The translations under genes were made by a program, and so were the position numbers. Of a stretch of 64,000 bases of DNA, positions 1 to 64,000 are shown in pieces. The DNA is taken from IMG/VR virus record IMGVR_UViG_3300006947_000003, positions 58,451-122,450 of that record; one strand, written 5' to 3'. The notes under the pieces were generated by a model. That model had not been told where the DNA came from, searched no databases, and saw only the letters and a program-made list of their open reading frames with translations. Every line of letters begins with the position of its first letter. Positions within the stretch are counted from its first letter, which is position 1. This stretch comes from a virus.

Positions 1-409
1 AATTGTTATTAGTAGAATCGTATACTTGCTCTGTTGTGCTAATGCCTGTAATTTTTAGCAAACCTACTGCTGTTGTATTTCTTTTAGGTTTGTATGACAA
101 CAACGTAGCAAGGCGTAATACTGAATCTTGTCGTTGTGCTGTTTCTAAAAAGTTTTCCCTGGCGTTTAAATCTTGCCTATATGCTAAACTCTGGCCAAAG
201 AATGCAATTAAATCAATAAGGGCAATGTATTCCGAGCTTTCAACAAAATCATTGAAATCCTCAGGATATTGTTTCCTAAGGTACGATATCATCGTAGTTC
301 TTAATGTTTCAAAATCATAACTCTGGAAGTCAGCACTTTTAAAAGTTTGATAAACTTTTTTCCAATCCTCACTTACAAATAAATTTGTTTGTCTTGTACT
401 AGTAGCCAT
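1..409 (-). CDS. 6: Baseplate wedge protein gp6 (N-terminal part, cut by window edge)
   Basis: Partial gene: 136 N-terminal residues are visible and the rest lies left of the window. The protein begins MATSTRQTNLFVSEDWKKVY and continues with a Tyr/Phe-rich helical segment, as in gp6-like wedge proteins of T4-type phages. gp6 forms the ring of the baseplate wedge that senses attachment and triggers sheath contraction. The ATG (407-409) overlaps the end of the gp25 gene by 11 bases, as expected for a translationally coupled wedge operon; gp25-gp6 is the order in T4-like marine phages. The family call rests on context plus general resemblance, and a C-terminal check is not possible here. Confidence 0.75.
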   Translation of the reverse strand, partial: MATSTRQTNLFVSEDWKKVYQTFKSADFQSYDFETLRTTMISYLRKQYPEDFNDFVESSEYIALIDLIAFFGQSLAYRQDLNARENFLETAQRQDSVLRLATLLSYKPKRNTTAVGLLKITGISTTEQVYDSTNNN

Positions 410-806
410 TTGCTGTTCCTGTGTTTGAAGATCCTAACGAAACACTAGATGCTTCTTTGTTAAATGTAAATAACATTTTTTCAACTTGGTTAGTTGGAAT
501 ATATTTAAGCGTCATTGAAATCTTTATTCCGTGTTCGTGTGTTGTAGGCGTAATATTTAGCAATGATAACCTAGGATCATTATTTCCTATCGCTGTAATG
601 TTTTCAATTAAGGCATCATACATTTCGTCCGTAAATGGATCGTATAACATGTCCCATACTATACAACCAAAGTCAGGTCGCATAATTCTTTCACCTCGAC
701 GAACATTTAAATTATTTTGTAAGTCGATTTTAGCCGCTAAATAGTCAGTTACGGTCGGTGTAGCAAAATCGCTACCAGTTGTTGAAAAGCCTCTGTATAT
801 ACTCAT
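399..806 (-). CDS. 25: Baseplate wedge protein gp25 (lysozyme-like fold)
   Basis: 135 residues, the usual gp25 length. Typical gp25 features are the segment RRGERIMRPDFGCIVWDMLY (residues about 36-55), then the TDEMYDALIENI helix and the NDPR motif, all part of the conserved gp25-like fold found in phage baseplates and type VI secretion sheaths. It joins the inner baseplate to the first sheath ring. A late-promoter octamer GATAAATA on this strand (812-819) ends exactly 5 bases before the ATG, so the transcript is probably leaderless. It overlaps gp6 downstream. A divergent radical-SAM gene lies just upstream. Confidence 0.92.
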   Translation of the reverse strand: MSIYRGFSTTGSDFATPTVTDYLAAKIDLQNNLNVRRGERIMRPDFGCIVWDMLYDPFTDEMYDALIENITAIGNNDPRLSLLNITPTTHEHGIKISMTLKYIPTNQVEKMLFTFNKEASSVSLGSSNTGTANGY

Positions 807-813
807 ATAAATA
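806..813 (+). promoter_or_regulatory. Late promoter TATAAATA for the radical-SAM gene
   Basis: Exact T4-type late octamer. Predicted transcription start near 819, giving a leader of about 29 bases before the ATG at 848. It overlaps the opposite-strand octamer of gp25, the two forming one near-palindromic 14-base element. Confidence 0.6.
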
Positions 814-819
814 TTTATC
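812..819 (-). promoter_or_regulatory. Late promoter GATAAATA for gp25-gp6
   Basis: Minus-strand octamer followed by TTTAT and then the gp25 ATG. With the usual 5-base gap from octamer to start point, transcription would begin at the A of the start codon. Confidence 0.6.
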
Positions 820-847
820 GTAATAGTAAAGTGAGCACTTAATTTTT

Positions 848-2005
848 ATGTTCGATTTTAATAAAATAGATTCTTTTCAGGTAGAAACGTCAACATATTG
901 TAATGTAGCGTGTCCATTGTGCCCTCGGCACTTCATGGGTACTAGTATTGTTCGCCCTACTTTACGCCAAAGACACATACTTGCTCCTCAATGGAACAAG
1001 TTTTTAGCAGATATGGACCATATTGCTACTACAACGCACCCTGTTAATATGGTTTTCTGTGGATGTCACGGTGATCCACCTATGACTCCTGACTGGGAAG
1101 AAATTATTATTAACACAGCAAATAGAAATTATATCATTGATGTTGAAACAAATGGTAGTATGCGAACACCAGACAGCTGGGCAAGAGTAGGGAAAGCAAT
1201 GGGCGAAGCTGAACAGCGCCTAGGACAAGAAAAAATAGTATCATTTAGCATAGATGGACTACAAGATACAAACAAATTATATCGTATAGGCATTAAACAC
1301 GAAAGAACAATAGCAAATGCAAAGGCATTTATAGATGCGGGCGGTAAAGCAAGGTGGAAGTTTATTGTATTTGAACACAATAAACACCAAGTAGAAGAAG
1401 CACAGCAAATAGCAAAGGATATGGGTTTTTGGGAATTTGATAAACATGTTTCAACAAGAAACTTTGAATACAACCACACAGAAGTTGAAAATAAAAACAC
1501 CGAGGCAAGAAGAAGTAATGCTGTGGAATTAAATGTACCTCAATCGATAGAAGTAGAAACAGATATTAAAAAAGCAAAAAGAGGAACAGGTGGTAAAATA
1601 TCAGACACAAAAAAAGAGTTAAACATTACTGATGAGGGTGCTAAAATTTATAGAGAAGTAGTCGAATCGTCTGATATGTCAAAAATTACCTGTGATTTTA
1701 AAGAAAGCAAAATGATGTATATTGATAGTGAAATGAATTTGTGGCCCTGTAATCATATTGCGGCAACAAAGCAAGAAGATATGACACATTATAATAAGTT
1801 AGAAAAAGAATACGGTGTAGGATGGAACAATTTAGAACATCATACAGCAGAAGATATATTTTATCACGAGTATTTTCAAAAGATTTTACCTACTACATGG
1901 AAAGATCCAAGTCACAAGTTATGTACTTACGAATGTCAAGAAATGTGTGGCGGTGGGTTACATAGTAAGGCTTGGGTGGCTAGTACAAATAGAGAAGAAT
2001 TATAG
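848..2005 (+). CDS. Radical SAM / SPASM-like protein
   Basis: 385 residues. The N-terminus carries the radical-SAM iron-sulphur motif CNVACPLC (Cys18, Cys22, Cys25; C-x3-C-x2-C), which binds a 4Fe-4S cluster and S-adenosylmethionine. The C-terminus has a second Cys set (Cys282, Cys301, then Cys359, Cys363, Cys367 in CTYECQEMC), placed like a SPASM auxiliary-cluster domain. Such proteins often modify peptides or carbohydrates; the substrate here is unknown. The gene sits on the plus strand inside an otherwise minus-strand baseplate operon, between the PAAR spike gene and gp25, with its own late promoter (806-813). No strong ribosome-binding site is visible before the ATG. Expression late, with virion genes, suggests modification of a virion or cell-surface component; that is inference. 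Confidence 0.8.
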   Translation: MFDFNKIDSFQVETSTYCNVACPLCPRHFMGTSIVRPTLRQRHILAPQWNKFLADMDHIATTTHPVNMVFCGCHGDPPMTPDWEEIIINTANRNYIIDVETNGSMRTPDSWARVGKAMGEAEQRLGQEKIVSFSIDGLQDTNKLYRIGIKHERTIANAKAFIDAGGKARWKFIVFEHNKHQVEEAQQIAKDMGFWEFDKHVSTRNFEYNHTEVENKNTEARRSNAVELNVPQSIEVETDIKKAKRGTGGKISDTKKELNITDEGAKIYREVVESSDMSKITCDFKESKMMYIDSEMNLWPCNHIAATKQEDMTHYNKLEKEYGVGWNNLEHHTAEDIFYHEYFQKILPTTWKDPSHKLCTYECQEMCGGGLHSKAWVASTNREEL

Positions 2006-2025
2006 TTGTTGTATTTTTACAACAA
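2006..2025. terminator. Hairpin between convergent genes
   Basis: Perfect 8-bp stem TTGTTGTA / TACAACAA around a TTTT loop, placed where the radical-SAM gene and the PAAR gene converge and overlapping the PAAR stop codon. There is no long T tail, so terminator function is tentative. Confidence 0.4.
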
Positions 2026-4035
2026 TCTCCTATTTAATTTCATCACATCTCTCATTTCTATATCTACATTTTCAGCATCACGTTCGGGTATTGTAATAGG
2101 AACACCGTTTATGAGATAATTGTATTCGTTGATTAACCATGCTATATCTTTTTTAAATCCTATACATCTATTAGTACACATCATCGAATATACTCTAGCT
2201 AGAAATTCATCTTCGCGTTTCACTACAGGCTTATCTTTATAAAGCTTCAAACCACTTAAATGTTCTAATAATGGGAAATTTGGGTTGGCCATAAAATTTT
2301 GATGTCTAAAATAGTCAGCATCAGACCATTGTCGATTATAAGGACCACCTAGTGATCTAATTCTATCTTCTTCCATCCATTTCCTACTTCCTGCGGTATG
2401 CGTGCCACCGAGGCGATTACAGTACTTTAAGCTGGCATAGATACCGCTGTGCTGATGTGTTCCTTTTGGCTTACCGTTTACAGAATCAATTGTGCCACCT
2501 ACACATGTTTGAGGTGTTTGTTGATAATGTATTAAATTCCTAGGCGCTACAATAAAATTATCTTGATTCCAAAACGTGTGTAACCTGGCCATTGTTTCTT
2601 GTGAAAGCATATTGAAGCCAGGATTCCATACTGAATATCCGCCGGTCATGCCGGTGAGTACTGAGCCTACGACTCCGTGGACACTACTGCTGGGCGGCGT
2701 TGTCACTGTGCCTGGAACATCGCCAGATCCCCATTTTGCTTCTTTAAGGAAATGAGCTGATTCATGCATTGTTGTAATTAAATGATCCCCAAAATCAGGC
2801 GAGGGAGCCGCCATTGAAATAGTCATCGAGTCTTGGGGGCCACGGATGTTCCTGCTTGAATTGCCTGAGGTAAACCCATACAGAATTGTTTGATTATTCA
2901 TATCTGCTTTGTTGATTCTTCCAGCAATGTAGTCGTCTACCCAGGTTAAATTCCCAGGATCAATCGAAAATTCATAGTCTATAATATAAAATGGAATTTT
3001 CTTAACATCAACGCCGCTATTTACTTCAGTTAAGTAAGGAGAAACTGGGCAATCCCACGAATCGATTGATTGTTTTAATTCTGACAGGTTAATATATTTG
3101 TTATCATGTCCATCCTGTAATGCTAATTTTATTGAAGATATGAACTCATTTTTTAAGTGATCTGATCCTATTCTATAAACCGTAATCTTTCCGCCATCTC
3201 GAGCCACATTGGAGTAGTAATGTTGATATACTTTTACAGTAGTATTAACCGATCCAATTGGCAGGCTAGCTAGCCTTGAAGCCCAAGGAACAAACTTGTC
3301 AAAATTTAATTTTGTGTCAACAACAGTAGTGCCTACCATAGCATTCTTGGTTACTTCAGGACCCATTATAGCAGTTATATCTATCGGAATTGTGTATAGC
3401 GATGGTTGAGTGCCACGCCAAGTTAAGTGTTCTATATATTTGTCGCCATCAAGTACTTCTATTTTAGACCAAAGAGATGTTAATACTTGGTCAACTGTAG
3501 TTCCGTCGTCTACCCATGTACATGGTGTACTTGCCCATCCTGTACCAATAGTCTGGTTGGACATTAGCATATCAATGTTAGGGATAGCTTTTTGTTTTTC
3601 CTCTGTGTCGGCGTTGTCAACTAACGCTTTTATTCTAGCTTGTTCTCTAGTTCTTACTGCTTGAAGCTCGTTTATTTTTATTTCTTCTATTTTGTCTGGC
3701 AGAACTGATGCTGGATTATATACAGTATAAACAGTATTATCGTCACCGATAAACACATTGTCACTACCACTAGCAGATTTATTAGGTACCCAACTAGAAT
3801 GGCCACCTGTAGGATCATCTTTTCTATGAACTTCTAAATCGTTTATAAAGACATTTGAACTGCCGCCAACCGCAGGGTCGCCACAAGAAGTTGTGTCGCC
3901 TATTCTTACAGTATTTTGATCATTTGTTATTACATCAGCTGACCCTGTAGCATATAGGTTTTGATGAAATGGATTTGGTGTGGGTGATGCATGGCCGACA
4001 TGTTTATCAACCCCTACCCTAGTTACTGCGGCCAT
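2017..4035 (-). CDS. PAAR-type spike tip protein with a putative HExxH metallopeptidase domain
   Basis: 672 residues. Residues 1 to about 100 form a PAAR-like repeat domain (GVDKHVGHASPTPNPFHQN, then Gly/Asp-rich repeats with DVITNDQNTVRIGDTTSCGD and NVFINDLEVHRKDDP). PAAR proteins cap the tip of the phage or T6SS spike. The remaining roughly 550 residues are an unusual extension. It contains HESAH at residues 424-428, a zinc-metallopeptidase HExxH motif preceded by a hydrophobic helix (DHLITTM). A third zinc ligand could not be assigned. The gene starts 2 bases after gp5 ends, with AGGAGAA before the ATG. This matches a loaded spike tip, as in T6SS evolved PAAR effectors; a digestive role at the host envelope is inference. 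Confidence 0.75.
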   Translation of the reverse strand: MAAVTRVGVDKHVGHASPTPNPFHQNLYATGSADVITNDQNTVRIGDTTSCGDPAVGGSSNVFINDLEVHRKDDPTGGHSSWVPNKSASGSDNVFIGDDNTVYTVYNPASVLPDKIEEIKINELQAVRTREQARIKALVDNADTEEKQKAIPNIDMLMSNQTIGTGWASTPCTWVDDGTTVDQVLTSLWSKIEVLDGDKYIEHLTWRGTQPSLYTIPIDITAIMGPEVTKNAMVGTTVVDTKLNFDKFVPWASRLASLPIGSVNTTVKVYQHYYSNVARDGGKITVYRIGSDHLKNEFISSIKLALQDGHDNKYINLSELKQSIDSWDCPVSPYLTEVNSGVDVKKIPFYIIDYEFSIDPGNLTWVDDYIAGRINKADMNNQTILYGFTSGNSSRNIRGPQDSMTISMAAPSPDFGDHLITTMHESAHFLKEAKWGSGDVPGTVTTPPSSSVHGVVGSVLTGMTGGYSVWNPGFNMLSQETMARLHTFWNQDNFIVAPRNLIHYQQTPQTCVGGTIDSVNGKPKGTHQHSGIYASLKYCNRLGGTHTAGSRKWMEEDRIRSLGGPYNRQWSDADYFRHQNFMANPNFPLLEHLSGLKLYKDKPVVKREDEFLARVYSMMCTNRCIGFKKDIAWLINEYNYLINGVPITIPERDAENVDIEMRDVMKLNRRLL

Positions 4036-4037
4036 AC

Positions 4038-5423
4038 CTATTCTCCTGTGCTACTAGTACCGACTACTAATACGCCGTCTACACCTATTGTAACACTTAC
4101 TTGACTAGTTAAGCCAGCGGCTGTTTTGTCTTGTGTAAAAGATGCCGGATCATAATCTTCATGTTGTCCCCACGGTTCGTGGTTTGGTATTCTTGCTGTT
4201 GCTGATCCTGTATGTTCTGGCGGTAGATTGCCGCCAGAGTTCATGTGAATTAACGCACCTTTTTGTAAAATGTTTCCTGTTGATCTTATTCCTATAGTCC
4301 CAACAGAGTCGATAGATGTAATACCTGTTGTTACTATATCAGTGTCACCACTTGCCATCATATTAATATTCTTTGCTTTTACATTAAAGTTTTCATCTGC
4401 TGTAATATTATAATCGCCTTTTGTGTGAAGACTAACTGAGTCAGTAGCAAATATATCAATTTTGCCTTCTGAAGTTATTTCAACCCAAGATGTACCTTTT
4501 GAGTTTGCTATGTATATTAAATCTTTCTTATCGTGTAATAGTATTTGAGCGCCTTTACCAGAACGTAATCTAATTAAGTTATTGTTGCCATCAATTGTTC
4601 CGTCATCCATACTAAACGAATGCCCTGGCTTCCTGTTCAAAATATCTATCTCACTTAATGTTAATGTGTCTGGGGAGTTTTTATATTTTTCTAATATAGC
4701 AGGATTGTCTTCTGGGTCAGGCACTGGTCTTCCTTTGGTCGACATACCTAATACACTAGCAGGTGCTTCTCGTTCGATACTAGTTATGGTTGTTCCTCTA
4801 GTAGTATCAAATAACAATCCTTGGGTTTTAAGAGTAGTTGCCATCAGTTTATCAAATGCCCATTTTACTTTTTGTACTGCTTCTAAACTTGCTTGTTTTA
4901 TTGATTTTAAGTTTTTCTCTAATACAGGAAAGGTAATACCTGTTTCATAAAACGTGGCCTTGTCGGCATCACTAAATGATATATTTCCTTTATGTTTAGA
5001 ACTGCCCCTTCCTATTGTTGTTGTATTTTGGAAAGCAGTTGGAATAAAAGCAATTATATAACCCTGTGCCCGGTCACCATTAGCAAACACAACTAAACAA
5101 TTTGTGCCAACATCAGGTGCTGATATAGTTATGCCGTAACTTGAACTGCCGTCCCAAGTTTCTTTAGATCGTGTATTACTTCCGGTAGTGTACGGTGTAT
5201 TGCCATAATGCGGCAATGCGATTGTAACATCGAGCCATGTATTTGGATTGTCAATTGAAGTATTGCTTGTAGCATCTATTAATGCTACAGACACTCTGTT
5301 GTTTTTTGTGGGATCACCCACAGCTTTTATTTCAGCAACAAACGGGCCTGCTTGGTCAGTCGGGCCGTACTGTTTGCCTGTACGAGTTTTATCTGTTTTG
5401 TAAACTGGTACTCTATTTTCCAT
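4038..5423 (-). CDS. 5: Baseplate hub / central spike protein gp5 (no lysozyme domain seen)
   Basis: 461 residues. Residues about 25-130 look like the gp5/VgrG OB-fold (GPFVAEIKAVGDPTKNNRV through PDVGTNCLVVFANGD and GYIIAFIP). Residues about 270-400 are short repeated strand motifs (GAQILLHDKKDLIYIANSKG, SWVEITSEGKIDIFATDS, GDYNITADENFNVKAKNI), as in the triple-stranded beta-helix needle. The lysozyme domain of T4 gp5 is not apparent, a trait shared with marine relatives. The protein should trimerise under the tube and carry the PAAR tip encoded immediately downstream. The gene lies in the minus-strand baseplate operon between the hub gene and the PAAR gene. Confidence 0.8.
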   Translation of the reverse strand: MENRVPVYKTDKTRTGKQYGPTDQAGPFVAEIKAVGDPTKNNRVSVALIDATSNTSIDNPNTWLDVTIALPHYGNTPYTTGSNTRSKETWDGSSSYGITISAPDVGTNCLVVFANGDRAQGYIIAFIPTAFQNTTTIGRGSSKHKGNISFSDADKATFYETGITFPVLEKNLKSIKQASLEAVQKVKWAFDKLMATTLKTQGLLFDTTRGTTITSIEREAPASVLGMSTKGRPVPDPEDNPAILEKYKNSPDTLTLSEIDILNRKPGHSFSMDDGTIDGNNNLIRLRSGKGAQILLHDKKDLIYIANSKGTSWVEITSEGKIDIFATDSVSLHTKGDYNITADENFNVKAKNINMMASGDTDIVTTGITSIDSVGTIGIRSTGNILQKGALIHMNSGGNLPPEHTGSATARIPNHEPWGQHEDYDPASFTQDKTAAGLTSQVSVTIGVDGVLVVGTSSTGE

Positions 5424-5426
5424 AAT

Positions 5427-8015
5427 TTATCCCACGTTGTTCCAATCTATGTCCATTGCCACAGTAACGTCGCCATCAGGAACATTTGTTTTCCAAGCTT
5501 CATATCCTGTTGTGCCTGGTTGGATATCTGCATGTATAGTAGATTCGCCTTCAGGCTCTTTTTCAATTTCTTGATTAGTTACCCGTATTATTTCTAATTC
5601 TTGTTTAAATGTGTTATTTTCTATCGTTGTTTTAATTAACGTAATTTTGTAATAACCACTAAACAAACTAATACTATTTCCATACTCGGTGTCGCCGCTG
5701 TGCGTTGCCATTAATCCTGTTTCGGTATCAATGTCAGGCGGCGTCTTAAAATTAATTTGAATAGTAGGATCTCGGTGTGTATTAACTGAACCATTTACAT
5801 ACAGTGAATTATTTACTGATAATCCAAATCCCTCGTCTTGTGTGATCCAATCCGGGTCACCGACGATTGTTATCTTTCCAGTCATTGCGTCAACACCTTT
5901 CGAGTATATCTGCGACATAAAATTCTGGGCCATAACAGTTCGATAATCTGATTTACTACCAGCACTCCAATCGTTTTGGTCAGTTCTAGTAAGGCTATAA
6001 GCTCTGTGATCAAACACTACATGGCCTTGGGCATCTCCAAATCTATAAACTGGAACTATTGAAGTACCTAGGGGTGTTGCGCCTTTGTCGATGGCATTTT
6101 CAAGCCCTGACGCATATCCGCCTATCATCTTCTTTTGAAATCCTGCGGCACTAAAATCTAAATCAAAATCTAATACATCTTTATTTTGGCCGGTATATAT
6201 CCAATTGTACTTCTTAACAATATCCGTTGTACCGTACGAAGGTAACGAATCTGGAGAATTACCTTTCGATTCGTGTAACGTTATAACATATTTAATTTTT
6301 TTCTGGTATTGTCCTCTAGTATTATCCCACTCTCCTACTGTTACAATTGGTGTTATTTTATAAAGTAAAATCGGTGACTTTTCTGATTCTATTAATTTAT
6401 ACGTTGTTGCAGGATCATTGAACATAGGTCCAGCTTTTGTTTTTTCATATCCCGGCTGTACAGTAACCTGGTCAGTCATAAATGAACTAGATGAAATTAT
6501 GGTATGAATAACATTAACAATTGACACACCAGCGTTTAATTGAATTGATTTGCTACCCTTTGGGTTAACTGCTGAAATATTGCTTTTATACTGTAGAATT
6601 CCTGGTGCATCTAGCTTGCCGGTGTATACAGCGTAATTATTAATATCTAGAGAATCAGCTTTTAGGATTTTAGCATTTAATAATTTTTTCATGTTTTCGG
6701 GGCCGCATCCATTGTCTATCGAAAAAGAATACTCATCCGGGAAATCAGGCTTTGTTATATTTCTGCCGGCATCTTGGATATTTTCGGTCCATTGTTGATT
6801 TATAATATCTGGGAAATCCTTAAAGCCTAAGCCTTTTTTAGCAACTGTAACTGTTTTATTTTGATAACCTAATTGAGGTACGCCAAGTTGCGTCACTTGT
6901 TGTCTGTTAACATACTGAATACCCTGACTTGTATTATTATCTACAGCATATCCTACTTCAGTAATGCCGAAAAAATCAGCTATAGTTTCACAGTTAACTT
7001 GTATATCATTTGGCAAAGAACCAGTAGTTTCACTAAATGCCGAATCGGAATATTTATACAATGATACATTATACTCTGATCCGTTCTGTGAAACATTGAA
7101 GTTAATGTCGCCAATTTTTAACATTAAATATTTTGTGGAATTGTCTAGTGTTACTGGTCTCCCTGAATCGTCGACGCCTTTAAAACTTATCTTTAACATA
7201 TAAGGCATTTCAATATACCACTTGCTTTTAAACCCAACTGCCGCTTTTATTAAGTTCTCTAATAATGTAGCCCCGTAAGGCTCAGATATTTTCATACTTA
7301 CGTTAGTTACTTTTGCTCCAGCGTGTGATTTTGTGCCAACATAACTATCAATGCTAATATCGTCAATATGATAATTTTTTTGAAAGAATCGATTATGATT
7401 AGAATTGCCGCCTGTTAATGTTCGTTGAACACCAGCTGAGCTCATTAATAATCTTCCTGGTTTTTTAGCGAAATTAAATGCTAACGTAGAGAAACTATCT
7501 GTGGGGTTTGTTGATATTAATGTATCTTGAATGTCATTAAAATCCTCAAACGGCATCATATAAAAGTCATATTGAATACTATATGATGCTAGTGTGTGTA
7601 ATTGATTTGGTCTGATATCTACTCGCTTTTTAGATGTCCCTTTTGCTGTGGCAGATGCATCTGTGTTTTCAACAATAACTTGATCTTCTACATCGGCCTC
7701 TTGCCCAACACCAACCTCAACAGGTGTCGAAACAGCTACAACTGGCGGAGTAAGAAAGGCTGTACCACCATCTTCATCGTTCAGATGTGTCTTCAGAATT
7801 TCGAGCTCGTCCTCAAGAAGTTCAACTCTATCCTCATGATCGACCATCTCGTCCGCGTCATAATATTTTGTTACGCCATCGGCTTCATATCCACCGAGTA
7901 CACCGTCTTCCCATAAAAGCTTCGAATCACCTACATTGTTGCCATACTCATCTACCGCAATAAAGGCGGCAAGTTCTGCCTCGGATTGCTGAATCTCAAG
8001 TTCTATGGGTGTCAT
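5427..8015 (-). CDS. Large baseplate hub protein (gp27-like position)
   Basis: 862 residues. The N-terminal 110 residues are very acidic and coiled-coil-like. The middle and C-terminal parts are beta-rich. The end (GYYKITLIKTTIENNTFKQE, then LEIIRVTNQEIE) resembles the last strands of hub proteins of the gp27 / late-control-D type. The position, directly upstream of gp5 and downstream of gp53, is that of the large hub-like protein in marine T4-like phages. It would form the ring that joins tube and spike. T4 gp27 is only 391 residues, so this protein is about twice that size. Identification is by context and end motif, not by a clear signature. Confidence 0.5.
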   Translation of the reverse strand: MTPIELEIQQSEAELAAFIAVDEYGNNVGDSKLLWEDGVLGGYEADGVTKYYDADEMVDHEDRVELLEDELEILKTHLNDEDGGTAFLTPPVVAVSTPVEVGVGQEADVEDQVIVENTDASATAKGTSKKRVDIRPNQLHTLASYSIQYDFYMMPFEDFNDIQDTLISTNPTDSFSTLAFNFAKKPGRLLMSSAGVQRTLTGGNSNHNRFFQKNYHIDDISIDSYVGTKSHAGAKVTNVSMKISEPYGATLLENLIKAAVGFKSKWYIEMPYMLKISFKGVDDSGRPVTLDNSTKYLMLKIGDINFNVSQNGSEYNVSLYKYSDSAFSETTGSLPNDIQVNCETIADFFGITEVGYAVDNNTSQGIQYVNRQQVTQLGVPQLGYQNKTVTVAKKGLGFKDFPDIINQQWTENIQDAGRNITKPDFPDEYSFSIDNGCGPENMKKLLNAKILKADSLDINNYAVYTGKLDAPGILQYKSNISAVNPKGSKSIQLNAGVSIVNVIHTIISSSSFMTDQVTVQPGYEKTKAGPMFNDPATTYKLIESEKSPILLYKITPIVTVGEWDNTRGQYQKKIKYVITLHESKGNSPDSLPSYGTTDIVKKYNWIYTGQNKDVLDFDLDFSAAGFQKKMIGGYASGLENAIDKGATPLGTSIVPVYRFGDAQGHVVFDHRAYSLTRTDQNDWSAGSKSDYRTVMAQNFMSQIYSKGVDAMTGKITIVGDPDWITQDEGFGLSVNNSLYVNGSVNTHRDPTIQINFKTPPDIDTETGLMATHSGDTEYGNSISLFSGYYKITLIKTTIENNTFKQELEIIRVTNQEIEKEPEGESTIHADIQPGTTGYEAWKTNVPDGDVTVAMDIDWNNVG

Positions 8016-8016
8016 G

Positions 8017-8316
8017 TTATAGTCCTAATGCCGTAGTAACCGTATTCCTCGTTGGCAATCGTATTATAGTGCCGGCAGTAAAGTCCCATATAGGATCTTT
8101 AATTATGTCTCGGTTACGGTTAACAAACACCCACCATAATCCTACGTTACCGTATAAATCAAATGCTAATAAATCTGGTCGATGTTCGTATTTTTTCATA
8201 ATAGTATATGATGGATCGTCATCTTCGTTGGGAATAGTTCGCATATTTAAGATATCTAATTCGTTATTAAATTGTGTTGTTTCTAGATAAGGGCTAGAAT
8301 TTGAATATGTTGCCAT
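8017..8316 (-). CDS. 53: Baseplate wedge protein gp53
   Basis: 99 residues. Diagnostic gp53 text is YEHRPDLLAFDLYGNVGLWW and VFVNRNRDIIKDPIWDFTAG, which resembles the LysM-like core of gp53 wedge proteins. In T4, gp53 bridges adjacent wedges when they assemble round the hub. The ATG overlaps the stop codon of the gp48-like gene by one base (TAATG), showing translational coupling. Confidence 0.85.
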   Translation of the reverse strand: MATYSNSSPYLETTQFNNELDILNMRTIPNEDDDPSYTIMKKYEHRPDLLAFDLYGNVGLWWVFVNRNRDIIKDPIWDFTAGTIIRLPTRNTVTTALGL

Positions 8317-9086
8317 TATAGGAATCCACCTTTATCTGAAATCATTTGGCCGGTTGCTATGTCCTTCATACTAAATTTCGATAACTGGTCCCTACTGTAT
8401 ACTGGCATCATTGTTATAGATACATCTGTCATTGTTGGTACATTATCAGTGCCTATTGTTATATAATCAACTTCTCTAGGTAATGTTAAATCAAATGATG
8501 TTATAACAACTGGAACATTTGGAAGTATGTTTTGGCCGTGTCCTGATAACCTAAGGGTAATAGGAGGGTTTCCAGCATGTGGGTCGTCGTTTCTAAAACT
8601 CTTTGTTACTAATCGCATAAACGTAATAACTGCTAACACGTATTCTGCTTCAGCAACAGTTTGTGCTGTAAACTGGCCAAATATGTTAATTGTTCCGACA
8701 GATGAATTTTGATATACCTGATATGCATAATTTGTGTGTGCCGGTGACATACTGCTATAAGATGCTGTATTGTTTATAACTATTTGCGGCACAAACGGGA
8801 ATACTACACCGTTAGATGCCCGTAAGGGCTCCAACAGCCAATTTTTCTTATTATTGTAGAACATGTTCTTTGCACCAGGTGGCAGTGACAATCTTACCCG
8901 ATTGTCTCTACGGTCATGTAGTGTAGCACCTGTATCATACGAAACCGGGGTAAACCAGGACTCTATCGGATATCCTTCTACGCCAACGCCAGTTAGTTCT
9001 GCGGGATCTGTAAAAGGTGTTCCTTCCCAGGTCCAATAACGACTTCCATAGACACGGTCGTCTTGTGTTGGGTTATTATCTGCCAT
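8316..9086 (-). CDS. 48: Baseplate tail-tube cap protein gp48-like
   Basis: 256 residues from the preferred start. The beta-rich core with LPREVDYITIGTDN near the end and its place at the head of the gp53-hub-gp5 operon fit the tube-cap protein gp48 of marine T4-like phages, which tops the hub and seeds the tail tube. A longer reading frame starts at 9143, but the ATG at 9084-9086 is better: it has AAAGGAAT just upstream, and the late octamer TATAAATA (9115-9122) lies inside the longer frame, so the longer form would not be fully transcribed. The family call is moderate because gp48 and gp54 proteins are related and weakly conserved. Confidence 0.6.
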   Translation of the reverse strand: MADNNPTQDDRVYGSRYWTWEGTPFTDPAELTGVGVEGYPIESWFTPVSYDTGATLHDRRDNRVRLSLPPGAKNMFYNNKKNWLLEPLRASNGVVFPFVPQIVINNTASYSSMSPAHTNYAYQVYQNSSVGTINIFGQFTAQTVAEAEYVLAVITFMRLVTKSFRNDDPHAGNPPITLRLSGHGQNILPNVPVVITSFDLTLPREVDYITIGTDNVPTMTDVSITMMPVYSRDQLSKFSMKDIATGQMISDKGGFL

Positions 9087-9114
9087 ATTAATTCCTTTTT
9101 GTTCTTGCTCTTTG

Positions 9115-9122
9115 TATTTATA
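9115..9122 (-). promoter_or_regulatory. Late promoter TATAAATA for the gp48-to-PAAR baseplate operon
   Basis: Exact late octamer on the minus strand. Predicted start near 9109, leaving a leader of about 23 bases with a Shine-Dalgarno sequence before the gp48 ATG. Confidence 0.65.
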
Positions 9123-9161
9123 TATGTTATTATATGAGTACATAATAAAAGGAGTTGATTT

Positions 9162-10073
9162 ATGGCTAGGAAAAAGTATTTAAATAATAGAGATATTTTA
9201 AAACAAATACATATTAGTAAGAATAGTTACAATTCGTATATTGATGACCAGACTGATTCACAATTTGATATCATTTTGCTCAGTGTGGATAAAATTAATA
9301 TTAGAACTACAGCAGAGGGCAAACGTAATCGTGCCGCTCGAATTCAAAAATTGGCCTACACAGCCGCAGTCGAAAGCGGGCAAAAAGTCAAGCAGGCTGA
9401 ATTTGCTGTTGATTGGAAGAAGATTAAAAAGCACGAAGTAGTATTTCGTGTAATGACGTTTGAGCATATCCCACTAGAACCAGGCAGGAAAAAGAATCCC
9501 AAAACATTAGCAGATCATCACACTAGATGTAATTTCCCGCCATTTAATCATTATCGATTTGACGAGAAGTCTGGAGAATTAATACGTGTAGGCAAATCTC
9601 ATTGGAATGGTGGATTAGAAAACGGTAATTTCGATAAAGAACACGGTAGTGTTAATCGGGAATTAGCAAAGATGTTTATGAAGTTATGTGAACGTTATGC
9701 TACTAGATCTAACTGGCGAGGGTATACGTATAACGACGAAATGCGAAGTACTGCTTTACTACAATTAGCACAAATTGGATTACAATTTGACGAATCTAAA
9801 TCAGAAAATCCGTTCGCATATTACACAGCGGCAATCACTAATAGTTTTACTAGGGTGTTAAATTTAGAAAAAAAGAACCAAATTATCAGAGATGATATAC
9901 TAGAAGAAGCCGGGTTAATGCCAAGCTTCACTAGGCAAACAGAGAATGAGATAGCATCTGGTAAAATGCAAATGTCTGGCAAAAACGGCCCTGTTACTAC
10001 GTTTAAAGCTGAAGATTTAACTGAAGAAGAACTAAATGTGCTGTTGACTGAACGAGACGGCGACGAAGATTGA
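9162..10073 (+). CDS. 55: Late-transcription sigma factor gp55
   Basis: 303 residues, longer than T4 gp55 (185). The C-terminal third holds the conserved gp55 core: NWRGYTYNDEMRSTALLQLA (region-2-like), ENPFAYYTAAITNSFTRVLN and KKNQIIRDDILEEAG. gp55 directs host RNA polymerase to TATAAATA-type promoters, which are abundant in this window. AAAGGAG precedes the ATG. It is transcribed away from the gp48 operon and just ahead of gp47-gp46, so sigma and recombination genes are neighbours as in marine relatives. Confidence 0.88.
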   Translation: MARKKYLNNRDILKQIHISKNSYNSYIDDQTDSQFDIILLSVDKINIRTTAEGKRNRAARIQKLAYTAAVESGQKVKQAEFAVDWKKIKKHEVVFRVMTFEHIPLEPGRKKNPKTLADHHTRCNFPPFNHYRFDEKSGELIRVGKSHWNGGLENGNFDKEHGSVNRELAKMFMKLCERYATRSNWRGYTYNDEMRSTALLQLAQIGLQFDESKSENPFAYYTAAITNSFTRVLNLEKKNQIIRDDILEEAGLMPSFTRQTENEIASGKMQMSGKNGPVTTFKAEDLTEEELNVLLTERDGDED

Positions 10074-10075
10074 GT

Positions 10076-10104
10076 TTGACAATTAGTCTTATATGTAGTA
10101 TAAT
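10076..10104 (+). promoter_or_regulatory. Host-type sigma-70 promoter for gp47-gp46
   Basis: TTGACA (10076-10081), 17-base spacer, TATAAT (10099-10104): a perfect consensus promoter 20 bases before the gp47 ATG. It suggests early or constitutive transcription of the recombination genes, and perhaps of the enzyme cassette behind them. Confidence 0.8.
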
Positions 10105-10124
10105 GATATAAACAAGGTAGGTAT

Positions 10125-11141
10125 ATGACAGATAATTTATTTAAAAAGGCAATTGCCTTTACAGATATTCATTTTGGCAATAAGTCTAACTCGACATTAT
10201 TTAATGACGATTGTTTAGAGTTTGTTCAATGGGTAATTAAGCAAGGTAAAGAACAAGGATGCGACACTTGTTTATTTCTAGGTGATTGGCATCATCATAG
10301 AGCGGCAATTAACGTTGCTACGCTCAATTATAGCATTAAAGCCATTGACTCATTAAGCAAAGCATTTGAAAAAATTGTGTTTATTCCTGGTAATCATGAT
10401 GAATACTATCGTGATAAACGAGATTATAACTCTATAGCATGGATTAAAAATTATTCCAATATTACAATTTACAATGATGTTACTATTGACGGCGATGTTG
10501 CTATTGTGCCGTGGCTTGTTGGTGATGAACATAAAAGCATTAGTAAATTAAAAGCCAAATACATGTTTGGACACTTAGAACTCCCTCACTTTTATATGAA
10601 CGCCCAGGTAAAAATGCCTGATACTGGTGTATTAAAAGACAAAGATTTTGGTGGTGTAGAACATGCTTTTAGTGGGCACTTTCATAAACGACAAACAAGA
10701 GGAAACATTACATACATTGGTAATGCTTTCCCCCACAATTATTCTGACGCTTGGGATGATGAACGCGGCGCGATGGTTTTAGAATGGGATAAAGAGCCAG
10801 AATATTTTGCTTGGCCTGATGCTCCGAAATATAAAACACTAAAATTAGGACAATTATTAGACGACCCGGACAAATATTTGTTGCCTAAGACATATGCTAG
10901 AGTCATGCTAGACATTGAAATTAGCTACGAAGAAGCAAATTTCATACGAGAAAACTTCATGGACAAATACCCAATACGTGAATTGAGCTTAATTCAGCAA
11001 AAGTTAGAAGATACACAAGTCGACGAAACAATGGAAATTAATTTTGAATCAGTTGACAGTATTGTTTACAGCCAGCTTGACGCTGTACAGAGTGATTTTT
11101 ATGATAAAAACCTCTTAACCGAAATATATAGGAATCTTTAA
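10125..11141 (+). CDS. 47: Recombination endonuclease subunit gp47 (Mre11-like)
   Basis: 338 residues. Calcineurin-like metallophosphoesterase motifs appear in order: FTDIHFG (Asp14, His16), FLGDWHHH (Asp54), PGNHDEYYRD (residues about 88-97), then FGHLELPH and SGHFHKRQ. These bind the two catalytic metal ions. With gp46 it forms the Mre11-Rad50-type nuclease that resects DNA ends for recombination-dependent replication and supports host DNA breakdown. It follows a consensus sigma-70 promoter and its stop overlaps the gp46 ATG by one base. Confidence 0.95.
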   Translation: MTDNLFKKAIAFTDIHFGNKSNSTLFNDDCLEFVQWVIKQGKEQGCDTCLFLGDWHHHRAAINVATLNYSIKAIDSLSKAFEKIVFIPGNHDEYYRDKRDYNSIAWIKNYSNITIYNDVTIDGDVAIVPWLVGDEHKSISKLKAKYMFGHLELPHFYMNAQVKMPDTGVLKDKDFGGVEHAFSGHFHKRQTRGNITYIGNAFPHNYSDAWDDERGAMVLEWDKEPEYFAWPDAPKYKTLKLGQLLDDPDKYLLPKTYARVMLDIEISYEEANFIRENFMDKYPIRELSLIQQKLEDTQVDETMEINFESVDSIVYSQLDAVQSDFYDKNLLTEIYRNL

Positions 11142-12904
11142 TGTTCAATTTGAATAGTATTACTGTTAAGAATTTCATGAGTGTAGGTAACAGTACACAA
11201 GCAATAGATTTTAATAGAGAAGACTTAACACTTGTACTTGGTGAGAACTTAGACTTAGGTGGAGATGATACAGGCGCTAGAAATGGTACTGGTAAAACTA
11301 CAATCATTAATGCTTTAAGTTATGCCTTGTACGGTCAAGCACTTACTAAGATTAGGGTTGACAATTTAATTAACAAAACAAACGGCAAAAACATGCTTGT
11401 TTGTTTAGAGTTTGAAAAGAATAACAAAAAATATAAAATTGAGCGTGGAAGAAGGCCAAATTTATTAAAATTTTATATCGACGAGCAAGAATTAGAAGTA
11501 GAAGACAATGCTCAAGGCGATAGTAGAGAAACACAGCATGAGATAATTCGTTTACTTGAGATGGGTCACGAAATGTTTAAGCACGTGGTTGCTCTTAACA
11601 CTTACACAGAACCTTTCCTAAGTTTAAAAAATAACGACCAACGTGCTATCATTGAGCAACTATTAGGTATTACTCTATTAAGTGAAAAAGCAGAAACGCT
11701 TAAAGATCAGATGAAGCGAAATAGAGATGATGCTAAAGAAGAAGAATTTAGAATTAAAGGTGTAGAGTCTGCTAATGAGCATATTAAAGAACAAATAGAA
11801 AATCTCAAACGCAGAAGTAAATTATGGGAAAATACTAAAGACGAACAAGTACAAAAGTTAGAGAAAGCAATTATCGATTTAGGTGATGTGGATATTAACA
11901 ACGAACTAGAACAACATACAAAATTATCTGATTTTAGGGACCTTAGACGACTACAAACTACGCTTGAAAGTGACATTGCTAGTAGTGAACGTCAAGTAGA
12001 TCGCCTTATTAGCACATCAGAAAAAGTTGCTAGTAGTTTAAAACATGTTGAAAATCATACATGCGATAGTTGTGGGCAAGACATTAAACACCTAAAAGAA
12101 TACGAAGAAAAATTAAAACATCTCAAACAAGAACAAGAAGATACCGCAATAGAATTACAAGAAGTAAACAAAAATCTTGCTTTACAAATCGTATTAAGAG
12201 TTGATGTAGGAGAGAAACCAGAAACATTTTATGCTGATTCTACAGAAGCACACAATCATAAAAGTACTTTAACAACACTTGAAAACCAGCTAACAAATAA
12301 ACTAGCAGAAGAAAATACATACAACGAACAGATAACTGAAATGCAAGTATCGGGAATTCAAGAAATTGATTTTGTAATATTAGAGCAGTTAAATAATGTT
12401 AAAGAACACCAAGAGTTTTTACAAAAATTACTTACTAGTAAAGATAGTTTTGTTCGTAAACGTATTATTGAGCAGAATTTAGCATTTTTAAATAAACGTT
12501 TAACATACTATCTTGATCGAATTGGATTACCACATAAAGTGTTATTTCAAAATGATTTATCAATAGAGATTACTGAACTAGGGCGTGATTTAGACTTTGA
12601 TAACTTATCTAGAGGCGAACGTAATCGACTAATTTTATCATTAAGTTGGGCATTTAGAGATGTATGGGAAAACTTATATCAACCGATAAATTTATTGTTT
12701 ATCGACGAGCTAGTAGACTCAGGCATGGATACATCGGGTGTAGAAAGTTCGTTGGCTGTGTTGAAGCAAATATCTAGAGACAGAAAAAAGAGCATATGGC
12801 TTATCTCACATAGAGACGAGTTAGCTGGCAGAGTTAATAATGTTCTTACAGTAACTAAAGAAAACGGATTTACTAGTTACAACAACGACGTCAAAATCAA
12901 TTAA
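11141..12904 (+). CDS. 46: Recombination endonuclease subunit gp46 (Rad50-like ATPase)
   Basis: 587 residues. Walker A is GARNGTGKTTIINALSYALY (residues about 45-64). Long coiled-coil arms flank a zinc hook CDSCG (Cys308, Cys311). The ABC signature LSRGERNRLILSLSW lies near residue 490, and Walker B LLFIDELVDSG follows, with the H-loop LISHRDE near the end. It is the ATP-driven clamp partner of gp47. The length is close to T4 gp46 (560). Confidence 0.95.
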   Translation: MFNLNSITVKNFMSVGNSTQAIDFNREDLTLVLGENLDLGGDDTGARNGTGKTTIINALSYALYGQALTKIRVDNLINKTNGKNMLVCLEFEKNNKKYKIERGRRPNLLKFYIDEQELEVEDNAQGDSRETQHEIIRLLEMGHEMFKHVVALNTYTEPFLSLKNNDQRAIIEQLLGITLLSEKAETLKDQMKRNRDDAKEEEFRIKGVESANEHIKEQIENLKRRSKLWENTKDEQVQKLEKAIIDLGDVDINNELEQHTKLSDFRDLRRLQTTLESDIASSERQVDRLISTSEKVASSLKHVENHTCDSCGQDIKHLKEYEEKLKHLKQEQEDTAIELQEVNKNLALQIVLRVDVGEKPETFYADSTEAHNHKSTLTTLENQLTNKLAEENTYNEQITEMQVSGIQEIDFVILEQLNNVKEHQEFLQKLLTSKDSFVRKRIIEQNLAFLNKRLTYYLDRIGLPHKVLFQNDLSIEITELGRDLDFDNLSRGERNRLILSLSWAFRDVWENLYQPINLLFIDELVDSGMDTSGVESSLAVLKQISRDRKKSIWLISHRDELAGRVNNVLTVTKENGFTSYNNDVKIN

Positions 12905-12914
12905 AGGAGAATAA

Positions 12915-14330
12915 ATGAGACCGTACCACTTACTAGTACCATCGGATCGTGTCGCCCTGAGTGATAAAAATACCAAATTAACTTACAACGAATTTATTAA
13001 AGAAATACACAGGATTAATACCTGGTATAAAGAACAAGGATATCATGCTGGGCACAGAATTAGTGTAGTAGGTATTAACTCTGTTCAAACTTATTTGTAC
13101 CTTTTCGCCGCGGCATTAGATATGTGTGCTACAACATTGCCATGGGGTGATGATTTGAAACAAGCATATAAAAACGGCGAAGAAGGTGACTGGAAATTTA
13201 GGTTAGACGCTAACAAATCTAATGCTATTGTTTATGTTAACCTAGATGGTACTGTTGATTTAGAACATTTACATTATGAAAAAAGTACAGTTCTTGACAA
13301 AGAAATAATGCTTTACTATAGCAGTGGAACAAGTCACCCGTACGGTTGGACTAAAAGTTATCCAGTACCTTATGAACTAGATGAAAATAATTATGGCACT
13401 AGCCAAGATGTTACACATTATTATAGAGAACGTGGAAACAAATGGTATGGTAATCCAGAAACAAACAGAACAATTAATTCTATGGGTCCTTATATAGGTT
13501 GGGGACAAGAAGTTACATTTACAACAATAGCAAAAGGTGGGCATTGTCATCTTATATACGAACAAGAAGAATATGCCGAAGCGGCTAAATGGGTTAAGCC
13601 TACATGGTTGGCAGGGTTTCCACTAGCATGGCAAAAAGTAATCGACAAAGGTGACAACGGTGGACACAGCATTGAGGTATTTGAGTATAGTGGTGCCGCA
13701 CTTATCGATGGACAAAAAGAAGAATTTGAAAACTTCTTTGGGCATAGTAATTGGATATGTGGTTACGGTGATGCCGCAACTGGTATGACACTTGTTAACT
13801 ATTCAAATAATTTTGATACAATTGGTAAGCCAATTGATTGTCTTGTAAACTCTGGTGCTGAATATCGATTATCAAAAGAAAATAGTACTATTGAATTTAG
13901 AGGTCCAATGACACCGGATGGTGATTGGTGGGACACGGGCGATATTGCTGAAATAAATGAAGACGGTAACTGGATATTAAAAGGTAGAGCAAATGAACTT
14001 ATTATTGTAAGAGGTGGCGGTAAAGTATATCCGTTTGAAGTTGAGCATATGATTTCACAGCATCCAGGTGTTAAAGAAATTTATGTTTATCCACAACCTG
14101 ATGAGAATTTACATTTTGTACCGGCTTGTATATACAACGGCGATGTTTCGCCTGAAGATTTACAAGAATGGTGTAAAGATAAAATACAAACATTTAAGCA
14201 ACCTGTAAAATATACAAGGCTAGTAAGCACCGTAGCAATATTACGTCAGGCAACATGTATTCCTAAAGTAAGTAGAGTAAATATACATAACACATTAATA
14301 GATAACCCGGATTGGATTAAAGATGAGTAG
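12915..14330 (+). CDS. AMP-forming acyl/aryl-acid ligase (ANL superfamily)
   Basis: 471 residues. ANL motifs in order: A3-like YYSSGTSHPYGWTKS (134-148), A5-like GYGDAATG (283-290), A7 WWDTGDI (338-344), A8 LKGRANELIIVRGGGKVYPF (355-374) and an A10-like lysine in ATCIPKVSR (Lys451). Family members activate a carboxylic acid as acyl-AMP and usually pass it to a thiol. The A3 loop is divergent (Ser-His in place of the usual Thr-Gly), so substrate and acceptor are open. No carrier-protein gene is seen nearby. AAAGGAG lies before the ATG. It is the first of four tightly packed genes, the next overlapping by 8 bases. Such a ligase is unexpected in a T4-like structural and recombination region. Confidence 0.85.
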   Translation: MRPYHLLVPSDRVALSDKNTKLTYNEFIKEIHRINTWYKEQGYHAGHRISVVGINSVQTYLYLFAAALDMCATTLPWGDDLKQAYKNGEEGDWKFRLDANKSNAIVYVNLDGTVDLEHLHYEKSTVLDKEIMLYYSSGTSHPYGWTKSYPVPYELDENNYGTSQDVTHYYRERGNKWYGNPETNRTINSMGPYIGWGQEVTFTTIAKGGHCHLIYEQEEYAEAAKWVKPTWLAGFPLAWQKVIDKGDNGGHSIEVFEYSGAALIDGQKEEFENFFGHSNWICGYGDAATGMTLVNYSNNFDTIGKPIDCLVNSGAEYRLSKENSTIEFRGPMTPDGDWWDTGDIAEINEDGNWILKGRANELIIVRGGGKVYPFEVEHMISQHPGVKEIYVYPQPDENLHFVPACIYNGDVSPEDLQEWCKDKIQTFKQPVKYTRLVSTVAILRQATCIPKVSRVNIHNTLIDNPDWIKDE

Positions 14331-14934
14331 CCTTAATAAAAATTTAAGTGATAGTTATAATAATGGTTTCGACAACAAACAAGAACAAAGAAAACTTTAT
14401 GATCATTGGGAAACATATACCCAAGATATATGCGATGAAGCAGGCTGGCTAGGACCAGTTAAAACAGCTAGATATGTAGTAGAAAATTATATTATTAAGT
14501 CTGTAGAAATTGCTGACTTAGGTTGTGGCCCTGGGCCAGTTGGCGAGATTCTTAAAGGTGCGGGCTACGTTAATGTAGATGGGTACGACTTAACAGAACA
14601 CTTTGTAAGTAAAGCAAAACAGTTTTATAGAGATGCTACAGTTATAGATATTACACAAGAATTGTTTCCTAAAAAATACGATATTATTATAGCAAGTGGT
14701 GTTTTTACCAAAGGACATTTAAGTTCGGCACCTGCTGAAAACATTGCTAACAGTTTAAAAGAAAATGGTATGTTAGTTATAACAACGCCCGATATGGATA
14801 ACTACAACTATATGGAAGAAGCAGGCTGGAACGAACAGCAATTCTTAACTGAGGTTAAACGTATCGGTCCTTGGCCCAGTTTAGTTACAACACATCAACA
14901 CTATCATTCCTTGAGGATATTTAAGGCAACATGA
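14323..14934 (+). CDS. Class I SAM-dependent methyltransferase
   Basis: 203 residues. Motif I is ADLGCGPGPVGEIL (64-77), followed by an acidic residue at the end of strand 2 (DGYDL) and a motif-IV-like IIIASGVF, as in small-molecule class I methyltransferases. No DNA-methylase catalytic motif (DPPY or NPPF) is seen, so a metabolite, peptide or sugar substrate is more likely than DNA. The start overlaps the ligase gene by 8 bases and the stop overlaps the next ATG by 4 (ATGA), so the four cassette proteins are likely made together. Confidence 0.85.
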   Translation: MSSLNKNLSDSYNNGFDNKQEQRKLYDHWETYTQDICDEAGWLGPVKTARYVVENYIIKSVEIADLGCGPGPVGEILKGAGYVNVDGYDLTEHFVSKAKQFYRDATVIDITQELFPKKYDIIIASGVFTKGHLSSAPAENIANSLKENGMLVITTPDMDNYNYMEEAGWNEQQFLTEVKRIGPWPSLVTTHQHYHSLRIFKAT

Positions 14935-16787
14935 AAAACGTTTATCTAGCAAATTTTAGTATGACAATAAACCCGGGCAATCATAAATTCTTGCCTTATA
15001 GTGTTGCTGGGTTGTGGAGTTATGCTGAGCAAGATGAACAAATTAAAAACGATTATAAACTAGCAGGTCTTTATTACGAAAAGAAAGACATGGATACAAT
15101 AGTAGATGAACTAGTAGATCCGTTTATATTTGGATTTAGTGTTTATATTTGGAATGAAAACTATACAAATGAATTAGCAGAAAAAATTAAAACACGCTGG
15201 CCAGAGTGTATGATTATTTACGGCGGTCCTCAAGTTCCACAGGACAGCAAACACGAATGGTGGAATGGTCACAAGTATGTAGATGTTGTTGTGTTTCAAG
15301 AAGGTGAAGAAATATTTAGAAATATATTACTAAACCCTAGCAAGGAATATATTGATACTCAGCCCAATACTGCTGTTAATTTTGGCACACATTGGAAAAA
15401 TAATGTTGCGGGTAATAAAAGAAAAACAAGACAACGTGATTTAAGTAAATTACCAAGTCCTTATTTGTCAGGCAATATGCCTAAAATAAAACCACACCAT
15501 GCTATGCTTTTTGAAACAAACAGAGGATGTCCTTATGCTTGTTCATTTTGTGATTGGGGCGGACTTACTTACAGTAAATTAGTTAATCATGATATTAATA
15601 GACTAGAAGCAGAAATAGAATACGCTGGTAAAAATAAAATTGGCTTTTTATATAGTGTTGATGCTAACTTTGGTATTTTAAAAGATCGAGATAGTGCTAT
15701 TGCTGATATGATTATTGCCACAAAAAAGAAATATGGCTATCCTAAAACTTTCTTTGTTAACTGGGCAAAAAATGCCAATGAAGAAATTTTAATAATAGCA
15801 AAGAAAATGTTTGATGCTGGACTTATTAAAAGTTTTATTATGAGTTTACAAACACTAACACCATTAGCATTAGAACTTATAAAGCGTGATAACATGGATA
15901 GTAACGACTACGAATTCTTTGCTAAACGTTGTGCTGAATTAGGTTTGCCATTTGACTGTGAACTTATTGTTGGTAACCCTGGTGAAACTGTAGACAGTTG
16001 GAAAGATACTTACATAGAAATTACAAACTACCAAGAACTAACAACATACTTGTATCCTTTAGCATTATTACCTAATGCTGAATTAGGCAGTACAGCAAGT
16101 CGAGAAGAATTTGGATTTAAAACTATCCGTAGGCCTTTTCCTGGAGTACTAAATGAGGAAACAAAAGAAGATATAGAACTTGTAGTTTCCACAAAGTGGT
16201 TATCTGAAGATGACTTAAAACACATTTGGGAATGGACATGGACTACTAGAACAGGGCATGAATTTAATTTTTTACGTGATGCCGCAGATTATTTAGATAG
16301 AAAAAAAATTGTATCTAAGAAACAATTTTATGATGATTGGTATTTGTTTGTTATTAATGGTAACGGGTTAATTAAAAGACATTTTGAAAAAGCAAAAGGA
16401 AGAATTGACGAATATATATTTGGATTAGCAAGTCAAAGTTTAGGTTACAGAGAAAACTTAACAGAAAAACGAGATGAGTTTTATGCCGAAGCAAGGACTT
16501 TCCTTGAACAGTACAGCATAGATAAAGACATCTTAACTGAACTTATTAAGTATTGTGATGCTAGGCTATTTGACTATGATGCTAATTATCCTATTACTAA
16601 AACATTTAACTACGACTTTATACATGATGTAAAAAGGAAAACAACAATAGAATTTACACCAACACTAAATGGTGCTACTACTACAACTGCTCATTTACTT
16701 TTAGAAGGAAGTGATAGAGTTAGTGACAACTTTAAAATAAGGCAGACATTAACATGTACTCTGAACGATCCAAAGATAATTTTGTAG
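14931..16787 (+). CDS. B12-binding-type radical SAM enzyme
   Basis: 618 residues. Residues 1 to about 140 form a Rossmann-like domain resembling the cobalamin-binding domain of class B radical SAM enzymes (FGFSVYIWN, then IIYGGPQVP near 95-103, and VVVFQEGEE). The base-off His motif is not obvious. The radical-SAM core follows, with CPYACSFC (Cys200, Cys204, Cys207), then FLYSVDANFGI and ELIVGNPGET, typical of this class. Such enzymes methylate unreactive carbons or rearrange bonds in natural-product pathways. The C-terminal 200 residues are helical and unassigned. The gene is third in the cassette. Confidence 0.85.
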   Translation: MKNVYLANFSMTINPGNHKFLPYSVAGLWSYAEQDEQIKNDYKLAGLYYEKKDMDTIVDELVDPFIFGFSVYIWNENYTNELAEKIKTRWPECMIIYGGPQVPQDSKHEWWNGHKYVDVVVFQEGEEIFRNILLNPSKEYIDTQPNTAVNFGTHWKNNVAGNKRKTRQRDLSKLPSPYLSGNMPKIKPHHAMLFETNRGCPYACSFCDWGGLTYSKLVNHDINRLEAEIEYAGKNKIGFLYSVDANFGILKDRDSAIADMIIATKKKYGYPKTFFVNWAKNANEEILIIAKKMFDAGLIKSFIMSLQTLTPLALELIKRDNMDSNDYEFFAKRCAELGLPFDCELIVGNPGETVDSWKDTYIEITNYQELTTYLYPLALLPNAELGSTASREEFGFKTIRRPFPGVLNEETKEDIELVVSTKWLSEDDLKHIWEWTWTTRTGHEFNFLRDAADYLDRKKIVSKKQFYDDWYLFVINGNGLIKRHFEKAKGRIDEYIFGLASQSLGYRENLTEKRDEFYAEARTFLEQYSIDKDILTELIKYCDARLFDYDANYPITKTFNYDFIHDVKRKTTIEFTPTLNGATTTTAHLLLEGSDRVSDNFKIRQTLTCTLNDPKIIL

Positions 16788-17314
16788 CAGAAACTTCTAT
16801 AGGATATAACATAGATGAGTTCTCATACTTGTACGACAAGTACGATAGAGAATTTGAAATGTATCACAGTAAATATGGGATACCTTTAGGACTAGAAGTT
16901 GTATATAATCCAAATATTCTAAAAGAACCTATTATACAATATTGGATTGGATACTTTGAAAAATTTGGTTTAACATTTAATTTTGAAAAAGATGAAAGTA
17001 TGCCCGGCAGTGGCCAAGCAGGGTTCCAACTAGTAAGAACTAATTTTCAAGAAAAAGCTACCAGCGTTGATATCCATCAAGATAACTTTAGAACAGCCGG
17101 ATTAATAATTCCGTTATCATTCCCTCAGCGTATACAATGGTATGACGACGAAGATAATTTGCTTTATGATCACAATTATACAAAGATTACTTTTATAAAT
17201 GCTGGCGGTCATAGACACGGGGTAAATTATTCACCAGAGCCTAGATGGCAATTTCAACTAGATTGTTTCAACAGTTGGGAAGAAATCAACAATATAGTCC
17301 TAAAAAATTTATAA
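16754..17314 (+). CDS. 2OG-Fe(II) oxygenase-like protein
   Basis: 186 residues. A double-stranded beta-helix oxygenase pattern is visible: an HxD motif (His108-Gln-Asp110), a distal GGHRHGV (His153 or His155) and a later Arg164 in PEPRWQF that could bind 2-oxoglutarate. This is the iron- and 2OG-binding layout of non-haem hydroxylases. The best start overlaps the radical SAM gene by 34 bases. No later ATG keeps the N-terminal part. It is the last gene of the cassette and suggests a final hydroxylation step; the substrate is unknown. Confidence 0.65.
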   Translation: MYSERSKDNFVAETSIGYNIDEFSYLYDKYDREFEMYHSKYGIPLGLEVVYNPNILKEPIIQYWIGYFEKFGLTFNFEKDESMPGSGQAGFQLVRTNFQEKATSVDIHQDNFRTAGLIIPLSFPQRIQWYDDEDNLLYDHNYTKITFINAGGHRHGVNYSPEPRWQFQLDCFNSWEEINNIVLKNL

Positions 17315-17370
17315 ATCTCTTATTAGTTCAGAAACCTTTACTGTAGGTACCTATAACTGTAAATAACATT

Positions 17371-17387
17371 GACTGTAGAATACAGTC
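17371..17387 (+). terminator. Short hairpin after the enzyme cassette
   Basis: Perfect 7-bp stem GACTGTA / TACAGTC with GAA loop, followed by CTTATTAAT. Weak tail, so it may be a terminator or a leader structure for the next small gene. The 95 bases between genes hold nothing else clear. Confidence 0.35.
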
Positions 17388-17409
17388 CTTATTAATAAAG
17401 GAGAAAGTA

Positions 17410-17589
17410 ATGTCAACATTACACGACCAAATAACAGAAGCATATGTAAACTATATTGCAGAAGCAGAAAAGTTTGATACTAAAGGAAATAAAGCCGCGG
17501 CGACTAGAGCTCGTAAAGCACTAGGAGATTTATCTAAGCTAGGTAAGTCACGTAGAGCCGAAATACAAGAAAAAAAGAACGCTATGTAA
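17410..17589 (+). CDS. Histone H1-like small basic protein (Hc1-type)
   Basis: 59 residues: a helical N-terminus (MSTLHDQITEAYVNYIAEAE) then FDTKGNKAAATRARKALGDL and a basic tail ending KKNAM. The KGNKAA-TRARKAL block closely matches bacterial and chlamydial Hc1 histone-like proteins (a family known from Bacteroidetes and from marine T4-like phages). It could bind phage or host DNA. Strong AAAGGAG ribosome-binding site 6 bases before the ATG. It stands alone between the enzyme cassette and the nuclease gene. Being short, it is easily missed. Confidence 0.75.
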   Translation: MSTLHDQITEAYVNYIAEAEKFDTKGNKAAATRARKALGDLSKLGKSRRAEIQEKKNAM

Positions 17590-17628
17590 TTAGAGTTCTT
17601 TCTTAATTAAGAAAGATAATATTAATTT

Positions 17629-18141
17629 ATGCCAAGCCCACAAAAAGCAAAAGGATCAGGTTGGGAACGAGATGTCGCAAGATTCTTGTCCGGACTATAC
17701 GGTGAAACGTTTATAAGAGCACCTGGTTCTGGTGCTTATGTGGGTGGGGTTAATAAAGCAAGAAAAGAATATTTACACGAAGGCCAAATCAGAGCTTTCA
17801 AAGGAGACATTGTACCTGGACAAAGTTTTCCTAAACTAAATGTAGAATGTAAGTTTTATAAGCAATTCTCATTTCACAGACTGTTACGACCTGAACCACT
17901 TCCTCAATTAGAAGAATGGATATCACAACTTATGGATGTAGCAGATCCGGACGATTTCAATATGTTAATAATGAAATTCAATCAAGTAGGCAAATACATC
18001 GCTATAGAATCAAAATACAAATCAAAATCAAAAAATTACATAGACTATTGGTCAAACACTACAGGTTCAAACTGGCGTATATCAGACTTTGAAGAATTTT
18101 TCACAAGAAATTCAGATTTAGTTAAAACGCTTTGTGCCTAG
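17629..18141 (+). CDS. PD-(D/E)xK nuclease, resolvase-like
   Basis: 170 residues. A restriction/resolvase-type nuclease core is visible: Glu13 in GSGWERDVARFLS, Asp60 in FKGDIVP, then ECK (Glu73-Cys-Lys75) in LNVECKFYK. This E..D..ExK order is typical of Holliday-junction resolvase and RecB-like nuclease folds. It might process recombination or packaging intermediates, or break host DNA. It lies 39 bases after the histone-like gene and just before a long gene-free stretch. Substrate and role are inference. Confidence 0.65.
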   Translation: MPSPQKAKGSGWERDVARFLSGLYGETFIRAPGSGAYVGGVNKARKEYLHEGQIRAFKGDIVPGQSFPKLNVECKFYKQFSFHRLLRPEPLPQLEEWISQLMDVADPDDFNMLIMKFNQVGKYIAIESKYKSKSKNYIDYWSNTTGSNWRISDFEEFFTRNSDLVKTLCA

Positions 18142-18164
18142 CATAATATACTATTAACAACAAC

Positions 18165-18203
18165 TTTTAATCGCAACTCTTAACCGCAACTCTTAACCGC
18201 AAC
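18165..18203 (+). repeat. Three tandem 13-base repeats
   Basis: Unit TCTTAACCGCAAC: copy 1 (18165-18177) differs at two bases, copies 2 (18178-18190) and 3 (18191-18203) are identical. They sit at the left edge of the candidate structured RNA and could be protein-binding iterons or single-stranded linkers. Confidence 0.8.
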
Positions 18204-18530
18204 CAAATAGCTACCTCGAAATCATGCCCTTGAGGGCATACGACATCGTATGTTCGGAATCTGGGTTGTAGCAAGTAAAGGCATTTACTTCAAGTGCTAA
18301 AAGATAGAGGCTCTGTGAAACAGATACAACCTCAACAATTGATATGTTGGATATCTCGGTATATCAAATGTTCCGTGACTAATGTGAAGCTGAAGTAGGG
18401 GGTTAGCGGGTCGCCGCCTCCGATAGTAGAAATACTAAATCTTCTTATGATATGATGGGTGAGTTACTCGAATGATGAACAATCCTTACTTTGCCCCTAG
18501 CGGGTGAAGTATGGGCAAAATATCTGAATG
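18204..18530 (+). ncRNA. Candidate structured RNA, family not recognised
   Basis: Gene-free stretch between the nuclease gene and gp51 (18142-18708). No coding frame is supported. Hairpins follow one another: ATGCCC-TTGA-GGGCAT (18224-18239); an overlapping CATACG-ACAT-CGTATG (18237-18252); a two-part stem TAGCA+AGTAAA / TTTACT+TGCTA (18269-18299); GAGG/CCTC enclosing TCTGT-GAA-ACAGA (18307-18333); AACA+TTGATAT / ATATCAA+TGTT (18334-18372); GCGG-GTCG-CCGC (18406-18417); and a 10-bp stem TACTTTGCCC / GGGTGAAGTA (18487-18511). TTTGCCC in the last stem can instead pair with GGGCAAA (18513-18519). GC content is visibly higher than in the surroundings. The plus strand is preferred because most loops are purine-rich in that sense and the nuclease gene is upstream; strand is not proven. 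Confidence 0.55.
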
Positions 18531-18589
18531 ATAAACTAACTGTATTCCATTAATTAAAAAAAAAATGTTTTGAACGACAGTGATAAAAC

Positions 18590-18608
18590 TTATCAACGGA
18601 GTTGATAA
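18590..18608. terminator. Bidirectional hairpin between the RNA region and gp51
   Basis: Perfect 8-bp stem TTATCAAC-GGA-GTTGATAA. A second small stem ACAATA-CTT-TATTGT follows at 18613-18627 and a run of ten A lies at 18556-18565. Position between convergent units suggests termination, though T tails are weak. Nothing else clear is seen from 18531 to 18708. Confidence 0.4.
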
Positions 18609-18708
18609 CATTACAATACTTTATTGTTATTATGTTTCTGAAAGCTCTGATAAAAATAGTTTGCTAACATATTCTTATTGATTCCATTAATAATACTAAG
18701 TGTATCTA

Positions 18709-18927
18709 TTACATTAGTGGAAGTTTTGAGCTCTCAGTATTTTTGATATTTTGTTTGATTATTTCGTGTATTTGTTCACGTTCAGATGGTGATAGTGCCA
18801 TAGCTTCGGTATACGATATGCCACCTCGCATATACCAAGTTGTCTCCAACAAATCTTTTTGTAAGGCTTTTGACTCATTGTCAAAACTTTGGAGTAATTT
18901 GACAATGTTGTCATTGTCTAGTGCCAA
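18709..18927 (-). CDS. 51: Baseplate hub assembly protein gp51-like
   Basis: 72 residues. The centre TTWYMRGGISYTEAMALSPS followed by EREQIHEIIKQN matches small gp51-like proteins that follow gp26 in marine T4-like phages; in T4, gp51 catalyses hub assembly. The start is TTG (18925-18927): no ATG precedes the conserved part, and the only internal ATG would remove it. The gene begins 5 bases after gp26 ends. Confidence 0.65.
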   Translation of the reverse strand: MALDNDNIVKLLQSFDNESKALQKDLLETTWYMRGGISYTEAMALSPSEREQIHEIIKQNIKNTESSKLPLM

Positions 18928-18932
18928 AAGCC

Positions 18933-19859
18933 TTATCCGAAAAAAGTTGAGTTGTCAATAGTAAACGGTTGCGACCATTTCTCCCCACAAGGGGTATTGA
19001 CACCTTCTAAATCAGTAGCACCATCACACTCGAATTGAATAGGTTTGATGGTTGATTGATTCTTATTCTCTTCTAAATGTTCTTTAATACTATTGTATAT
19101 ACTTCGATCACAGTTTGCTACAAATTCTTTTAGTTGTTGCCGATCAGTAACAACTGTGCTGTCTGGCAATTCGATTTTAAGAATTGCCTCTGATAAAATA
19201 CCAACTGAATATACAGTTAATCTAACAAACGCATCTTGAAACTTGTCAATACGATCTTGTTCAGTCATGCCGTCGTCAGTAGCAATACCTTGTATTAGTC
19301 GTTGCTGTTCAAAGTTCTTAATAGCTTCTTTAGTAACTGCTTCGTATGTTAATGGTTGAAAGTATATCTTTAAATCACTAACATTAATTAATGGCTTATA
19401 TGATGGTACTGTAACCCTCTCTATAATAGTTTTAAGATCTAGTTCAAACTCGTTTTCTTCGCTACATTTAGGACACACACCTTTAAGTGTTGTTGTTTCG
19501 CCATATGTAGCAATTCTAATACTAACAAGAATCATGTCAACATCTAATGCACAGACTTTCCAGGCATTTTTAATTCCTGGAATACAACTTTGAATAACTT
19601 CAACAGTAGTAGCACCGTTCATTAATGCGTCTGGTGTTCTCATTAGAATTTCGTCTTTAGCTGTCATTGGATAAACAGCCAATTCTCCGTTAACTGGAAT
19701 TTCAATTTCATCCGGTGTATTAAATTCACCTTTGCTTGGCAATGAAATATAAAGTGCCGGTCTACGAAAATATGCTTGTAATGGATTAACCGGTGTTTCC
19801 GGTTTTGTTACCTTAGTTGCCATTTCTGGAACTTTATTATTTGTTTCTATAGTACTCAT
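18933..19859 (-). CDS. 26: Baseplate hub protein gp26-like
   Basis: 308 residues from the preferred start. The segment YISLPSKGEFNTPDEIEIPV, then MTAKDEILMRTPDALMNG and a Cys pair CPKCSEENEFELDL (about residue 135), is typical of gp26-type hub proteins of marine T4-like phages; T4 gp26 is shorter (208). It works in assembly of the baseplate hub. A longer frame begins at 19901, but the ATG at 19857-19859 has GGAGG at the right distance, so the shorter form is chosen. A second Cys pair may exist near the end (CDGATDLEGVNTPCGEKW). Confidence 0.8.
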   Translation of the reverse strand: MSTIETNNKVPEMATKVTKPETPVNPLQAYFRRPALYISLPSKGEFNTPDEIEIPVNGELAVYPMTAKDEILMRTPDALMNGATTVEVIQSCIPGIKNAWKVCALDVDMILVSIRIATYGETTTLKGVCPKCSEENEFELDLKTIIERVTVPSYKPLINVSDLKIYFQPLTYEAVTKEAIKNFEQQRLIQGIATDDGMTEQDRIDKFQDAFVRLTVYSVGILSEAILKIELPDSTVVTDRQQLKEFVANCDRSIYNSIKEHLEENKNQSTIKPIQFECDGATDLEGVNTPCGEKWSQPFTIDNSTFFG

Positions 19860-19871
19860 GAATTTTCCTCC

Positions 19872-19879
19872 GCTAAATA
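19872..19879 (+). promoter_or_regulatory. Late-promoter octamer GCTAAATA before the tape measure
   Basis: Degenerate late octamer, also found before gp13, gp16 and gp18. Predicted start near 19885, about 53 bases before the tape-measure ATG. Confidence 0.45.
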
Positions 19880-19903
19880 CAATATAATAGTAGTTAGTCA
19901 TAT

Positions 19904-19911
19904 TATTTATA
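19904..19911 (-). promoter_or_regulatory. Late promoter TATAAATA for gp26-gp51
   Basis: Exact octamer on the minus strand. Predicted start near 19898, leader of about 39 bases containing GGAGG. Confidence 0.6.
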
Positions 19912-19937
19912 TGAGTATATAATGGTGAAATGAAAAC

Positions 19938-22835
19938 ATGGCAATAAGAATTAATACAGAAGATAATGAAATTATAGTCAGTGATGTAGCAACAGAAGAC
20001 ACTCTACTGGAACTACTAAAAGCAGTTGAAGGCCTTAAGAAAAAAGGTAACAACACTACTGACGCATCGAAACAAGCAAAAAATACCGGCGAAAAACTTG
20101 AAAAACTCGCCAAATCTGTAGATAAACAAACAATTACGTTAACTGACTGGGCTGGAAATATGGATGACGCCTCTGCAGACTTGTCTGCCGATATGGCTGC
20201 AAGGAGTAAAGCAGTAGCTGGCGCTTTGGGCAAAGTTGTAAAAAATACAGGTAATGTAATAAGTGATCTTATAAGAGGCCCGGCTAGTTTTGAATCACTA
20301 GGTAGGGCAATTCAGCAAGGTGCTGGGTTCTTAGGTGACGGATTAGGAGCCGCTGCAGACAGTATATCAGTTTTAGGCACTAAACTGCCAGGTGTAGGTG
20401 CTGGACTATCGATGGTTGGTGCCGCCGCAGGCGCGGCCGCAATGGCTATTGCCGCATATGCTCAAAATATGTATGACGGATTTATAGCATTAAGTCAAAG
20501 TGGAGCAAATTACAACGGTGACATAGTTAGGACAGCTGGCCAGGTACAGGGGTTAGGCATAACAATGAATGCCTTTACTCAGATTGTTCAACAAAATGCA
20601 GCCGGACTAGCAAACTTTGGCGGAACAGTTTCAGCTGGTGCCAAACGATTTGTAGAATTAGCAGATGTAATGCATGGGAAATTTGGTGGTGAGCTGTATG
20701 CTTTAGGTATCACATTTGACGAACAAGCAGAGCAAATGGCTAAGTTTACTCAAACACAATCGAGAAATACAAATTTTCAAAATTTGAGTTATGCTCAACA
20801 AAGTGTTCTCTTTAAAGATTATATAACAGACTTAACTAAGTTAACAGGACTCACAGGCAAGAGCAGACAGCAACTATCAGAAGAACTAGCACAGAACGAT
20901 TTAAGAGCTGATGCTAATTTGCGATTGGGTGGTGCTACAGTTGAGGCACGAAAAGCATTGGAAATGGCATTTAGTGCCTCAGGCGGACAAGATTCGGCCA
21001 TTTCACAATTGTTAATGGCAGGTATTGCAGGTAAAGATTTAGCCCAAGAAATGGCCGCTGGCAACACAACAATTAAGAATTTTGTAGCTGGTAACAGTGA
21101 AGCGGCTAAAAAGATACGCGACTTAGGTGATGCTGTAGCAACAGGAAAAATAACACAAGACGAATTTCACAAGCAAATGGCCGCTATAACACCGGCTATT
21201 GAACGAAGTGGCAAAGAATTTCAATCATTATACGGTATAAATGATGTTGCTACTACTATGACAGAAGCAGGTTCTAGTGTTCAGAAGTATAATGTTCAAA
21301 TTGAACAACTAAGGAAAGCAGAAGCTGATGGAATAGACACTACAACTAAATCAGCAGAAGGCGCCGGTGGTGCCATTATGGACCTTTCTGCACAGTTAGT
21401 ATCAGCTACATCTAGTATTAAGTCTGGTGTTAATACTGGAATAGCAGATTTTGTTGAATCTATGGGTTTCTCAGATGCTAAAGACTTAGGCGCCAAAATT
21501 CAAGGTAGTATTGATAAGTTTGGCACGATGGCTGACTTAATAATTGACGCATTTTCGGACTTTTACACACAGTTTAGTATAGTTGCCGCGGCACCGTGGG
21601 ACTACTTATTAGGTGGCACAAGTACAAAAGAATTACGAAGCCAAGCATCAGGGCATATAGAGAGATTGGGATTAGGCGACACTATAACCCCGGACTTTAT
21701 TAGCAGTTTGTCAGGTGAGGATGCTACAGCATTAATAAAAGGCTCCCTTCAGGGTAAAGACCAAGCGTTAGCGACCTACGAAGCCATTAAAACACGAAAA
21801 GGCGAGGAAATTGCAGTAGAGAAAGAAGAGATCGTTAAGGCTTCAACTCTGGGTAACGTAGAAACTGATAGCAATACTCTTACTACAGAGCAAATAGAAG
21901 CTGACCTCAATCTGAAGAAAACAGGTAACGTTGACGCTAACGGAACTTCTGCTACTACGGGTAACGTTGCCACTTCAGGAAGTGAAGTTACTTTAGAAGC
22001 TGACCTCAATCTGAAGAAAACAGGTAACGTTGACGCTAAAGGAACTTCTGCTACTACGGGTAACGTTGCCACTTCAGGAAGTGAAGTTACTTCTTCTACA
22101 CCTTCGTTTAACGCTGATAGTTATAGTGATTTGTTTAGTCAGAAACCTCTAGAAAATGGTGTAATATTACCAAACGGTAATATTCAAATGGAAGCATACG
22201 GTCACGATTCGCCTATAGCTTCTATGCTAACTCAGTGGTCTAATGCTACTAACGGCTTAGGTACCGGATCGGCGTACCAATATGCCGCACATCAGTTTGC
22301 AAATAATGTATCAGATTTGATGGGAGACAATGACGGTATAATGCCTGACAGCATGTCAGCAACAATCGCCGAAATGCAGAAAATATTTAATACAAACGAC
22401 ATTGGATTAGCGGCTGACGGATTTGAAGGAATGCTAGGAAAGAGCGGCAAGCTACAAGACTTGTGGCACATACGGTCGATGATAAACAACAGAATATCAA
22501 GTAACGGCCTAACTCCACCGTTTAAGCAATATGGCGGAGCTGTCGGAATGGGCAATCCATATATTGTTGGCGAGCGTGGCTCTGAATTATTTACACCAAG
22601 CGCCGGCGGCACTATAACACCTAATGAGGAACTGTCAACAGCACAACATTCTGAAAATATATATAAAGCCTTAAAAGAAAGCAATAAAATTAATGAAGGA
22701 ATAGAAAATAAAATATCTAAAAATGCTGAATTATATGCTAGTCTTACTAGCGAACAAATTGATAAGTTAAATACGTTAATTAAATTAACTACAACAGGAA
22801 ACAAGATAGCAAATACGATATCAGCTAATTCGTAG
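19938..22835 (+). CDS. 29: Tail tape-measure protein (gp29-like)
   Basis: 965 residues. The N-terminus is coiled coil. Around residues 130-175 there is an Ala/Gly-rich hydrophobic helix (GVGAGLSMVGAAAGAAAMAI), common in tape measures. Near the C-terminus is the tape-measure signature GNPYIVGERGSELFTPSAGG. This protein sets tail length and is ejected during infection; its place beside gp26 and gp51 matches gp29 in T4. Residues about 654-719 contain a perfect-register tandem duplication of 33 residues (see the repeat entry). No strong ribosome-binding site is visible before the ATG. Confidence 0.8.
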   Translation: MAIRINTEDNEIIVSDVATEDTLLELLKAVEGLKKKGNNTTDASKQAKNTGEKLEKLAKSVDKQTITLTDWAGNMDDASADLSADMAARSKAVAGALGKVVKNTGNVISDLIRGPASFESLGRAIQQGAGFLGDGLGAAADSISVLGTKLPGVGAGLSMVGAAAGAAAMAIAAYAQNMYDGFIALSQSGANYNGDIVRTAGQVQGLGITMNAFTQIVQQNAAGLANFGGTVSAGAKRFVELADVMHGKFGGELYALGITFDEQAEQMAKFTQTQSRNTNFQNLSYAQQSVLFKDYITDLTKLTGLTGKSRQQLSEELAQNDLRADANLRLGGATVEARKALEMAFSASGGQDSAISQLLMAGIAGKDLAQEMAAGNTTIKNFVAGNSEAAKKIRDLGDAVATGKITQDEFHKQMAAITPAIERSGKEFQSLYGINDVATTMTEAGSSVQKYNVQIEQLRKAEADGIDTTTKSAEGAGGAIMDLSAQLVSATSSIKSGVNTGIADFVESMGFSDAKDLGAKIQGSIDKFGTMADLIIDAFSDFYTQFSIVAAAPWDYLLGGTSTKELRSQASGHIERLGLGDTITPDFISSLSGEDATALIKGSLQGKDQALATYEAIKTRKGEEIAVEKEEIVKASTLGNVETDSNTLTTEQIEADLNLKKTGNVDANGTSATTGNVATSGSEVTLEADLNLKKTGNVDAKGTSATTGNVATSGSEVTSSTPSFNADSYSDLFSQKPLENGVILPNGNIQMEAYGHDSPIASMLTQWSNATNGLGTGSAYQYAAHQFANNVSDLMGDNDGIMPDSMSATIAEMQKIFNTNDIGLAADGFEGMLGKSGKLQDLWHIRSMINNRISSNGLTPPFKQYGGAVGMGNPYIVGERGSELFTPSAGGTITPNEELSTAQHSENIYKALKESNKINEGIENKISKNAELYASLTSEQIDKLNTLIKLTTTGNKIANTISANS
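21897..22094 (+). repeat. 99-base tandem duplication inside the tape-measure gene
   Basis: Copies 21897-21995 and 21996-22094 are almost identical (for example GACGCTAAC against GACGCTAAA, and ACTTTA against ACTTCT at the ends). Each codes 33 residues beginning EADLNLKKTGNVDA. The reading frame is kept. Confidence 0.95.
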
Positions 22836-22836
22836 T

Positions 22837-22872
22837 ATATTAAACCAAGATAATTTAACCGTGGTTTAATAT
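22837..22872 (+). terminator. Strong inverted repeat between tape measure and portal genes
   Basis: Perfect 11-bp stem ATATTAAACCA / TGGTTTAATAT with a 14-base loop, immediately after the tape-measure stop codon. No T run follows. Likely a terminator or RNA-stability hairpin, directly before the gp20 late promoter. Confidence 0.45.
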
Positions 22873-22874
22873 GT

Positions 22875-22882
22875 ACTAAATA
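22875..22882 (+). promoter_or_regulatory. Late-promoter octamer ACTAAATA for the portal gene
   Basis: Predicted start near 22888, leader of about 19 bases with AGGAAA before the gp20 ATG. Confidence 0.45.
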
Positions 22883-22906
22883 GCAGTATATAATAGGAAA
22901 AAGAAT

Positions 22907-24574
22907 ATGGGTTGGAAAAAATATTTTAAAACAGTAGATACGGGCAGTCTTAGTCCATTAAGCGGAAAAGGCTCAAAACCTGATATGGGTTTTAAGAATT
23001 ACCAAAGTCAACTTCCGGAAGTGTATATTGGTCATCCAAACAGGATTGAAAGATACACTCAATACGAATCTATGGATATGGATTCTGAAGTTAACACAGC
23101 AATTGATATTTTAGCAGAATTTTGTACAATGAAGTCACCAGAAAATGGTACTCCATTTACTTTTAATTTTAAAGAAAGCCCTACAGAAACAGAAGTAAAA
23201 GTTTTAAGTGAACAACTTAAAAATTGGAACAGTTTAAACGATTTTAACAAACGAATTTTTAAAGTGTTTCGTAATGTATTAAAGTACGGCGATCAAACAT
23301 TCATTAGAGACCCAGAAACATTTGAATGGTTTTGGGTAGAGCCGCAAAACGTAACAAAAGTTGTAGTTAATGAAGCAAAGGGTAAAAAACCAGAAGTTTA
23401 TATATTAAAAGATCTTGCCCCCAACTTTGAAAACTTAACAGTTACAGCACCTCAACACACAGAAACAGCAAACATGTCGCCTAGTTCGACTACGGGGTCT
23501 AACAACGGTGGACATTACAGCGGCAGACAGACAGAAACTACTGAAAACTCCATAGACGCAGAAAATGTTGTACATTTAAGTTTAACAGAAGGCTTAGATG
23601 CTAACTGGCCCTTTGGTACAAGTGTATTAGAAAATATATTTAAGGTATACAAGCAAAAAGAATTACTAGAAGATGCTATTATTATATACAGGGTACAACG
23701 AGCGCCAGAGCGTAGAGTATTTTATATTGACGTAGGTAACATGCCAACACATATGGCAATGGGCTATGTTGAAAGAGTTAAAAACGAAATTCATCAAAGA
23801 CGAATCCCAACATCAACAGGTGGCGGACAAAGTATGATGGATGCTACTTATAATCCGTTATCAATTAATGAAGATTATTTCTTCCCTCAAACAGCAGAAG
23901 GCAGAGGTTCTAAAGTTGAAACATTACCAGGTGGAGAAAACCTTGGTGAGATATCAGACTTAAAATACTTTACTAATAAGTTGTACAGAGGATTAAGAAT
24001 ACCAGCAACATATCTACCTACATCAGGTGATGATGCTACTAATACAGTAGCAGACGGTAAAGTAGGCGTAGCATTAATACAAGAACATAGATTTAATCAG
24101 TATTGTATGCGGTTACAAAGTTTAGTAGCTAGTACCTTTGACGATGAATTTAAATTGTTTTTACGTTGGAGAGGAGTTAACATTGATAATTCGATCTTTG
24201 ACATTGAACTTAACGAGCCTCAAAACTTTGCTAGTTACAGACAAAGTGACATAGATGCTAGTAGAATTAGTAACTTTACTCAAATGGAAGGTGTCCCGTA
24301 TATTAGTAAAAGGTTTGCTTTAGAACGATTCTTAGGCTTAACTGAAGAAGAAATGAAAGATAATGATATAATGTGGCGAGAAGAACAAGGTGATTCAGAA
24401 AACTTACTAGGCGGTAAATCTCTTAGAAGTGCTGGAATTACACCAGGCGGATTAGGCGCTGACATAGATTCTTTAGGTGATCCTGGAGATTTAGGTGGAG
24501 AAGAAGGCGACGATTTAGGTGGAGAAGAAGGCGGCGACGCTGACTCAGGAGCAGAAGAGGATATATCGATTTAA
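22907..24574 (+). CDS. 20: Portal vertex protein gp20
   Basis: 555 residues (T4 gp20: 524). Recognisable gp20 text includes IERYTQYESMDMDSEVNTAI, DILAEFCTM, then ELLEDAIIIYRVQRAPERRV and YFTNKLYRGLRIPATYLP. It forms the twelve-fold ring through which DNA is packaged and to which the neck binds. The C-terminus is Gly/Glu/Asp-rich with a repeated DLGGEEG. It heads the capsid module gp20-gp21-gp22-gp23. Confidence 0.95.
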   Translation: MGWKKYFKTVDTGSLSPLSGKGSKPDMGFKNYQSQLPEVYIGHPNRIERYTQYESMDMDSEVNTAIDILAEFCTMKSPENGTPFTFNFKESPTETEVKVLSEQLKNWNSLNDFNKRIFKVFRNVLKYGDQTFIRDPETFEWFWVEPQNVTKVVVNEAKGKKPEVYILKDLAPNFENLTVTAPQHTETANMSPSSTTGSNNGGHYSGRQTETTENSIDAENVVHLSLTEGLDANWPFGTSVLENIFKVYKQKELLEDAIIIYRVQRAPERRVFYIDVGNMPTHMAMGYVERVKNEIHQRRIPTSTGGGQSMMDATYNPLSINEDYFFPQTAEGRGSKVETLPGGENLGEISDLKYFTNKLYRGLRIPATYLPTSGDDATNTVADGKVGVALIQEHRFNQYCMRLQSLVASTFDDEFKLFLRWRGVNIDNSIFDIELNEPQNFASYRQSDIDASRISNFTQMEGVPYISKRFALERFLGLTEEEMKDNDIMWREEQGDSENLLGGKSLRSAGITPGGLGADIDSLGDPGDLGGEEGDDLGGEEGGDADSGAEEDISI

Positions 24575-24589
24575 ATTTTATTGAAATCG

Positions 24590-24597
24590 ATTAAATA
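24590..24597 (+). promoter_or_regulatory. Late-promoter octamer ATTAAATA, leaderless type
   Basis: Ends exactly 5 bases (CAAGT) before the ATG of the 76-residue gene. Confidence 0.45.
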
Positions 24598-24602
24598 CAA
24601 GT

Positions 24603-24833
24603 ATGAAATTATTCGAATTAAACCAAGATCAAAACGATCAAAAAGATTTTTATAATGCTGAAAATGACCAAAGCATTTTAGTACAAGGTAATACTCGTAA
24701 GAGTAAACTGACACTAGGTCAAATTAACGGCTTGAGAAAGATGTATGATGCTAAAAAGTTTGAAAAATCAAAAATGATAGAAAAAATTAAGGCACAATAC
24801 GGGCAAGAAAACTCAGGCAACGACGAATTATAA
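24603..24833 (+). CDS. Small conserved protein in the gp67 position
   Basis: 76 residues, charged and helical, with KLTLGQINGLRKMYDAKKFE in the middle. It lies between portal and prohead-core genes, where T4 has the small core protein gp67, but sequence similarity to gp67 was not recognised. A role in the prohead core is inference from position. No Shine-Dalgarno sequence is present; the late octamer 5 bases before the ATG predicts a leaderless transcript. Confidence 0.6.
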   Translation: MKLFELNQDQNDQKDFYNAENDQSILVQGNTRKSKLTLGQINGLRKMYDAKKFEKSKMIEKIKAQYGQENSGNDEL

Positions 24834-24852
24834 CCCCAGGCAACTAATAAAT

Positions 24853-24901
24853 TAAAACGTGTTACATATTTCACCAAAAGGTGCGATTATCTGACGTTTT
24901 A
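24853..24901 (+). promoter_or_regulatory. Two-level hairpin before the acidic core gene
   Basis: Outer stem TAAAACGT (24853-24860) with ACGTTTTA (24894-24901); inner stem CACC-AAAA-GGTG (24872-24883). Could end the upstream transcript or protect it; it lies upstream of the predicted late start. Confidence 0.4.
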
Positions 24902-24921
24902 ACGAATTAAACTAGCATATT

Positions 24922-24929
24922 TGTAAATA
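24922..24929 (+). promoter_or_regulatory. Late-promoter octamer TGTAAATA
   Basis: Predicted start near 24935, leader of about 44 bases with AAGGAG before the ATG at 24979. Confidence 0.4.
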
Positions 24930-24978
24930 CTATTACGAAAATGCGCCATATCTCGTGTATTAACAAGGAGTTCAAAAC

Positions 24979-25848
24979 ATGAACAACAAATGGAAATCAC
25001 TTATTGAACTAGTAGTCAATGAGGAAGAAGACAAAGCAAAAGACCTCTTTCATGAGATCGCTGTTGATGAGTCTCGTAAAATTTACGAAAACTTAATCGA
25101 CGAAGAAGATCTTGCTGATATCGACGAAGCGTCAGAAGAAGACGAAGTTGATGAAGCGAAAGAAGTAGACGAAACAGAAGAAACAGTTGAAGAAGCAACT
25201 GACGAAGAAGTAGATGAAGCAAAGGACGAAGTTGAAGAAGACTTCTCTAGAGATCAAACTGCTGATTTTGTAGATGACATTAAAGCTGATGAAATTGGCA
25301 TGGGCGAAGACGATGACGAAGGTGAAGATCCTGAAGCAGACGCTGGCGACATGGCTGACGACATGGGTTTAGATGCAGGCGAAGAAGAAATGGATCCGGA
25401 AGACGCTGAGCGTATGGAAGATGAAATTTTAGACCTTCAAACTGCAATCGACGATTTAAGATCAGAATTTGAAGCAATGACTGGTGATGAAGAAGCACCT
25501 GCAGACGGTGAAATGGACATGGAACCTGAGATGGAACCAGAGATGGAACCAGAGATGGAACCTGAATTAGCACCTGAAGAATCTGTACGTTACGAAAGTG
25601 ACGACGTTGAAGAAGCTGAAGAAGTTGTAGAATACACAAAAAATGTGTCTGCTCCAACAAACTCTGAAGGCGGAGACGGATCATCTGGACCAGTTGCAAA
25701 GCAACAAAAGGGCGGACTAACTACACCTAAGAAAGATGAAACAGGTGGAAAAGTTTCAGCTCCTAAAGTTAGTGATGCTGGTAATGTAAACACAAAGGGC
25801 GGCGGCAAACATAAATTGTCTCCAGCACCTAAGCCAGTAACAAAATAA
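24979..25848 (+). CDS. Highly acidic prohead-core-like protein
   Basis: 289 residues, dominated by Glu and Asp, with Asp/Glu/Ala/Val stretches at residues 35-130 and a run of MEPE repeats near residues 180-196. The last 60 residues are Gly/Lys-rich (VAKQQKGGLTTPKKDETGGK). It lies between the portal gene and the gp21 protease, the place of small internal core proteins in T4 (gp67 and gp68). The acidic composition fits a scaffold-core or internal head protein; no family was recognised. AAGGAG precedes the ATG. Confidence 0.6.
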   Translation: MNNKWKSLIELVVNEEEDKAKDLFHEIAVDESRKIYENLIDEEDLADIDEASEEDEVDEAKEVDETEETVEEATDEEVDEAKDEVEEDFSRDQTADFVDDIKADEIGMGEDDDEGEDPEADAGDMADDMGLDAGEEEMDPEDAERMEDEILDLQTAIDDLRSEFEAMTGDEEAPADGEMDMEPEMEPEMEPEMEPELAPEESVRYESDDVEEAEEVVEYTKNVSAPTNSEGGDGSSGPVAKQQKGGLTTPKKDETGGKVSAPKVSDAGNVNTKGGGKHKLSPAPKPVTK

Positions 25849-25860
25849 GGATTATAGGAA

Positions 25861-26493
25861 ATGAGACCTTTACTACAAGAAAACTTAACGTTCGATCAAG
25901 CGAATCTAATTATAGAATCTGCTAACGACGGCAAGGACTTGTATATGAAAGGGATTTGTATACAAGGCGGGGTAAAAAACGCTAACGAACGTGTATATCC
26001 TGTAAACGAAATTGCTTCGGCAGTAAAAACATTGAATGATCAGATCACAACGGGCAATAGTGTCCTTGGAGAAGTAGACCATCCGGAAGGGTTACAAGTT
26101 AACCTAGATCGAGTATGCCATATGGTAGAAAGTATGTGGATGGATGGTCCAAACGGATTTGGTAAATTAAAGATTCTCCCAACACCTATGGGACAACTAG
26201 TGAAAACTATGTTAGATAGTGGTGTAAAATTGGGAGTAAGCAGTCGCGGAAGCGGCAACGTCAATGAAGCCACCGGACAGGTGAGCGAATTCGAGATAGT
26301 CACAATAGATGTTGTGGCACAACCTTCTGCACCTAATGCTTATCCTACAGCAATATACGAAGGACTTTTGAACATGAAACATGGTCATAGAGTTTTAGAA
26401 ATTGCCAAAGATGCACAGCATGATACTAAGGTACAGAGGTATTTAAAGGATGAAGTACTTAAACTCATCCAAGACTTAAAAGTAAGGAGTTGA
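25861..26493 (+). CDS. 21: Prohead core protease gp21
   Basis: 210 residues (T4 gp21: 212). The serine-protease core typical of T4/herpesvirus-type prohead proteases is visible: catalytic His in GEVDHPEGL (about residue 77) and Ser in KLGVSSRGSGNVNEATG (about residues 124-140), plus GVKNANERVYPVNEI near the N-terminus. It cleaves scaffold and capsid proteins at (L/I)-x-E sites during head maturation. It begins 12 bases after the acidic core gene. Confidence 0.93.
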   Translation: MRPLLQENLTFDQANLIIESANDGKDLYMKGICIQGGVKNANERVYPVNEIASAVKTLNDQITTGNSVLGEVDHPEGLQVNLDRVCHMVESMWMDGPNGFGKLKILPTPMGQLVKTMLDSGVKLGVSSRGSGNVNEATGQVSEFEIVTIDVVAQPSAPNAYPTAIYEGLLNMKHGHRVLEIAKDAQHDTKVQRYLKDEVLKLIQDLKVRS

Positions 26494-26498
26494 CCAAT

Positions 26499-27581
26499 AT
26501 GTTAGACGTCATCAAACCATTGCTTGATAGTGATCTAGTAAATGAGGAAACTCGTAATCAGATTACTGAAGCTTGGGATACCAAGTTGCAGGAAATCCGT
26601 GAAGAAGTTACTCAGGATCTACGCGAAGAATTCGCTGGTCGTTATGAGCATGATAAACAAACAATGGTTGAGGCTCTCGATAGAATGGTTACAGAAAATC
26701 TTAGTGTTGAAATTAAGCAAGTAGTTGCTGAAAAGAAAGCACTAGCAGAGGACCGTGTTAAATTAAACACAACGATGAATGAGTCTGCTGAAAAGTTTAA
26801 TAATTTCCTAGTTAAGAAATTAGCTGAAGAAATTAGCGAACTTAGAAGCGACCGTAAGTCACAGTCTGTGACAATAGAAAAACTTGAACAGTTTGTAATT
26901 AATAATCTTGCTGAAGAAATTAGCGAGTTTCATAAAGACAAGAAAGACGTCATTGAAACGAAAGTTAAGCTAGTTGCTGAAGCGAAGGATCAATTAGATT
27001 CTCTTAAGAAGAAATTCATAGAGAAATCAAGCAAACTTGTAAAAGAAGCTGTAACTGGCACTTTAAGAGAAGAACTTTCTCAACTAAAAGAAGACATTAA
27101 ACAAGCTCGTACAAATAACTTTGGACGCAAATTGTTTGAAACATTCGCCGCTGAATACTCTACTAGTTACTTGAATGAAAATCAAGAAATGAAAGAGCTA
27201 GAGGCAGTGATTGTTGCTAAAGACAAGCAATTAAAAGAAGTTACTGAGAAATCAGAAGCATCTGCTACTGAAGTTAAAGTCCAAACGGCAAAAATTGGAC
27301 GTATAAACGAAGGAATCGAAAGAAAAGCTAAAATTGACAGTTTACTAAAGCCACTTGCTTACAAGCAGGCTGACGTAATGACAAGTTTGCTTGAAAGCGT
27401 CAAAACTGATAAACTACAATCAGCGTATGACAAATATTTGCCAGCAGTACTAAAGAACGAAGCTCCGAAAAAAGAAGTTTTAGCGGAATCTCGTAAAGAA
27501 GTTACTGGAAATAAAACTAAACACAGCCTAACAGATGCAGAAGATAATATCATTCTTCTTCAAAAGTTAGCTGGAATGTAA
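26499..27581 (+). CDS. 22: Prohead scaffold protein gp22
   Basis: 360 residues, nearly all charged helix and coiled coil (for example EIREEVTQDLREEFAGRYEH), with many L-x-E sites that gp21 can cut. The order gp21-gp22-gp23 supports the call. The ATG at 26499 is preferred because AAGGAG lies 9 bases before it; a TTG at 26490 would add three residues. The protein fills the prohead and is degraded during maturation. Confidence 0.88.
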   Translation: MLDVIKPLLDSDLVNEETRNQITEAWDTKLQEIREEVTQDLREEFAGRYEHDKQTMVEALDRMVTENLSVEIKQVVAEKKALAEDRVKLNTTMNESAEKFNNFLVKKLAEEISELRSDRKSQSVTIEKLEQFVINNLAEEISEFHKDKKDVIETKVKLVAEAKDQLDSLKKKFIEKSSKLVKEAVTGTLREELSQLKEDIKQARTNNFGRKLFETFAAEYSTSYLNENQEMKELEAVIVAKDKQLKEVTEKSEASATEVKVQTAKIGRINEGIERKAKIDSLLKPLAYKQADVMTSLLESVKTDKLQSAYDKYLPAVLKNEAPKKEVLAESRKEVTGNKTKHSLTDAEDNIILLQKLAGM

Positions 27582-27599
27582 CTAAAAGGAGACATAAAA

Positions 27600-28769
27600 A
27601 TGTCAGATACATTAATTGAAAGCCGTTGGGATGATACTAAATCGGCACTTATGGAAGGCTTGCAAGGTAAAGCTAAGACTACCATGGGCGTTGTTCTAGA
27701 GAACACCCGTAACTACTTAAAAGAGGCTGCAACTGCTGGCGCTACATCAGCCGGCAACGTAGCAACTTTAAATCGTGTGATACTACCAGTAATCAGACGT
27801 GTAATGCCTACTGTGATCGCGAACGAAATCGTTGGTGTTCAGCCAATGCAAGGTCCAGTTGGTCAAATTCATACTCTTAGAGTAAGATATGCTGATGCTT
27901 CTTCAGGCGCTACTACAGTGACTGCAGGCGACGAAGCATTAAGCCCGTTCAAAATTGCTGAGCAATATTCAGGTAACGATAGTTCACCTGGCGCAGGCTC
28001 AAGCACAGCAACTTTAGAAGGTGCTCCAGGTAAGAAATTGAACATCCAGATTTTAAAGCAACCAGTTGAAGCTAAGACAAGAAAACTTTCAGCTCGTTGG
28101 ACTTTTGAATCAGCTCAAGATGCTCAGTCAATGCATGGAATCGACGTTGAAGCAGAAATTATGGCTGCTTTGGCTCAAGAAATTACCGCTGAGATCGACC
28201 AAGAAGTTCTTACTTCTCTTAGATCTTTGGCTGCTACTGAAGAAACTTTCAATCAAGCGGCTGTAAGTGGTACTGCTACTTATGTTGGTGATGAGCATGC
28301 CGCTCTAGCTGTTTTAATTAACAGAGTTGCTAACAAAATTGCACAAAGAACAAGACGTGGTTCTGGTAACTGGGCTGTGGTTTCTCCACAAGCTCTTACT
28401 GTACTACAATCAGCATCAACTTCAGCGTTCGCAAGAACAACTGAAGGTACGTTTGAAGCTCCAACAAACAATAAGTTTGTAGGTACTTTGAATGGCGCTA
28501 TGAAAATCTACGTAGACACTTATGCCGCTGATTCTTCAGCTGTGCTAGTTGGTTACAAAGGTTCTTCAGAAGCTGATGCGGCTGCGTTCTATTGCCCATA
28601 CGTTCCTCTTATGTCTTCAGGTGTTGTTTTAGACCCTGATACATTAGAACCAGTTGTTGGCTTTATGACAAGATACGGATATGTTGAGTTAACTAACACA
28701 GCATCTTCACTTGGTAATGCAGGCGACTACTTAGGCGAAATTGCAATGTCAAACATTAGCTTTAGCTAA
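27600..28769 (+). CDS. 23: Major capsid protein gp23
   Basis: 389 residues, clearly shorter than T4 gp23 (521). HK97-type capsid text includes TLNRVILPVIRRVMPTVIAN, EIVGVQPMQGPVGQIHTLRV, KARKLSARWTFESAQD-like and the C-terminal domain with GFMTRYGYVELTNTAS. Residues 40-43 read L-K-E-A, which fits the gp21 cleavage consensus, so the mature protein probably starts at Ala43. AAAGGAG lies before the ATG. No gp24 vertex homologue is seen nearby. A strong terminator follows. Confidence 0.96.
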   Translation: MSDTLIESRWDDTKSALMEGLQGKAKTTMGVVLENTRNYLKEAATAGATSAGNVATLNRVILPVIRRVMPTVIANEIVGVQPMQGPVGQIHTLRVRYADASSGATTVTAGDEALSPFKIAEQYSGNDSSPGAGSSTATLEGAPGKKLNIQILKQPVEAKTRKLSARWTFESAQDAQSMHGIDVEAEIMAALAQEITAEIDQEVLTSLRSLAATEETFNQAAVSGTATYVGDEHAALAVLINRVANKIAQRTRRGSGNWAVVSPQALTVLQSASTSAFARTTEGTFEAPTNNKFVGTLNGAMKIYVDTYAADSSAVLVGYKGSSEADAAAFYCPYVPLMSSGVVLDPDTLEPVVGFMTRYGYVELTNTASSLGNAGDYLGEIAMSNISFS

Positions 28770-28797
28770 TCACTGATGTAGTATTTTTTACTATTTT

Positions 28798-28826
28798 AAG
28801 AAAGGGTCTTAGGACCCTTTCTTTTT
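28798..28826 (+). terminator. Intrinsic terminator after the capsid gene
   Basis: 11-bp stem AAGAAAGGGTC / GACCCTTTCTT with loop TTAG, followed by TTT. Canonical rho-independent form. Confidence 0.9.
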
Positions 28827-28832
28827 GACTGC

Positions 28833-28840
28833 TATAAATA
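28833..28840 (+). promoter_or_regulatory. Late promoter TATAAATA, leaderless type
   Basis: Exact octamer, 5 bases (TTAAT) before the ATG at 28846, and directly after the capsid-gene terminator. Confidence 0.65.
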
Positions 28841-28845
28841 TTAAT

Positions 28846-29451
28846 ATGAATCTAATAGTATACGGCGATCAATTAGTAGCCAGTCCAGGAACATACAACG
28901 GTTATAATGTACAACCAGGTGAGCATTGGTGGGAATTATTAGCAACTGAACTAGGAAGTAATCCTGTTATTTTAAAAACCCCTGATAAATGTGTGGGTAT
29001 TAGTCCGTTATATTATGCCAGTAATATTATAAAAACTACACAAAACAGTGATGATTTCTTTATAAGTGTAGTACCGTCGCCTTCTAGATCTTTAAATTGG
29101 GATTCCACAGGACCATTACATGCTATTACAGAAAACTTAGGTCCTCATCATACAGATGAATATTGTGAATGGCAATCTAATTTTACTTACAACATATTAA
29201 ATGAATGGGCAAAAGATAAACATTGTTTATTCTTTGTACAAGAAAGTACAAAACCGTCTACTGACAAACTTTTTGTTTTACCTAGTATTAACAGAGATAA
29301 CATTAATCAATTTTGGGGCTGGGTAATGGACCAACATCCTGATTTATCGCACCCTGGACATTTTTATCAAAAATGTGCTCCTGATAGGAAATTAAATGCT
29401 TATGGTCATAAATGTGTTTATGAGGTAGTAAGAAAGTATATTATTAGATAA
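28846..29451 (+). CDS. SGNH-hydrolase-like protein, nucleophile apparently replaced
   Basis: 201 residues. The N-terminus NLIVYGDQLVASPGTYNGYN has the place and shape of the GDSL block I of SGNH esterases, and the C-terminus PDRKLNAYGHKCVYEVV resembles block V (D-x2-H...GH). The catalytic Ser of Gly-Asp-Ser is Gln here, so it may be inactive or use another chemistry. It lies after the capsid gene at the edge of the accessory locus. The ATG at 28846 is chosen over a longer frame from 28825 because the late promoter covers the region between. The family call is tentative. Confidence 0.5.
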   Translation: MNLIVYGDQLVASPGTYNGYNVQPGEHWWELLATELGSNPVILKTPDKCVGISPLYYASNIIKTTQNSDDFFISVVPSPSRSLNWDSTGPLHAITENLGPHHTDEYCEWQSNFTYNILNEWAKDKHCLFFVQESTKPSTDKLFVLPSINRDNINQFWGWVMDQHPDLSHPGHFYQKCAPDRKLNAYGHKCVYEVVRKYIIR

Positions 29452-29454
29452 ATA
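29447..29454 (+). promoter_or_regulatory. Late promoter GATAAATA
   Basis: Overlaps the end of the upstream gene. Predicted start near 29460; leader about 84 bases, ending with AGGAGAA before the ATG at 29544. Confidence 0.5.
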
Positions 29455-29543
29455 CTATTGTCGTAAATCGTGCTACAATAGGTGTAGACTTATGCGGAAT
29501 TGACCCACCGCGTATTACATAGAACGTAACTTAGGAGAAAAAA

Positions 29544-29921
29544 ATGGGACGTCCAGTAAATAAAAGTAAATTTGGTGAAGTAGATTCTGATTCAGGCAAC
29601 ATCACAGTTAACTGTAAAGTTAGCTCAAATGCGGCTTCAGTTCAGGGTATGATTAAATCACAAAGATCATCTACAAAATTCAATGTTGATGATGCAAAAG
29701 ATGATTCAGGTAACGAAGGTGTTTGTTCACTAGTTGATAAAGCATCTGAGCAATTAGCGGCAGATGAAATGTCTATTTCTGCTGTAATTAACGGTACTAC
29801 AACTTATAAAAATATTAAAAAGTTGTTTAACAGAACGTGTACTGATTATGATAATGTACGATACACATGGTCCATATCAGATGACTCTGCTGTTAATGTT
29901 ATGACGATTGTTGCTATCTAA
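29544..29921 (+). CDS. Conserved small structural-type protein
   Basis: 125 residues beginning MGRPVNKSKFGEVDSDSG. Proteins with a similar MGRPxNKxxFG start recur in marine T4-like phages near structural genes, but no function is established to my knowledge. It has its own promoter and terminator, so it is expressed as a single late gene, which fits an abundant small virion protein. AGGAG precedes the ATG. Confidence 0.65.
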   Translation: MGRPVNKSKFGEVDSDSGNITVNCKVSSNAASVQGMIKSQRSSTKFNVDDAKDDSGNEGVCSLVDKASEQLAADEMSISAVINGTTTYKNIKKLFNRTCTDYDNVRYTWSISDDSAVNVMTIVAI

Positions 29922-29943
29922 TCCAGATACAAAATTGTAATTT

Positions 29944-29982
29944 AAAATGACTGCTAATTAATGTTAGTAGTCATTTTTTTTT
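29944..29982 (+). terminator. Intrinsic terminator
   Basis: 14-bp stem AAAATGACTGCTAA / TTAGTAGTCATTTT with one G-T wobble, followed by a T run of about eight. Confidence 0.88.
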
Positions 29983-29993
29983 GAAGGAACATA

Positions 29994-30647
29994 ATGGAAA
30001 GAGCATTTGTAATTGGCAACGGTAAATCTCGTATAGGTTTTGATTTGAATACATTAAGGGGAAAAGGAACTATATATGGGTGTAATGCTTTATATAGAGA
30101 TTTTATGCCTGATGTATTAGTTGCTACAGATGATAAGATACGAGAAGAAATAGAATTGTCTGAATTTAATCCAGATGTTTTAGAAAATATACCTGCTAAA
30201 ATTCCATTTTATACGAGAAGACCTGGAAAAATTATTAAAACGCATCCTGACAGAAAATGGCAAGAGTTTGATCATGTGAATAGACATAGTAGAAAAATAG
30301 ATTATAATTGGGGATATAGTAGTGGCCCTGTTGCTTTAACGTATGCCGCATTTGATAGTCATAGATATATTTACTTTATGGGGTTTGACTTAATGGGGAT
30401 AGGCGATAGGGATAATAATATAAACAATATCTATTCCGGAACAAATGCTTATAAGCCAGATACGGCGGCTGCCACCTATTATATGAATTGGGTTGATCAA
30501 ATTAGACGAATAATGTTAGAGTATACTGATTCTAACTTTACTAGAGTAGGCGCATTGAATAACTTTGTTCCAGAGAATTGGAGAGAATGTCCGAATCACA
30601 GGGAAATCACGTTTGAACAATTTGAAAAAGAAATAAATAATGTATAA
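29994..30647 (+). CDS. MptE/sialyltransferase-like nucleotide-binding protein (paralogue 1)
   Basis: 217 residues. Motifs: ERAFVIGNGKSRIGFDLNTL at the N-terminus (glycine-rich strand-loop), YGCNALYRDFMPDVLVATDD, SSGPVALTYAAFDSHRYIYF then MGFDLMGIGD. This N-G-N..CN..SG..G.D order resembles the DUF115 / MptE-like group and GT42 sialyltransferases (CstI type). Possible role: transfer of a sugar or other group from a nucleotide donor, perhaps to fibres or host surface. A related protein is encoded at 42064, on the other side of the fibre genes. GAAGGAAC precedes the ATG. Activity is inference. Confidence 0.55.
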   Translation: MERAFVIGNGKSRIGFDLNTLRGKGTIYGCNALYRDFMPDVLVATDDKIREEIELSEFNPDVLENIPAKIPFYTRRPGKIIKTHPDRKWQEFDHVNRHSRKIDYNWGYSSGPVALTYAAFDSHRYIYFMGFDLMGIGDRDNNINNIYSGTNAYKPDTAAATYYMNWVDQIRRIMLEYTDSNFTRVGALNNFVPENWRECPNHREITFEQFEKEINNV

Positions 30648-30660
30648 GGATTATTAAAAA

Positions 30661-31392
30661 ATGGCAAAAATATCAGAAAATCGGTTTGACGGGCATTACA
30701 AAATTACCACTAGTGGTACAGACTCTAATGTCACAGTAACAACACATTCGCTTACAGTAGCAGGAAACCTTGTTGTTTCTGGAACTACTACAAGCATTGA
30801 AACAACTAATTCAGTAATTGCTGATAACACTATTGTTTTAAATAAAAACGAATCAGGCGCAGGAGTTACCGCAGTAACGGCAGGTATTGAAATTGAAAGA
30901 GGATCGCTTACGAATACTACAATGTTATATGATGATAGCATTGATGCTTTTACTTTTAAAGAAGGATCCTCATTAACAAATGTAGCAGGAGCAACACCGA
31001 GCAGTGGTGATCATCTAGCTACTAAAACGTATGTTGACGGAGTAGCAGGATCTGGAATGTCTTTATCAGGTTCAACAAATAATACTATAACAACAATTAC
31101 TGGAGCAAATGCGTTAATAGGCGAGGCAAATTTAACTTTTGATGGATCAACGTTGGCAGTTGCTGGAGCGGCGACTGTGTCGACAACATTAGATGTTACT
31201 GGTAATGTTACAACTGATGGACTTTTGAGATTAACACAAACAAGTGACCCAAGTGCGGTTTCGGGCAAGTCATTAATTTTTGCTAAAGCACCAGGCGGTG
31301 GCGGAACAGGAGTTTATGTTCAGGCGCCAACAGGTAATGCAGAAGAAATGGTAAGTAAGAGTAAAGCAATCGTATACGGATTAATATTTTAG
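30661..31392 (+). CDS. Fibre-type structural protein
   Basis: 243 residues, Thr/Ser/Gly/Ala-rich. An N-terminal module VAGNLVVSGTTTSIETTNSV then AGIEIERG is shared with the 1662-residue fibre protein, and GDHLATKTYVDG is a common fibre trimerisation-type motif. Likely a short tail fibre or fibre-associated virion protein. It opens the fibre locus and runs in the same direction as the next genes with short gaps. Confidence 0.65.
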   Translation: MAKISENRFDGHYKITTSGTDSNVTVTTHSLTVAGNLVVSGTTTSIETTNSVIADNTIVLNKNESGAGVTAVTAGIEIERGSLTNTTMLYDDSIDAFTFKEGSSLTNVAGATPSSGDHLATKTYVDGVAGSGMSLSGSTNNTITTITGANALIGEANLTFDGSTLAVAGAATVSTTLDVTGNVTTDGLLRLTQTSDPSAVSGKSLIFAKAPGGGGTGVYVQAPTGNAEEMVSKSKAIVYGLIF

Positions 31393-31401
31393 GAAAACAA
31401 A

Positions 31402-31710
31402 ATGGCGTTAGCAAAAGCAACTTTAGGAACAAGCATAGGTACAGTTTATACTAGTACAAATGACTCTGCTACTACATCAATATTTTTTACAAATGACAAT
31501 GCCGCGGCAAGAACTATAAGTGTTCATCTCGTAGCAAATAGTAGCACAGCAGATGCTACAAATAGAATTATTAAAGAATTATCAATTGATGGCGGAGACA
31601 CATATATTTTAAGTGCTGAAAAAATTGTATTCGCAAACGGTGATACAATACAAGCATTATGTTCAGCGGCAACATCAGTATATGCTAATGTTTCATACGT
31701 GAGTATTTAA
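31402..31710 (+). CDS. Small structural-type protein of the fibre locus
   Basis: 102 residues, beta-strand pattern, Thr/Ser/Ala-rich (MALAKATLGTSIGTVYTSTN; NRIIKELSIDGGDTYILSAE). Resembles the small virion or fibre-associated proteins often found in clusters beside fibre genes in marine myophages. Nine bases separate it from the upstream gene and two bases from the next. No specific function recognised. Confidence 0.6.
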   Translation: MALAKATLGTSIGTVYTSTNDSATTSIFFTNDNAAARTISVHLVANSSTADATNRIIKELSIDGGDTYILSAEKIVFANGDTIQALCSAATSVYANVSYVSI

Positions 31711-31712
31711 AA

Positions 31713-32123
31713 ATGGCTTATCATTTAAAGTCTAAATCATCAGGAGTTCCTACAGCATCTGGTTCTACAGCAGAAAGACCAACTGTTGCTGAAACAGGAG
31801 CAATACGGTTTAACACTGACACTACAAGAATGGAATATTATGACGGTTCAGCTTTTAGGTCTATAACACCTCAAGGTACAGTAGGAATGGTTCTAGATAC
31901 AGCAACAGGTGACGGTACAGCAACAACATTTACTAATTTTTTCACTACAGCACCAGCAGACGAAAATAATGTTATTGCTGTTGTAGGCAATGTTCCACAA
32001 GAGCCTGATCAAGCATATACTGTTTCAGGTAGAGATATTACATTTACATCAGCACCTCCAAATGGGCACAGAATTTATGCTTATGCAGGATTTGATTCTA
32101 CAATTACAAGCACTTTAGCTTAA
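31713..32123 (+). CDS. Small fibre-module protein
   Basis: 136 residues. A module AERPTVAETGAIRFNTDTTR then MEYYDGSAFRSITP and SGRDITFTSAPPNGHRIYAY is also found, diverged, in the 425-residue and 1662-residue fibre proteins (TTAQRPSS... and TLTFT.AP.. GD). This suggests a stand-alone copy of a shared fibre domain. Likely virion component; binding target unknown. Confidence 0.6.
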   Translation: MAYHLKSKSSGVPTASGSTAERPTVAETGAIRFNTDTTRMEYYDGSAFRSITPQGTVGMVLDTATGDGTATTFTNFFTTAPADENNVIAVVGNVPQEPDQAYTVSGRDITFTSAPPNGHRIYAYAGFDSTITSTLA

Positions 32124-32134
32124 TCTTTAATTCA

Positions 32135-32142
32135 TATAAATA
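32135..32142 (+). promoter_or_regulatory. Late promoter TATAAATA for the PKD protein
   Basis: Exact octamer. Predicted start near 32148; leader about 67 bases including GGTGGAGGAG just before the ATG at 32215 and a CCCGGG-containing stretch near 32173. Confidence 0.65.
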
Positions 32143-32214
32143 ACATTGTAGTAAGATAACTTACTATATTATACCCGGGCTCACCCTGGAATGAAATGAG
32201 GTGGAGGAGATTAG

Positions 32215-35200
32215 ATGGCCATAGGAAGAATATCTGGTGCCATGCTTAAGGCAAATCTTGAGCGATTAGGCAACGACATAGCATTTGAAACAGACTCATT
32301 ATATATTGACGTAGCCAATGATCGCATAGGTATAAACACAGCCTCCCCCACTAAAAGTTTACAAGTAGATAATATTACCCTAGAAGGAAGATCAATCCGT
32401 GCGGTTGGTGGTGACTTAGATTTAGGTGCTATAGAAGACATTACTATTACTGGCGGCGGTGGAGATCAAGTTTTAACAACTGATGGATCGGGCAATTTAA
32501 CTTGGACAAGTGTTGCAGGCGGCGGACTAGTTACTGGTAGAGATGTCACACTAAGTTGGCCAGATGATAGCACGTTATATCCAACAGGCGCTATTAGAAC
32601 TTGGTTAGATACTACTAATCTTAGTACAGCAATTGACGATCTAAACGAATTATCAAATAATATTATTAATAGTACTGCTGTTTCTAATGTTGACTTCACA
32701 GCAGACGTAACATCAGGTGGTGCTGGTATTACAGTAACACTAACAATTACAGCAAACGGTAACCCTACACATTATGACATTGACTGGGGTACTGGAGAAA
32801 CAGCAACAACTAATACAACAGATGCAACACCGTCACACACTTATAATTCAAATACTAATTCACCATTTAGTGTAACAGTAACAGCAAAAAATAATAGCGG
32901 AGCCGGAACAGGTTCTACAAACGCTAAAACAAGAGCAAGTTATATTATTATCTATACGTCTACTCCTATAATGGGATTTGCCGCTTATGCCGCCTCGGCA
33001 GGTGGATCACCTATTACACAATGGGACGACAATGCTACAATTTACTTCCAAAACAATACAACAAATACAAGCGGAGCAACAATTCAATATACTTGGGATT
33101 GGACAGACAGCGAATCAGATAATGTTGTAAATAGTGATTCAGTGGCTGGTGGAGTAGGTGGAGCAAGATTGGCTCATACATTTACAGCAAGTACAGAACA
33201 AGAACAAACACGAACGGTAAGACTAACATTAGACAGTCATACTACAGCACTACCTAGCGAAATACCTAGGAATACTACAACAGCACACAAAATTTACGAT
33301 ACACATACGCCAACTGTTGGGTTGTCTAGTACAACTGGAATTAACGAAGTAGGAACAAGTGGACATCCTGTAACATTTACAAATAATACAGAAAATACTA
33401 TTGGTTCTTATTCAACATACGGAACACAATACAGATATACATTTGGTGACGGAACTACGCAAACAGTTAATGTTGGTAGTGGAGCATCGGGCGACACAGC
33501 TGGCACAATAAGCCACACGTATGCCTTAACAAGTTCTCAAAATGATGCAGGTACTAATGTAGATTATACAGGTAAGTTAGAAGTATTAAGTAGTCACACT
33601 AGTTCACCATTTGCTAGTTCTAACTTCACAGTACACCTTGAACCAGACGTCAGAGCAGACGTAACGGGCACAGCAATTGTTACAAGTGACAGAACTGGCG
33701 ACAACCAATATGACTTATATGATTTTACTGATTTATTTGGAAATAACAGGGCAATGGTTACAACTACTAATGCTACAAAACCAACAACATCTTCTGCTCA
33801 ATATACATTTAACTGGGCAGATGGCAGTTCAAATGATGTAGTTACTGAAAACGGAAGTACGCCAGGTAGTGTAGGGGTAGCATTAACTCATAACTTTGCT
33901 GGAGAATCAACCGGTAATTATAATTTAAATTTAGGTGTTGTTTCAACACCAGACGTAACAGCACAAACAGATAATGATACTGGTATTACATTCCAAATAA
34001 ATGCGACTCCGTCGGTACCTGCTAATTTAAGTGCTAAAACTATATCAATGTCTACTAGTAGCAGTGGGTCAAGCCCGTACTTAGCCGCAAGTGCTACTGA
34101 CAGAAGTGGCGGCAATATACCAGCACAAGGTTCTAGTGTAACAAGATATACAGGTTCTAGTTCAGTACAAACAAGTGTTGCCTCAGATGCCTATAATAGT
34201 TATACAGGAACAGTTACAGCATTGGTTAACAATGGCGCCAGTGGATCAAAATCTTTTTCATCATCAACTGGAGAGACAGGAACATTTACAAGTCTTGTTG
34301 TAACAGCAGAAGGCGATGCCCACGATCAAATATCATCAAGCACATATCCAAGTAATTTTTATCAAGTGTTTAGTGCTAAAGTTAGCCACAGTTTAGGAAG
34401 TTTAAGTACGGGATATAATGATTTAGGTTTAAGCCATAATGCCACAGGTGCTACAAACAAACCAGGATTTGTTTTAGATGATTTAACAGCAACGCCGACT
34501 ACATCAATCGGTACGGTAACAGAGGGAACTGCTGGATCAAAGAGATATATTTCAGGTGTACCGTATTACAATTCGGGATCACCTAGTGTAAATGTTACAG
34601 GAACAACAGTAACAAATCTTGTAGGACAAACTTATAGAAACACAAGTTCACCTCATGAAGTTGATCCAGCAGATAATGACGAGTCGACTAGTGGTAGCGT
34701 AATTAGTAATAACAATTATACATATTCAAATATAGACGGAGCAAGTACGTTCTTAAATTCAAGTGTACCAATAGCAAACACAGGTGTAGGAGGTGCTTAT
34801 ACATTAGGAACTATTGCTGTACCTATTACAAGCAGTTCAGTTAGCTCGGTACAAACTATTAAAGCAAGAACTAAAAACGTTAACGGACAAGGCGGATATA
34901 ATACAGGCTCAACAAAAATACAAGTACATACAGCAACACCAAGCGGAATTGTAGAAAGTGCCATTCCGGTTGCGAATAGCTTAGGTAACGGCAGTACACA
35001 TACAGATGACGGTGTAAGAATCACAGGCTTTGGTGCGGCAAATGACACACCTAGTTTCACAGGAAGTACAAATTATTATACAGCAAATCCTTGGAGTGGT
35101 TCTCAAACAGTAGCAGGAACACAAGAAGCAATTACACGTTGGGGAACAATAAAACACTTTACAACAGATTTAAGTACTGGTTACTTACCAGCAGGGCCTG

Positions 35201-35610
35201 ATTTAAACACAGGTAGAAGTGGAGCACAATATTATACTTTTGCTTTCCGTAGAACACCAGCGGCTAACTTTAAATTTAAGTTTAGTGGAAAATTAACAGG
35301 TGTGTGGATTGCGGCTCCTGGTTCAGCAATAGATAGTGCTAGTGGTTTAAGTGGTTGGCTAGACGCCACAGACACTTATGCTGGTAGTGGTGTTCCTGGT
35401 AGTGATACAGGCAACGGTGGTAACGGTGGTAACGGTTGTGCCCAAACGTCAGGCGACAGAATACCTACAGGGTCAACAGTATCAAATGATAGTAGCACAT
35501 TAACATTGGGTGCTGAAAATATGGCTAACACTACGGGTAATACTGTTTTAGTTAGAATCAAACTAGTAAGTGGCGATTCGTTAACTGCTTTAGAGATTGA
35601 GGATGCTTAA
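32215..35610 (+). CDS. Large PKD-repeat virion adhesin
   Basis: 1131 residues. At least four PKD-like (immunoglobulin-type) repeats are visible by their core: YDIDWGTGE (about residue 186), YTWDWTDSE (about 294), YRYTFGDGT (about 405) and YTFNWADGS (about 528). The rest is Ser/Thr-rich beta-strand sequence, and the C-terminus has a Gly-rich run (GNGGNGGNGC). Such folds decorate virions and bind carbohydrates. It is probably a receptor-binding or decoration protein of the tail or head. A very strong ribosome-binding site (GGAGGAG) suggests high expression. The stop overlaps the next ATG by one base. Confidence 0.75.
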   Translation: MAIGRISGAMLKANLERLGNDIAFETDSLYIDVANDRIGINTASPTKSLQVDNITLEGRSIRAVGGDLDLGAIEDITITGGGGDQVLTTDGSGNLTWTSVAGGGLVTGRDVTLSWPDDSTLYPTGAIRTWLDTTNLSTAIDDLNELSNNIINSTAVSNVDFTADVTSGGAGITVTLTITANGNPTHYDIDWGTGETATTNTTDATPSHTYNSNTNSPFSVTVTAKNNSGAGTGSTNAKTRASYIIIYTSTPIMGFAAYAASAGGSPITQWDDNATIYFQNNTTNTSGATIQYTWDWTDSESDNVVNSDSVAGGVGGARLAHTFTASTEQEQTRTVRLTLDSHTTALPSEIPRNTTTAHKIYDTHTPTVGLSSTTGINEVGTSGHPVTFTNNTENTIGSYSTYGTQYRYTFGDGTTQTVNVGSGASGDTAGTISHTYALTSSQNDAGTNVDYTGKLEVLSSHTSSPFASSNFTVHLEPDVRADVTGTAIVTSDRTGDNQYDLYDFTDLFGNNRAMVTTTNATKPTTSSAQYTFNWADGSSNDVVTENGSTPGSVGVALTHNFAGESTGNYNLNLGVVSTPDVTAQTDNDTGITFQINATPSVPANLSAKTISMSTSSSGSSPYLAASATDRSGGNIPAQGSSVTRYTGSSSVQTSVASDAYNSYTGTVTALVNNGASGSKSFSSSTGETGTFTSLVVTAEGDAHDQISSSTYPSNFYQVFSAKVSHSLGSLSTGYNDLGLSHNATGATNKPGFVLDDLTATPTTSIGTVTEGTAGSKRYISGVPYYNSGSPSVNVTGTTVTNLVGQTYRNTSSPHEVDPADNDESTSGSVISNNNYTYSNIDGASTFLNSSVPIANTGVGGAYTLGTIAVPITSSSVSSVQTIKARTKNVNGQGGYNTGSTKIQVHTATPSGIVESAIPVANSLGNGSTHTDDGVRITGFGAANDTPSFTGSTNYYTANPWSGSQTVAGTQEAITRWGTIKHFTTDLSTGYLPAGPDLNTGRSGAQYYTFAFRRTPAANFKFKFSGKLTGVWIAAPGSAIDSASGLSGWLDATDTYAGSGVPGSDTGNGGNGGNGCAQTSGDRIPTGSTVSNDSSTLTLGAENMANTTGNTVLVRIKLVSGDSLTALEIEDA

Positions 35611-36887
35611 TGGCAATTACTGATAGCAAAAAAGTAGATTACCTTTGGAAGAAGTTAGGTTACGGTGCCACTAAAACTGACACTAATGCGGCCAAGAAAG
35701 CACCTAACGAAGCTATATCCTCTCCGTTATTATTAAGAGGTGACAAAGTTTGGCAACAAGCAAGTGATATACCTGCTGTTATGCCAGGATCAAACACAGC
35801 AGTAGTAACAGTCTATCTTACGACAGCTCCGGATGAATGTACAGTAGATGGTTCAGCAACAGCAAATAGAACATGGAAGACGGGTTTAACAGATTGGATA
35901 CCACCTGAGATAGGGTCAACATACCAACTAAAAGTTTATGTACATACATCAGGAAATGCTGGTACGGCCGCAAGTGGCGGTACTCAATTATATGCTACAG
36001 GTTCTGGTAATGATGACGAATGGTTCTTTGATTACCAATCAGGTGTTATACACTTTATCGGTGCTAACTTACCATATGGTGTTAATTTCTCAGGCAAATC
36101 AATTTATGTTTCTGGAGCAAGATACACAGGAACATTTGGTGTAGGTGGAGCAAGTAGTTCTTTAGGAGACATAACAGCAGAAAATACTACACTTTATACT
36201 CCAACAAACTCACACCTTATACTTGAACCTCAAGGAACAGGTATCGTTAAAATTGATTCTACAGGTTCGATGTTGTTACCAGTTGGTACTACAGCACAAA
36301 GACCTAGTTCACCAACAGAGGGTGAAATTAGATATAACTCAACATTAGATGTAGTTGAAGTTTTTACAAATGCTACTTGGGAAGAAGTGGGCGATTCTGT
36401 TTCAGCAACATTAACACATGAAACATTTGATGGTGACTCTAGTGATACTACATTTACTTTAAGTAATAGTGCTTCTACTAATACTGTTTTTGTATCACTT
36501 AACGGTGTAGTTCAAGTGCCAACAACAGATTATACTGTAAGCGGAACAACTCTAACATTTACAACAGCACCGGCAACTGGTGACAAAATTAGTGTAAAAA
36601 CTTTCTCAAGTATTACAACTTTAGATAAGATACAAGATGCTGATGGTGACACTAAAATAGAAGTAGAACGTACAGCAGACAACGATACAGTACATATAAA
36701 AGTAGCAGGATCTGACAAGTTAACGGTGACATCAACAGTAACAACACATGCTCAACTAGTACAATTTGCTAGTTATACTACAACACAACGAAACGCTACA
36801 TCACCTTCAAACGGTACTGTAATATATAACTCCACAGATGACAAGTTCCAGGGATATGCTGGCGGATCATGGGTTAATTTACACTAA
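35610..36887 (+). CDS. Fibre/structural protein with shared C-terminal module
   Basis: 425 residues. The N-terminal half (KVDYLWKKLGYGATKTDTNA; PPEIGSTYQLKVYVHTSGNA; DDEWFFDYQSGVIHFIGANL) is typical of a conserved structural protein in marine T4-like phages. The C-terminal half carries TTAQRPSSPTEGEIRYNSTL and a strand-rich module DTTFTLSNSASTNTVFVSLN that recurs in the 1662-residue fibre. It is translationally coupled to the PKD gene. Probably a fibre connector or fibre subunit. Confidence 0.7.
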   Translation: MAITDSKKVDYLWKKLGYGATKTDTNAAKKAPNEAISSPLLLRGDKVWQQASDIPAVMPGSNTAVVTVYLTTAPDECTVDGSATANRTWKTGLTDWIPPEIGSTYQLKVYVHTSGNAGTAASGGTQLYATGSGNDDEWFFDYQSGVIHFIGANLPYGVNFSGKSIYVSGARYTGTFGVGGASSSLGDITAENTTLYTPTNSHLILEPQGTGIVKIDSTGSMLLPVGTTAQRPSSPTEGEIRYNSTLDVVEVFTNATWEEVGDSVSATLTHETFDGDSSDTTFTLSNSASTNTVFVSLNGVVQVPTTDYTVSGTTLTFTTAPATGDKISVKTFSSITTLDKIQDADGDTKIEVERTADNDTVHIKVAGSDKLTVTSTVTTHAQLVQFASYTTTQRNATSPSNGTVIYNSTDDKFQGYAGGSWVNLH

Positions 36888-36922
36888 AATTCTAACTACC
36901 TACATAACTTTGGCCAAAACTG

Positions 36923-36930
36923 TATAAATA
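36923..36930 (+). promoter_or_regulatory. Late promoter TATAAATA for the long fibre gene
   Basis: Exact octamer. Predicted start near 36936; leader about 41 bases with AAAGGAG. Confidence 0.65.
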
Positions 36931-36976
36931 ACTATACAAAGAAACCTTACAATCTTTAAATAAAGGAGTTGTGAAA

Positions 36977-39900
36977 ATGGCTGTAACTAGAATAAAAACG
37001 AATCAGATTACTGATTTAGCAGTAACAGAAGGCAAAATTGCAAATAATGCGATTACGGCTGGAAAACTTGCTAATTCAATAACATATGGTTCGAACTTAA
37101 CTATATCTGGTAACTTAACAGTTTCAGGAACTACTACTACTGTAAACAGTACGAATACTACAGTAGCGGATCCTTTGATGGTACTATCCTCTGGAGCAAC
37201 AGGCTCAGCGTCAGTAGACACTGGTTTGATTACAGAGCGTGGAGATGATACAAACGTATTTATAGGTTGGGACGAAAGTGCCGATCAATTCGTTGTAGGA
37301 TCCACGTCAGAAACAGGCTCAACAGCAGGTAATGTTACCATTTCAGCGTATTCGGCTTTACAAGCTGGTTCTTTAATTGTTGACAATACTACTCTTGATG
37401 CTAATGGAATAACCACTAGTTCAGGAGATTTTACACTAAATCCGGCAGGGAACATCGCGGCAGGCAGTAATAGAATTACTGGCGTCACGGATCCATCGTC
37501 GGCTCAAGACGCGGCTACAAAAGCCTACGTTGATTCTCAATTGGGATCAGCTACACGTCTTGTAGAAGGAAATACAACTGTAACAGTAAGCGATAGCGGA
37601 ACTGGTTCTGTAACAATGGAACTTGATTCAACATCAGTATTTACTGCTACGGCTTCCGACGTTACTTTAGCTTCTGCTAAAATAACAGACTTAACAGATA
37701 ACAGAGTACTAATAGCAGGTGGATCTGGCGCTGTCGAAGACGACGCTAACTTACACTTTGATGGTACTACGTTCGCAGTTGGCGATGGCAGTGAATTTGC
37801 TGTTGTGGCGGCTACAGGTAATACTACTGTAGGCGGTACATTAGATGTAACTGGCGCGACAAACTTTAACAATACTACTGCTTCATCTAGTGCCACAACA
37901 GGTGCTGTGATTATTGACGGTGGTTTAGGTGTTGCTGAAGATGTTTATGCAGGCGGACAAATAGTAACAACAGGTGCTTTAGACATTGGCGGTAACTTTA
38001 CTGCCTCAGCGGCAGGTGTCGTTGTTGTTGGAAGTACTTTAGACGTAACAGGCGTTACTAACTTTAACGCTACTACAACAGCAACAAGTAACACTACTGG
38101 TGCTGTAATTATTGATGGTGGTTTAGGACTAACAGAAAACCTACATATGGGCGGTCTCGCTGATATAGATGGTGCTTTGACAGTCGCTGGCGCTACTACT
38201 TTAAATGGTGCTGTAACTTTAGGTGACGCAACAGGCGACGCTATAACAATTACTGGTACTATTGGTTCTGACATTTTAATGTCACAATCAGGTGGTTCAA
38301 AGCCTAAATTAACATTGCTTAATACTAATGCTGACGGTGAAGGTGGTAATTTATCTTTCCAAAAGCAAAGTGGTTCAGAAGCAGACGGTGATGCTTTAGG
38401 TTCAATTACGTGGACTGGCTATGATGACGGTGATGCTGATACTCAGTTTGCTGAAATTTCAGGTAAATCTATAGATGTAACTGATGGCACAGAAGACGGC
38501 GCAATTGTACTTAACGCAATGGTTGCCGGTACGTCAACTGACGTTCTAATAGTTGGTGCTACAGCGGCAGGTGCGTTACAAATAAGAGCTCACAGTTCTT
38601 ATTCACCAAGCGACAACTTAGACCTTGCTACTAAGATATATGCGGATAACGCAGTATCAGCGGCAGGTGACACAATCAGCAAACTTAACTCAAGTGTTGT
38701 TGTAACTGACACTGGTGCAGACGGTAAGATTACGTTTACAAATGACGGTGTTGAAGTTGGTAGTTTTGATTCAGCGGTATTTACTGCGGCTGACTTATCC
38801 ATTACTGGTAGCACAATTGCTTCTAGTGGTGCTGATGTTACGGTTGGCGACAACCTAATTGTTACTGGTAACTTAACCATTAACGGTACTACATCTACAA
38901 CTAACTCAACTACAGTAACTATTGATGATCCAATCTTTACACTAGGTGGCGACTCTGCTCCTGGTAGTGATGATGGTAAAGATCGTGGTATTGAATTTCA
39001 ATACTATGATGGTAGTGCTAAAGTTGGCTTTTTTGGATATGACAACTCAGCAGATGCGTTTGTTTACTTAACAGGTGTTACTAACAGTTCAGAAGTAATG
39101 TCAGGAACAGCAGGTAATATAGTTGTTGGTTCTGTAACTTCTAGTGCTTTAACATCAGGACGTGTTGTATTAGCAGGCACTTCAGGTTTACTTGAAGATG
39201 GTGCAGGTTTAACATATGACGGTACTAACTTAACTACAACTGGTGAATACATTGGTGCTACACTTAATATTAGTGGTGTTGGTGATATTGCTGGTGACTT
39301 TAGTGTTGCTACTAACAAGATGACAGTAAATGCTACATCTGGTAACACATTGATTGCTGGTACAACTAACTCTACAGGTGTTATTACTGCTTCGGCAACA
39401 ACAACATCTACATCTAATACGTCAGGTTCGATTGTGACGTTAGGTGGTTTAGGTGTTGGTGAAAACTTACATATGGGTGGACTTTTAGATGTTGATGGAG
39501 CGGCTACAGTTGGCGGTACATTAACAGCTTCGGCGGCTACGGCACTTAATGGTGCGGTAACAGTTGCTGGTTCTCAAGTAGTAAGTATGGGTGCTAACAG
39601 AGTTAGAAACGTTGCTGATCCAAGTTCGGCTCAAGATGCGGCTACTAAGGCGTATGTTGATTCTCAAGATAGTACACGACTAGTAGAAGGTAATACTACT
39701 GCTACGGTTTCAGATAGTGGAACAGGAAACTTTACTGTTGAAGTTGATTCAACTACAGCATTAGTTGCAGCGGCTTCGGGCGTTACAATGAACTCTGCTA
39801 CAGTATCTGACTTAACTAACAATAGAATTACTATTGCTGGTGCAAGTGGTGCTTTAGAAGATGATGCTAACTTAACATTTGACGGAACTACATTTAGTGT

Positions 39901-41965
39901 TTCTTCAAGTTTCACAGTAGCTCATGCTAGTGGTAACACAGCAGTTGGTGGTACGTTAGACGTAACAGGTAAACTTACAGCAAGTGCGGCTTTTGAAGCC
40001 GACGGCGAGGCTACATTAGCTTCTGCTGTAATTGAAGACTTAACAAGTGGACGTGTTGTAACAGCAGGTACAAGTGGTGCTATCGAAGATAGTGCTAACT
40101 TAACATTTGATGGTACTACACTAACTACTACGGCATTAGATGTTGATAACATTGGAATTGATGGTAATACAATTACTGGACAATCTGGAAAACTTATAAT
40201 TGAAGCTCCAGCTGGACAAGAAATTGTGTTTAACGAATCATCAGCTGATGTTGACGTAAGAATCGAATCGGACAATGATGCTAACGCATTCTTTGTACAA
40301 GGTTCAAGCGGTAATATAGGAATGGGAACGGCTTCGCCGACTACCGACGCTACATTACATATCTCTGCTACTGACTCTATGATTATACCAGTTGGAACAA
40401 CGGCACAACGTCCGAGTTCTGCAGTTGCTGGTATGTATAGATTCAATACTACAATTGGTGCTCAAGAAATCTACACTGGTTCTGAATGGAACGCTGGAGC
40501 TGACTTTACGGTCATGACAGCAGACGCATTTAACGGTGATGGATCTGATACTACGTTTACATTAAGTTCAGCTGGAACTACATCGACTACATTAGTAGCA
40601 ATAAACGGTGTGGTACAAATTCCAACTACAGCTTATGCGACAAGTGGAACTACATTAACATTTACAGAAGCTCCGGCTTCCGGCGATGTTATTGATGCTA
40701 GAGTACTAACTACTACAAGTACAATTACTGCTATGCAAGACACTGATGCTGACACAAGCATTAATGTTGAAACTACTGCTGACGCTGACGAAATTCAGTT
40801 TACAGTGGCAGGTACTGCAATTGGTAAATTTACTGCGGCTGGCCTTATACCAAACGTTAACTCCAACGGAACAACAGGTTTTGATTTAGGCGCCTCAAAC
40901 GCCCAATGGAAAGATTTGTATGTATCCTCTGGATCATTATACGTTAATGGTAAGCAAGTACTACAAGATGATAGTGGTACAATTACTATGGGTACTGATG
41001 CTAACCAAAACCTAAGTGTAAACGGTGGTTCTGGGTCTGGTTTATTACAGATGTCAGCAGGTGCTGGAATACAAATACTTAAAACAGCTGAACTAGGAAG
41101 TGGTGTAACATTAACTGCTCACTCAGATCAGAATGCTACAGGTATTTTACTTCCAGATGGTTCTAAGTCAGGAAACGTAACAACAACTGGTAACTTAATC
41201 AGTAATGGTGTTACAGACCAAAACTTAGTACTACAGTCAAATGGTTCAGGTGTTGTTCAGTTAAATGACGATGCTACATGTACAGGAAACATGATTGTTT
41301 CTGGAAACTTAACTGTAAGCGGTGGAACAACTACTGTTAGTTCAACAACAGTATCTGTTGCTGATCCATTACAGATTTGGGCTTCTGGACAAACAGGTAC
41401 TCCTGCTATTGATAGTGGTTGGGTTGTAGAACGTGGTTCAAGTGCTAATACGGCAATGATTTGGGACGAAAGTGCTGATGAATTTGCGGCTATTAATACT
41501 TCAGAAGACGGTACTACATCTGGTAACGTAACAGTTAGCTCATACGCTAATATGCACGTTGCTACACTAACAGGTACTGCTACATCGGCACAATATGCTG
41601 ACTTGGCAGAGATGTATTCAGCAGATGCAGAATACGCTCCTGGAACAGTTGTACACTTTGGTGGAGACCAGGAAGTATCAGAATGTGATACAGATGGTTG
41701 TAAATCAGTAGCTGGCGTTGTAACATCTAACCCTGCTTACTTAATGAATAACGGTCTTGAAGCGGAGCACAAATGTGCTGTAGCTTTAGTTGGTAGAGTA
41801 CCTTGTAAAGTACAAGGATCTGTCAAGAAGGGCGATATGATGGTAAGTGCTGGAAATGGTGCGGCGAGATCTGAAGATGATCCTAAGATGGGCCAAGTAA
41901 TTGGTAAAGCATTAGAAGATCACGAAGGTGAAGGTACTATTGAAGTTGTTGTAGGCAGAATGTAA
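36977..41965 (+). CDS. Giant modular tail fibre protein
   Basis: 1662 residues. Built of repeats: a module starting NLTVSG or NLTINGTTS occurs at about residues 45, 630 and 1442, and a module starting DPSSAQDAATKAYVDSQ followed by RLVEGNTT occurs at about residues 172 and 878. ENLHMGG and VIIDGGLG phrases recur. The C-terminal 120 residues (AQYADLAEMYSADAEYAPGT, then VAGVVTSNPAYLMN and GQVIGKALEDHEGEGTIEVV) are a separate conserved end domain seen in marine phage structural proteins. The ATG at 36977 is chosen over a GTG at 36971 because AAAGGAG lies 8 bases before it. Likely the long receptor-binding fibre. Confidence 0.8.
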   Translation: MAVTRIKTNQITDLAVTEGKIANNAITAGKLANSITYGSNLTISGNLTVSGTTTTVNSTNTTVADPLMVLSSGATGSASVDTGLITERGDDTNVFIGWDESADQFVVGSTSETGSTAGNVTISAYSALQAGSLIVDNTTLDANGITTSSGDFTLNPAGNIAAGSNRITGVTDPSSAQDAATKAYVDSQLGSATRLVEGNTTVTVSDSGTGSVTMELDSTSVFTATASDVTLASAKITDLTDNRVLIAGGSGAVEDDANLHFDGTTFAVGDGSEFAVVAATGNTTVGGTLDVTGATNFNNTTASSSATTGAVIIDGGLGVAEDVYAGGQIVTTGALDIGGNFTASAAGVVVVGSTLDVTGVTNFNATTTATSNTTGAVIIDGGLGLTENLHMGGLADIDGALTVAGATTLNGAVTLGDATGDAITITGTIGSDILMSQSGGSKPKLTLLNTNADGEGGNLSFQKQSGSEADGDALGSITWTGYDDGDADTQFAEISGKSIDVTDGTEDGAIVLNAMVAGTSTDVLIVGATAAGALQIRAHSSYSPSDNLDLATKIYADNAVSAAGDTISKLNSSVVVTDTGADGKITFTNDGVEVGSFDSAVFTAADLSITGSTIASSGADVTVGDNLIVTGNLTINGTTSTTNSTTVTIDDPIFTLGGDSAPGSDDGKDRGIEFQYYDGSAKVGFFGYDNSADAFVYLTGVTNSSEVMSGTAGNIVVGSVTSSALTSGRVVLAGTSGLLEDGAGLTYDGTNLTTTGEYIGATLNISGVGDIAGDFSVATNKMTVNATSGNTLIAGTTNSTGVITASATTTSTSNTSGSIVTLGGLGVGENLHMGGLLDVDGAATVGGTLTASAATALNGAVTVAGSQVVSMGANRVRNVADPSSAQDAATKAYVDSQDSTRLVEGNTTATVSDSGTGNFTVEVDSTTALVAAASGVTMNSATVSDLTNNRITIAGASGALEDDANLTFDGTTFSVSSSFTVAHASGNTAVGGTLDVTGKLTASAAFEADGEATLASAVIEDLTSGRVVTAGTSGAIEDSANLTFDGTTLTTTALDVDNIGIDGNTITGQSGKLIIEAPAGQEIVFNESSADVDVRIESDNDANAFFVQGSSGNIGMGTASPTTDATLHISATDSMIIPVGTTAQRPSSAVAGMYRFNTTIGAQEIYTGSEWNAGADFTVMTADAFNGDGSDTTFTLSSAGTTSTTLVAINGVVQIPTTAYATSGTTLTFTEAPASGDVIDARVLTTTSTITAMQDTDADTSINVETTADADEIQFTVAGTAIGKFTAAGLIPNVNSNGTTGFDLGASNAQWKDLYVSSGSLYVNGKQVLQDDSGTITMGTDANQNLSVNGGSGSGLLQMSAGAGIQILKTAELGSGVTLTAHSDQNATGILLPDGSKSGNVTTTGNLISNGVTDQNLVLQSNGSGVVQLNDDATCTGNMIVSGNLTVSGGTTTVSSTTVSVADPLQIWASGQTGTPAIDSGWVVERGSSANTAMIWDESADEFAAINTSEDGTTSGNVTVSSYANMHVATLTGTATSAQYADLAEMYSADAEYAPGTVVHFGGDQEVSECDTDGCKSVAGVVTSNPAYLMNNGLEAEHKCAVALVGRVPCKVQGSVKKGDMMVSAGNGAARSEDDPKMGQVIGKALEDHEGEGTIEVVVGRM

Positions 41966-41990
41966 GAAGCTAACAAAAACTAAGATATCT

Positions 41991-42019
41991 AAAGGGCGGC
42001 TTTATGTCGCCCTTTTTTT
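41991..42019 (+). terminator. Intrinsic terminator after the fibre gene
   Basis: 8-bp stem AAAGGGCG / CGCCCTTT extended by GC pairing at the loop, followed by a T run. Confidence 0.9.
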
Positions 42020-42063
42020 ACCAATAAACACTACAGCAGATAGATTGGATAATAAGTAATGTT

Positions 42064-42828
42064 ATGCTAGGAAAAAACAGTGACCAGTACGATGGTGAAT
42101 TTTTTATTACATCAATAAAGTACGAAAATAATCAACGTAAAGAAACAAGAGAATGGATACCACGAACGGTATACAACGATACCCATATGGGTTATGCTGT
42201 TGTTATCGGCAACGGTGAAACTAGAAACGGGTTTAATATAAATTTATTATCTGGCCACAGAGGTGGTGTATTGGGGTCAAAAGCAATTCAGACTTACGGC
42301 TGTAATGCTTTGTCTAGGGAGTTTCAATGCGATTTTTTAGTTGCTACTGGTAGGGATCTTACAGAAGAATTAGCCAATAGTACTGAATATTCAGACAAAC
42401 CGTATTCTAAAGAACGTATTGTGTATTCTACCGCCCCTAATTGTTTAGCACACCCGGGTAAATTTCACTTAGTGCCTTACAATGTACAAATGAATGCCGG
42501 CGCAATGGCTCTTTATCTAGCGGCATTTGACAAGCATAAGAATATCTATATGTTAGGTTTTGAAGGACAGCATGCCGGTGAGGGATATAATAGTAATATA
42601 TATTCAGGCTCCCCAGGATATCAACCTCAAAAGCATTCAATATCAAGTGTTAAATGGGAAGCAAATATGTGTCAAATATTTGGAGCATATCCTGATATCT
42701 CATTTACTATAGTTGATAATAACCAAAATGGCTATCCTGATGATTATAAGTGGTATAAAAATGTAAGGTATATACCGTACAGGGAGTTTGTACAGGAATT
42801 AGATATAGGCTCTTTTAAACACAGTTGA
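42064..42828 (+). CDS. MptE/sialyltransferase-like nucleotide-binding protein (paralogue 2)
   Basis: 254 residues. After a 47-residue lead it shows GYAVVIGNGETRNGFNINLL, YGCNALSREFQCDFLVATGR, MNAGAMALYLAAFDKHKNIY and MLGFEGQHAGEGYNSNIYSG, the same motif order as the protein at 29994; both also share the NIYSGxxxYxP phrase. It lies directly after the fibre terminator. Together the pair bracket the fibre locus. A sugar- or phospho-transfer role is inferred from fold resemblance only. Its end overlaps the Nudix gene on the other strand by 30 bases. Confidence 0.55.
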   Translation: MLGKNSDQYDGEFFITSIKYENNQRKETREWIPRTVYNDTHMGYAVVIGNGETRNGFNINLLSGHRGGVLGSKAIQTYGCNALSREFQCDFLVATGRDLTEELANSTEYSDKPYSKERIVYSTAPNCLAHPGKFHLVPYNVQMNAGAMALYLAAFDKHKNIYMLGFEGQHAGEGYNSNIYSGSPGYQPQKHSISSVKWEANMCQIFGAYPDISFTIVDNNQNGYPDDYKWYKNVRYIPYREFVQELDIGSFKHS

Positions 42829-43269
42829 GGTATAAGAAACTCTGTACTGACTTATTAGTGTTTTTAATTTTTCATTAATAGCATCAATATTAAGAGTATT
42901 ATACAATCCAGGATGAAGCGGTTTTGGAAAATGATCTACATCTACCCAAGCATATCCTACGTGTTCGTGATTTAACTCTGGTATAAATTCATCTTCAATA
43001 ATATTAACAAATGTCTCGTACACAAAGTTATTTTTCTTGTGTGTAAATTTTTCTATAGGGATAGTTTTAACAATGTCGGGCAACGATCCTAGTTCTTCTT
43101 CAACTTCTCTACACATTGCTTGATAAACAGTCTCATCAACCTCGACTTTACCGCCAACTAGTGCCCAGGTAAATTTATATGTTTTAGTATTTCTTAAAAC
43201 AAATAGAAAGCGATTTGTTTTACGAGCCCAAAATAAGCAACCAACACTATTTAAAGTACCAGTCGCCAT
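42799..43269 (-). CDS. Nudix hydrolase
   Basis: 156 residues from the preferred start. A complete Nudix box is present: G40-x5-E46-x7-R54-E55-V-E-E58-E59-L-G61 (GKVEVDETVYQAMCREVEEE). Nudix enzymes hydrolyse nucleoside diphosphates linked to another moiety; T4 itself carries nudE, but this copy is placed behind the neck genes and its substrate is unknown. A longer frame starts at 43323, but the ATG at 43267-43269 gives the normal Nudix N-terminus and overlaps the gp15 gene by 19 bases. Confidence 0.88.
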   Translation of the reverse strand: MATGTLNSVGCLFWARKTNRFLFVLRNTKTYKFTWALVGGKVEVDETVYQAMCREVEEELGSLPDIVKTIPIEKFTHKKNNFVYETFVNIIEDEFIPELNHEHVGYAWVDVDHFPKPLHPGLYNTLNIDAINEKLKTLISQYRVSYTSTVFKRAYI

Positions 43270-44669
43270 CTTCCCGCTTCGTATTCTCCTTCGTAACTTT
43301 TTATCCATTTTGATCCGTCCCATTTATATTGAATTCCGGTTATTGTGTTAGTTAGGTAATCAGTACTAGCACTCTTAGTAGAAGCATCGTATACTACTTG
43401 CCAGATATTGTCCTTGTATTGTATTATATCGTTCGCTGTGGCTATCAAATCTTCGTTACTAGCACCCTTCCAAGCATCAGCGCCATCTGTGTTGCTTGCC
43501 GCACCGATATCTGTTATAATTAGGTATCGTTGTCCGTCAGCAGAGGCAACTAACCCCGACCCAGGTCCTTTTTTGCTAGGGTCTACGATAGCATTAATAG
43601 GACCTAATGTGTTTGTAGGAATAGTGTCAGTGTCGACAGTAAACAGCAATGTATCTGGGTTTGTTGGGTGTAATGCTACTGTACCGACTATTTCTGGGCT
43701 ATCAGGTTCTGCTGTAATCGATATTCTTAATTGACTAGTTCCGTTTGCGAGAGTAGCCTTACCTGCCGTTGTTAGTTTGCCCCAGTTGTTAATGACAGAG
43801 GTCCAATCAGGTCTCGCTCCACTAGTGCTTTTACTTACAACAGTCGACGTGCCTGTATTAACAGCATCAGCTGAGTCTGTTAATTGTGCTTGGCCGTTCA
43901 ACAATATAATACCGTATTGATGAGGTGTAATAGAAATCCTATCACCGTATATAAGACCCATATCTAATTCTTTAAGAGAACCAGAGTTGTCGTGTATGCC
44001 ACTAACAATGCTTCTAATAACTCCTAATTTTTTAACTTTAGCAGGCAAACTTAGCCATATAGGCATACTAAATTGTAATGTAGCAATATCTATCTGATCA
44101 TCTGTGCCTGATGGTATGCTTCTGCTAGTAAATGTTTGACCAGTTAACTCGACATAACTTAAACTAGTCCAATCTATATAATTATCGGTGCTTTGTATTT
44201 CTAAATCAGGATTAAATAGTGTTAAAATTTGTTCTAGTAACTGTAATTTTTGTTCAGTGTTTGTTGTCCATATGTCAACGTTCATATTTAATCTGTACGG
44301 AGTAGGCATGTGTCGTTCAACTGTATATGCTTCTCCTTGTTGTTGGGTATATTCGCCAGTGTTTTGGTCTACTGCCCTTGTTCTGACATTTATTTTATCA
44401 ATGTGACTAGGTTGTTGCATTCTGTCTCGATCGTATTGTAGATCGCTAATATAAACAGTCATAAGAGGTGCTGTCGGAATACCGTTTTCACTATTATGTT
44501 TCATAATAGCGGCAGCCTGCCTACTAGAGTCACCGTATCTTACGGGAACTTGGTATAATGTTATCGTACCGTCTCTACCTTTACCAAATTCTACTTGGTA
44601 ATGTGAAAACATTCTAACAAATTGTAGAATAAATCGGCGAATCTGTTGATCGTAAAAAAAAGTTTTCAT
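43251..44669 (-). CDS. 15: Tail sheath stabiliser / tail terminator gp15
   Basis: 472 residues (T4 gp15: 272). The N-terminal half matches the gp15 pattern: FFYDQQIRRFILQFVRMFS, YQVPVRYGDSSRQAAAI, TVYISDLQYDRDRM and LQLLEQILTLFNPDLEIQST. gp15 caps the finished tail and joins it to the head. The C-terminal 200 residues, with a Gly/Ser/Asp-rich domain ending in IQYKWDGSKWIK, are an extension also seen in the next upstream neck protein (FRYSGSRWIKVED). The start is adjacent to gp14 with a one-base overlap. Confidence 0.8.
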   Translation of the reverse strand: MKTFFYDQQIRRFILQFVRMFSHYQVEFGKGRDGTITLYQVPVRYGDSSRQAAAIMKHNSENGIPTAPLMTVYISDLQYDRDRMQQPSHIDKINVRTRAVDQNTGEYTQQQGEAYTVERHMPTPYRLNMNVDIWTTNTEQKLQLLEQILTLFNPDLEIQSTDNYIDWTSLSYVELTGQTFTSRSIPSGTDDQIDIATLQFSMPIWLSLPAKVKKLGVIRSIVSGIHDNSGSLKELDMGLIYGDRISITPHQYGIILLNGQAQLTDSADAVNTGTSTVVSKSTSGARPDWTSVINNWGKLTTAGKATLANGTSQLRISITAEPDSPEIVGTVALHPTNPDTLLFTVDTDTIPTNTLGPINAIVDPSKKGPGSGLVASADGQRYLIITDIGAASNTDGADAWKGASNEDLIATANDIIQYKDNIWQVVYDASTKSASTDYLTNTITGIQYKWDGSKWIKSYEGEYEAGRWRLVL

Positions 44670-45817
44670 TATTCGTCTGCCTTAGGTTCTAGTGCTTTAC
44701 TTAATCCGGTTTTACCTGATTTTTCTACACCTTTATTGTTTATATATGTTGATGTATTATTAACAAACGTATCTTGTTGTGTAGTTCCGACACCATCTAG
44801 TGTTGTTCGAATAGCATCTTCTACTTTAATCCAACGGCTACCGCTATATCTAAATAATCTGTTAGGCATATAGTCAAGTCTTAACACATATTCACCATCT
44901 AATGGACTTGTAGGGAATTGTATTCCTGGTGTTACACGAAATCCGTTTGGCGCTAATCCATCACCGGTCATATAACCGTTTATGTTGCCTTGCGGTGTAA
45001 TTGCTGTTTCATCTGTTTTTACTGTAGACGAACTTGCTTTAGCTTTTGTAGTATCTGCTGTTTTACTTGTAGCAAGTGCTAAACTACCGTCTGTGTTAGT
45101 AGGCACAACATAAAACTTTTCTGTATCGTATCCTGATTTAGGAACTTCAACGTTAGCCTGTGTTACAATAGCAGTATTGATTTCTAATTCTTTCTTATAC
45201 GTAGATAATAAACTCTTTAAACTACTAGAATCATCATTTGTTCCTAGTATATCTTTGTATTCTTGACTATCAACTAATGGAGTACATTTAACTCTCCATA
45301 AGTGTGGATACCAAGTAGGACTAAAACCCTCAGCCGCTCTAGAACCGTCTTGTACAACGTAAAAACGTTTTAATGCCGCAGGCAGATCTGAGTCTAACGG
45401 ATAAAAATCTTGTAAGTGTGGCAACTCTAATACATCGCCACTCATTAATTTTCTACCTATCAAGTCCATCATGTCAGTTAAGTGGAAGTTTATAAAAAGA
45501 GTATCGTTTGCTAAAAATAAACCAAATTGTGTTAAGTCAAAATCAATATCTTGTACATTGTACAGACCTCTCATTTGATATATTGATTGATCATACTTCC
45601 TATCTCTATTTTCTAAGAATAGTAAGTCTTGTATACGATTTTCTGTAATAGTATCATACTTTGGTTGGGTAGCATCACCTGCCGCTTGTTCAAATGTACC
45701 TAAGTATTTGTGTATGTTAACACCGGTTCCACCGATAGTAAACATTTCACGTATTCGGTTGTCGTGGAAACTATAATCAAACGTTTTGTTTTCTTTCCAC
45801 ATTGAGATTCTTGGCAT
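44669..45817 (-). CDS. 14: Neck protein gp14
   Basis: 382 residues (T4 gp14: 256). Typical neck text is IYQMRGLYNVQDIDFDLTQF, then LFINFHLTDMMDLIGRKLMS and GDVLELPHLQDFYPLD. gp14 with gp13 forms the head-to-tail connector that seals the portal. A Ser/Thr/Lys-rich linker (residues about 255-275) leads to a C-terminal WxG-like beta domain (MPNRLFRYSGSRW). First gene of a minus-strand neck operon gp14-gp15-Nudix, driven by a late promoter at 45844-45851. Confidence 0.8.
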   Translation of the reverse strand: MPRISMWKENKTFDYSFHDNRIREMFTIGGTGVNIHKYLGTFEQAAGDATQPKYDTITENRIQDLLFLENRDRKYDQSIYQMRGLYNVQDIDFDLTQFGLFLANDTLFINFHLTDMMDLIGRKLMSGDVLELPHLQDFYPLDSDLPAALKRFYVVQDGSRAAEGFSPTWYPHLWRVKCTPLVDSQEYKDILGTNDDSSSLKSLLSTYKKELEINTAIVTQANVEVPKSGYDTEKFYVVPTNTDGSLALATSKTADTTKAKASSSTVKTDETAITPQGNINGYMTGDGLAPNGFRVTPGIQFPTSPLDGEYVLRLDYMPNRLFRYSGSRWIKVEDAIRTTLDGVGTTQQDTFVNNTSTYINNKGVEKSGKTGLSKALEPKADE

Positions 45818-45843
45818 ATTTTTTTCCTATCCTGTAGTAACAT

Positions 45844-45851
45844 TATTTATC
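45844..45851 (-). promoter_or_regulatory. Late promoter GATAAATA for gp14-gp15-Nudix
   Basis: Predicted start near 45838, leader about 21 bases with AGGAAA before the gp14 ATG. Confidence 0.6.
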
Positions 45852-45853
45852 GG

Positions 45854-45881
45854 TTGACAAATTTCCTAATGATGTTATAGT
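45854..45881 (+). promoter_or_regulatory. Host-type sigma-70 promoter for the 420-residue protein
   Basis: TTGACA (45854-45859), 16-base spacer, TATAGT (45876-45881). About 80 bases before the TTG start; back to back with the gp14 late promoter. Confidence 0.6.
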
Positions 45882-45962
45882 ATGTGTAAATAGTAAAAGA
45901 TTACACATTATTGCCCTATTTTTTAATAACCTGACTATATAAACATTAAACAGGAGAACAAC

Positions 45963-47225
45963 TTGGCTAAACGTAAGAAAACAGCTCAAAGAGTAACAGC
46001 GGCAGATAAGCTGTTAGAACCATCATGGGATGGCTGGGAAGAAATGTCCGGCAAGGAGTTCCATACCTTTAAGCAAGGAGCCAGTGCTTGGTATTATCAT
46101 ACATTTAAACCAGATGAACTAGCTAAACATACATTTGAATGGATGAAGGCAAATGGTTATAGCACAGAAGATATAAAATGTGCCAAAGAAACACCTAGTT
46201 ATGTTATAGGTACAACAGCACATATAACTTGTCGTATGTTAACAATTGGAATGCCTGACTTTAATGCTAAAGAAGATGAATATTGGCAAACTCTATCCGG
46301 CACTATGGGAAATATTAATCCTTCAATTGTTTGGATTAAAGTTCAAATAGCAAAAGGCATAGAAAAAGGTAAAACTCTTGTAGAAGAAAAAGCAAAACAA
46401 GAAAAATCAAAGATTAATGTTTATCAGCCCACAATACAAGAAAGACTATATCAAGCGGCTATTAATATGACAGTAGAAATTGACGATGTCATGGAAGCAG
46501 GCGCCGGCATTATAGATTTAACAGAGTTTAAACCTTTAAATTGGTTAAAAGTACATGAGTGTAAAGGCAACCATGCTAAAATTATTAAAACTTTTTACGA
46601 ACCAGGCTTTAACGAATTACACGAATTACTTAATCCTCCTACTCGTAAGCAACGAGATCAACTAACAGAACAAGAGCAAGACTGGAGAAGTCAATTAGAG
46701 GAATGTTTTAGTGCCTTTACTAAAGCAGAAATAAAAAGTAGGTATGATGCTTATAAATTAATTGTAGATGCTTGTGACATGATGCTTGATACTGCTAAAC
46801 TTACTAGAAAATCTCGTAAAGTAAAACCTAAGAGTGCTGAAAAATTAATAACAAAACTAAAATATAAAGCGTCTGATGAAAAAACTGCTCTTGTAAGTAT
46901 TAATCCTGTTAACATTATTAAGGCTAACGAGCTTTGGGTATATAACACAAAAACAAGAAAGTTAGGATATTACGTTACGACATCGAAAGATCCTCTTAAA
47001 CAGCAACGTGTTGGTACTGGATTAGAGGTTAAAGGAACAACATTAATACGTTTTTCTGAGATAGAAAGTGTACAGAAGACCCTTCGTAAGCCAATAGAGC
47101 AAATGGCTGAATTTAAGAAACTTGGTAAAATACAACGCAAAAAATTCTTTGAGTCACTTAATGTTACTGAGACTAAACTAAACGGTCGTATAAACCTCGA
47201 TACAATCCTTTTGCTAACGAGCTAA
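45963..47225 (+). CDS. Conserved protein upstream of gp13, function unknown
   Basis: 420 residues, basic, with many Trp in the N-terminal part (EPSWDGWEEMSGKEFHTFKQ; ASAWYYHTFKP) and a helical Lys/Glu-rich middle. I recognise no domain. Genes of this type sit beside gp13 in marine T4-like phages, but no role is known to me. Start is TTG (45963-45965) with AGGAG at the right distance; no nearby ATG is in frame. A sigma-70 promoter suggests early expression, unlike the late neck gene that follows. Confidence 0.7.
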   Translation: MAKRKKTAQRVTAADKLLEPSWDGWEEMSGKEFHTFKQGASAWYYHTFKPDELAKHTFEWMKANGYSTEDIKCAKETPSYVIGTTAHITCRMLTIGMPDFNAKEDEYWQTLSGTMGNINPSIVWIKVQIAKGIEKGKTLVEEKAKQEKSKINVYQPTIQERLYQAAINMTVEIDDVMEAGAGIIDLTEFKPLNWLKVHECKGNHAKIIKTFYEPGFNELHELLNPPTRKQRDQLTEQEQDWRSQLEECFSAFTKAEIKSRYDAYKLIVDACDMMLDTAKLTRKSRKVKPKSAEKLITKLKYKASDEKTALVSINPVNIIKANELWVYNTKTRKLGYYVTTSKDPLKQQRVGTGLEVKGTTLIRFSEIESVQKTLRKPIEQMAEFKKLGKIQRKKFFESLNVTETKLNGRINLDTILLLTS

Positions 47226-47228
47226 ATA
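47221..47228 (+). promoter_or_regulatory. Late-promoter octamer GCTAAATA for gp13
   Basis: Overlaps the stop codon of the upstream gene. Predicted start near 47234; leader about 19 bases with TAGGAAT. Confidence 0.5.
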
Positions 47229-47252
47229 CTACTATTAAAGTAGGAATCCAAA

Positions 47253-48014
47253 ATGGCAAACACAGAACTCCAGACTGAAAAGCAATCTCTCATTGATTAT
47301 GTTCGATTTAGCTTAGGTGATGGCATGGTGGATGTGGAATTAGATCCACAACACTATGATATAGCTTTTAAAAAGGCAACCTCAGTATATCGTCAACGTA
47401 GTTCTAATGGCGTAGAAGAGAGTTACGGCTTTTTAGAGCTAGTAAAGGAAACACAAGAATATACACTACCTAGCATTGTAACTGAAGTTAGGCAAGTGTT
47501 TCGTAGAACTATTGGATCAAGTGACGGCGACGGTGCTAACAGCTTTGAACCATTTGAAGCAGGATACGTTAACACGTATTTGATGCAAGCGGGACGAGTA
47601 GGCGGTTTAGCAACGTATGAAATGTTTAGTCAATACCAAGAACTAACTGCTAGAATGTTTGGCGGCCATATTAACTTTACATTTAATCCAGTATCTAAAA
47701 AACTTACAATAGTTAGGAAAGTAAATGGAACAGGTGAATCTGTTTTACTTTGGCTTTATAACTTTAAACCAGATTTAACACTTTTAAAGGATCATAGAAG
47801 CCAACCTTGGATATATGATTATACAAAAGCACAATGTAAGTATATGTTAGGTGAAGCTAGAAGCAAATTTGCCACTATTGCAGGACCGCAAGGCGGCACC
47901 ACTATGAACGGCGACCAATTAAAACAAGAGGCTATGGCAGAGCTTGACAAGTTAGAGCAAGATCTACTTAACTATGTTGAAGGCGGTTTACCGTTAAGTT
48001 TCGTTATAGGATAA
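47253..48014 (+). CDS. 13: Neck protein gp13
   Basis: 253 residues (T4 gp13: 309). Marks are LIDYVRFSLGDGMVDVELDP, PQHYDIAFKKATSVYRQRSS, then FNPVSKKLTIVRKVNGTGES and LLWLYNFKPD, followed by a helical end. gp13 binds below the portal ring and with gp14 forms the neck. The stop codon is TAA, and an in-frame zinc ribbon follows directly (see next entry). Confidence 0.9.
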   Translation: MANTELQTEKQSLIDYVRFSLGDGMVDVELDPQHYDIAFKKATSVYRQRSSNGVEESYGFLELVKETQEYTLPSIVTEVRQVFRRTIGSSDGDGANSFEPFEAGYVNTYLMQAGRVGGLATYEMFSQYQELTARMFGGHINFTFNPVSKKLTIVRKVNGTGESVLLWLYNFKPDLTLLKDHRSQPWIYDYTKAQCKYMLGEARSKFATIAGPQGGTTMNGDQLKQEAMAELDKLEQDLLNYVEGGLPLSFVIG

Positions 48015-48176
48015 TTTCAAATCCAAACATCAAAAGAAACAATTTGGCATTTTACTTGTAAACGCTGTAATGGGTTTTGGTCTATTGCTACTATGGACGA
48101 GTGGATCCCCAAAAAATTATTTTGTCCACATTGCGGTAAAGAGTGTAAAAACGATAAAGATGTAACGTATGTTTAA
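48015..48176 (+). CDS. Zinc-ribbon peptide in frame after gp13, no standard start codon
   Basis: Fifty-three codons directly follow the gp13 TAA in the same frame and end in TAA. The peptide has two CxxC knuckles: FTCKRCNGFW and LFCPHCGKEC, a good zinc ribbon (CxxC-x20-CxxC). No ATG, GTG or TTG lies before the first knuckle; the only ATG would lose it. So the peptide is made either from a rare start (ATC or ATT), by read-through of the gp13 stop as a C-terminal extension, or not at all. It overlaps the end of the opposite-strand gene by 4 bases. Confidence 0.55.
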   Translation, partial: FQIQTSKETIWHFTCKRCNGFWSIATMDEWIPKKLFCPHCGKECKNDKDVTYV

Positions 48177-48865
48177 AATACGTTATAAAACTTTTCTAAA
48201 ATATCAGCTGGTATAAGATTATTTTTATAAGCATCTTGCTTATGTAGTGCTTCTATATTTTTCTTTGCCCAATCTTTATAGTTAATTGAGTTGCCATCTT
48301 CTCTATCTATGTTAAAACTGCTATTAGGGAAATATTTACGATAGTATTCTCTATATGATTTAATACTGTTAACAGACCCATTAAAATAATAATCAAATCC
48401 TACGGTAGCACCCTCAGTCCAAAACTCGTCGAGCTTCTGAATTTTAAATGCTGAACATAGACCCCAATGAGTTAACCAATTATCATTATCCCAGTCGATC
48501 CATCGCCAATGGTCTTCCCATAATCCAAAATGCCAATGAGCACATAGCCAAGCATCGTATAGTTCAGTACCCCAATGTGTAAAATCGTTGTGAACTTCTA
48601 TTCCGTTGCTGTGTAAATACTCAACTGCTTCTTTCTGTGTTTTAAAAGTTAACCGTTGTTCAACTGTAAAGTCAGTTGGTAATGGCTGTATTTTTTTCGC
48701 TTCATTTTTTAAAAAATGATCTGCAGGAATCCAATGAAGCACCCACCTATTATTCTCATCAACTAAATGGGCAACAGCTGGTGATTTCATAGAAGCAATA
48801 TATTCACCACCCATACCTGCCTGGTATGTGAGTACTGTTTGGGTTTTTTTAATAAATTCGTCCAT
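48173..48865 (-). CDS. Trp/His-rich protein of unknown function
   Basis: 230 residues with an unusual central block rich in Trp, His and Asp (WGTELYDAWLCAHWHFGLWE, then DHWRWIDWDNDNWLTHWGLC). The N-terminus VLTYQAGMGGEYIASM is reminiscent of a glycine-rich phosphate-binding or sulfotransferase-like loop, but the evidence is thin. No domain was recognised. It has an octamer ATTAAATA exactly 5 bases before its ATG, so it is probably expressed late and leaderless. It faces the secreted-protein operon across a 61-base divergent region. Confidence 0.6.
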   Translation of the reverse strand: MDEFIKKTQTVLTYQAGMGGEYIASMKSPAVAHLVDENNRWVLHWIPADHFLKNEAKKIQPLPTDFTVEQRLTFKTQKEAVEYLHSNGIEVHNDFTHWGTELYDAWLCAHWHFGLWEDHWRWIDWDNDNWLTHWGLCSAFKIQKLDEFWTEGATVGFDYYFNGSVNSIKSYREYYRKYFPNSSFNIDREDGNSINYKDWAKKNIEALHKQDAYKNNLIPADILEKFYNVF

Positions 48866-48870
48866 ACTGC

Positions 48871-48878
48871 TATTTAAT
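48871..48878 (-). promoter_or_regulatory. Late-promoter octamer ATTAAATA, leaderless type
   Basis: Minus strand; followed by GCAGT and the ATG of the Trp/His-rich gene. Confidence 0.45.
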
Positions 48879-48890
48879 CGAATAAACTAC

Positions 48891-48920
48891 TTGACAACAG
48901 CCTACTGACTATAGTATAAT
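48891..48920 (+). promoter_or_regulatory. Consensus sigma-70 promoter, leaderless
   Basis: TTGACA (48891-48896), 18-base spacer, TATAAT (48915-48920). The ATG at 48927 lies 6 bases after the -10 box, at the expected start point. Confidence 0.8.
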
Positions 48921-48926
48921 AGTAGT

Positions 48927-49274
48927 ATGATAAAAATAATGATATGTGTTTTTATGCTTTTCGCAACATCAGTAAAAGCAGAGGCTATAGGTGACTCCTC
49001 TTTTTATGTCACAGTAGAAAACGGAATGGAAAGTGATCTTAATTACGGTTATTTTGGGTCTAGTACACCGGTACTAGATGGATTTATGTCAGTTAATCAT
49101 TCGGCAACTTGGCAATTATTTAAGAACGAAGGCGAATGGCAAGAGTTTTCTAGTCAAACATTAGGTGTTAGTAAAGTGTTTGGAGACTCTGGCTTTAGTG
49201 GGTATGTCAGTAATACATTAACAAATACATTTGCTAGAACAGAAACTTGGGTAGGAGTAACATACGCATGGTAG
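48927..49274 (+). CDS. Small secreted protein, outer-membrane or periplasmic
   Basis: 115 residues. A clear Sec signal peptide MIKIMICVFMLFATSVKA ends with an Ala-x-Ala-type site (about residue 18). The mature part is made of short amphipathic strands (SSFYVTVENGMESDLNYGYF; TLTNTFARTETWVGVTYAW) and ends in Trp, like a small outer-membrane beta-barrel edge or an inhibitor-like protein. It is first in an operon with a membrane protein and dNMP kinase, under a host-type promoter without a leader. A role in changing the infected host envelope is inference. Confidence 0.6.
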   Translation: MIKIMICVFMLFATSVKAEAIGDSSFYVTVENGMESDLNYGYFGSSTPVLDGFMSVNHSATWQLFKNEGEWQEFSSQTLGVSKVFGDSGFSGYVSNTLTNTFARTETWVGVTYAW

Positions 49275-49756
49275 AGAAGATACTTTGGATTTTAGGCTTT
49301 GCTTGTTTGCTTGGGTTGAGTAGAATAATACCACATCCACCGAACTTTACTCCTATACTAGCAGTAGCAATATTTGTTCCTTTAATAATGAAGAATAAAT
49401 TAGTAGCAATACCTGTAACATTAGGTGCTATGTTAATTGGCGATTTATATTGGGGTTTCCATAGCATGATGTTTTGGACTTATGGTGCTGTAATATTAGC
49501 GACTCAATTAAGGTACAGAAATGTGTTTGGTAATGCTGTTTTGGCTAGTATAATATTCTTTATAGTTACAAATTTTGCTGTATGGGCCATGTATGATATG
49601 TATCCTAAAACGTTAGATGGTTTAATATTATGTTATACTATGGCAATACCATTTTTCCAGAATACTTTATTAGGTACATTATTTTATACTAGTGTATTTT
49701 GGTTAATAAGATTAATTGTTTCAAAACGATTAACAAAGTCTTGGATATCATTATGA
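49268..49756 (+). CDS. DUF6580-like integral membrane protein
   Basis: 162 residues with five or so hydrophobic helices. The start HPPNFTPILAVAIFVPLIMK and the GDLYWGFHSMMFWTYGAV loop resemble the bacterial DUF6580 group, which is related to transporter S-components. It overlaps the secreted-protein gene by 7 bases (ATGGTAG) and the dNMP kinase by 4. A longer frame from 49247 exists but the ATG at 49268 gives a normal membrane-protein start. Probably an inner-membrane protein acquired from a bacterium; substrate unknown. Confidence 0.65.
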   Translation: MVEKILWILGFACLLGLSRIIPHPPNFTPILAVAIFVPLIMKNKLVAIPVTLGAMLIGDLYWGFHSMMFWTYGAVILATQLRYRNVFGNAVLASIIFFIVTNFAVWAMYDMYPKTLDGLILCYTMAIPFFQNTLLGTLFYTSVFWLIRLIVSKRLTKSWISL

Positions 49757-50427
49757 TTATAGGTGTATGTGGGTTAATAGGCAACGGTAAAGGCACCGTT
49801 GCTGACTACTTAGTAGACAAACATAACTTTATAAAATTAAGTTTCGCCGACAGATTAAAGGATGGCGTATCAACTCTGTTTGGCTGGGATAGGGCATTGC
49901 TTGAAGGTGATACAGTTGAATCAAGAGAGTTTAGAGAAGAAATTGATGAGTATTGGTCCACTGAAACAGGTAAAGAAATAACACCTAGAACTGTATTACA
50001 ACTATACGGAACTGAATGTTTAAGACGTGGATTTTATGACGGCATTTGGGTTAGTTTAGTTAAACAACAGATATTAGAAAACCCAGATAAAAATTTTGTA
50101 ATACCTGACTGTAGATTCTTTAATGAACTTGAAATGGTTAAAGGGCTTAAAGGCTTTACATGGGAAGTGTGGAGAGAAAAAGAACCAGAGTATTGGGGAA
50201 TGGCAGGCAAACTTAATAACCTACATACTAATCCACCAGAAGATAATCCAGTAGCAAGAGCACATCCAGATGTACACCGTAGTGAATGGCGATGGGCAGG
50301 CTGGGATTTTGATGTGTTACTTACAAATAATGATACAGTTGAAACACTACAATACTCTATAGATCAGGTGTTAGATCACCAGCAATCTTATTCCACCCGA
50401 TCCGACCAAGAATCACTTTACAGTTAA
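49753..50427 (+). CDS. 1: Deoxynucleoside monophosphate kinase (T4 gp1-like)
   Basis: 224 residues from the preferred start. The N-terminus MIIGVCGLIGNGKGTVADYL holds the P-loop (Gly7 to Thr15). Downstream FADRLKDGVSTLFGW and TPRTVLQLYGTECLRRGFYD match T4 gp1-type dNMP kinases, which feed nucleotide synthesis for replication. The ATG overlaps the previous stop (ATGA); a longer frame from 49699 would run deep into the membrane gene and is rejected. The 3' end overlaps the opposite-strand HNH-like gene by 71 bases. Confidence 0.85.
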   Translation: MIIGVCGLIGNGKGTVADYLVDKHNFIKLSFADRLKDGVSTLFGWDRALLEGDTVESREFREEIDEYWSTETGKEITPRTVLQLYGTECLRRGFYDGIWVSLVKQQILENPDKNFVIPDCRFFNELEMVKGLKGFTWEVWREKEPEYWGMAGKLNNLHTNPPEDNPVARAHPDVHRSEWRWAGWDFDVLLTNNDTVETLQYSIDQVLDHQQSYSTRSDQESLYS

Positions 50428-50689
50428 GGCAAACGGTTTTAAGGTTTGTTATCCTAGTATTATCTTTATTCCCATCTAAATAATAAATTAAAAAACTTTC
50501 AGGATATCTGCTTTGATGCCCGCAATGATCACAAGTACTTTGCTTTTGATATCCGTGTACTTTGAACAAATTTGGCTTTTTATTTTGTCGTATACAGCTA
50601 TCACAAAACCTACGATAGTAAGTTTTTCCTTTTCTGTTGTAATTAATTGCCGCTGGAGCATTACATGATATACATACTGGCCTAGTCAT
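50357..50689 (-). CDS. HNH-like zinc protein
   Basis: 110 residues. Three Cys pairs (CISCNAP; FCDSCIR; CDHCGHQSR) precede an HNH-like end YLDGNKDNTRITNLKTVCLN. The usual histidine pair before Asp-Gly is replaced by Tyr-Tyr-Leu, so nuclease activity is doubtful. Proteins of this form lie near sheath genes in marine T4-like phages. A late octamer TATAAATA lies exactly 5 bases before the ATG, implying a leaderless mRNA. The convergent overlap of 71 bases with the dNMP kinase is unusual. Confidence 0.6.
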   Translation of the reverse strand: MTRPVCISCNAPAAINYNRKGKTYYRRFCDSCIRQNKKPNLFKVHGYQKQSTCDHCGHQSRYPESFLIYYLDGNKDNTRITNLKTVCLNCKVILGRIGWNKIAGDLTPDL

Positions 50690-50694
50690 ACTAG

Positions 50695-50702
50695 TATTTA
50701 TA
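50695..50702 (-). promoter_or_regulatory. Late promoter TATAAATA, leaderless type
   Basis: Exact octamer on the minus strand followed by CTAGT and the ATG of the HNH-like gene. A palindrome CCTTTATAAAGG (50712-50723) lies further upstream between the two divergent genes. Confidence 0.6.
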
Positions 50703-50754
50703 CGGCGGTGCCCTTTATAAAGGTGTCTAGTTTAGGCGGTTTTTAAATGAAATC

Positions 50755-50762
50755 GCTAAATA
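50755..50762 (+). promoter_or_regulatory. Late-promoter octamer GCTAAATA for the sheath gene
   Basis: Predicted start near 50768; leader about 39 bases with GAGGACA before the gp18 ATG. Confidence 0.5.
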
Positions 50763-50806
50763 CAATGTATAATAATATAAACTTTTTTAACTGAGGACAA
50801 AATAAA

Positions 50807-53800
50807 ATGGCACTTATATCACCGGGTATAGACGTTACAATATCAGACGAATCACAGTACGCTCCAACGGCGGCTGGAACGATCCCTTTTATTGTTGTCG
50901 CAACAGCCCAAGACAAAACTAGTGGTACTAGCACCGCAACAGCGGCAGGCACAACCAAAGCAACAGCAAATAAAACATATTTAATTGGTTCACAACGAGA
51001 GTTAGTAACAACTTACGGCGAACCAAACTTTTACAAAAATACAAGTGGTACAGCACTTCACGGTAGTGAAGTTAATGAGTACGGACTTATGTCAGCTTAT
51101 AGTGTACTAGGTATTAGTAATAGAGCATATGTATTAAGAGCAGACGTAAATCTAAGCGAAATGATTACTAAGTCAGGAAGGCCAACAGGCGCACCTGCAA
51201 CAGGCACACAGTGGTTTGATGTTAGTAAGACATTATTCGGTGTTCATGTATGGAACGAATCTACACAATTATTTACTAACGTAGTACCTAGTGTAATTAC
51301 TGATACTAATGATGTATCGGGTTCACCTGCTACCCCTAAGACTTCTTACGGTACAGTAGGAACTTATGCGATTATGGCCACCGGAACATCAAATAAACTC
51401 TTTTACAAAAATAGAGATAATACATGGGTACAAACTGGAACACTAGCATGGCAAATAGCACATCCGACATTGTCAGGATCTGTTAGTTCAGCAACAATAT
51501 CAGCAAGTGATACTGTTGTAATTAATTCTACTACAGTTACAGCTTCGGGCACTACAGTAAGTTCATTAGCGGCTGATATTAATACAGCGGCAGTGACAGG
51601 TGTTACAGCGGCAGTTGTTAACAATAAATTAGAACTTTACGCTAATACATCTGCTACAAATCATGCAATAGTTATAGCGGATGGATCGGGACACACGATA
51701 CTAGCTGACGTTGGCATGACTGCTGGCACTTATTATTGTCCTAAATTTGATGTACAGGCACACACAACTATTCCAGAATGGAAAACAGCAGATACTGTTA
51801 CAAGACCAACTGGATCTGTTTGGATTAAGTCAACTACACCTAATAAAGGTGCTAGTTTTAGTCTTAAAACTTATAACGTTACTACTAAATTGTTTGAAGC
51901 AAACGCGGCTAATTTGTATAACAACGATGAATCAGCAAACTTTGCCTTAGATGCATCAGGTGGCGGTGTAAATATTGCGGCTGATACTTTATATGTTAGA
52001 TACGATGTTGAAGATAACAGTAGAGGTAGTTACAAGTTCTTTAAAAGGCTTGTTAAGGGTGCTACTACTGTAACAGGTACAGCAAGTCCAACACTTACAG
52101 CAAGTGATGCATTTACAATTCAAATGTCAGATAAGACAGCAACGTTAACATCAGCAGTGACAGTTACAATGAGTGGTGCTACTGCTTCAACTTTTGTTAC
52201 TGATTTAACAGCAAAAAATATTACTAACTTAACGGTATCAAGAGATACTACTACAAATGCTATTACATTAACACATGATTTAGGTGGTAAGATTGTACTT
52301 AAAGACGGTACAGGAACACCAATAGCAGATATTGGTATTACTTCAGCATTAACTACAGCAAGAGCAGGCAACGCCTCAGATATTATTATATCTAACTGGC
52401 AGGCTTACACTTATTCAGCTAGTATTACACAACCTACAGCTGATCCAGTTGCAGGTACTAACTGGTTCAATGCCGCAGTTTCTGATGTAGATATTATGAT
52501 ACACGACGGAACTAGCACTTGGAAAGCATATCAAAATGTGTCAAGTGATGCTAGGGGATATAACTTATCAAATACTTCACCAAATGGTCCTATTGTTTCG
52601 GCAACAGCACCAACTTTACAGTCTGATTCAACAGCACTAGTACACGGTGATTTATGGGTTGATAGTTCAGCACCAGATACTTTTAAAATCTCAAGATGGC
52701 AAAGTGTTGCATCTGTAGATAAATGGGTTGCTATTGATACAACAGACCAAACTACAGAAGCAGGCATTGTGTTTGCTGACTTTAGATTCCATGATAGTGC
52801 TACTGATGATGTGACAACGTCGTCAATGACAACTGTTAAAACTTTGTTAACAAGTAACTATGTGGATATTGATGCTCCAAAGGCAACTTTGTATCCAAGA
52901 GGTATGTTAGCATTTAACTTAAGACGTAGTTCGAACAACGTTAAAGAGTACAAAAAAGCATATTTTAATGCTACTGATTATCCAGATTCTGTACTCCCTA
53001 CAGAAACAAATGCTTGGGTAACTGTTTCTGGATTACAAAATGATGGTTCTCCTTATGTAGGTAGACATGCTCAACGTAACACTATTGTATCATCGATGAA
53101 ATCAGCAGTTTCTAAGTCGGATGAGATTCGTGAAGAACAGCGTAACTTTAACTTATTAGTTGCTCCTGGATATCCTGAGCTTATGCAGAACTTAGTTGCT
53201 CTTAATAACGAAAGACGTAACACAGGTTTTGTTCTTGGAGATGCTCCAATGAGACTAGCACCAAATAGTACAGACGTACAAAATTGGGCTAAGAACACTA
53301 AACTAGCACTTGACAACAATGACAATGGTTTGGTTACAGCAGATACTTATTTAGGTGTGTTTTATCCATCGGGTAAAACTACAGACTTAGATGGAAACTC
53401 TATTGTTGTTCCACCAACACACATGGCATTAAGAACAGTTTTACGTTCAGATGACGCTAGTTATCCTTGGTTTGCTCCAGCAGGTACAAGACGAGGTGGC
53501 GTAGATAATGCTACAGCGTTAGGACACATAGATAGTGCTACTGGTGAATTCCAAACTACTGGTATTAGAGAATCGTTGAGAGATACTCTATATGAGAACA
53601 AGATTAATCCAATTACGTTTATTCCGGGAACTGGTATACTTAACTTTGGTAACAAAACAAGACATGCTTCTGCTAGTGCTTTAGATAGAATTAACGTAGC
53701 AAGACTTGTAGCGTATATTAGAGAAAGACTAGGCGAAATCACAAAACCATATGTATTTGAACCAAACGACAAATTAACTAGAGATGATGTTAAGGGTGTT

Positions 53801-53992
53801 GTAGAGTCATTAATGAATGACTTAGTTGCTAAACGTGGTTTATATGACTACTTGGTAGTATGTGATGAAACAAACAACACAACATCTAGGATAGACAGAA
53901 ATGAACTATATATAGATGTTGCGATTGAACCAGTTAAGGCAGTTGAGTTTATTTACATTCCGGTTAGAATCCAGAACACAGGATCTATTTAA
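50807..53992 (+). CDS. 18: Tail sheath protein gp18, enlarged
   Basis: 1061 residues against 659 in T4. The N-terminus MALISPGIDVTISDESQYAP and the C-terminal domain (INPITFIPGTGILNFGNKTR; LVAYIRERLGEITKPYVFEP) are standard contractile-sheath text. The extra length comes from the middle, where two related beta modules occur at residues about 223-306 (SGSVSSATISASDTVVINST) and 423-519 (TASPTLTASDAFTIQMSD), separated by linker domains. These would sit on the outside of the sheath. A single late gene with its own terminator. Confidence 0.92.
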   Translation: MALISPGIDVTISDESQYAPTAAGTIPFIVVATAQDKTSGTSTATAAGTTKATANKTYLIGSQRELVTTYGEPNFYKNTSGTALHGSEVNEYGLMSAYSVLGISNRAYVLRADVNLSEMITKSGRPTGAPATGTQWFDVSKTLFGVHVWNESTQLFTNVVPSVITDTNDVSGSPATPKTSYGTVGTYAIMATGTSNKLFYKNRDNTWVQTGTLAWQIAHPTLSGSVSSATISASDTVVINSTTVTASGTTVSSLAADINTAAVTGVTAAVVNNKLELYANTSATNHAIVIADGSGHTILADVGMTAGTYYCPKFDVQAHTTIPEWKTADTVTRPTGSVWIKSTTPNKGASFSLKTYNVTTKLFEANAANLYNNDESANFALDASGGGVNIAADTLYVRYDVEDNSRGSYKFFKRLVKGATTVTGTASPTLTASDAFTIQMSDKTATLTSAVTVTMSGATASTFVTDLTAKNITNLTVSRDTTTNAITLTHDLGGKIVLKDGTGTPIADIGITSALTTARAGNASDIIISNWQAYTYSASITQPTADPVAGTNWFNAAVSDVDIMIHDGTSTWKAYQNVSSDARGYNLSNTSPNGPIVSATAPTLQSDSTALVHGDLWVDSSAPDTFKISRWQSVASVDKWVAIDTTDQTTEAGIVFADFRFHDSATDDVTTSSMTTVKTLLTSNYVDIDAPKATLYPRGMLAFNLRRSSNNVKEYKKAYFNATDYPDSVLPTETNAWVTVSGLQNDGSPYVGRHAQRNTIVSSMKSAVSKSDEIREEQRNFNLLVAPGYPELMQNLVALNNERRNTGFVLGDAPMRLAPNSTDVQNWAKNTKLALDNNDNGLVTADTYLGVFYPSGKTTDLDGNSIVVPPTHMALRTVLRSDDASYPWFAPAGTRRGGVDNATALGHIDSATGEFQTTGIRESLRDTLYENKINPITFIPGTGILNFGNKTRHASASALDRINVARLVAYIRERLGEITKPYVFEPNDKLTRDDVKGVVESLMNDLVAKRGLYDYLVVCDETNNTTSRIDRNELYIDVAIEPVKAVEFIYIPVRIQNTGSI

Positions 53993-54019
53993 CAGCATTA
54001 AGTAATTAAATCATTTAAG

Positions 54020-54046
54020 TAGGGCGGTAAAACGCCCTATTTTTTT
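54020..54046 (+). terminator. Intrinsic terminator after the sheath gene
   Basis: 7-bp stem TAGGGCG / CGCCCTA with loop GTAAAA and a T run of eight. Confidence 0.92.
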
Positions 54047-54059
54047 GGTCAGCTATTAG

Positions 54060-54067
54060 GATAAATA
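54060..54067 (+). promoter_or_regulatory. Late promoter GATAAATA for the tail tube gene
   Basis: Predicted start near 54073; leader about 55 bases with AAAGGAG. Confidence 0.6.
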
Positions 54068-54127
54068 ATATTGTAATAATAATATAGAAGATTTTCTATA
54101 TTACAGAAATTTAAAGGAGTACACATT

Positions 54128-54745
54128 ATGGCAATATCGTCATTAAGTAAGTTTACAGTTCCAACAGGAACAGGGGTTTCCGGCACTTCGTCGCAAGGCT
54201 TGTTAATGCCGAAATTAAAATATCGCTTTAGAGTGAGCTTTGAAATGTTTGGAACACCAGGAAGTTCTAAAGTAGAACTTACAAAACAAATTATGGATAT
54301 AACACGTCCAAGTGTTAACTTTGAGCAAATTCCAATTGATGTTTATAACTCAAAAATTAACGTAATCGGAAAACACACATGGGATCCGATCTCTGTTAAT
54401 ATAAGAGATGATGTTAATAACTCAGTATCTAAACTAATTGGGCAACAGGTTCAAAGACAATTTGATTTTATGGAACAAGCGTCAGCACATGCTGGTGTTG
54501 ATTATAAATTCAGAACACGTTTAGAAATACTAGACGGTGGTAACGGTTCGCAAAATCTAGCTTCATTAGAAGAATGGGAAGTTGTAGGTTGTTATATTGA
54601 AAACGTTAATTATAACGACTTGAACTATGCTTCTTCGGAACCTGCTAGTATTACATTGTCAATTAGATTTGATAATGCGGTACAAACTTCAGTTACTCCA
54701 GGCGGAACATCAAACCACACAAGCGGTAAAAACGGCGCAAATTAA
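54128..54745 (+). CDS. 19: Tail tube protein gp19
   Basis: 205 residues (T4 gp19: 163). Tube-fold text includes LKYRFRVSFEMFGTPGSSKV, DITRPSVNFEQIPIDVYNSK, WDPISVNIRDDVNNSVSKLI and EWEVVGCYIENVNYNDLNYA. Stacked hexamers of this protein make the inner tube below the sheath. It heads a plus-strand operon leading to gp4 and gp16, ordered as in marine relatives. AAAGGAG before the ATG. Confidence 0.93.
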   Translation: MAISSLSKFTVPTGTGVSGTSSQGLLMPKLKYRFRVSFEMFGTPGSSKVELTKQIMDITRPSVNFEQIPIDVYNSKINVIGKHTWDPISVNIRDDVNNSVSKLIGQQVQRQFDFMEQASAHAGVDYKFRTRLEILDGGNGSQNLASLEEWEVVGCYIENVNYNDLNYASSEPASITLSIRFDNAVQTSVTPGGTSNHTSGKNGAN

Positions 54746-54772
54746 TTTTTTAATTTAGGAGGATCGAGTTAA

Positions 54773-55849
54773 ATGTCAAAACATTTATTAGATTACCAAC
54801 ATGCCGCTAGAACGTTTGTTGATGGTGATTTTAGGTTAGCACCAAAACAGAAATTTTTATTTTATGTTGTGTTTAACTTTTCTCCAACAGCACTTAAAAA
54901 ACTCGCAAAAATGCCTAGGGGCGACGAAATACGACGAGAATCAAGTATGTTAGTGAAAGCTATGGAATTGCCAACGTACACATTTGATACAACTATGATG
55001 AACCAGTATAATCGCTGGAGAGCTGTACAGACAAAAATAAATTATCAACCAGTCCAACTACGTTTCCATGACGATATGTCGGATGTTTCAAAACGGTTGT
55101 GGTATGCTTATTTAGATTACTACTATGAAGATCAGAAAAACGGCACAACCTCTAGTTATACAGTAACTCGTGATACATATACTGAACGTAAAGATACTGG
55201 CAAGTGGGGCATGGCTCGACCGAATACTGATTCATTTTTTAAGAGTATTCAATTGTACAGTATATATGGAAAAAAACAGTTCTCAGAATACACCTTAGTT
55301 AATCCTATACTTACTCAATTCCAGCATGATTCACATGACCACAGTCAAAGTGATGTGTTAGAGAATTCAATGCAGATTCAATATGAAACTGTAAAATATG
55401 CTCAAGGCACAATGACATCTTCTAGCAATGACGGTGTAACTGCAGGACCTACAGGATTTGGTGATTTACATTACGATAAAACAACATCACCTGACCATAT
55501 AGGTAATCCTGTTCTTGACGACAAAAGTTCTTGGGAAGATCTAGGCAATCTCAAAGAAGATAGAATGAACATCCAAAACCGCAGTATATTAAAAGAAGTT
55601 AGTAATAGCTCATGGGCTAACGAACATGAGGAATGGCAACGGCCTCCTAAGTATTATCGAGATGGATACTCTCCGTCAAATGCTAAATTAGTAGGAGAAG
55701 AAGTAGCAAAAGCAAAATTGAATCAGCAACAACATTCGTTTCCAGATGCTAAAAATACCGCTGATAAGCGTATGGATAAAGTTGTAGTCAAGTCTGAAAC
55801 AGTTGGCGACACCCAATCTTATAATATGGGTGATATTCAGGAAAACTAA
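54773..55849 (+). CDS. Tail-tube-fold protein, gp54-like tube initiator or gp3-like completion protein
   Basis: 358 residues. The N-terminal part has the tube-fold pattern (PKQKFLFYVVFNFSP; MLVKAMELPTYTFDTTMMNQ; VQLRFHDDMSDVSKRLWYAY; LYSIYGKKQFSEYTLVNPIL). This resembles T4 gp54, the first tube ring on the baseplate, and also tube-terminating proteins; the two cannot be separated from sequence alone. The last 120 residues are Asp/Ser/Asn-rich and disordered. AGGAGG precedes the ATG. Position directly after gp19 fits either role. Confidence 0.6.
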   Translation: MSKHLLDYQHAARTFVDGDFRLAPKQKFLFYVVFNFSPTALKKLAKMPRGDEIRRESSMLVKAMELPTYTFDTTMMNQYNRWRAVQTKINYQPVQLRFHDDMSDVSKRLWYAYLDYYYEDQKNGTTSSYTVTRDTYTERKDTGKWGMARPNTDSFFKSIQLYSIYGKKQFSEYTLVNPILTQFQHDSHDHSQSDVLENSMQIQYETVKYAQGTMTSSSNDGVTAGPTGFGDLHYDKTTSPDHIGNPVLDDKSSWEDLGNLKEDRMNIQNRSILKEVSNSSWANEHEEWQRPPKYYRDGYSPSNAKLVGEEVAKAKLNQQQHSFPDAKNTADKRMDKVVVKSETVGDTQSYNMGDIQEN

Positions 55850-55850
55850 A

Positions 55851-56237
55851 ATGTCACAAAATTTATACAGCTCAAGCAACATAGGTCAATCAACTCCAGA
55901 TAATGAATTAGATACTAGGCAATTCTTTAACGGGCATTTTGTTCAAAGTGTTGAAATTAACTCTAGTGAGCACCAAGCGGTAAAATCTTTCTTCTTAGGA
56001 AAAACAAACGGCAACGATGAGATATCAAATACGTTAACAGATACATTGTTCGAAATAGGTGCCAGCCAGAATATTAAAGTAATGGAGCTCGTCGATAGAC
56101 TACGATCAGACACAATAGACGATCTTCAATTAACACTAATAACACTGATTAATGGAGAAAGAAAGAAAACAAGTATGTTAGGCTTTGCTAATACAAGAAC
56201 ACCAAATCCGTCAGTATCGAGGAATGTAATTGAATGA
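55851..56237 (+). CDS. Conserved small virion-assembly protein
   Basis: 128 residues from the ATG at 55851; a longer frame from 55803 overlaps the previous gene and is less likely. FFNGHFVQSVEINSSEHQAV, then SNTLTDTLFEIGASQNIKVM and SMLGFANTRTPNPSVSRNVI are features of a conserved small protein found beside gp4 in marine T4-like phages, usually labelled structural. Its exact role is not known to me. The end overlaps gp4 by 4 bases (ATGA). Confidence 0.65.
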   Translation: MSQNLYSSSNIGQSTPDNELDTRQFFNGHFVQSVEINSSEHQAVKSFFLGKTNGNDEISNTLTDTLFEIGASQNIKVMELVDRLRSDTIDDLQLTLITLINGERKKTSMLGFANTRTPNPSVSRNVIE

Positions 56238-56680
56238 TAGGCAAGGGAGTTGCCCGCGGTCGATATACAGTTAAAAATCCAGACAAATACGCAGGCGCAA
56301 GGACACCAATATATAGATCGAGTTGGGAACAGGTTTTTATGACCTTCTGCGATAACAATCCTGGTGTAATAAGTTGGGCTAGTGAAGCCATAAGAATTCC
56401 TTATAGAAATCCATTAACTGGAAAAAAAAGCACATATGTTCCGGACTTCTTTGTTCAGTATCAAGACAAAGATGGGAATAGACGATCAGAAGTCGTAGAG
56501 ATTAAGCCTAGTAACCAATCTACAATGGAAGGTGCTGGCAAAAGCAAAAACAGACAATTAGCTGTAGTACAAAATATGGCTAAATGGGAAGCCGCAACAG
56601 CTTGGTGTAAATCAAAAGGCCTAAGATTTAGGGTCGTTACAGAAAACGATTTATTCCATCAAGGAAAACGCCGAGGCTAA
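56234..56680 (+). CDS. 4: Head completion protein gp4 (PD-(D/E)xK nuclease fold)
   Basis: 148 residues (T4 gp4: 150). Typical text: YRSSWEQVFMTFCDNNPGVI, WASEAIRIPYRNP, then YVPDFFVQY and VVEIKPSNQ, giving a PD...ExK nuclease layout (Asp of VPDF and Glu-Ile-Lys of VEIKPS). gp4 acts at the last step of head filling, possibly trimming DNA ends at the portal. Coupled by overlap to the preceding gene. Confidence 0.88.
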   Translation: MIGKGVARGRYTVKNPDKYAGARTPIYRSSWEQVFMTFCDNNPGVISWASEAIRIPYRNPLTGKKSTYVPDFFVQYQDKDGNRRSEVVEIKPSNQSTMEGAGKSKNRQLAVVQNMAKWEAATAWCKSKGLRFRVVTENDLFHQGKRRG

Positions 56681-56683
56681 ATA
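56676..56683 (+). promoter_or_regulatory. Late-promoter octamer GCTAAATA for the gp16 gene
   Basis: Overlaps the gp4 stop codon. Predicted start near 56689, 19 bases before the gp16 ATG. Confidence 0.45.
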
Positions 56684-56707
56684 CCGTATACACTAAGGCA
56701 ACTTATC

Positions 56708-57208
56708 ATGACAAAAAAATTAGAAGAATTATTAAATATGTCATCAATTGATGACGGTAGCACAGACAATCTACCTGAAGAAATAGAGCCAGCACAAGCA
56801 ATTGAGGTTGTAAGCCGAGTAGAAAAATCTCTCAGAGATGTTGACGATATAGAAACAGCATTAGAAGGTGTTACTAATCTTACAGCAAATGATAAAGAGA
56901 TGGATGATATTGCTAATAAGGCAGAGGATACATTTGATAATTTAATGGATTTGGGAATGAATGTAGAAGCTAGATTTAGTGGACAAATATTTGATACTGC
57001 TAGTAAGATGTTAACTATCACACTTAATGCTAAACAGGCTAAGATAGATAAAAAGCTAAAAATGGTAGAATTACAGCTTCGTAAGAAGGCACTTGATGCC
57101 CGAATTGATAGAGACATGGGCAAACTAGACGGTGTAGAAAACGGTGAAGCAACTGTGCTAAGTCGCAACGAATTGCTTGATAGAATTCTTAATAAAGATA
57201 ATAAATAG
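56708..57208 (+). CDS. 16: Small terminase subunit gp16
   Basis: 166 residues (T4 gp16: 164). Acidic N-terminus, then a central coiled coil and the basic segment AKIDKKLKMVELQLRKKALD (residues about 116-135) that is diagnostic of gp16 in T4-like phages. It recognises concatemeric DNA and stimulates gp17. It precedes gp17 by two intervening genes here, unlike the adjacent T4 order. Confidence 0.85.
   Translation: MTKKLEELLNMSSIDDGSTDNLPEEIEPAQAIEVVSRVEKSLRDVDDIETALEGVTNLTANDKEMDDIANKAEDTFDNLMDLGMNVEARFSGQIFDTASKMLTITLNAKQAKIDKKLKMVELQLRKKALDARIDRDMGKLDGVENGEATVLSRNELLDRILNKDNK
57200..57207 (+). promoter_or_regulatory. Late-promoter octamer AATAAATA
   Basis: At the end of gp16. Predicted start near 57213, before the ATG at 57235. 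Confidence 0.4.
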
Positions 57209-57234
57209 TTATATATAATACAATGGAGAGTAAA

Positions 57235-57786
57235 ATGAAATTTTTCAATGAATACTTAGCAGAGTCACTAAAGGAATATAAGTTCAAAGTGAAACTGGCC
57301 ATGAAAGCAGAGCCGGAATTAATGGATGTTATAGAACGGGTGCTAGGTAAATATGATGTTAAGGATATTACATCTCCTAAACAAACACCAATTCAAGAAC
57401 ATCCTATGGACTTTCAAAATCTTCGCAACAGCGAAGTAACAATTTTTGAAATTACATTAACATACCCAAGTACACCACAAATTGTACATTCTGATTTAGT
57501 AAACTTAGCAGGCATTCCGGGCAATCACGTAGTTGTTATTAACAGTGATCATCCAGAAGAAGTTGCTAGAGAAGAATCAGTAAAAACACAAGGTGATGAA
57601 TACGTAGCAAATCTTGGATCAGACTACGCTTCGGGCGAAGCACCTGCAGAATCTAAATTAGGTTTCTTTAAAGAACTACAAAAAGAAACACCTGAAATAG
57701 ATATAGCAGGAGGCAAAACAGAAAAAGCAAAAACAACTAGTGATTTGCCACAAGGTACAACATCACCAGTGGCAGGGAGAACATAA
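57235..57786 (+). CDS. Conserved protein of the terminase region
   Basis: 183 residues. MKFFNEYLAESLKEYKFKVK and PKQTPIQEHPMDFQNLRNSE are phrases of a protein conserved in marine T4-like phages near terminase and head genes; its role is not known to me. The second ATG (57235) is preferred to that at 57223 because TGGAGAG lies just before it and the short start matches the family form. The stop overlaps the next ATG by one base. Confidence 0.65.
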   Translation: MKFFNEYLAESLKEYKFKVKLAMKAEPELMDVIERVLGKYDVKDITSPKQTPIQEHPMDFQNLRNSEVTIFEITLTYPSTPQIVHSDLVNLAGIPGNHVVVINSDHPEEVAREESVKTQGDEYVANLGSDYASGEAPAESKLGFFKELQKETPEIDIAGGKTEKAKTTSDLPQGTTSPVAGRT

Positions 57787-58583
57787 TGGAAGATAATAAA
57801 TTAATAGACTTACATAAGGTTGCGAAGCTTTTTAGAGAAATCCAAACAGAGGATTTTAATAAAGTCGAAGCAAAAGAACAATCAGAATTTAAAAAAACAA
57901 TTGAAGCAATTGATTCAGCAGTAGACGAAGCAGTTGAAGAAGAAGTAACAGAAGAATTAACAGCTGCACAGAAAAAATTGCCAGCTGGCTTACGTGATGC
58001 TATTGCTAAAAAGAAAGGTGATTCAGCAGATGATGAAGAAGTTGAAGAAGTTGAAGAAAACATTAATAAAAACGAATCAGTAACTGAATATGAAGAAGTT
58101 GATGAAGAAGTTTCAGATACTACTTTATCAGACATTTTAAAAGCGGCAGGCGTAAAAGTTGTAACAGACGCAGATTTAAATCAAGCAGAAGCACAGCCAG
58201 TTGAAGAAGAAGATACAGAAGAAGCAATGATTCAGCCAGAGATGGAAGAAGCATGTGAAGAATGCAGTGAAACGCCTTGTGTTTGTTCAGTTGAAGAAGA
58301 AGCAGTATCTGAAGAGCCAGAAATGGTTTCTATAGATGCTAATACACTACAGCAAATTTTAAATCTAGCAGGCGTAAAACCTGTAACAGATGCTGATATC
58401 AATCAACCAGAGCCAGTTGAAGAATATTCCAACTCACCAGACGAAGAATATGCTGATACTGATACTCAACTTAATAAAATGTCAGGTGGTCCTAACAGAC
58501 CTAAAGTTATGCCAGCAGTAGGCAATGACGGCCATAACAAATTAGTTATGAAACTGAAAAAAGCATACAGTGACATAGAGTAA
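57786..58583 (+). CDS. Very acidic protein with an internal repeat
   Basis: 265 residues, rich in Glu and Asp. A unit LSDILKAAGVKVVTDADLNQ (about residue 115) recurs as LQQILNLAGVKPVTDADINQ (about residue 193), each followed by an acidic PVEE run. Between them is a Cys-rich turn CEECSETPCVC. The C-terminus is basic (LVMKLKKAY). Composition resembles the core-like acidic protein at 24979, suggesting a head-interior role, but no family was recognised. A strong terminator follows. Confidence 0.6.
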   Translation: MEDNKLIDLHKVAKLFREIQTEDFNKVEAKEQSEFKKTIEAIDSAVDEAVEEEVTEELTAAQKKLPAGLRDAIAKKKGDSADDEEVEEVEENINKNESVTEYEEVDEEVSDTTLSDILKAAGVKVVTDADLNQAEAQPVEEEDTEEAMIQPEMEEACEECSETPCVCSVEEEAVSEEPEMVSIDANTLQQILNLAGVKPVTDADINQPEPVEEYSNSPDEEYADTDTQLNKMSGGPNRPKVMPAVGNDGHNKLVMKLKKAYSDIE

Positions 58584-58606
58584 TAGTTTTCCAGACTATA
58601 CATAAC

Positions 58607-58636
58607 AAAGCCAGGTATATTACAACCTGGCTTTTT
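58607..58636 (+). terminator. Intrinsic terminator before the large terminase
   Basis: 10-bp perfect stem AAAGCCAGGT / ACCTGGCTTT with loop ATATTACA, then TT C TT. Confidence 0.85.
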
Positions 58637-58640
58637 CTTG

Positions 58641-58648
58641 AGTAAATA
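58641..58648 (+). promoter_or_regulatory. Late-promoter octamer AGTAAATA, leaderless type
   Basis: Immediately after the terminator; CATAT separates it from the gp17 ATG. Confidence 0.45.
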
Positions 58649-58653
58649 CATAT

Positions 58654-60231
58654 ATGGCAAACACTAAATCTCTAGACGGCGTATTAATTAAAAAAGCCAA
58701 CAAAGGCCAGCAGTTTACAGCAGAGCAACTTGACGACTTTGTGTTGTGTGCTGATCCTAAAACTGGTCCTGAGTATTTCCTCGAAAATTATTTCTTTATA
58801 CAACATCCTGTACAAGGCAAAATTAAATACGATCCGTACGGGTTTCAAGAAACACTTGTAAAAAGTTATCATGACAATCGCTTTAGTATTAATTTGTTAA
58901 GTAGGCAAATGGGTAAAACCACTACAGCGGCTGGGTATTTACTTTGGTACGCTATGTTTGTTCCTGATAGTGTTATATTAATTGCGGCTCATAAATATGC
59001 CGGCGCACAGGAAATTATGTCACGTATTAGATATGCCTATGAACTTTGCCCTGATCACATTAGGGCAGGTGTTACAAACTACAACAGAGGATCAATTGAA
59101 TTTGAGAATGGTAGTAGGATTGTGTCACAAGCAACTACTGAAAATACAGGACGTGGTATGTCCATTACATTACTATACTGTGATGAGTTTGCCTTTGTTA
59201 GGAATAATATTGCCACGGAGTTTTGGACATCTATTTCACCTACACTAGCAACAGGTGGTAAAGCAATTATTACAAGTACACCGAATTCAGATGAAGATCA
59301 GTTTTGGTTATTGTGGACAGAGGCTAATAAAACATTAGATAACTTTGGTAATGAAGATCCAAATAGTGTAGGCGTTAACGGTTTTCATGCTTTTAAGGCG
59401 CTATGGGACGAACATCCAGATAGAGATCAGGCGTGGGCAGATGATGAACGCGGAAGAATCGGTATTGAACGTTTTAAACGTGAACACGAATGCGAACCGA
59501 TTATATTTGATGAAACTTTAATCAATCCAATTATATTAGCAAGTTTAGAAGGCCGAGAGCCCGGGTATAAACAAGGCCAAGTTCGTTGGTACCATAAGCC
59601 CAAAAAAGGAATGACTTATGTACTAGGATTAGATCCTAGTTTAGGTACAGGTGGCGACTATAGTGCTATTCAGGTATTTGAATTACCAGGTATGAAGCAA
59701 TGTGCCGAATGGCAACACAACAAAACAACAATACAACAGCAAGTTACTATTATAAAACAAATTACAAAATACATTTACGATATTACAAATGATAATAATA
59801 ACATTTATTATAGTGTAGAAAACAATACATTAGGCGAAGCGGCCCTAGTATCAATAGCAGAAGTAGGCGAAGAAGCAATACATGGTTATTTTATGAGCGA
59901 ACCTGCTAGGAGCGGGCATGTTAGACGCTTTAGAAAAGGTTTTAATACAACACACAAGAGTAAATTAGCTTCTTGTGCCAAGCTAAAAGAACTAGTAGAA
60001 AATCAAAAGCTAGTAGTACACAGTAAGCCGCTTATAACACAATTAAAAACATTTGTTGCTAGTGGTAATAGCTTCTCAGGTAAACCTGGAGAGCATGATG
60101 ACTTAGTTATGGCTCTTATTTTAGCATTACGAATTGCAACATTGTTAGGATCATATGATCCTGCGATACAACAAGACATGAGATCAAGCGAAGATGACTT
60201 TATTGAACCAATGCCGTTTGCTATCATATAA
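58654..60231 (+). CDS. 17: Large terminase subunit gp17
   Basis: 525 residues (T4 gp17: 610). ATPase: Walker A SRQMGKTTTAAGYLLW (residues 83-98), Walker B LLYCDEF (Asp177-Glu178), coupling motif ITSTPNS (207-212). Nuclease: GLDPSLGTGGDYSAIQV (Asp327) and a late Asp pair GEHDDLVMA. It drives DNA packaging and cuts the concatemer. No Shine-Dalgarno sequence is visible; the late octamer lies 5 bases before the ATG, so the mRNA is probably leaderless, which is notable for a key packaging enzyme. Confidence 0.95.
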   Translation: MANTKSLDGVLIKKANKGQQFTAEQLDDFVLCADPKTGPEYFLENYFFIQHPVQGKIKYDPYGFQETLVKSYHDNRFSINLLSRQMGKTTTAAGYLLWYAMFVPDSVILIAAHKYAGAQEIMSRIRYAYELCPDHIRAGVTNYNRGSIEFENGSRIVSQATTENTGRGMSITLLYCDEFAFVRNNIATEFWTSISPTLATGGKAIITSTPNSDEDQFWLLWTEANKTLDNFGNEDPNSVGVNGFHAFKALWDEHPDRDQAWADDERGRIGIERFKREHECEPIIFDETLINPIILASLEGREPGYKQGQVRWYHKPKKGMTYVLGLDPSLGTGGDYSAIQVFELPGMKQCAEWQHNKTTIQQQVTIIKQITKYIYDITNDNNNIYYSVENNTLGEAALVSIAEVGEEAIHGYFMSEPARSGHVRRFRKGFNTTHKSKLASCAKLKELVENQKLVVHSKPLITQLKTFVASGNSFSGKPGEHDDLVMALILALRIATLLGSYDPAIQQDMRSSEDDFIEPMPFAII

Positions 60232-60233
60232 TG

Positions 60234-60241
60234 GATAAATA
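60234..60241 (+). promoter_or_regulatory. Late promoter GATAAATA, leaderless type
   Basis: Overlaps just past the gp17 stop; ATAAT separates it from the ATG at 60247. Confidence 0.6.
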
Positions 60242-60246
60242 ATAAT

Positions 60247-62196
60247 ATGGAACTAATTAACAAAATAGCAGATACATTATATCAAAATTTAGCAAGTAAG
60301 TTCGGTGAAGTAAATATTGCTGATGAAGGAGCTGGCTCAGTATTAGAGTCGGAACGTGCTAGATTATTTGATTTTAATTATATTATAGAAGGCGAAAAAT
60401 ACGGCCCAGTAACAATTAGTATAATTGATCCTGCTAACTTCACAATTTATTTTGCTGAAAGTTTAAGTGGTGACTTACCAAAATCAATTCAACGTAGTTG
60501 GTTTGATTTCTTAAAAGAAATGAGATATTTTGCTAAGAAAAATATGATGAACTTTGATGTACGAAATATTGGCAAAAATCAGCTAGATAAACGAGACTAT
60601 GAGGCTATTACTAAAAATAGTTCTCAATACACAACGGATGAAATTACAATGGAATCAGTCAGCAAAATGTATGGTTCAACTAAAACAAGCTATCAAACAG
60701 TTGAATCGGCGAGAATTATAGTAAAACATAGAACCGCAGTAGATGAAGATATACAAGGATCTAGAAGTAGGCAAATACAATCAATCTTTATTGAGAATGA
60801 TGCTAAAGAAAGATTTAAATTTCCTTACAAATATTTGCCAGGTGCTAGGGCAATGGCAAGACACGTAAATGCAGGCGGAAACCCACATGATGAGTTAGGG
60901 TCACATATTATTGAATGTATAAAAGAAATGTATGAGTTAAGAAACTTTGTTAGTAAACTAAAACGTGCTGACGGGTTTGTTAATGAAGATTCTGCTGATA
61001 TTATTTCTGATGCTAAAAAACGTTATAAAGGATTAAAAGAAACAGTAGCAACTCTTAGTAAACCAAAAGGTTACAAGGTGTATGCTGAAAATTTCCAACC
61101 TACAGAATCAGTTTACGATGAATCAGATCTCGATGAGCTTAAAGGCAAATTAATAAGAAATGTTGACCAATCAGAATTAGAAAGTTTATTACCTACTGTA
61201 CTTAAAGCAAGAAGAAAAGTTGCTGAAGATATGGGACCAATACATGATATTATCAAAGGTAAGTCTAAAATTGTTGTTACACCAAATGAAGAAGAAGATT
61301 CATTAATTAGAAAACAACTAGCGTTTGTTAAATCAAACAAGTTTAAAAAACCAAATGACACACAAGGTTTAGATCATACAGAAAACCCTATACATTCGTT
61401 AGTTAGAAGAATTTTAGCTACAATCTCAGTTCGTACAAAAGACGACGATTTAGCAAGAGCTATTTTTAACATTGATGATAGTTTTACTAATAAACATGAT
61501 ACTCAAATGGCAACAGCTATTGCTATGAAATGGTTAAAAGGTGAAGTAGAAGTACAGGACTATGATCCTAAATACAAAATGAAGCCACAAGACGAATCAG
61601 CACAGTTTGAAAAATGGACAGATTCAGTTGTGAAAGAAGGTACATGGCATTTACCATCAAGCGATGAAGATGTAGCAAAATTTAAAGAAATTATGGCAAC
61701 ACCTGTTATAGCAGGCGAAGGCGGCCAAGCCGCAACTGATGAAATAGGTGAAGTATTTGGTGATGATGAATTATTTGATGATTTATATGCTGTTGGAGAA
61801 AAAGATCCAAATGCTGACTGTAGAGATGTTATTAATGCTTGGTTAAAACAAACAATAAATAGAGCCAAAGGCACTGAGCACCAAGAGTATTTGATAAGAA
61901 TGTTAGGCTATGGAGAATCAAAAGAACTACCAATCGAAGCCGAAGCGGCAGTTGAAGAAATTGAAGCAAAAATGTTTGAAGGTAAGCCAATGTCAAATCC
62001 CGAAGAAGTTCTTAAAAAAGGAATGGCAGATGCTCTTGCTGATACAGTTGAAGATGAGTTAGAAGATGAGAAAGATGACACTGATGAGTCTATCAATCAT
62101 ATGAAACATTTAGCAGGTGTTATGTCTAGTAGACCTAAACCTAAAAAATCAGAAAACCAAACTACCCCAAGATCAATCCACAAAAGGAACAAGTAG
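60247..62196 (+). CDS. Large conserved protein after gp17, function unknown
   Basis: 649 residues, hydrophilic, mixed helical. No domain recognised. Segments such as DFNYIIEGEKYGPVTISIID and YLPGARAMARHVNAGGNPHD look folded, while residues about 540-649 are acidic with low complexity. The position after the terminase and a late leaderless promoter suggest a virion or internal head protein. T4 has no obvious counterpart. Confidence 0.6.
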   Translation: MELINKIADTLYQNLASKFGEVNIADEGAGSVLESERARLFDFNYIIEGEKYGPVTISIIDPANFTIYFAESLSGDLPKSIQRSWFDFLKEMRYFAKKNMMNFDVRNIGKNQLDKRDYEAITKNSSQYTTDEITMESVSKMYGSTKTSYQTVESARIIVKHRTAVDEDIQGSRSRQIQSIFIENDAKERFKFPYKYLPGARAMARHVNAGGNPHDELGSHIIECIKEMYELRNFVSKLKRADGFVNEDSADIISDAKKRYKGLKETVATLSKPKGYKVYAENFQPTESVYDESDLDELKGKLIRNVDQSELESLLPTVLKARRKVAEDMGPIHDIIKGKSKIVVTPNEEEDSLIRKQLAFVKSNKFKKPNDTQGLDHTENPIHSLVRRILATISVRTKDDDLARAIFNIDDSFTNKHDTQMATAIAMKWLKGEVEVQDYDPKYKMKPQDESAQFEKWTDSVVKEGTWHLPSSDEDVAKFKEIMATPVIAGEGGQAATDEIGEVFGDDELFDDLYAVGEKDPNADCRDVINAWLKQTINRAKGTEHQEYLIRMLGYGESKELPIEAEAAVEEIEAKMFEGKPMSNPEEVLKKGMADALADTVEDELEDEKDDTDESINHMKHLAGVMSSRPKPKKSENQTTPRSIHKRNK

Positions 62197-62226
62197 TACA
62201 AGTAGTAAATTATCAAGGAAACTAAT

Positions 62227-62691
62227 ATGAAAGTATCAAGCGAAACTTCAGTAGCAATGCCAATGAGAAATTTAATCTCTATAGTTATTGCTGTAGGATT
62301 AGGAGTATGGGCATACTTTGGAATAGTTGAAAGATTAAACAAATCTGAAACACAGATTATTTTAATAAAAGAAGATATTAGATCTGAAGTAGAAAGAATA
62401 GACGGAGCCCACGAGTCTTTAGTTTCAGGCGATATCGCTCAAAACAACGAATTTAGAATAAAATGGCCAAGAGGAGACTTAGGCTCTCCACCAGCAGATA
62501 GTGAACAGTTTATGTTGATAGAATTTTTAAGTGGACAAGTAGAGAGTTTACAGTTGCAGGCAAAAGATAGGATGAATAACCAAGTAAACATTGAAAGACT
62601 ACAAACTGATATGGACAAGGCCTTAGCAGACATAGAAAAACTAAAAGATAAGATTAGAGAAAACGGAAATAATAAGAATTCTAGCGATTAG
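62227..62691 (+). CDS. Membrane-anchored coiled-coil protein
   Basis: 154 residues. One transmembrane helix near the N-terminus (NLISIVIAVGLGVWAYFGIV, residues about 15-34), then a periplasmic-type region and a coiled coil (residues about 105-145). The layout (anchor plus coiled coil outside) is that of an i-spanin, but no o-spanin lipoprotein gene is recognised beside it, and similar proteins in marine phages are simply conserved. AAGGAAAC precedes the ATG. It opens a three-gene envelope group. Confidence 0.6.
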   Translation: MKVSSETSVAMPMRNLISIVIAVGLGVWAYFGIVERLNKSETQIILIKEDIRSEVERIDGAHESLVSGDIAQNNEFRIKWPRGDLGSPPADSEQFMLIEFLSGQVESLQLQAKDRMNNQVNIERLQTDMDKALADIEKLKDKIRENGNNKNSSD

Positions 62692-62700
62692 GAGAATAAA

Positions 62701-63006
62701 ATGACAGCGGCAACACTTGTAACTATTATTACTATGTTTATTATAACTGACAATTCAAGCCACTTTGTAGCATACGATAGCTTAATGGAGTGCATGAAAG
62801 ACAAAAGAGAAATTACAAAAGCAAAAGATGGAAGAAAAGCAATTTGCGGTCCGTCAATGGCAGAACTCGATGACGATGGAAACATAATTACAATTCATAA
62901 CAAAATGCCAGACGCTTCTGGTAGTTTAAAATTGGGCGGAACAGCTATTTCATTATCTGAAAAGAAAAAACAAAAATCCGGACTAAAAGTATTAACAAAG
63001 CCATAG
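62701..63006 (+). CDS. Small exported or membrane-linked protein
   Basis: 101 residues. Short hydrophobic N-terminus (ATLVTIITMFII) suggests a signal or anchor, followed by two Cys (ECMKDKREI; KAICGPSM) that could pair in the periplasm. The C-terminus is Lys-rich. No family recognised. It lies 10 bases after the coiled-coil gene (with GGAG) and 10 bases before the binding-protein gene, so the three are probably co-expressed. Confidence 0.5.
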   Translation: MTAATLVTIITMFIITDNSSHFVAYDSLMECMKDKREITKAKDGRKAICGPSMAELDDDGNIITIHNKMPDASGSLKLGGTAISLSEKKKQKSGLKVLTKP

Positions 63007-63015
63007 GAAATATCA

Positions 63016-64000
63016 ATGAAAAAAATATTATTATCAATTGCTACATTATTACTAGGTACTTTACTAGTAGGATGTCAAACAGCAAATAAAGTACAAACAC
63101 ACAATACACAAGAAGTTAACTTACTAAAAACTGTAAAAGAACGAGGATATGTTATCTGTGGAGTTAATGCAGGACTGCCAGGTTTTTCAGCCCAAGACGA
63201 AGAAGGTAACTGGAGTGGTTTAGATGTTGATATGTGTAAAGCAGTAGCGGCCGCAGTATTTGGTGATTCTACTAAAGCAGAATATGTTGGCTTAAATGCC
63301 GCACAGAGATTTCCTACACTAGCATCAAGAGAAATTGACTTACTAGCAAGAAACACTACATGGACAATTAGCAGAGATGTTAATTTAATGTTTGAGTTTG
63401 CTGGTGTTAACTTTTATGATGGACAAGGCTTTATGGTGCCAACATCATTGGGTATTACAAGTGCTACAGAATTAAACGGTGCTTTTGTTTGTATTACAAA
63501 AGAAACAACTTCAGAACTAAACTTAAATGATTACTTCACAGAGAATGGTATGCAATATAAAGAAATACCAGTTGAAGGTAATAAAGACGCTAAAGCAAAA
63601 CTATTCGCTGGCGAATGTGATGTATTTACAACAGACGCTTCGGGATTAGCATCAGCAAGAGCTGGAGCAGATAATCCTAGCGATTGGGTTGTTTTACCAG
63701 AAATCATTTCTAAAGAGCCTTTAGGCCCACTTGTAAGACAAGGTGATCAAGAATGGGAAGATATAGTTAGATGGACTATGTTTGCTATGATTAATGCTGA
63801 AGAAATGGGAATTACTTCCGACAACGTTGACGAAATGCTAACGTCAGAATCAAAAGAAGTTTTAAGACTTCTAGGTGAAGATGGTTATATGGGTCCTATG
63901 TTAGGACTTGGAATGAAGTTTGGATATAACATTATTAAACAAGTTGGAAACTATGGTGAGTCTTATGAAAGAAACGTAGGACCAAACACACCTCTTGCTA
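63016..64000 (+). CDS. Amino-acid ABC transporter substrate-binding lipoprotein (AapJ-like), partial
   Basis: 328 residues visible, cut by the window edge. The N-terminus MKKILLSIATLLLGTLLVGC is a lipoprotein signal with lipobox LVGC. The mature part matches general L-amino-acid binding proteins: RGYVICGVNAGLPGFSAQDE, GNWSGLDVDMCKAVAAAVFG, EIDLLARNTTWTISRDVNLM and YDGQGFMVP. These feed an ABC permease in the host inner membrane; no permease gene is seen in the window. The full protein would be about 340 residues. The likely function is to raise amino-acid capture during infection. Acquired from a bacterium, by inference. Confidence 0.9.
   Translation, partial: MKKILLSIATLLLGTLLVGCQTANKVQTHNTQEVNLLKTVKERGYVICGVNAGLPGFSAQDEEGNWSGLDVDMCKAVAAAVFGDSTKAEYVGLNAAQRFPTLASREIDLLARNTTWTISRDVNLMFEFAGVNFYDGQGFMVPTSLGITSATELNGAFVCITKETTSELNLNDYFTENGMQYKEIPVEGNKDAKAKLFAGECDVFTTDASGLASARAGADNPSDWVVLPEIISKEPLGPLVRQGDQEWEDIVRWTMFAMINAEEMGITSDNVDEMLTSESKEVLRLLGEDGYMGPMLGLGMKFGYNIIKQVGNYGESYERNVGPNTPLA

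Follow-up and report, generated by a model that had tools for sequence, protein, structure and literature searches.

The cargo genes of phages tend to be interpreted one by one, as boosters acquired from the host, and the question raised by this locus is what a T4-like phage might do with four overlapping enzyme genes set directly behind gp46. The window (the whole 64,000-base stretch analyzed here) forms the 3′-terminal 64 kb of a virus contig of 122,450 bases, IMGVR_UViG_3300006947_000003. Its backbone is T4-like, with the late sigma factor gp55, gp46 and gp47; its portal protein is closest to those of the large phages Atu_ph07, PA5oct, CBB and 121Q (47-50% identity), and a 204-kb relative, G002, indicates that the phage group is large-genomed. 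A ribosome-binding-like AAAGGAG lies 5′ of the first gene, and successive genes overlap by 8, 4 (ATGA) and 34 bases in the ORF list, so that the four intact, overlapping genes described in a first-pass annotation are indeed present. The answer that we favor is that these genes probably form a horizontally exchanged, phage-specific cassette, whose four enzymes would build or tailor a small carboxylic-acid-derived molecule in one pathway during infection.

Table 1. Features of the window (positions within its 64,000 bases) and of related gp46-Hc1 loci.
Feature	Location	Strand	Basis or remark
Sigma-70-type promoter	10076-10104	+	TTGACA-N17-TATAAT, 12/12, spacer 17; precedes gp47-gp46-cassette
gp47 and gp46	10125-12904	+	PF00149, PF13476; left border of slot; gp46 ends at 12904
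Four-gene cassette	12915-17314	+	ORFs intact, between gp46 and Hc1-like gene
Predicted ANL-superfamily (AMP-forming) acid ligase, 471 aa	12915-14330	+	PF00501, PF13193
Class I SAM-dependent methyltransferase, 203 aa	14323-14934	+	PF13489, 38.7 bits (cut-off 27); SAM motif DLGCGPG
Predicted cobalamin-dependent radical SAM methylase, TokK/CysS type, 618 aa	14931-16787	+	Profile matches to 7kdx, 9n1b
2-Oxoglutarate/Fe(II) oxygenase-like protein, 186 aa	16754-17314	+	Conserved residues, model fold
Hc1-like small basic protein	17410-17589	+	PF07432, E 2e-13; right border of slot
Alternative cassette of relative G017	L286:10986-15001, L283:161-3290, L278:1055-2327		
Slots with a large insert	L198, L204, L209, L211-L213, L217, L224, L228, L232, L233, L236, L244, L263, L275		

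The first issue is whether the genes encode what they appear to encode. Pfam, NCBIfam, comparison with TokK and CysS, conserved residues and Foldseek agree with the four classes initially proposed: ligase, methyltransferase, B12-type radical SAM enzyme and 2-oxoglutarate (2OG) oxygenase. In the ligase both ANL domains pass their thresholds (PF00501, 39.4 bits against a cut-off of 29.9; PF13193, 32.3 against 24.5). It has its fold family in common with MenE/FadD/Cfl-type ligases and likewise their C-terminal motifs, of which A7 (D340/D343), A8 (G357 R358) and A10 (K451) are invariant in nine aligned sequences. It departs from those enzymes in belonging to a phage-only clade, in the collections searched, and in two further motifs: in all nine sequences A3 reads YSSGT-xxx-YG, lacking the usual lysine, and A5 reads YG(D/E) in place of the TE pair. 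The early description of intact motifs with a divergent A3 loop was right about A3 but wrong to make it the sole exception in the ligase. Lacking the A3 lysine and the A5 TE pair, the protein could be an adenylase of weak or altered activity; purifying selection on its gene is strong (dN/dS 0.05-0.07), which suggests an altered enzyme rather than a dead one. A structural model (pLDDT 43) is too poor to judge the active site. A search for a cellular source, in eight genomes carrying a relative of the radical SAM enzyme, returned generic matches only (best E 1.5e-14).

A second AMP-binding protein, of 232 aa, is encoded in some contigs; its A3 and A5 motifs are canonical but it has no C-terminal domain, and the notion that it and the cassette ligase compensate for each other is speculative. 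This protein belongs to a three-gene companion set (L004:10362-13952, L007:8313-10430, L023:332-1505 and L183:16359-18485), together with a sulfotransferase-like protein and one of unknown family, found near the cassette in several contigs and away from it in G002.

The third gene product is the most informative. Its radical SAM domain passes (PF04055, 34.2 bits; cut-off 29.5), the CxxxCxxC motif (C200/C204/C207) is invariant among aligned cassette relatives, and the best solved relatives in profile searches are TokK (7kdx, E 2e-82) and CysS (9n1b, E 2e-56). The N-terminal cobalamin domain falls just under its Pfam cut-off (PF02310, 28.9 bits against 32.1), and the TokK alignment covers it. 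The first-pass annotation listed the lack of a clear base-off histidine as an exception to the intact motifs; the residue is indeed absent, but its absence is what is expected of this type, since TokK and CysS place a tryptophan (Trp76 and Trp75, respectively) under the cobalt and neither has a base-off histidine (PMC13331322, PMC12846815). Trp74 of the window protein aligns with Trp76 of TokK, and a lower-face tryptophan is found in seven of eight cassette copies, the other (one of two at locus L008) having valine. Sequence clearly places the protein among the relatives of TokK and CysS, both cobalamin-dependent methylases, and methyl transfer to carbon is its predicted reaction. Membership in the KedN5 family (NF033712), the best NCBIfam match at E 9e-79, was considered and rejected, the score of 265.4 bits standing against a curated cut-off of 700.

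With TokK, a ThnK-type carbapenem methylase, the phage enzyme is homologous over residues 18-478 and has in common the tryptophan under cobalt and CxxxCxxC, but it sits in its own clade, and a beta-lactam-forming gene was not seen nearby. With CysS, the iterative methylase of cystobactamid, it is likewise homologous and has an equivalent of Trp75, whereas the CysS gate residue Trp271 is phenylalanine in the phage alignment and the cassette has no NRPS or carrier protein. Because the CysS structure contacts the pantetheine tail of its substrate (PMC12846815), the analogy suggests that the phage enzyme could take as substrate an acyl-CoA that the ligase would make; CysS also extends a methoxy group (PMC12846815), which would suit a methyltransferase partner in the phage cassette.

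The methyltransferase is conserved among relatives and by Pfam and SAM motif is an ordinary class I enzyme. The fourth protein matches no Pfam family, and PHROGs holds no family for it or for the radical SAM enzyme, but H108-x-D110, H155 and R164 are invariant in seven aligned sequences, giving the HxD...H facial triad and arginine. A moderate AlphaFold model (pLDDT 61) submitted to Foldseek drew top matches that are nearly all prolyl-hydroxylase-type 2OG oxygenases (best E 3e-4), and the protein thus appears to combine the residues of a 2OG oxygenase with, as modeled, its fold. Radical SAM enzymes are expected to be oxygen sensitive and 2OG oxygenases need oxygen; the pairing is no contradiction, because carbapenem pathways combine TokK-type methylases with 2OG oxygenases.

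If the enzymes are what they seem, what is their substrate? Surface glycans are one candidate: the cassette could produce an unusual group, methylated or acylated, for attachment to sugars of the host envelope or to virion glycans, blocking rival phages or evading receptors or defenses. Wider radical SAM relatives in viruses and cells adjoin genes of the UDP-sugar dehydrogenase, epimerase, glycosyltransferase and GDP-fucose synthase types, and five contigs encode sulfotransferase-like proteins along with the cassette. In a tree of 106 sequences, however, the radical SAM proteins of the cassette group in a single clade, fully supported by SH-aLRT, that contains no cellular sequence (the cellular relatives compared being the best 80 loci listed), separate from all members of the glycan clusters, and a search of eight cassette contigs for family-2 glycosyltransferases gave none above cut-off. 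We regard a glycan target as rather unlikely.

The position of the cassette is informative in its own right. Among 31 loci with both gp46 and the Hc1 gene, Hc1 follows gp46 by 11-60 nt in 13, where the slot is empty, by 225-249 nt in 3 and by 0.9-3.7 kb in 15. Every one of the 15 large inserts (at least 0.9 kb) has one or more radical SAM genes, with CxxxCxxC in every case and homology or Pfam support for each, a descriptive count confined to the gp46-Hc1 junction; in some inserts there is also another radical SAM gene or an oxygenase-like or aminotransferase-like gene. The junction behind gp46 is a hotspot for cargo, where relatives swap sets that are centered on radical SAM genes or analogous to these. 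The four-gene cassette itself is absent from the best 80 gp46 relatives, many of whose loci are short fragments.

One close relative, G017 (gp46 86% and portal 90% identical), fills the slot with a different set: a putative binding protein, a choline/glycine-betaine type ABC permease, a TauD-type oxygenase, a 471-aa AMP-binding ligase, a nitroreductase and a methyltransferase homologous to that of the cassette. Ligase, oxygenase and methyltransferase, three of the four classes of enzyme, are thus found again in another cassette at the same slot. The permease and binding protein, alongside such enzymes, could mean that cassettes in the slot draw on betaine-type acids from the host or the environment, or on other imported osmolytes or amino-acid-like compounds, as precursors or nutrients. 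The window cassette has no transporter, though, and the G017 ligase is only distantly related to its ligase; for the window, an imported substrate of this kind seems unlikely.

Do the four genes belong together at all? Phage cargo regions collect metabolic genes and the gene order here is variable, so that unrelated auxiliary genes, without a common pathway, might have become neighbors by accident. This is improbable: the same four families occur together, with translational overlaps, in five sequence lineages while other genes change. Ligase, radical SAM enzyme and oxygenase are found together in every viral contig long enough to tell, with the methyltransferase adjacent or, in G005, 8 kb from the other three. 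The ligase family occurs in viral contigs inside the cassette only, at 10 of 10 loci recovered by single-protein and profile searches. Seven contigs examined, one of 204 kb, hold the whole set, save one that breaks off within the radical SAM gene. Co-occurrence is based on about 11 contigs, several nearly identical, and among them the genes are neither single nor broken, in keeping with the original view of the cassette as one unit. In every lineage the radical SAM and oxygenase genes overlap by 31-37 nt, more than expected by chance, and a dN/dS of 0.05-0.15 indicates purifying selection across the cassette.

What does change is position, order and copy number. The cassette lies behind gp46 in G000 (the phage of the window), G001 and G002, beside nrdAB and tRNA-Thr/Ala genes in G003, G004 and G006, and at yet other positions in G005 and G007; the methyltransferase comes first at loci L007 and L009, two radical SAM copies are present at L008 and two ligases at L023. 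Because synonymous divergence between the window and L002 is 0.54-0.59 for ligase and radical SAM genes, about half the 1.25-1.37 of gp46 and gp47, recent exchange of those two genes is suggested; methyltransferase and oxygenase are intermediate (0.96-0.98). The gene set, its family assignments, co-conservation, mobility and selection are thereby established. Metabolic cargo in a T4-like phage recalls phage auxiliary metabolic genes, but those are usually taken to be single host-derived genes, whereas here several tailoring enzymes, among them a cobalamin radical methylase, are conserved together across phage lineages and move as a unit while their genome position changes. Cultured phages yielded one 24% radical SAM match and generic FadD-like matches but not the set, which was likewise missing from the best 80 cellular loci of radical SAM relatives. 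The enzyme families are known; in line with the first-pass annotation, a phage set of this kind finds no description in the open-access literature searched, and neither its co-conservation and mobility among phages nor the radical SAM slot was found there.

The neighborhoods outside the slot bear on the weakest alternative, that the enzymes make a group and attach it to phage DNA bases or tRNA: several contigs have the cassette beside nrdAB, glutaredoxin and tRNA genes, thyX occurs in G007 and G002, and the methyltransferase weakly matches phage tRNA methyltransferases, but that neighborhood is not conserved, none of the four proteins matches a known DNA-modification family and a ThyA-family dUMP/dCMP hydroxymethylase was not found in eight incomplete contigs, which makes nucleic-acid hypermodification very improbable. 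This alternative, the glycan one and the imported-compound one all concern substrate or target, and they overlap with the one-pathway reading rather than exclude it.

For the preferred reading, a single pathway acting on a small carboxylic acid, a series of steps can be envisioned, its activities, order and product being predictions. After activating the acid with ATP, the ligase would hand on the acyl group, either to host CoA or straight to an amine. The acyl product would then be C-methylated with methylcobalamin by the radical SAM enzyme, the methyltransferase could supply an O- or N-methyl group, perhaps giving the methoxy group for CysS-type extension, and the oxygenase would hydroxylate the product. 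A phage-encoded carrier protein was considered. ACP-like genes are present in three contigs (five others are fragments), but both proteins read, from G000 (L169:3182-3421, minus strand) and G002 (L189:7264-7479, plus strand), have aspartate at the position of the phosphopantetheine serine; a phage carrier is for this reason unlikely, and host CoA would be the simplest acyl acceptor. Cobalamin would likewise come from the host, a CobS match not having been found as a sign of phage cobalamin synthesis.

More tentatively, the gp46 junction may be a T4-like slot for interchangeable mini biosynthetic clusters, mostly radical-SAM-centered, with the window cassette giving a phage-specific acyl metabolite that carries methyl and hydroxyl groups. 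Such a compound would be a genuine natural product of a virus, directed against rival phages or host defense or serving to remodel host or virion surfaces. Demonstration of even one product would make viruses makers of small molecules by radical chemistry, and the slot would then supply a list of further candidate pathways.

Other genes of the same phages could support such iron-sulfur enzymes. Outside the window, G000 encodes an IscU-like scaffold, a NifU-like protein and a flavin reductase; IscU-like genes also occur in G003 and G004, and flavin reductase genes in G002, G003 and G004. In one part of G000 (C1:767-15957, locus L169), some nine SPASM/twitch-like radical SAM genes stand in tandem, accompanied by genes for IscU-like, NifU-like, ACP-like and aminotransferase-like proteins, and G007 has a similar array. 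Many further viral and cellular relatives of the cassette radical SAM enzyme (L024-L093 and L094-L168) often lie beside polysaccharide genes, and some Clostridia relatives form tandem runs of three or more copies.

Timing, finally, can be predicted from regulatory motifs. The consensus sigma-70 promoter noted at the outset is the only 12/12 match within 8000-20000, and L002 has an 11/12 promoter at the matching position. Lower-scoring promoter sites and terminators in that interval are as numerous as chance predicts, and one weak hairpin (17371-17387) lies 3′ of the cassette. The T4 late promoter motif occurs at chance frequency, with none 5′ of the cassette. In G003, G004 and G006, the cassette has its own 11/12 sigma-70-like promoter directly 5′ (shuffle frequency about 0.01 each). 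Early expression together with gp47-gp46, as originally suggested, is probable.

Three further observations concern the window beyond the slot. A gene-free stretch of about 470 nt (18160-18640) is roughly 80-90% conserved relative to L002 and also present in L278 and L280; Rfam gives no match to it even at E 1, its folding energy is ordinary, and it is a candidate non-coding RNA. The gene at 19938-22835 (965 aa) contains an in-frame direct repeat (ADLNLKKTGNVDA...) at 21770-22075, and a freshwater-2 RNA motif (Rfam RF02980) lies at 29472-29546.
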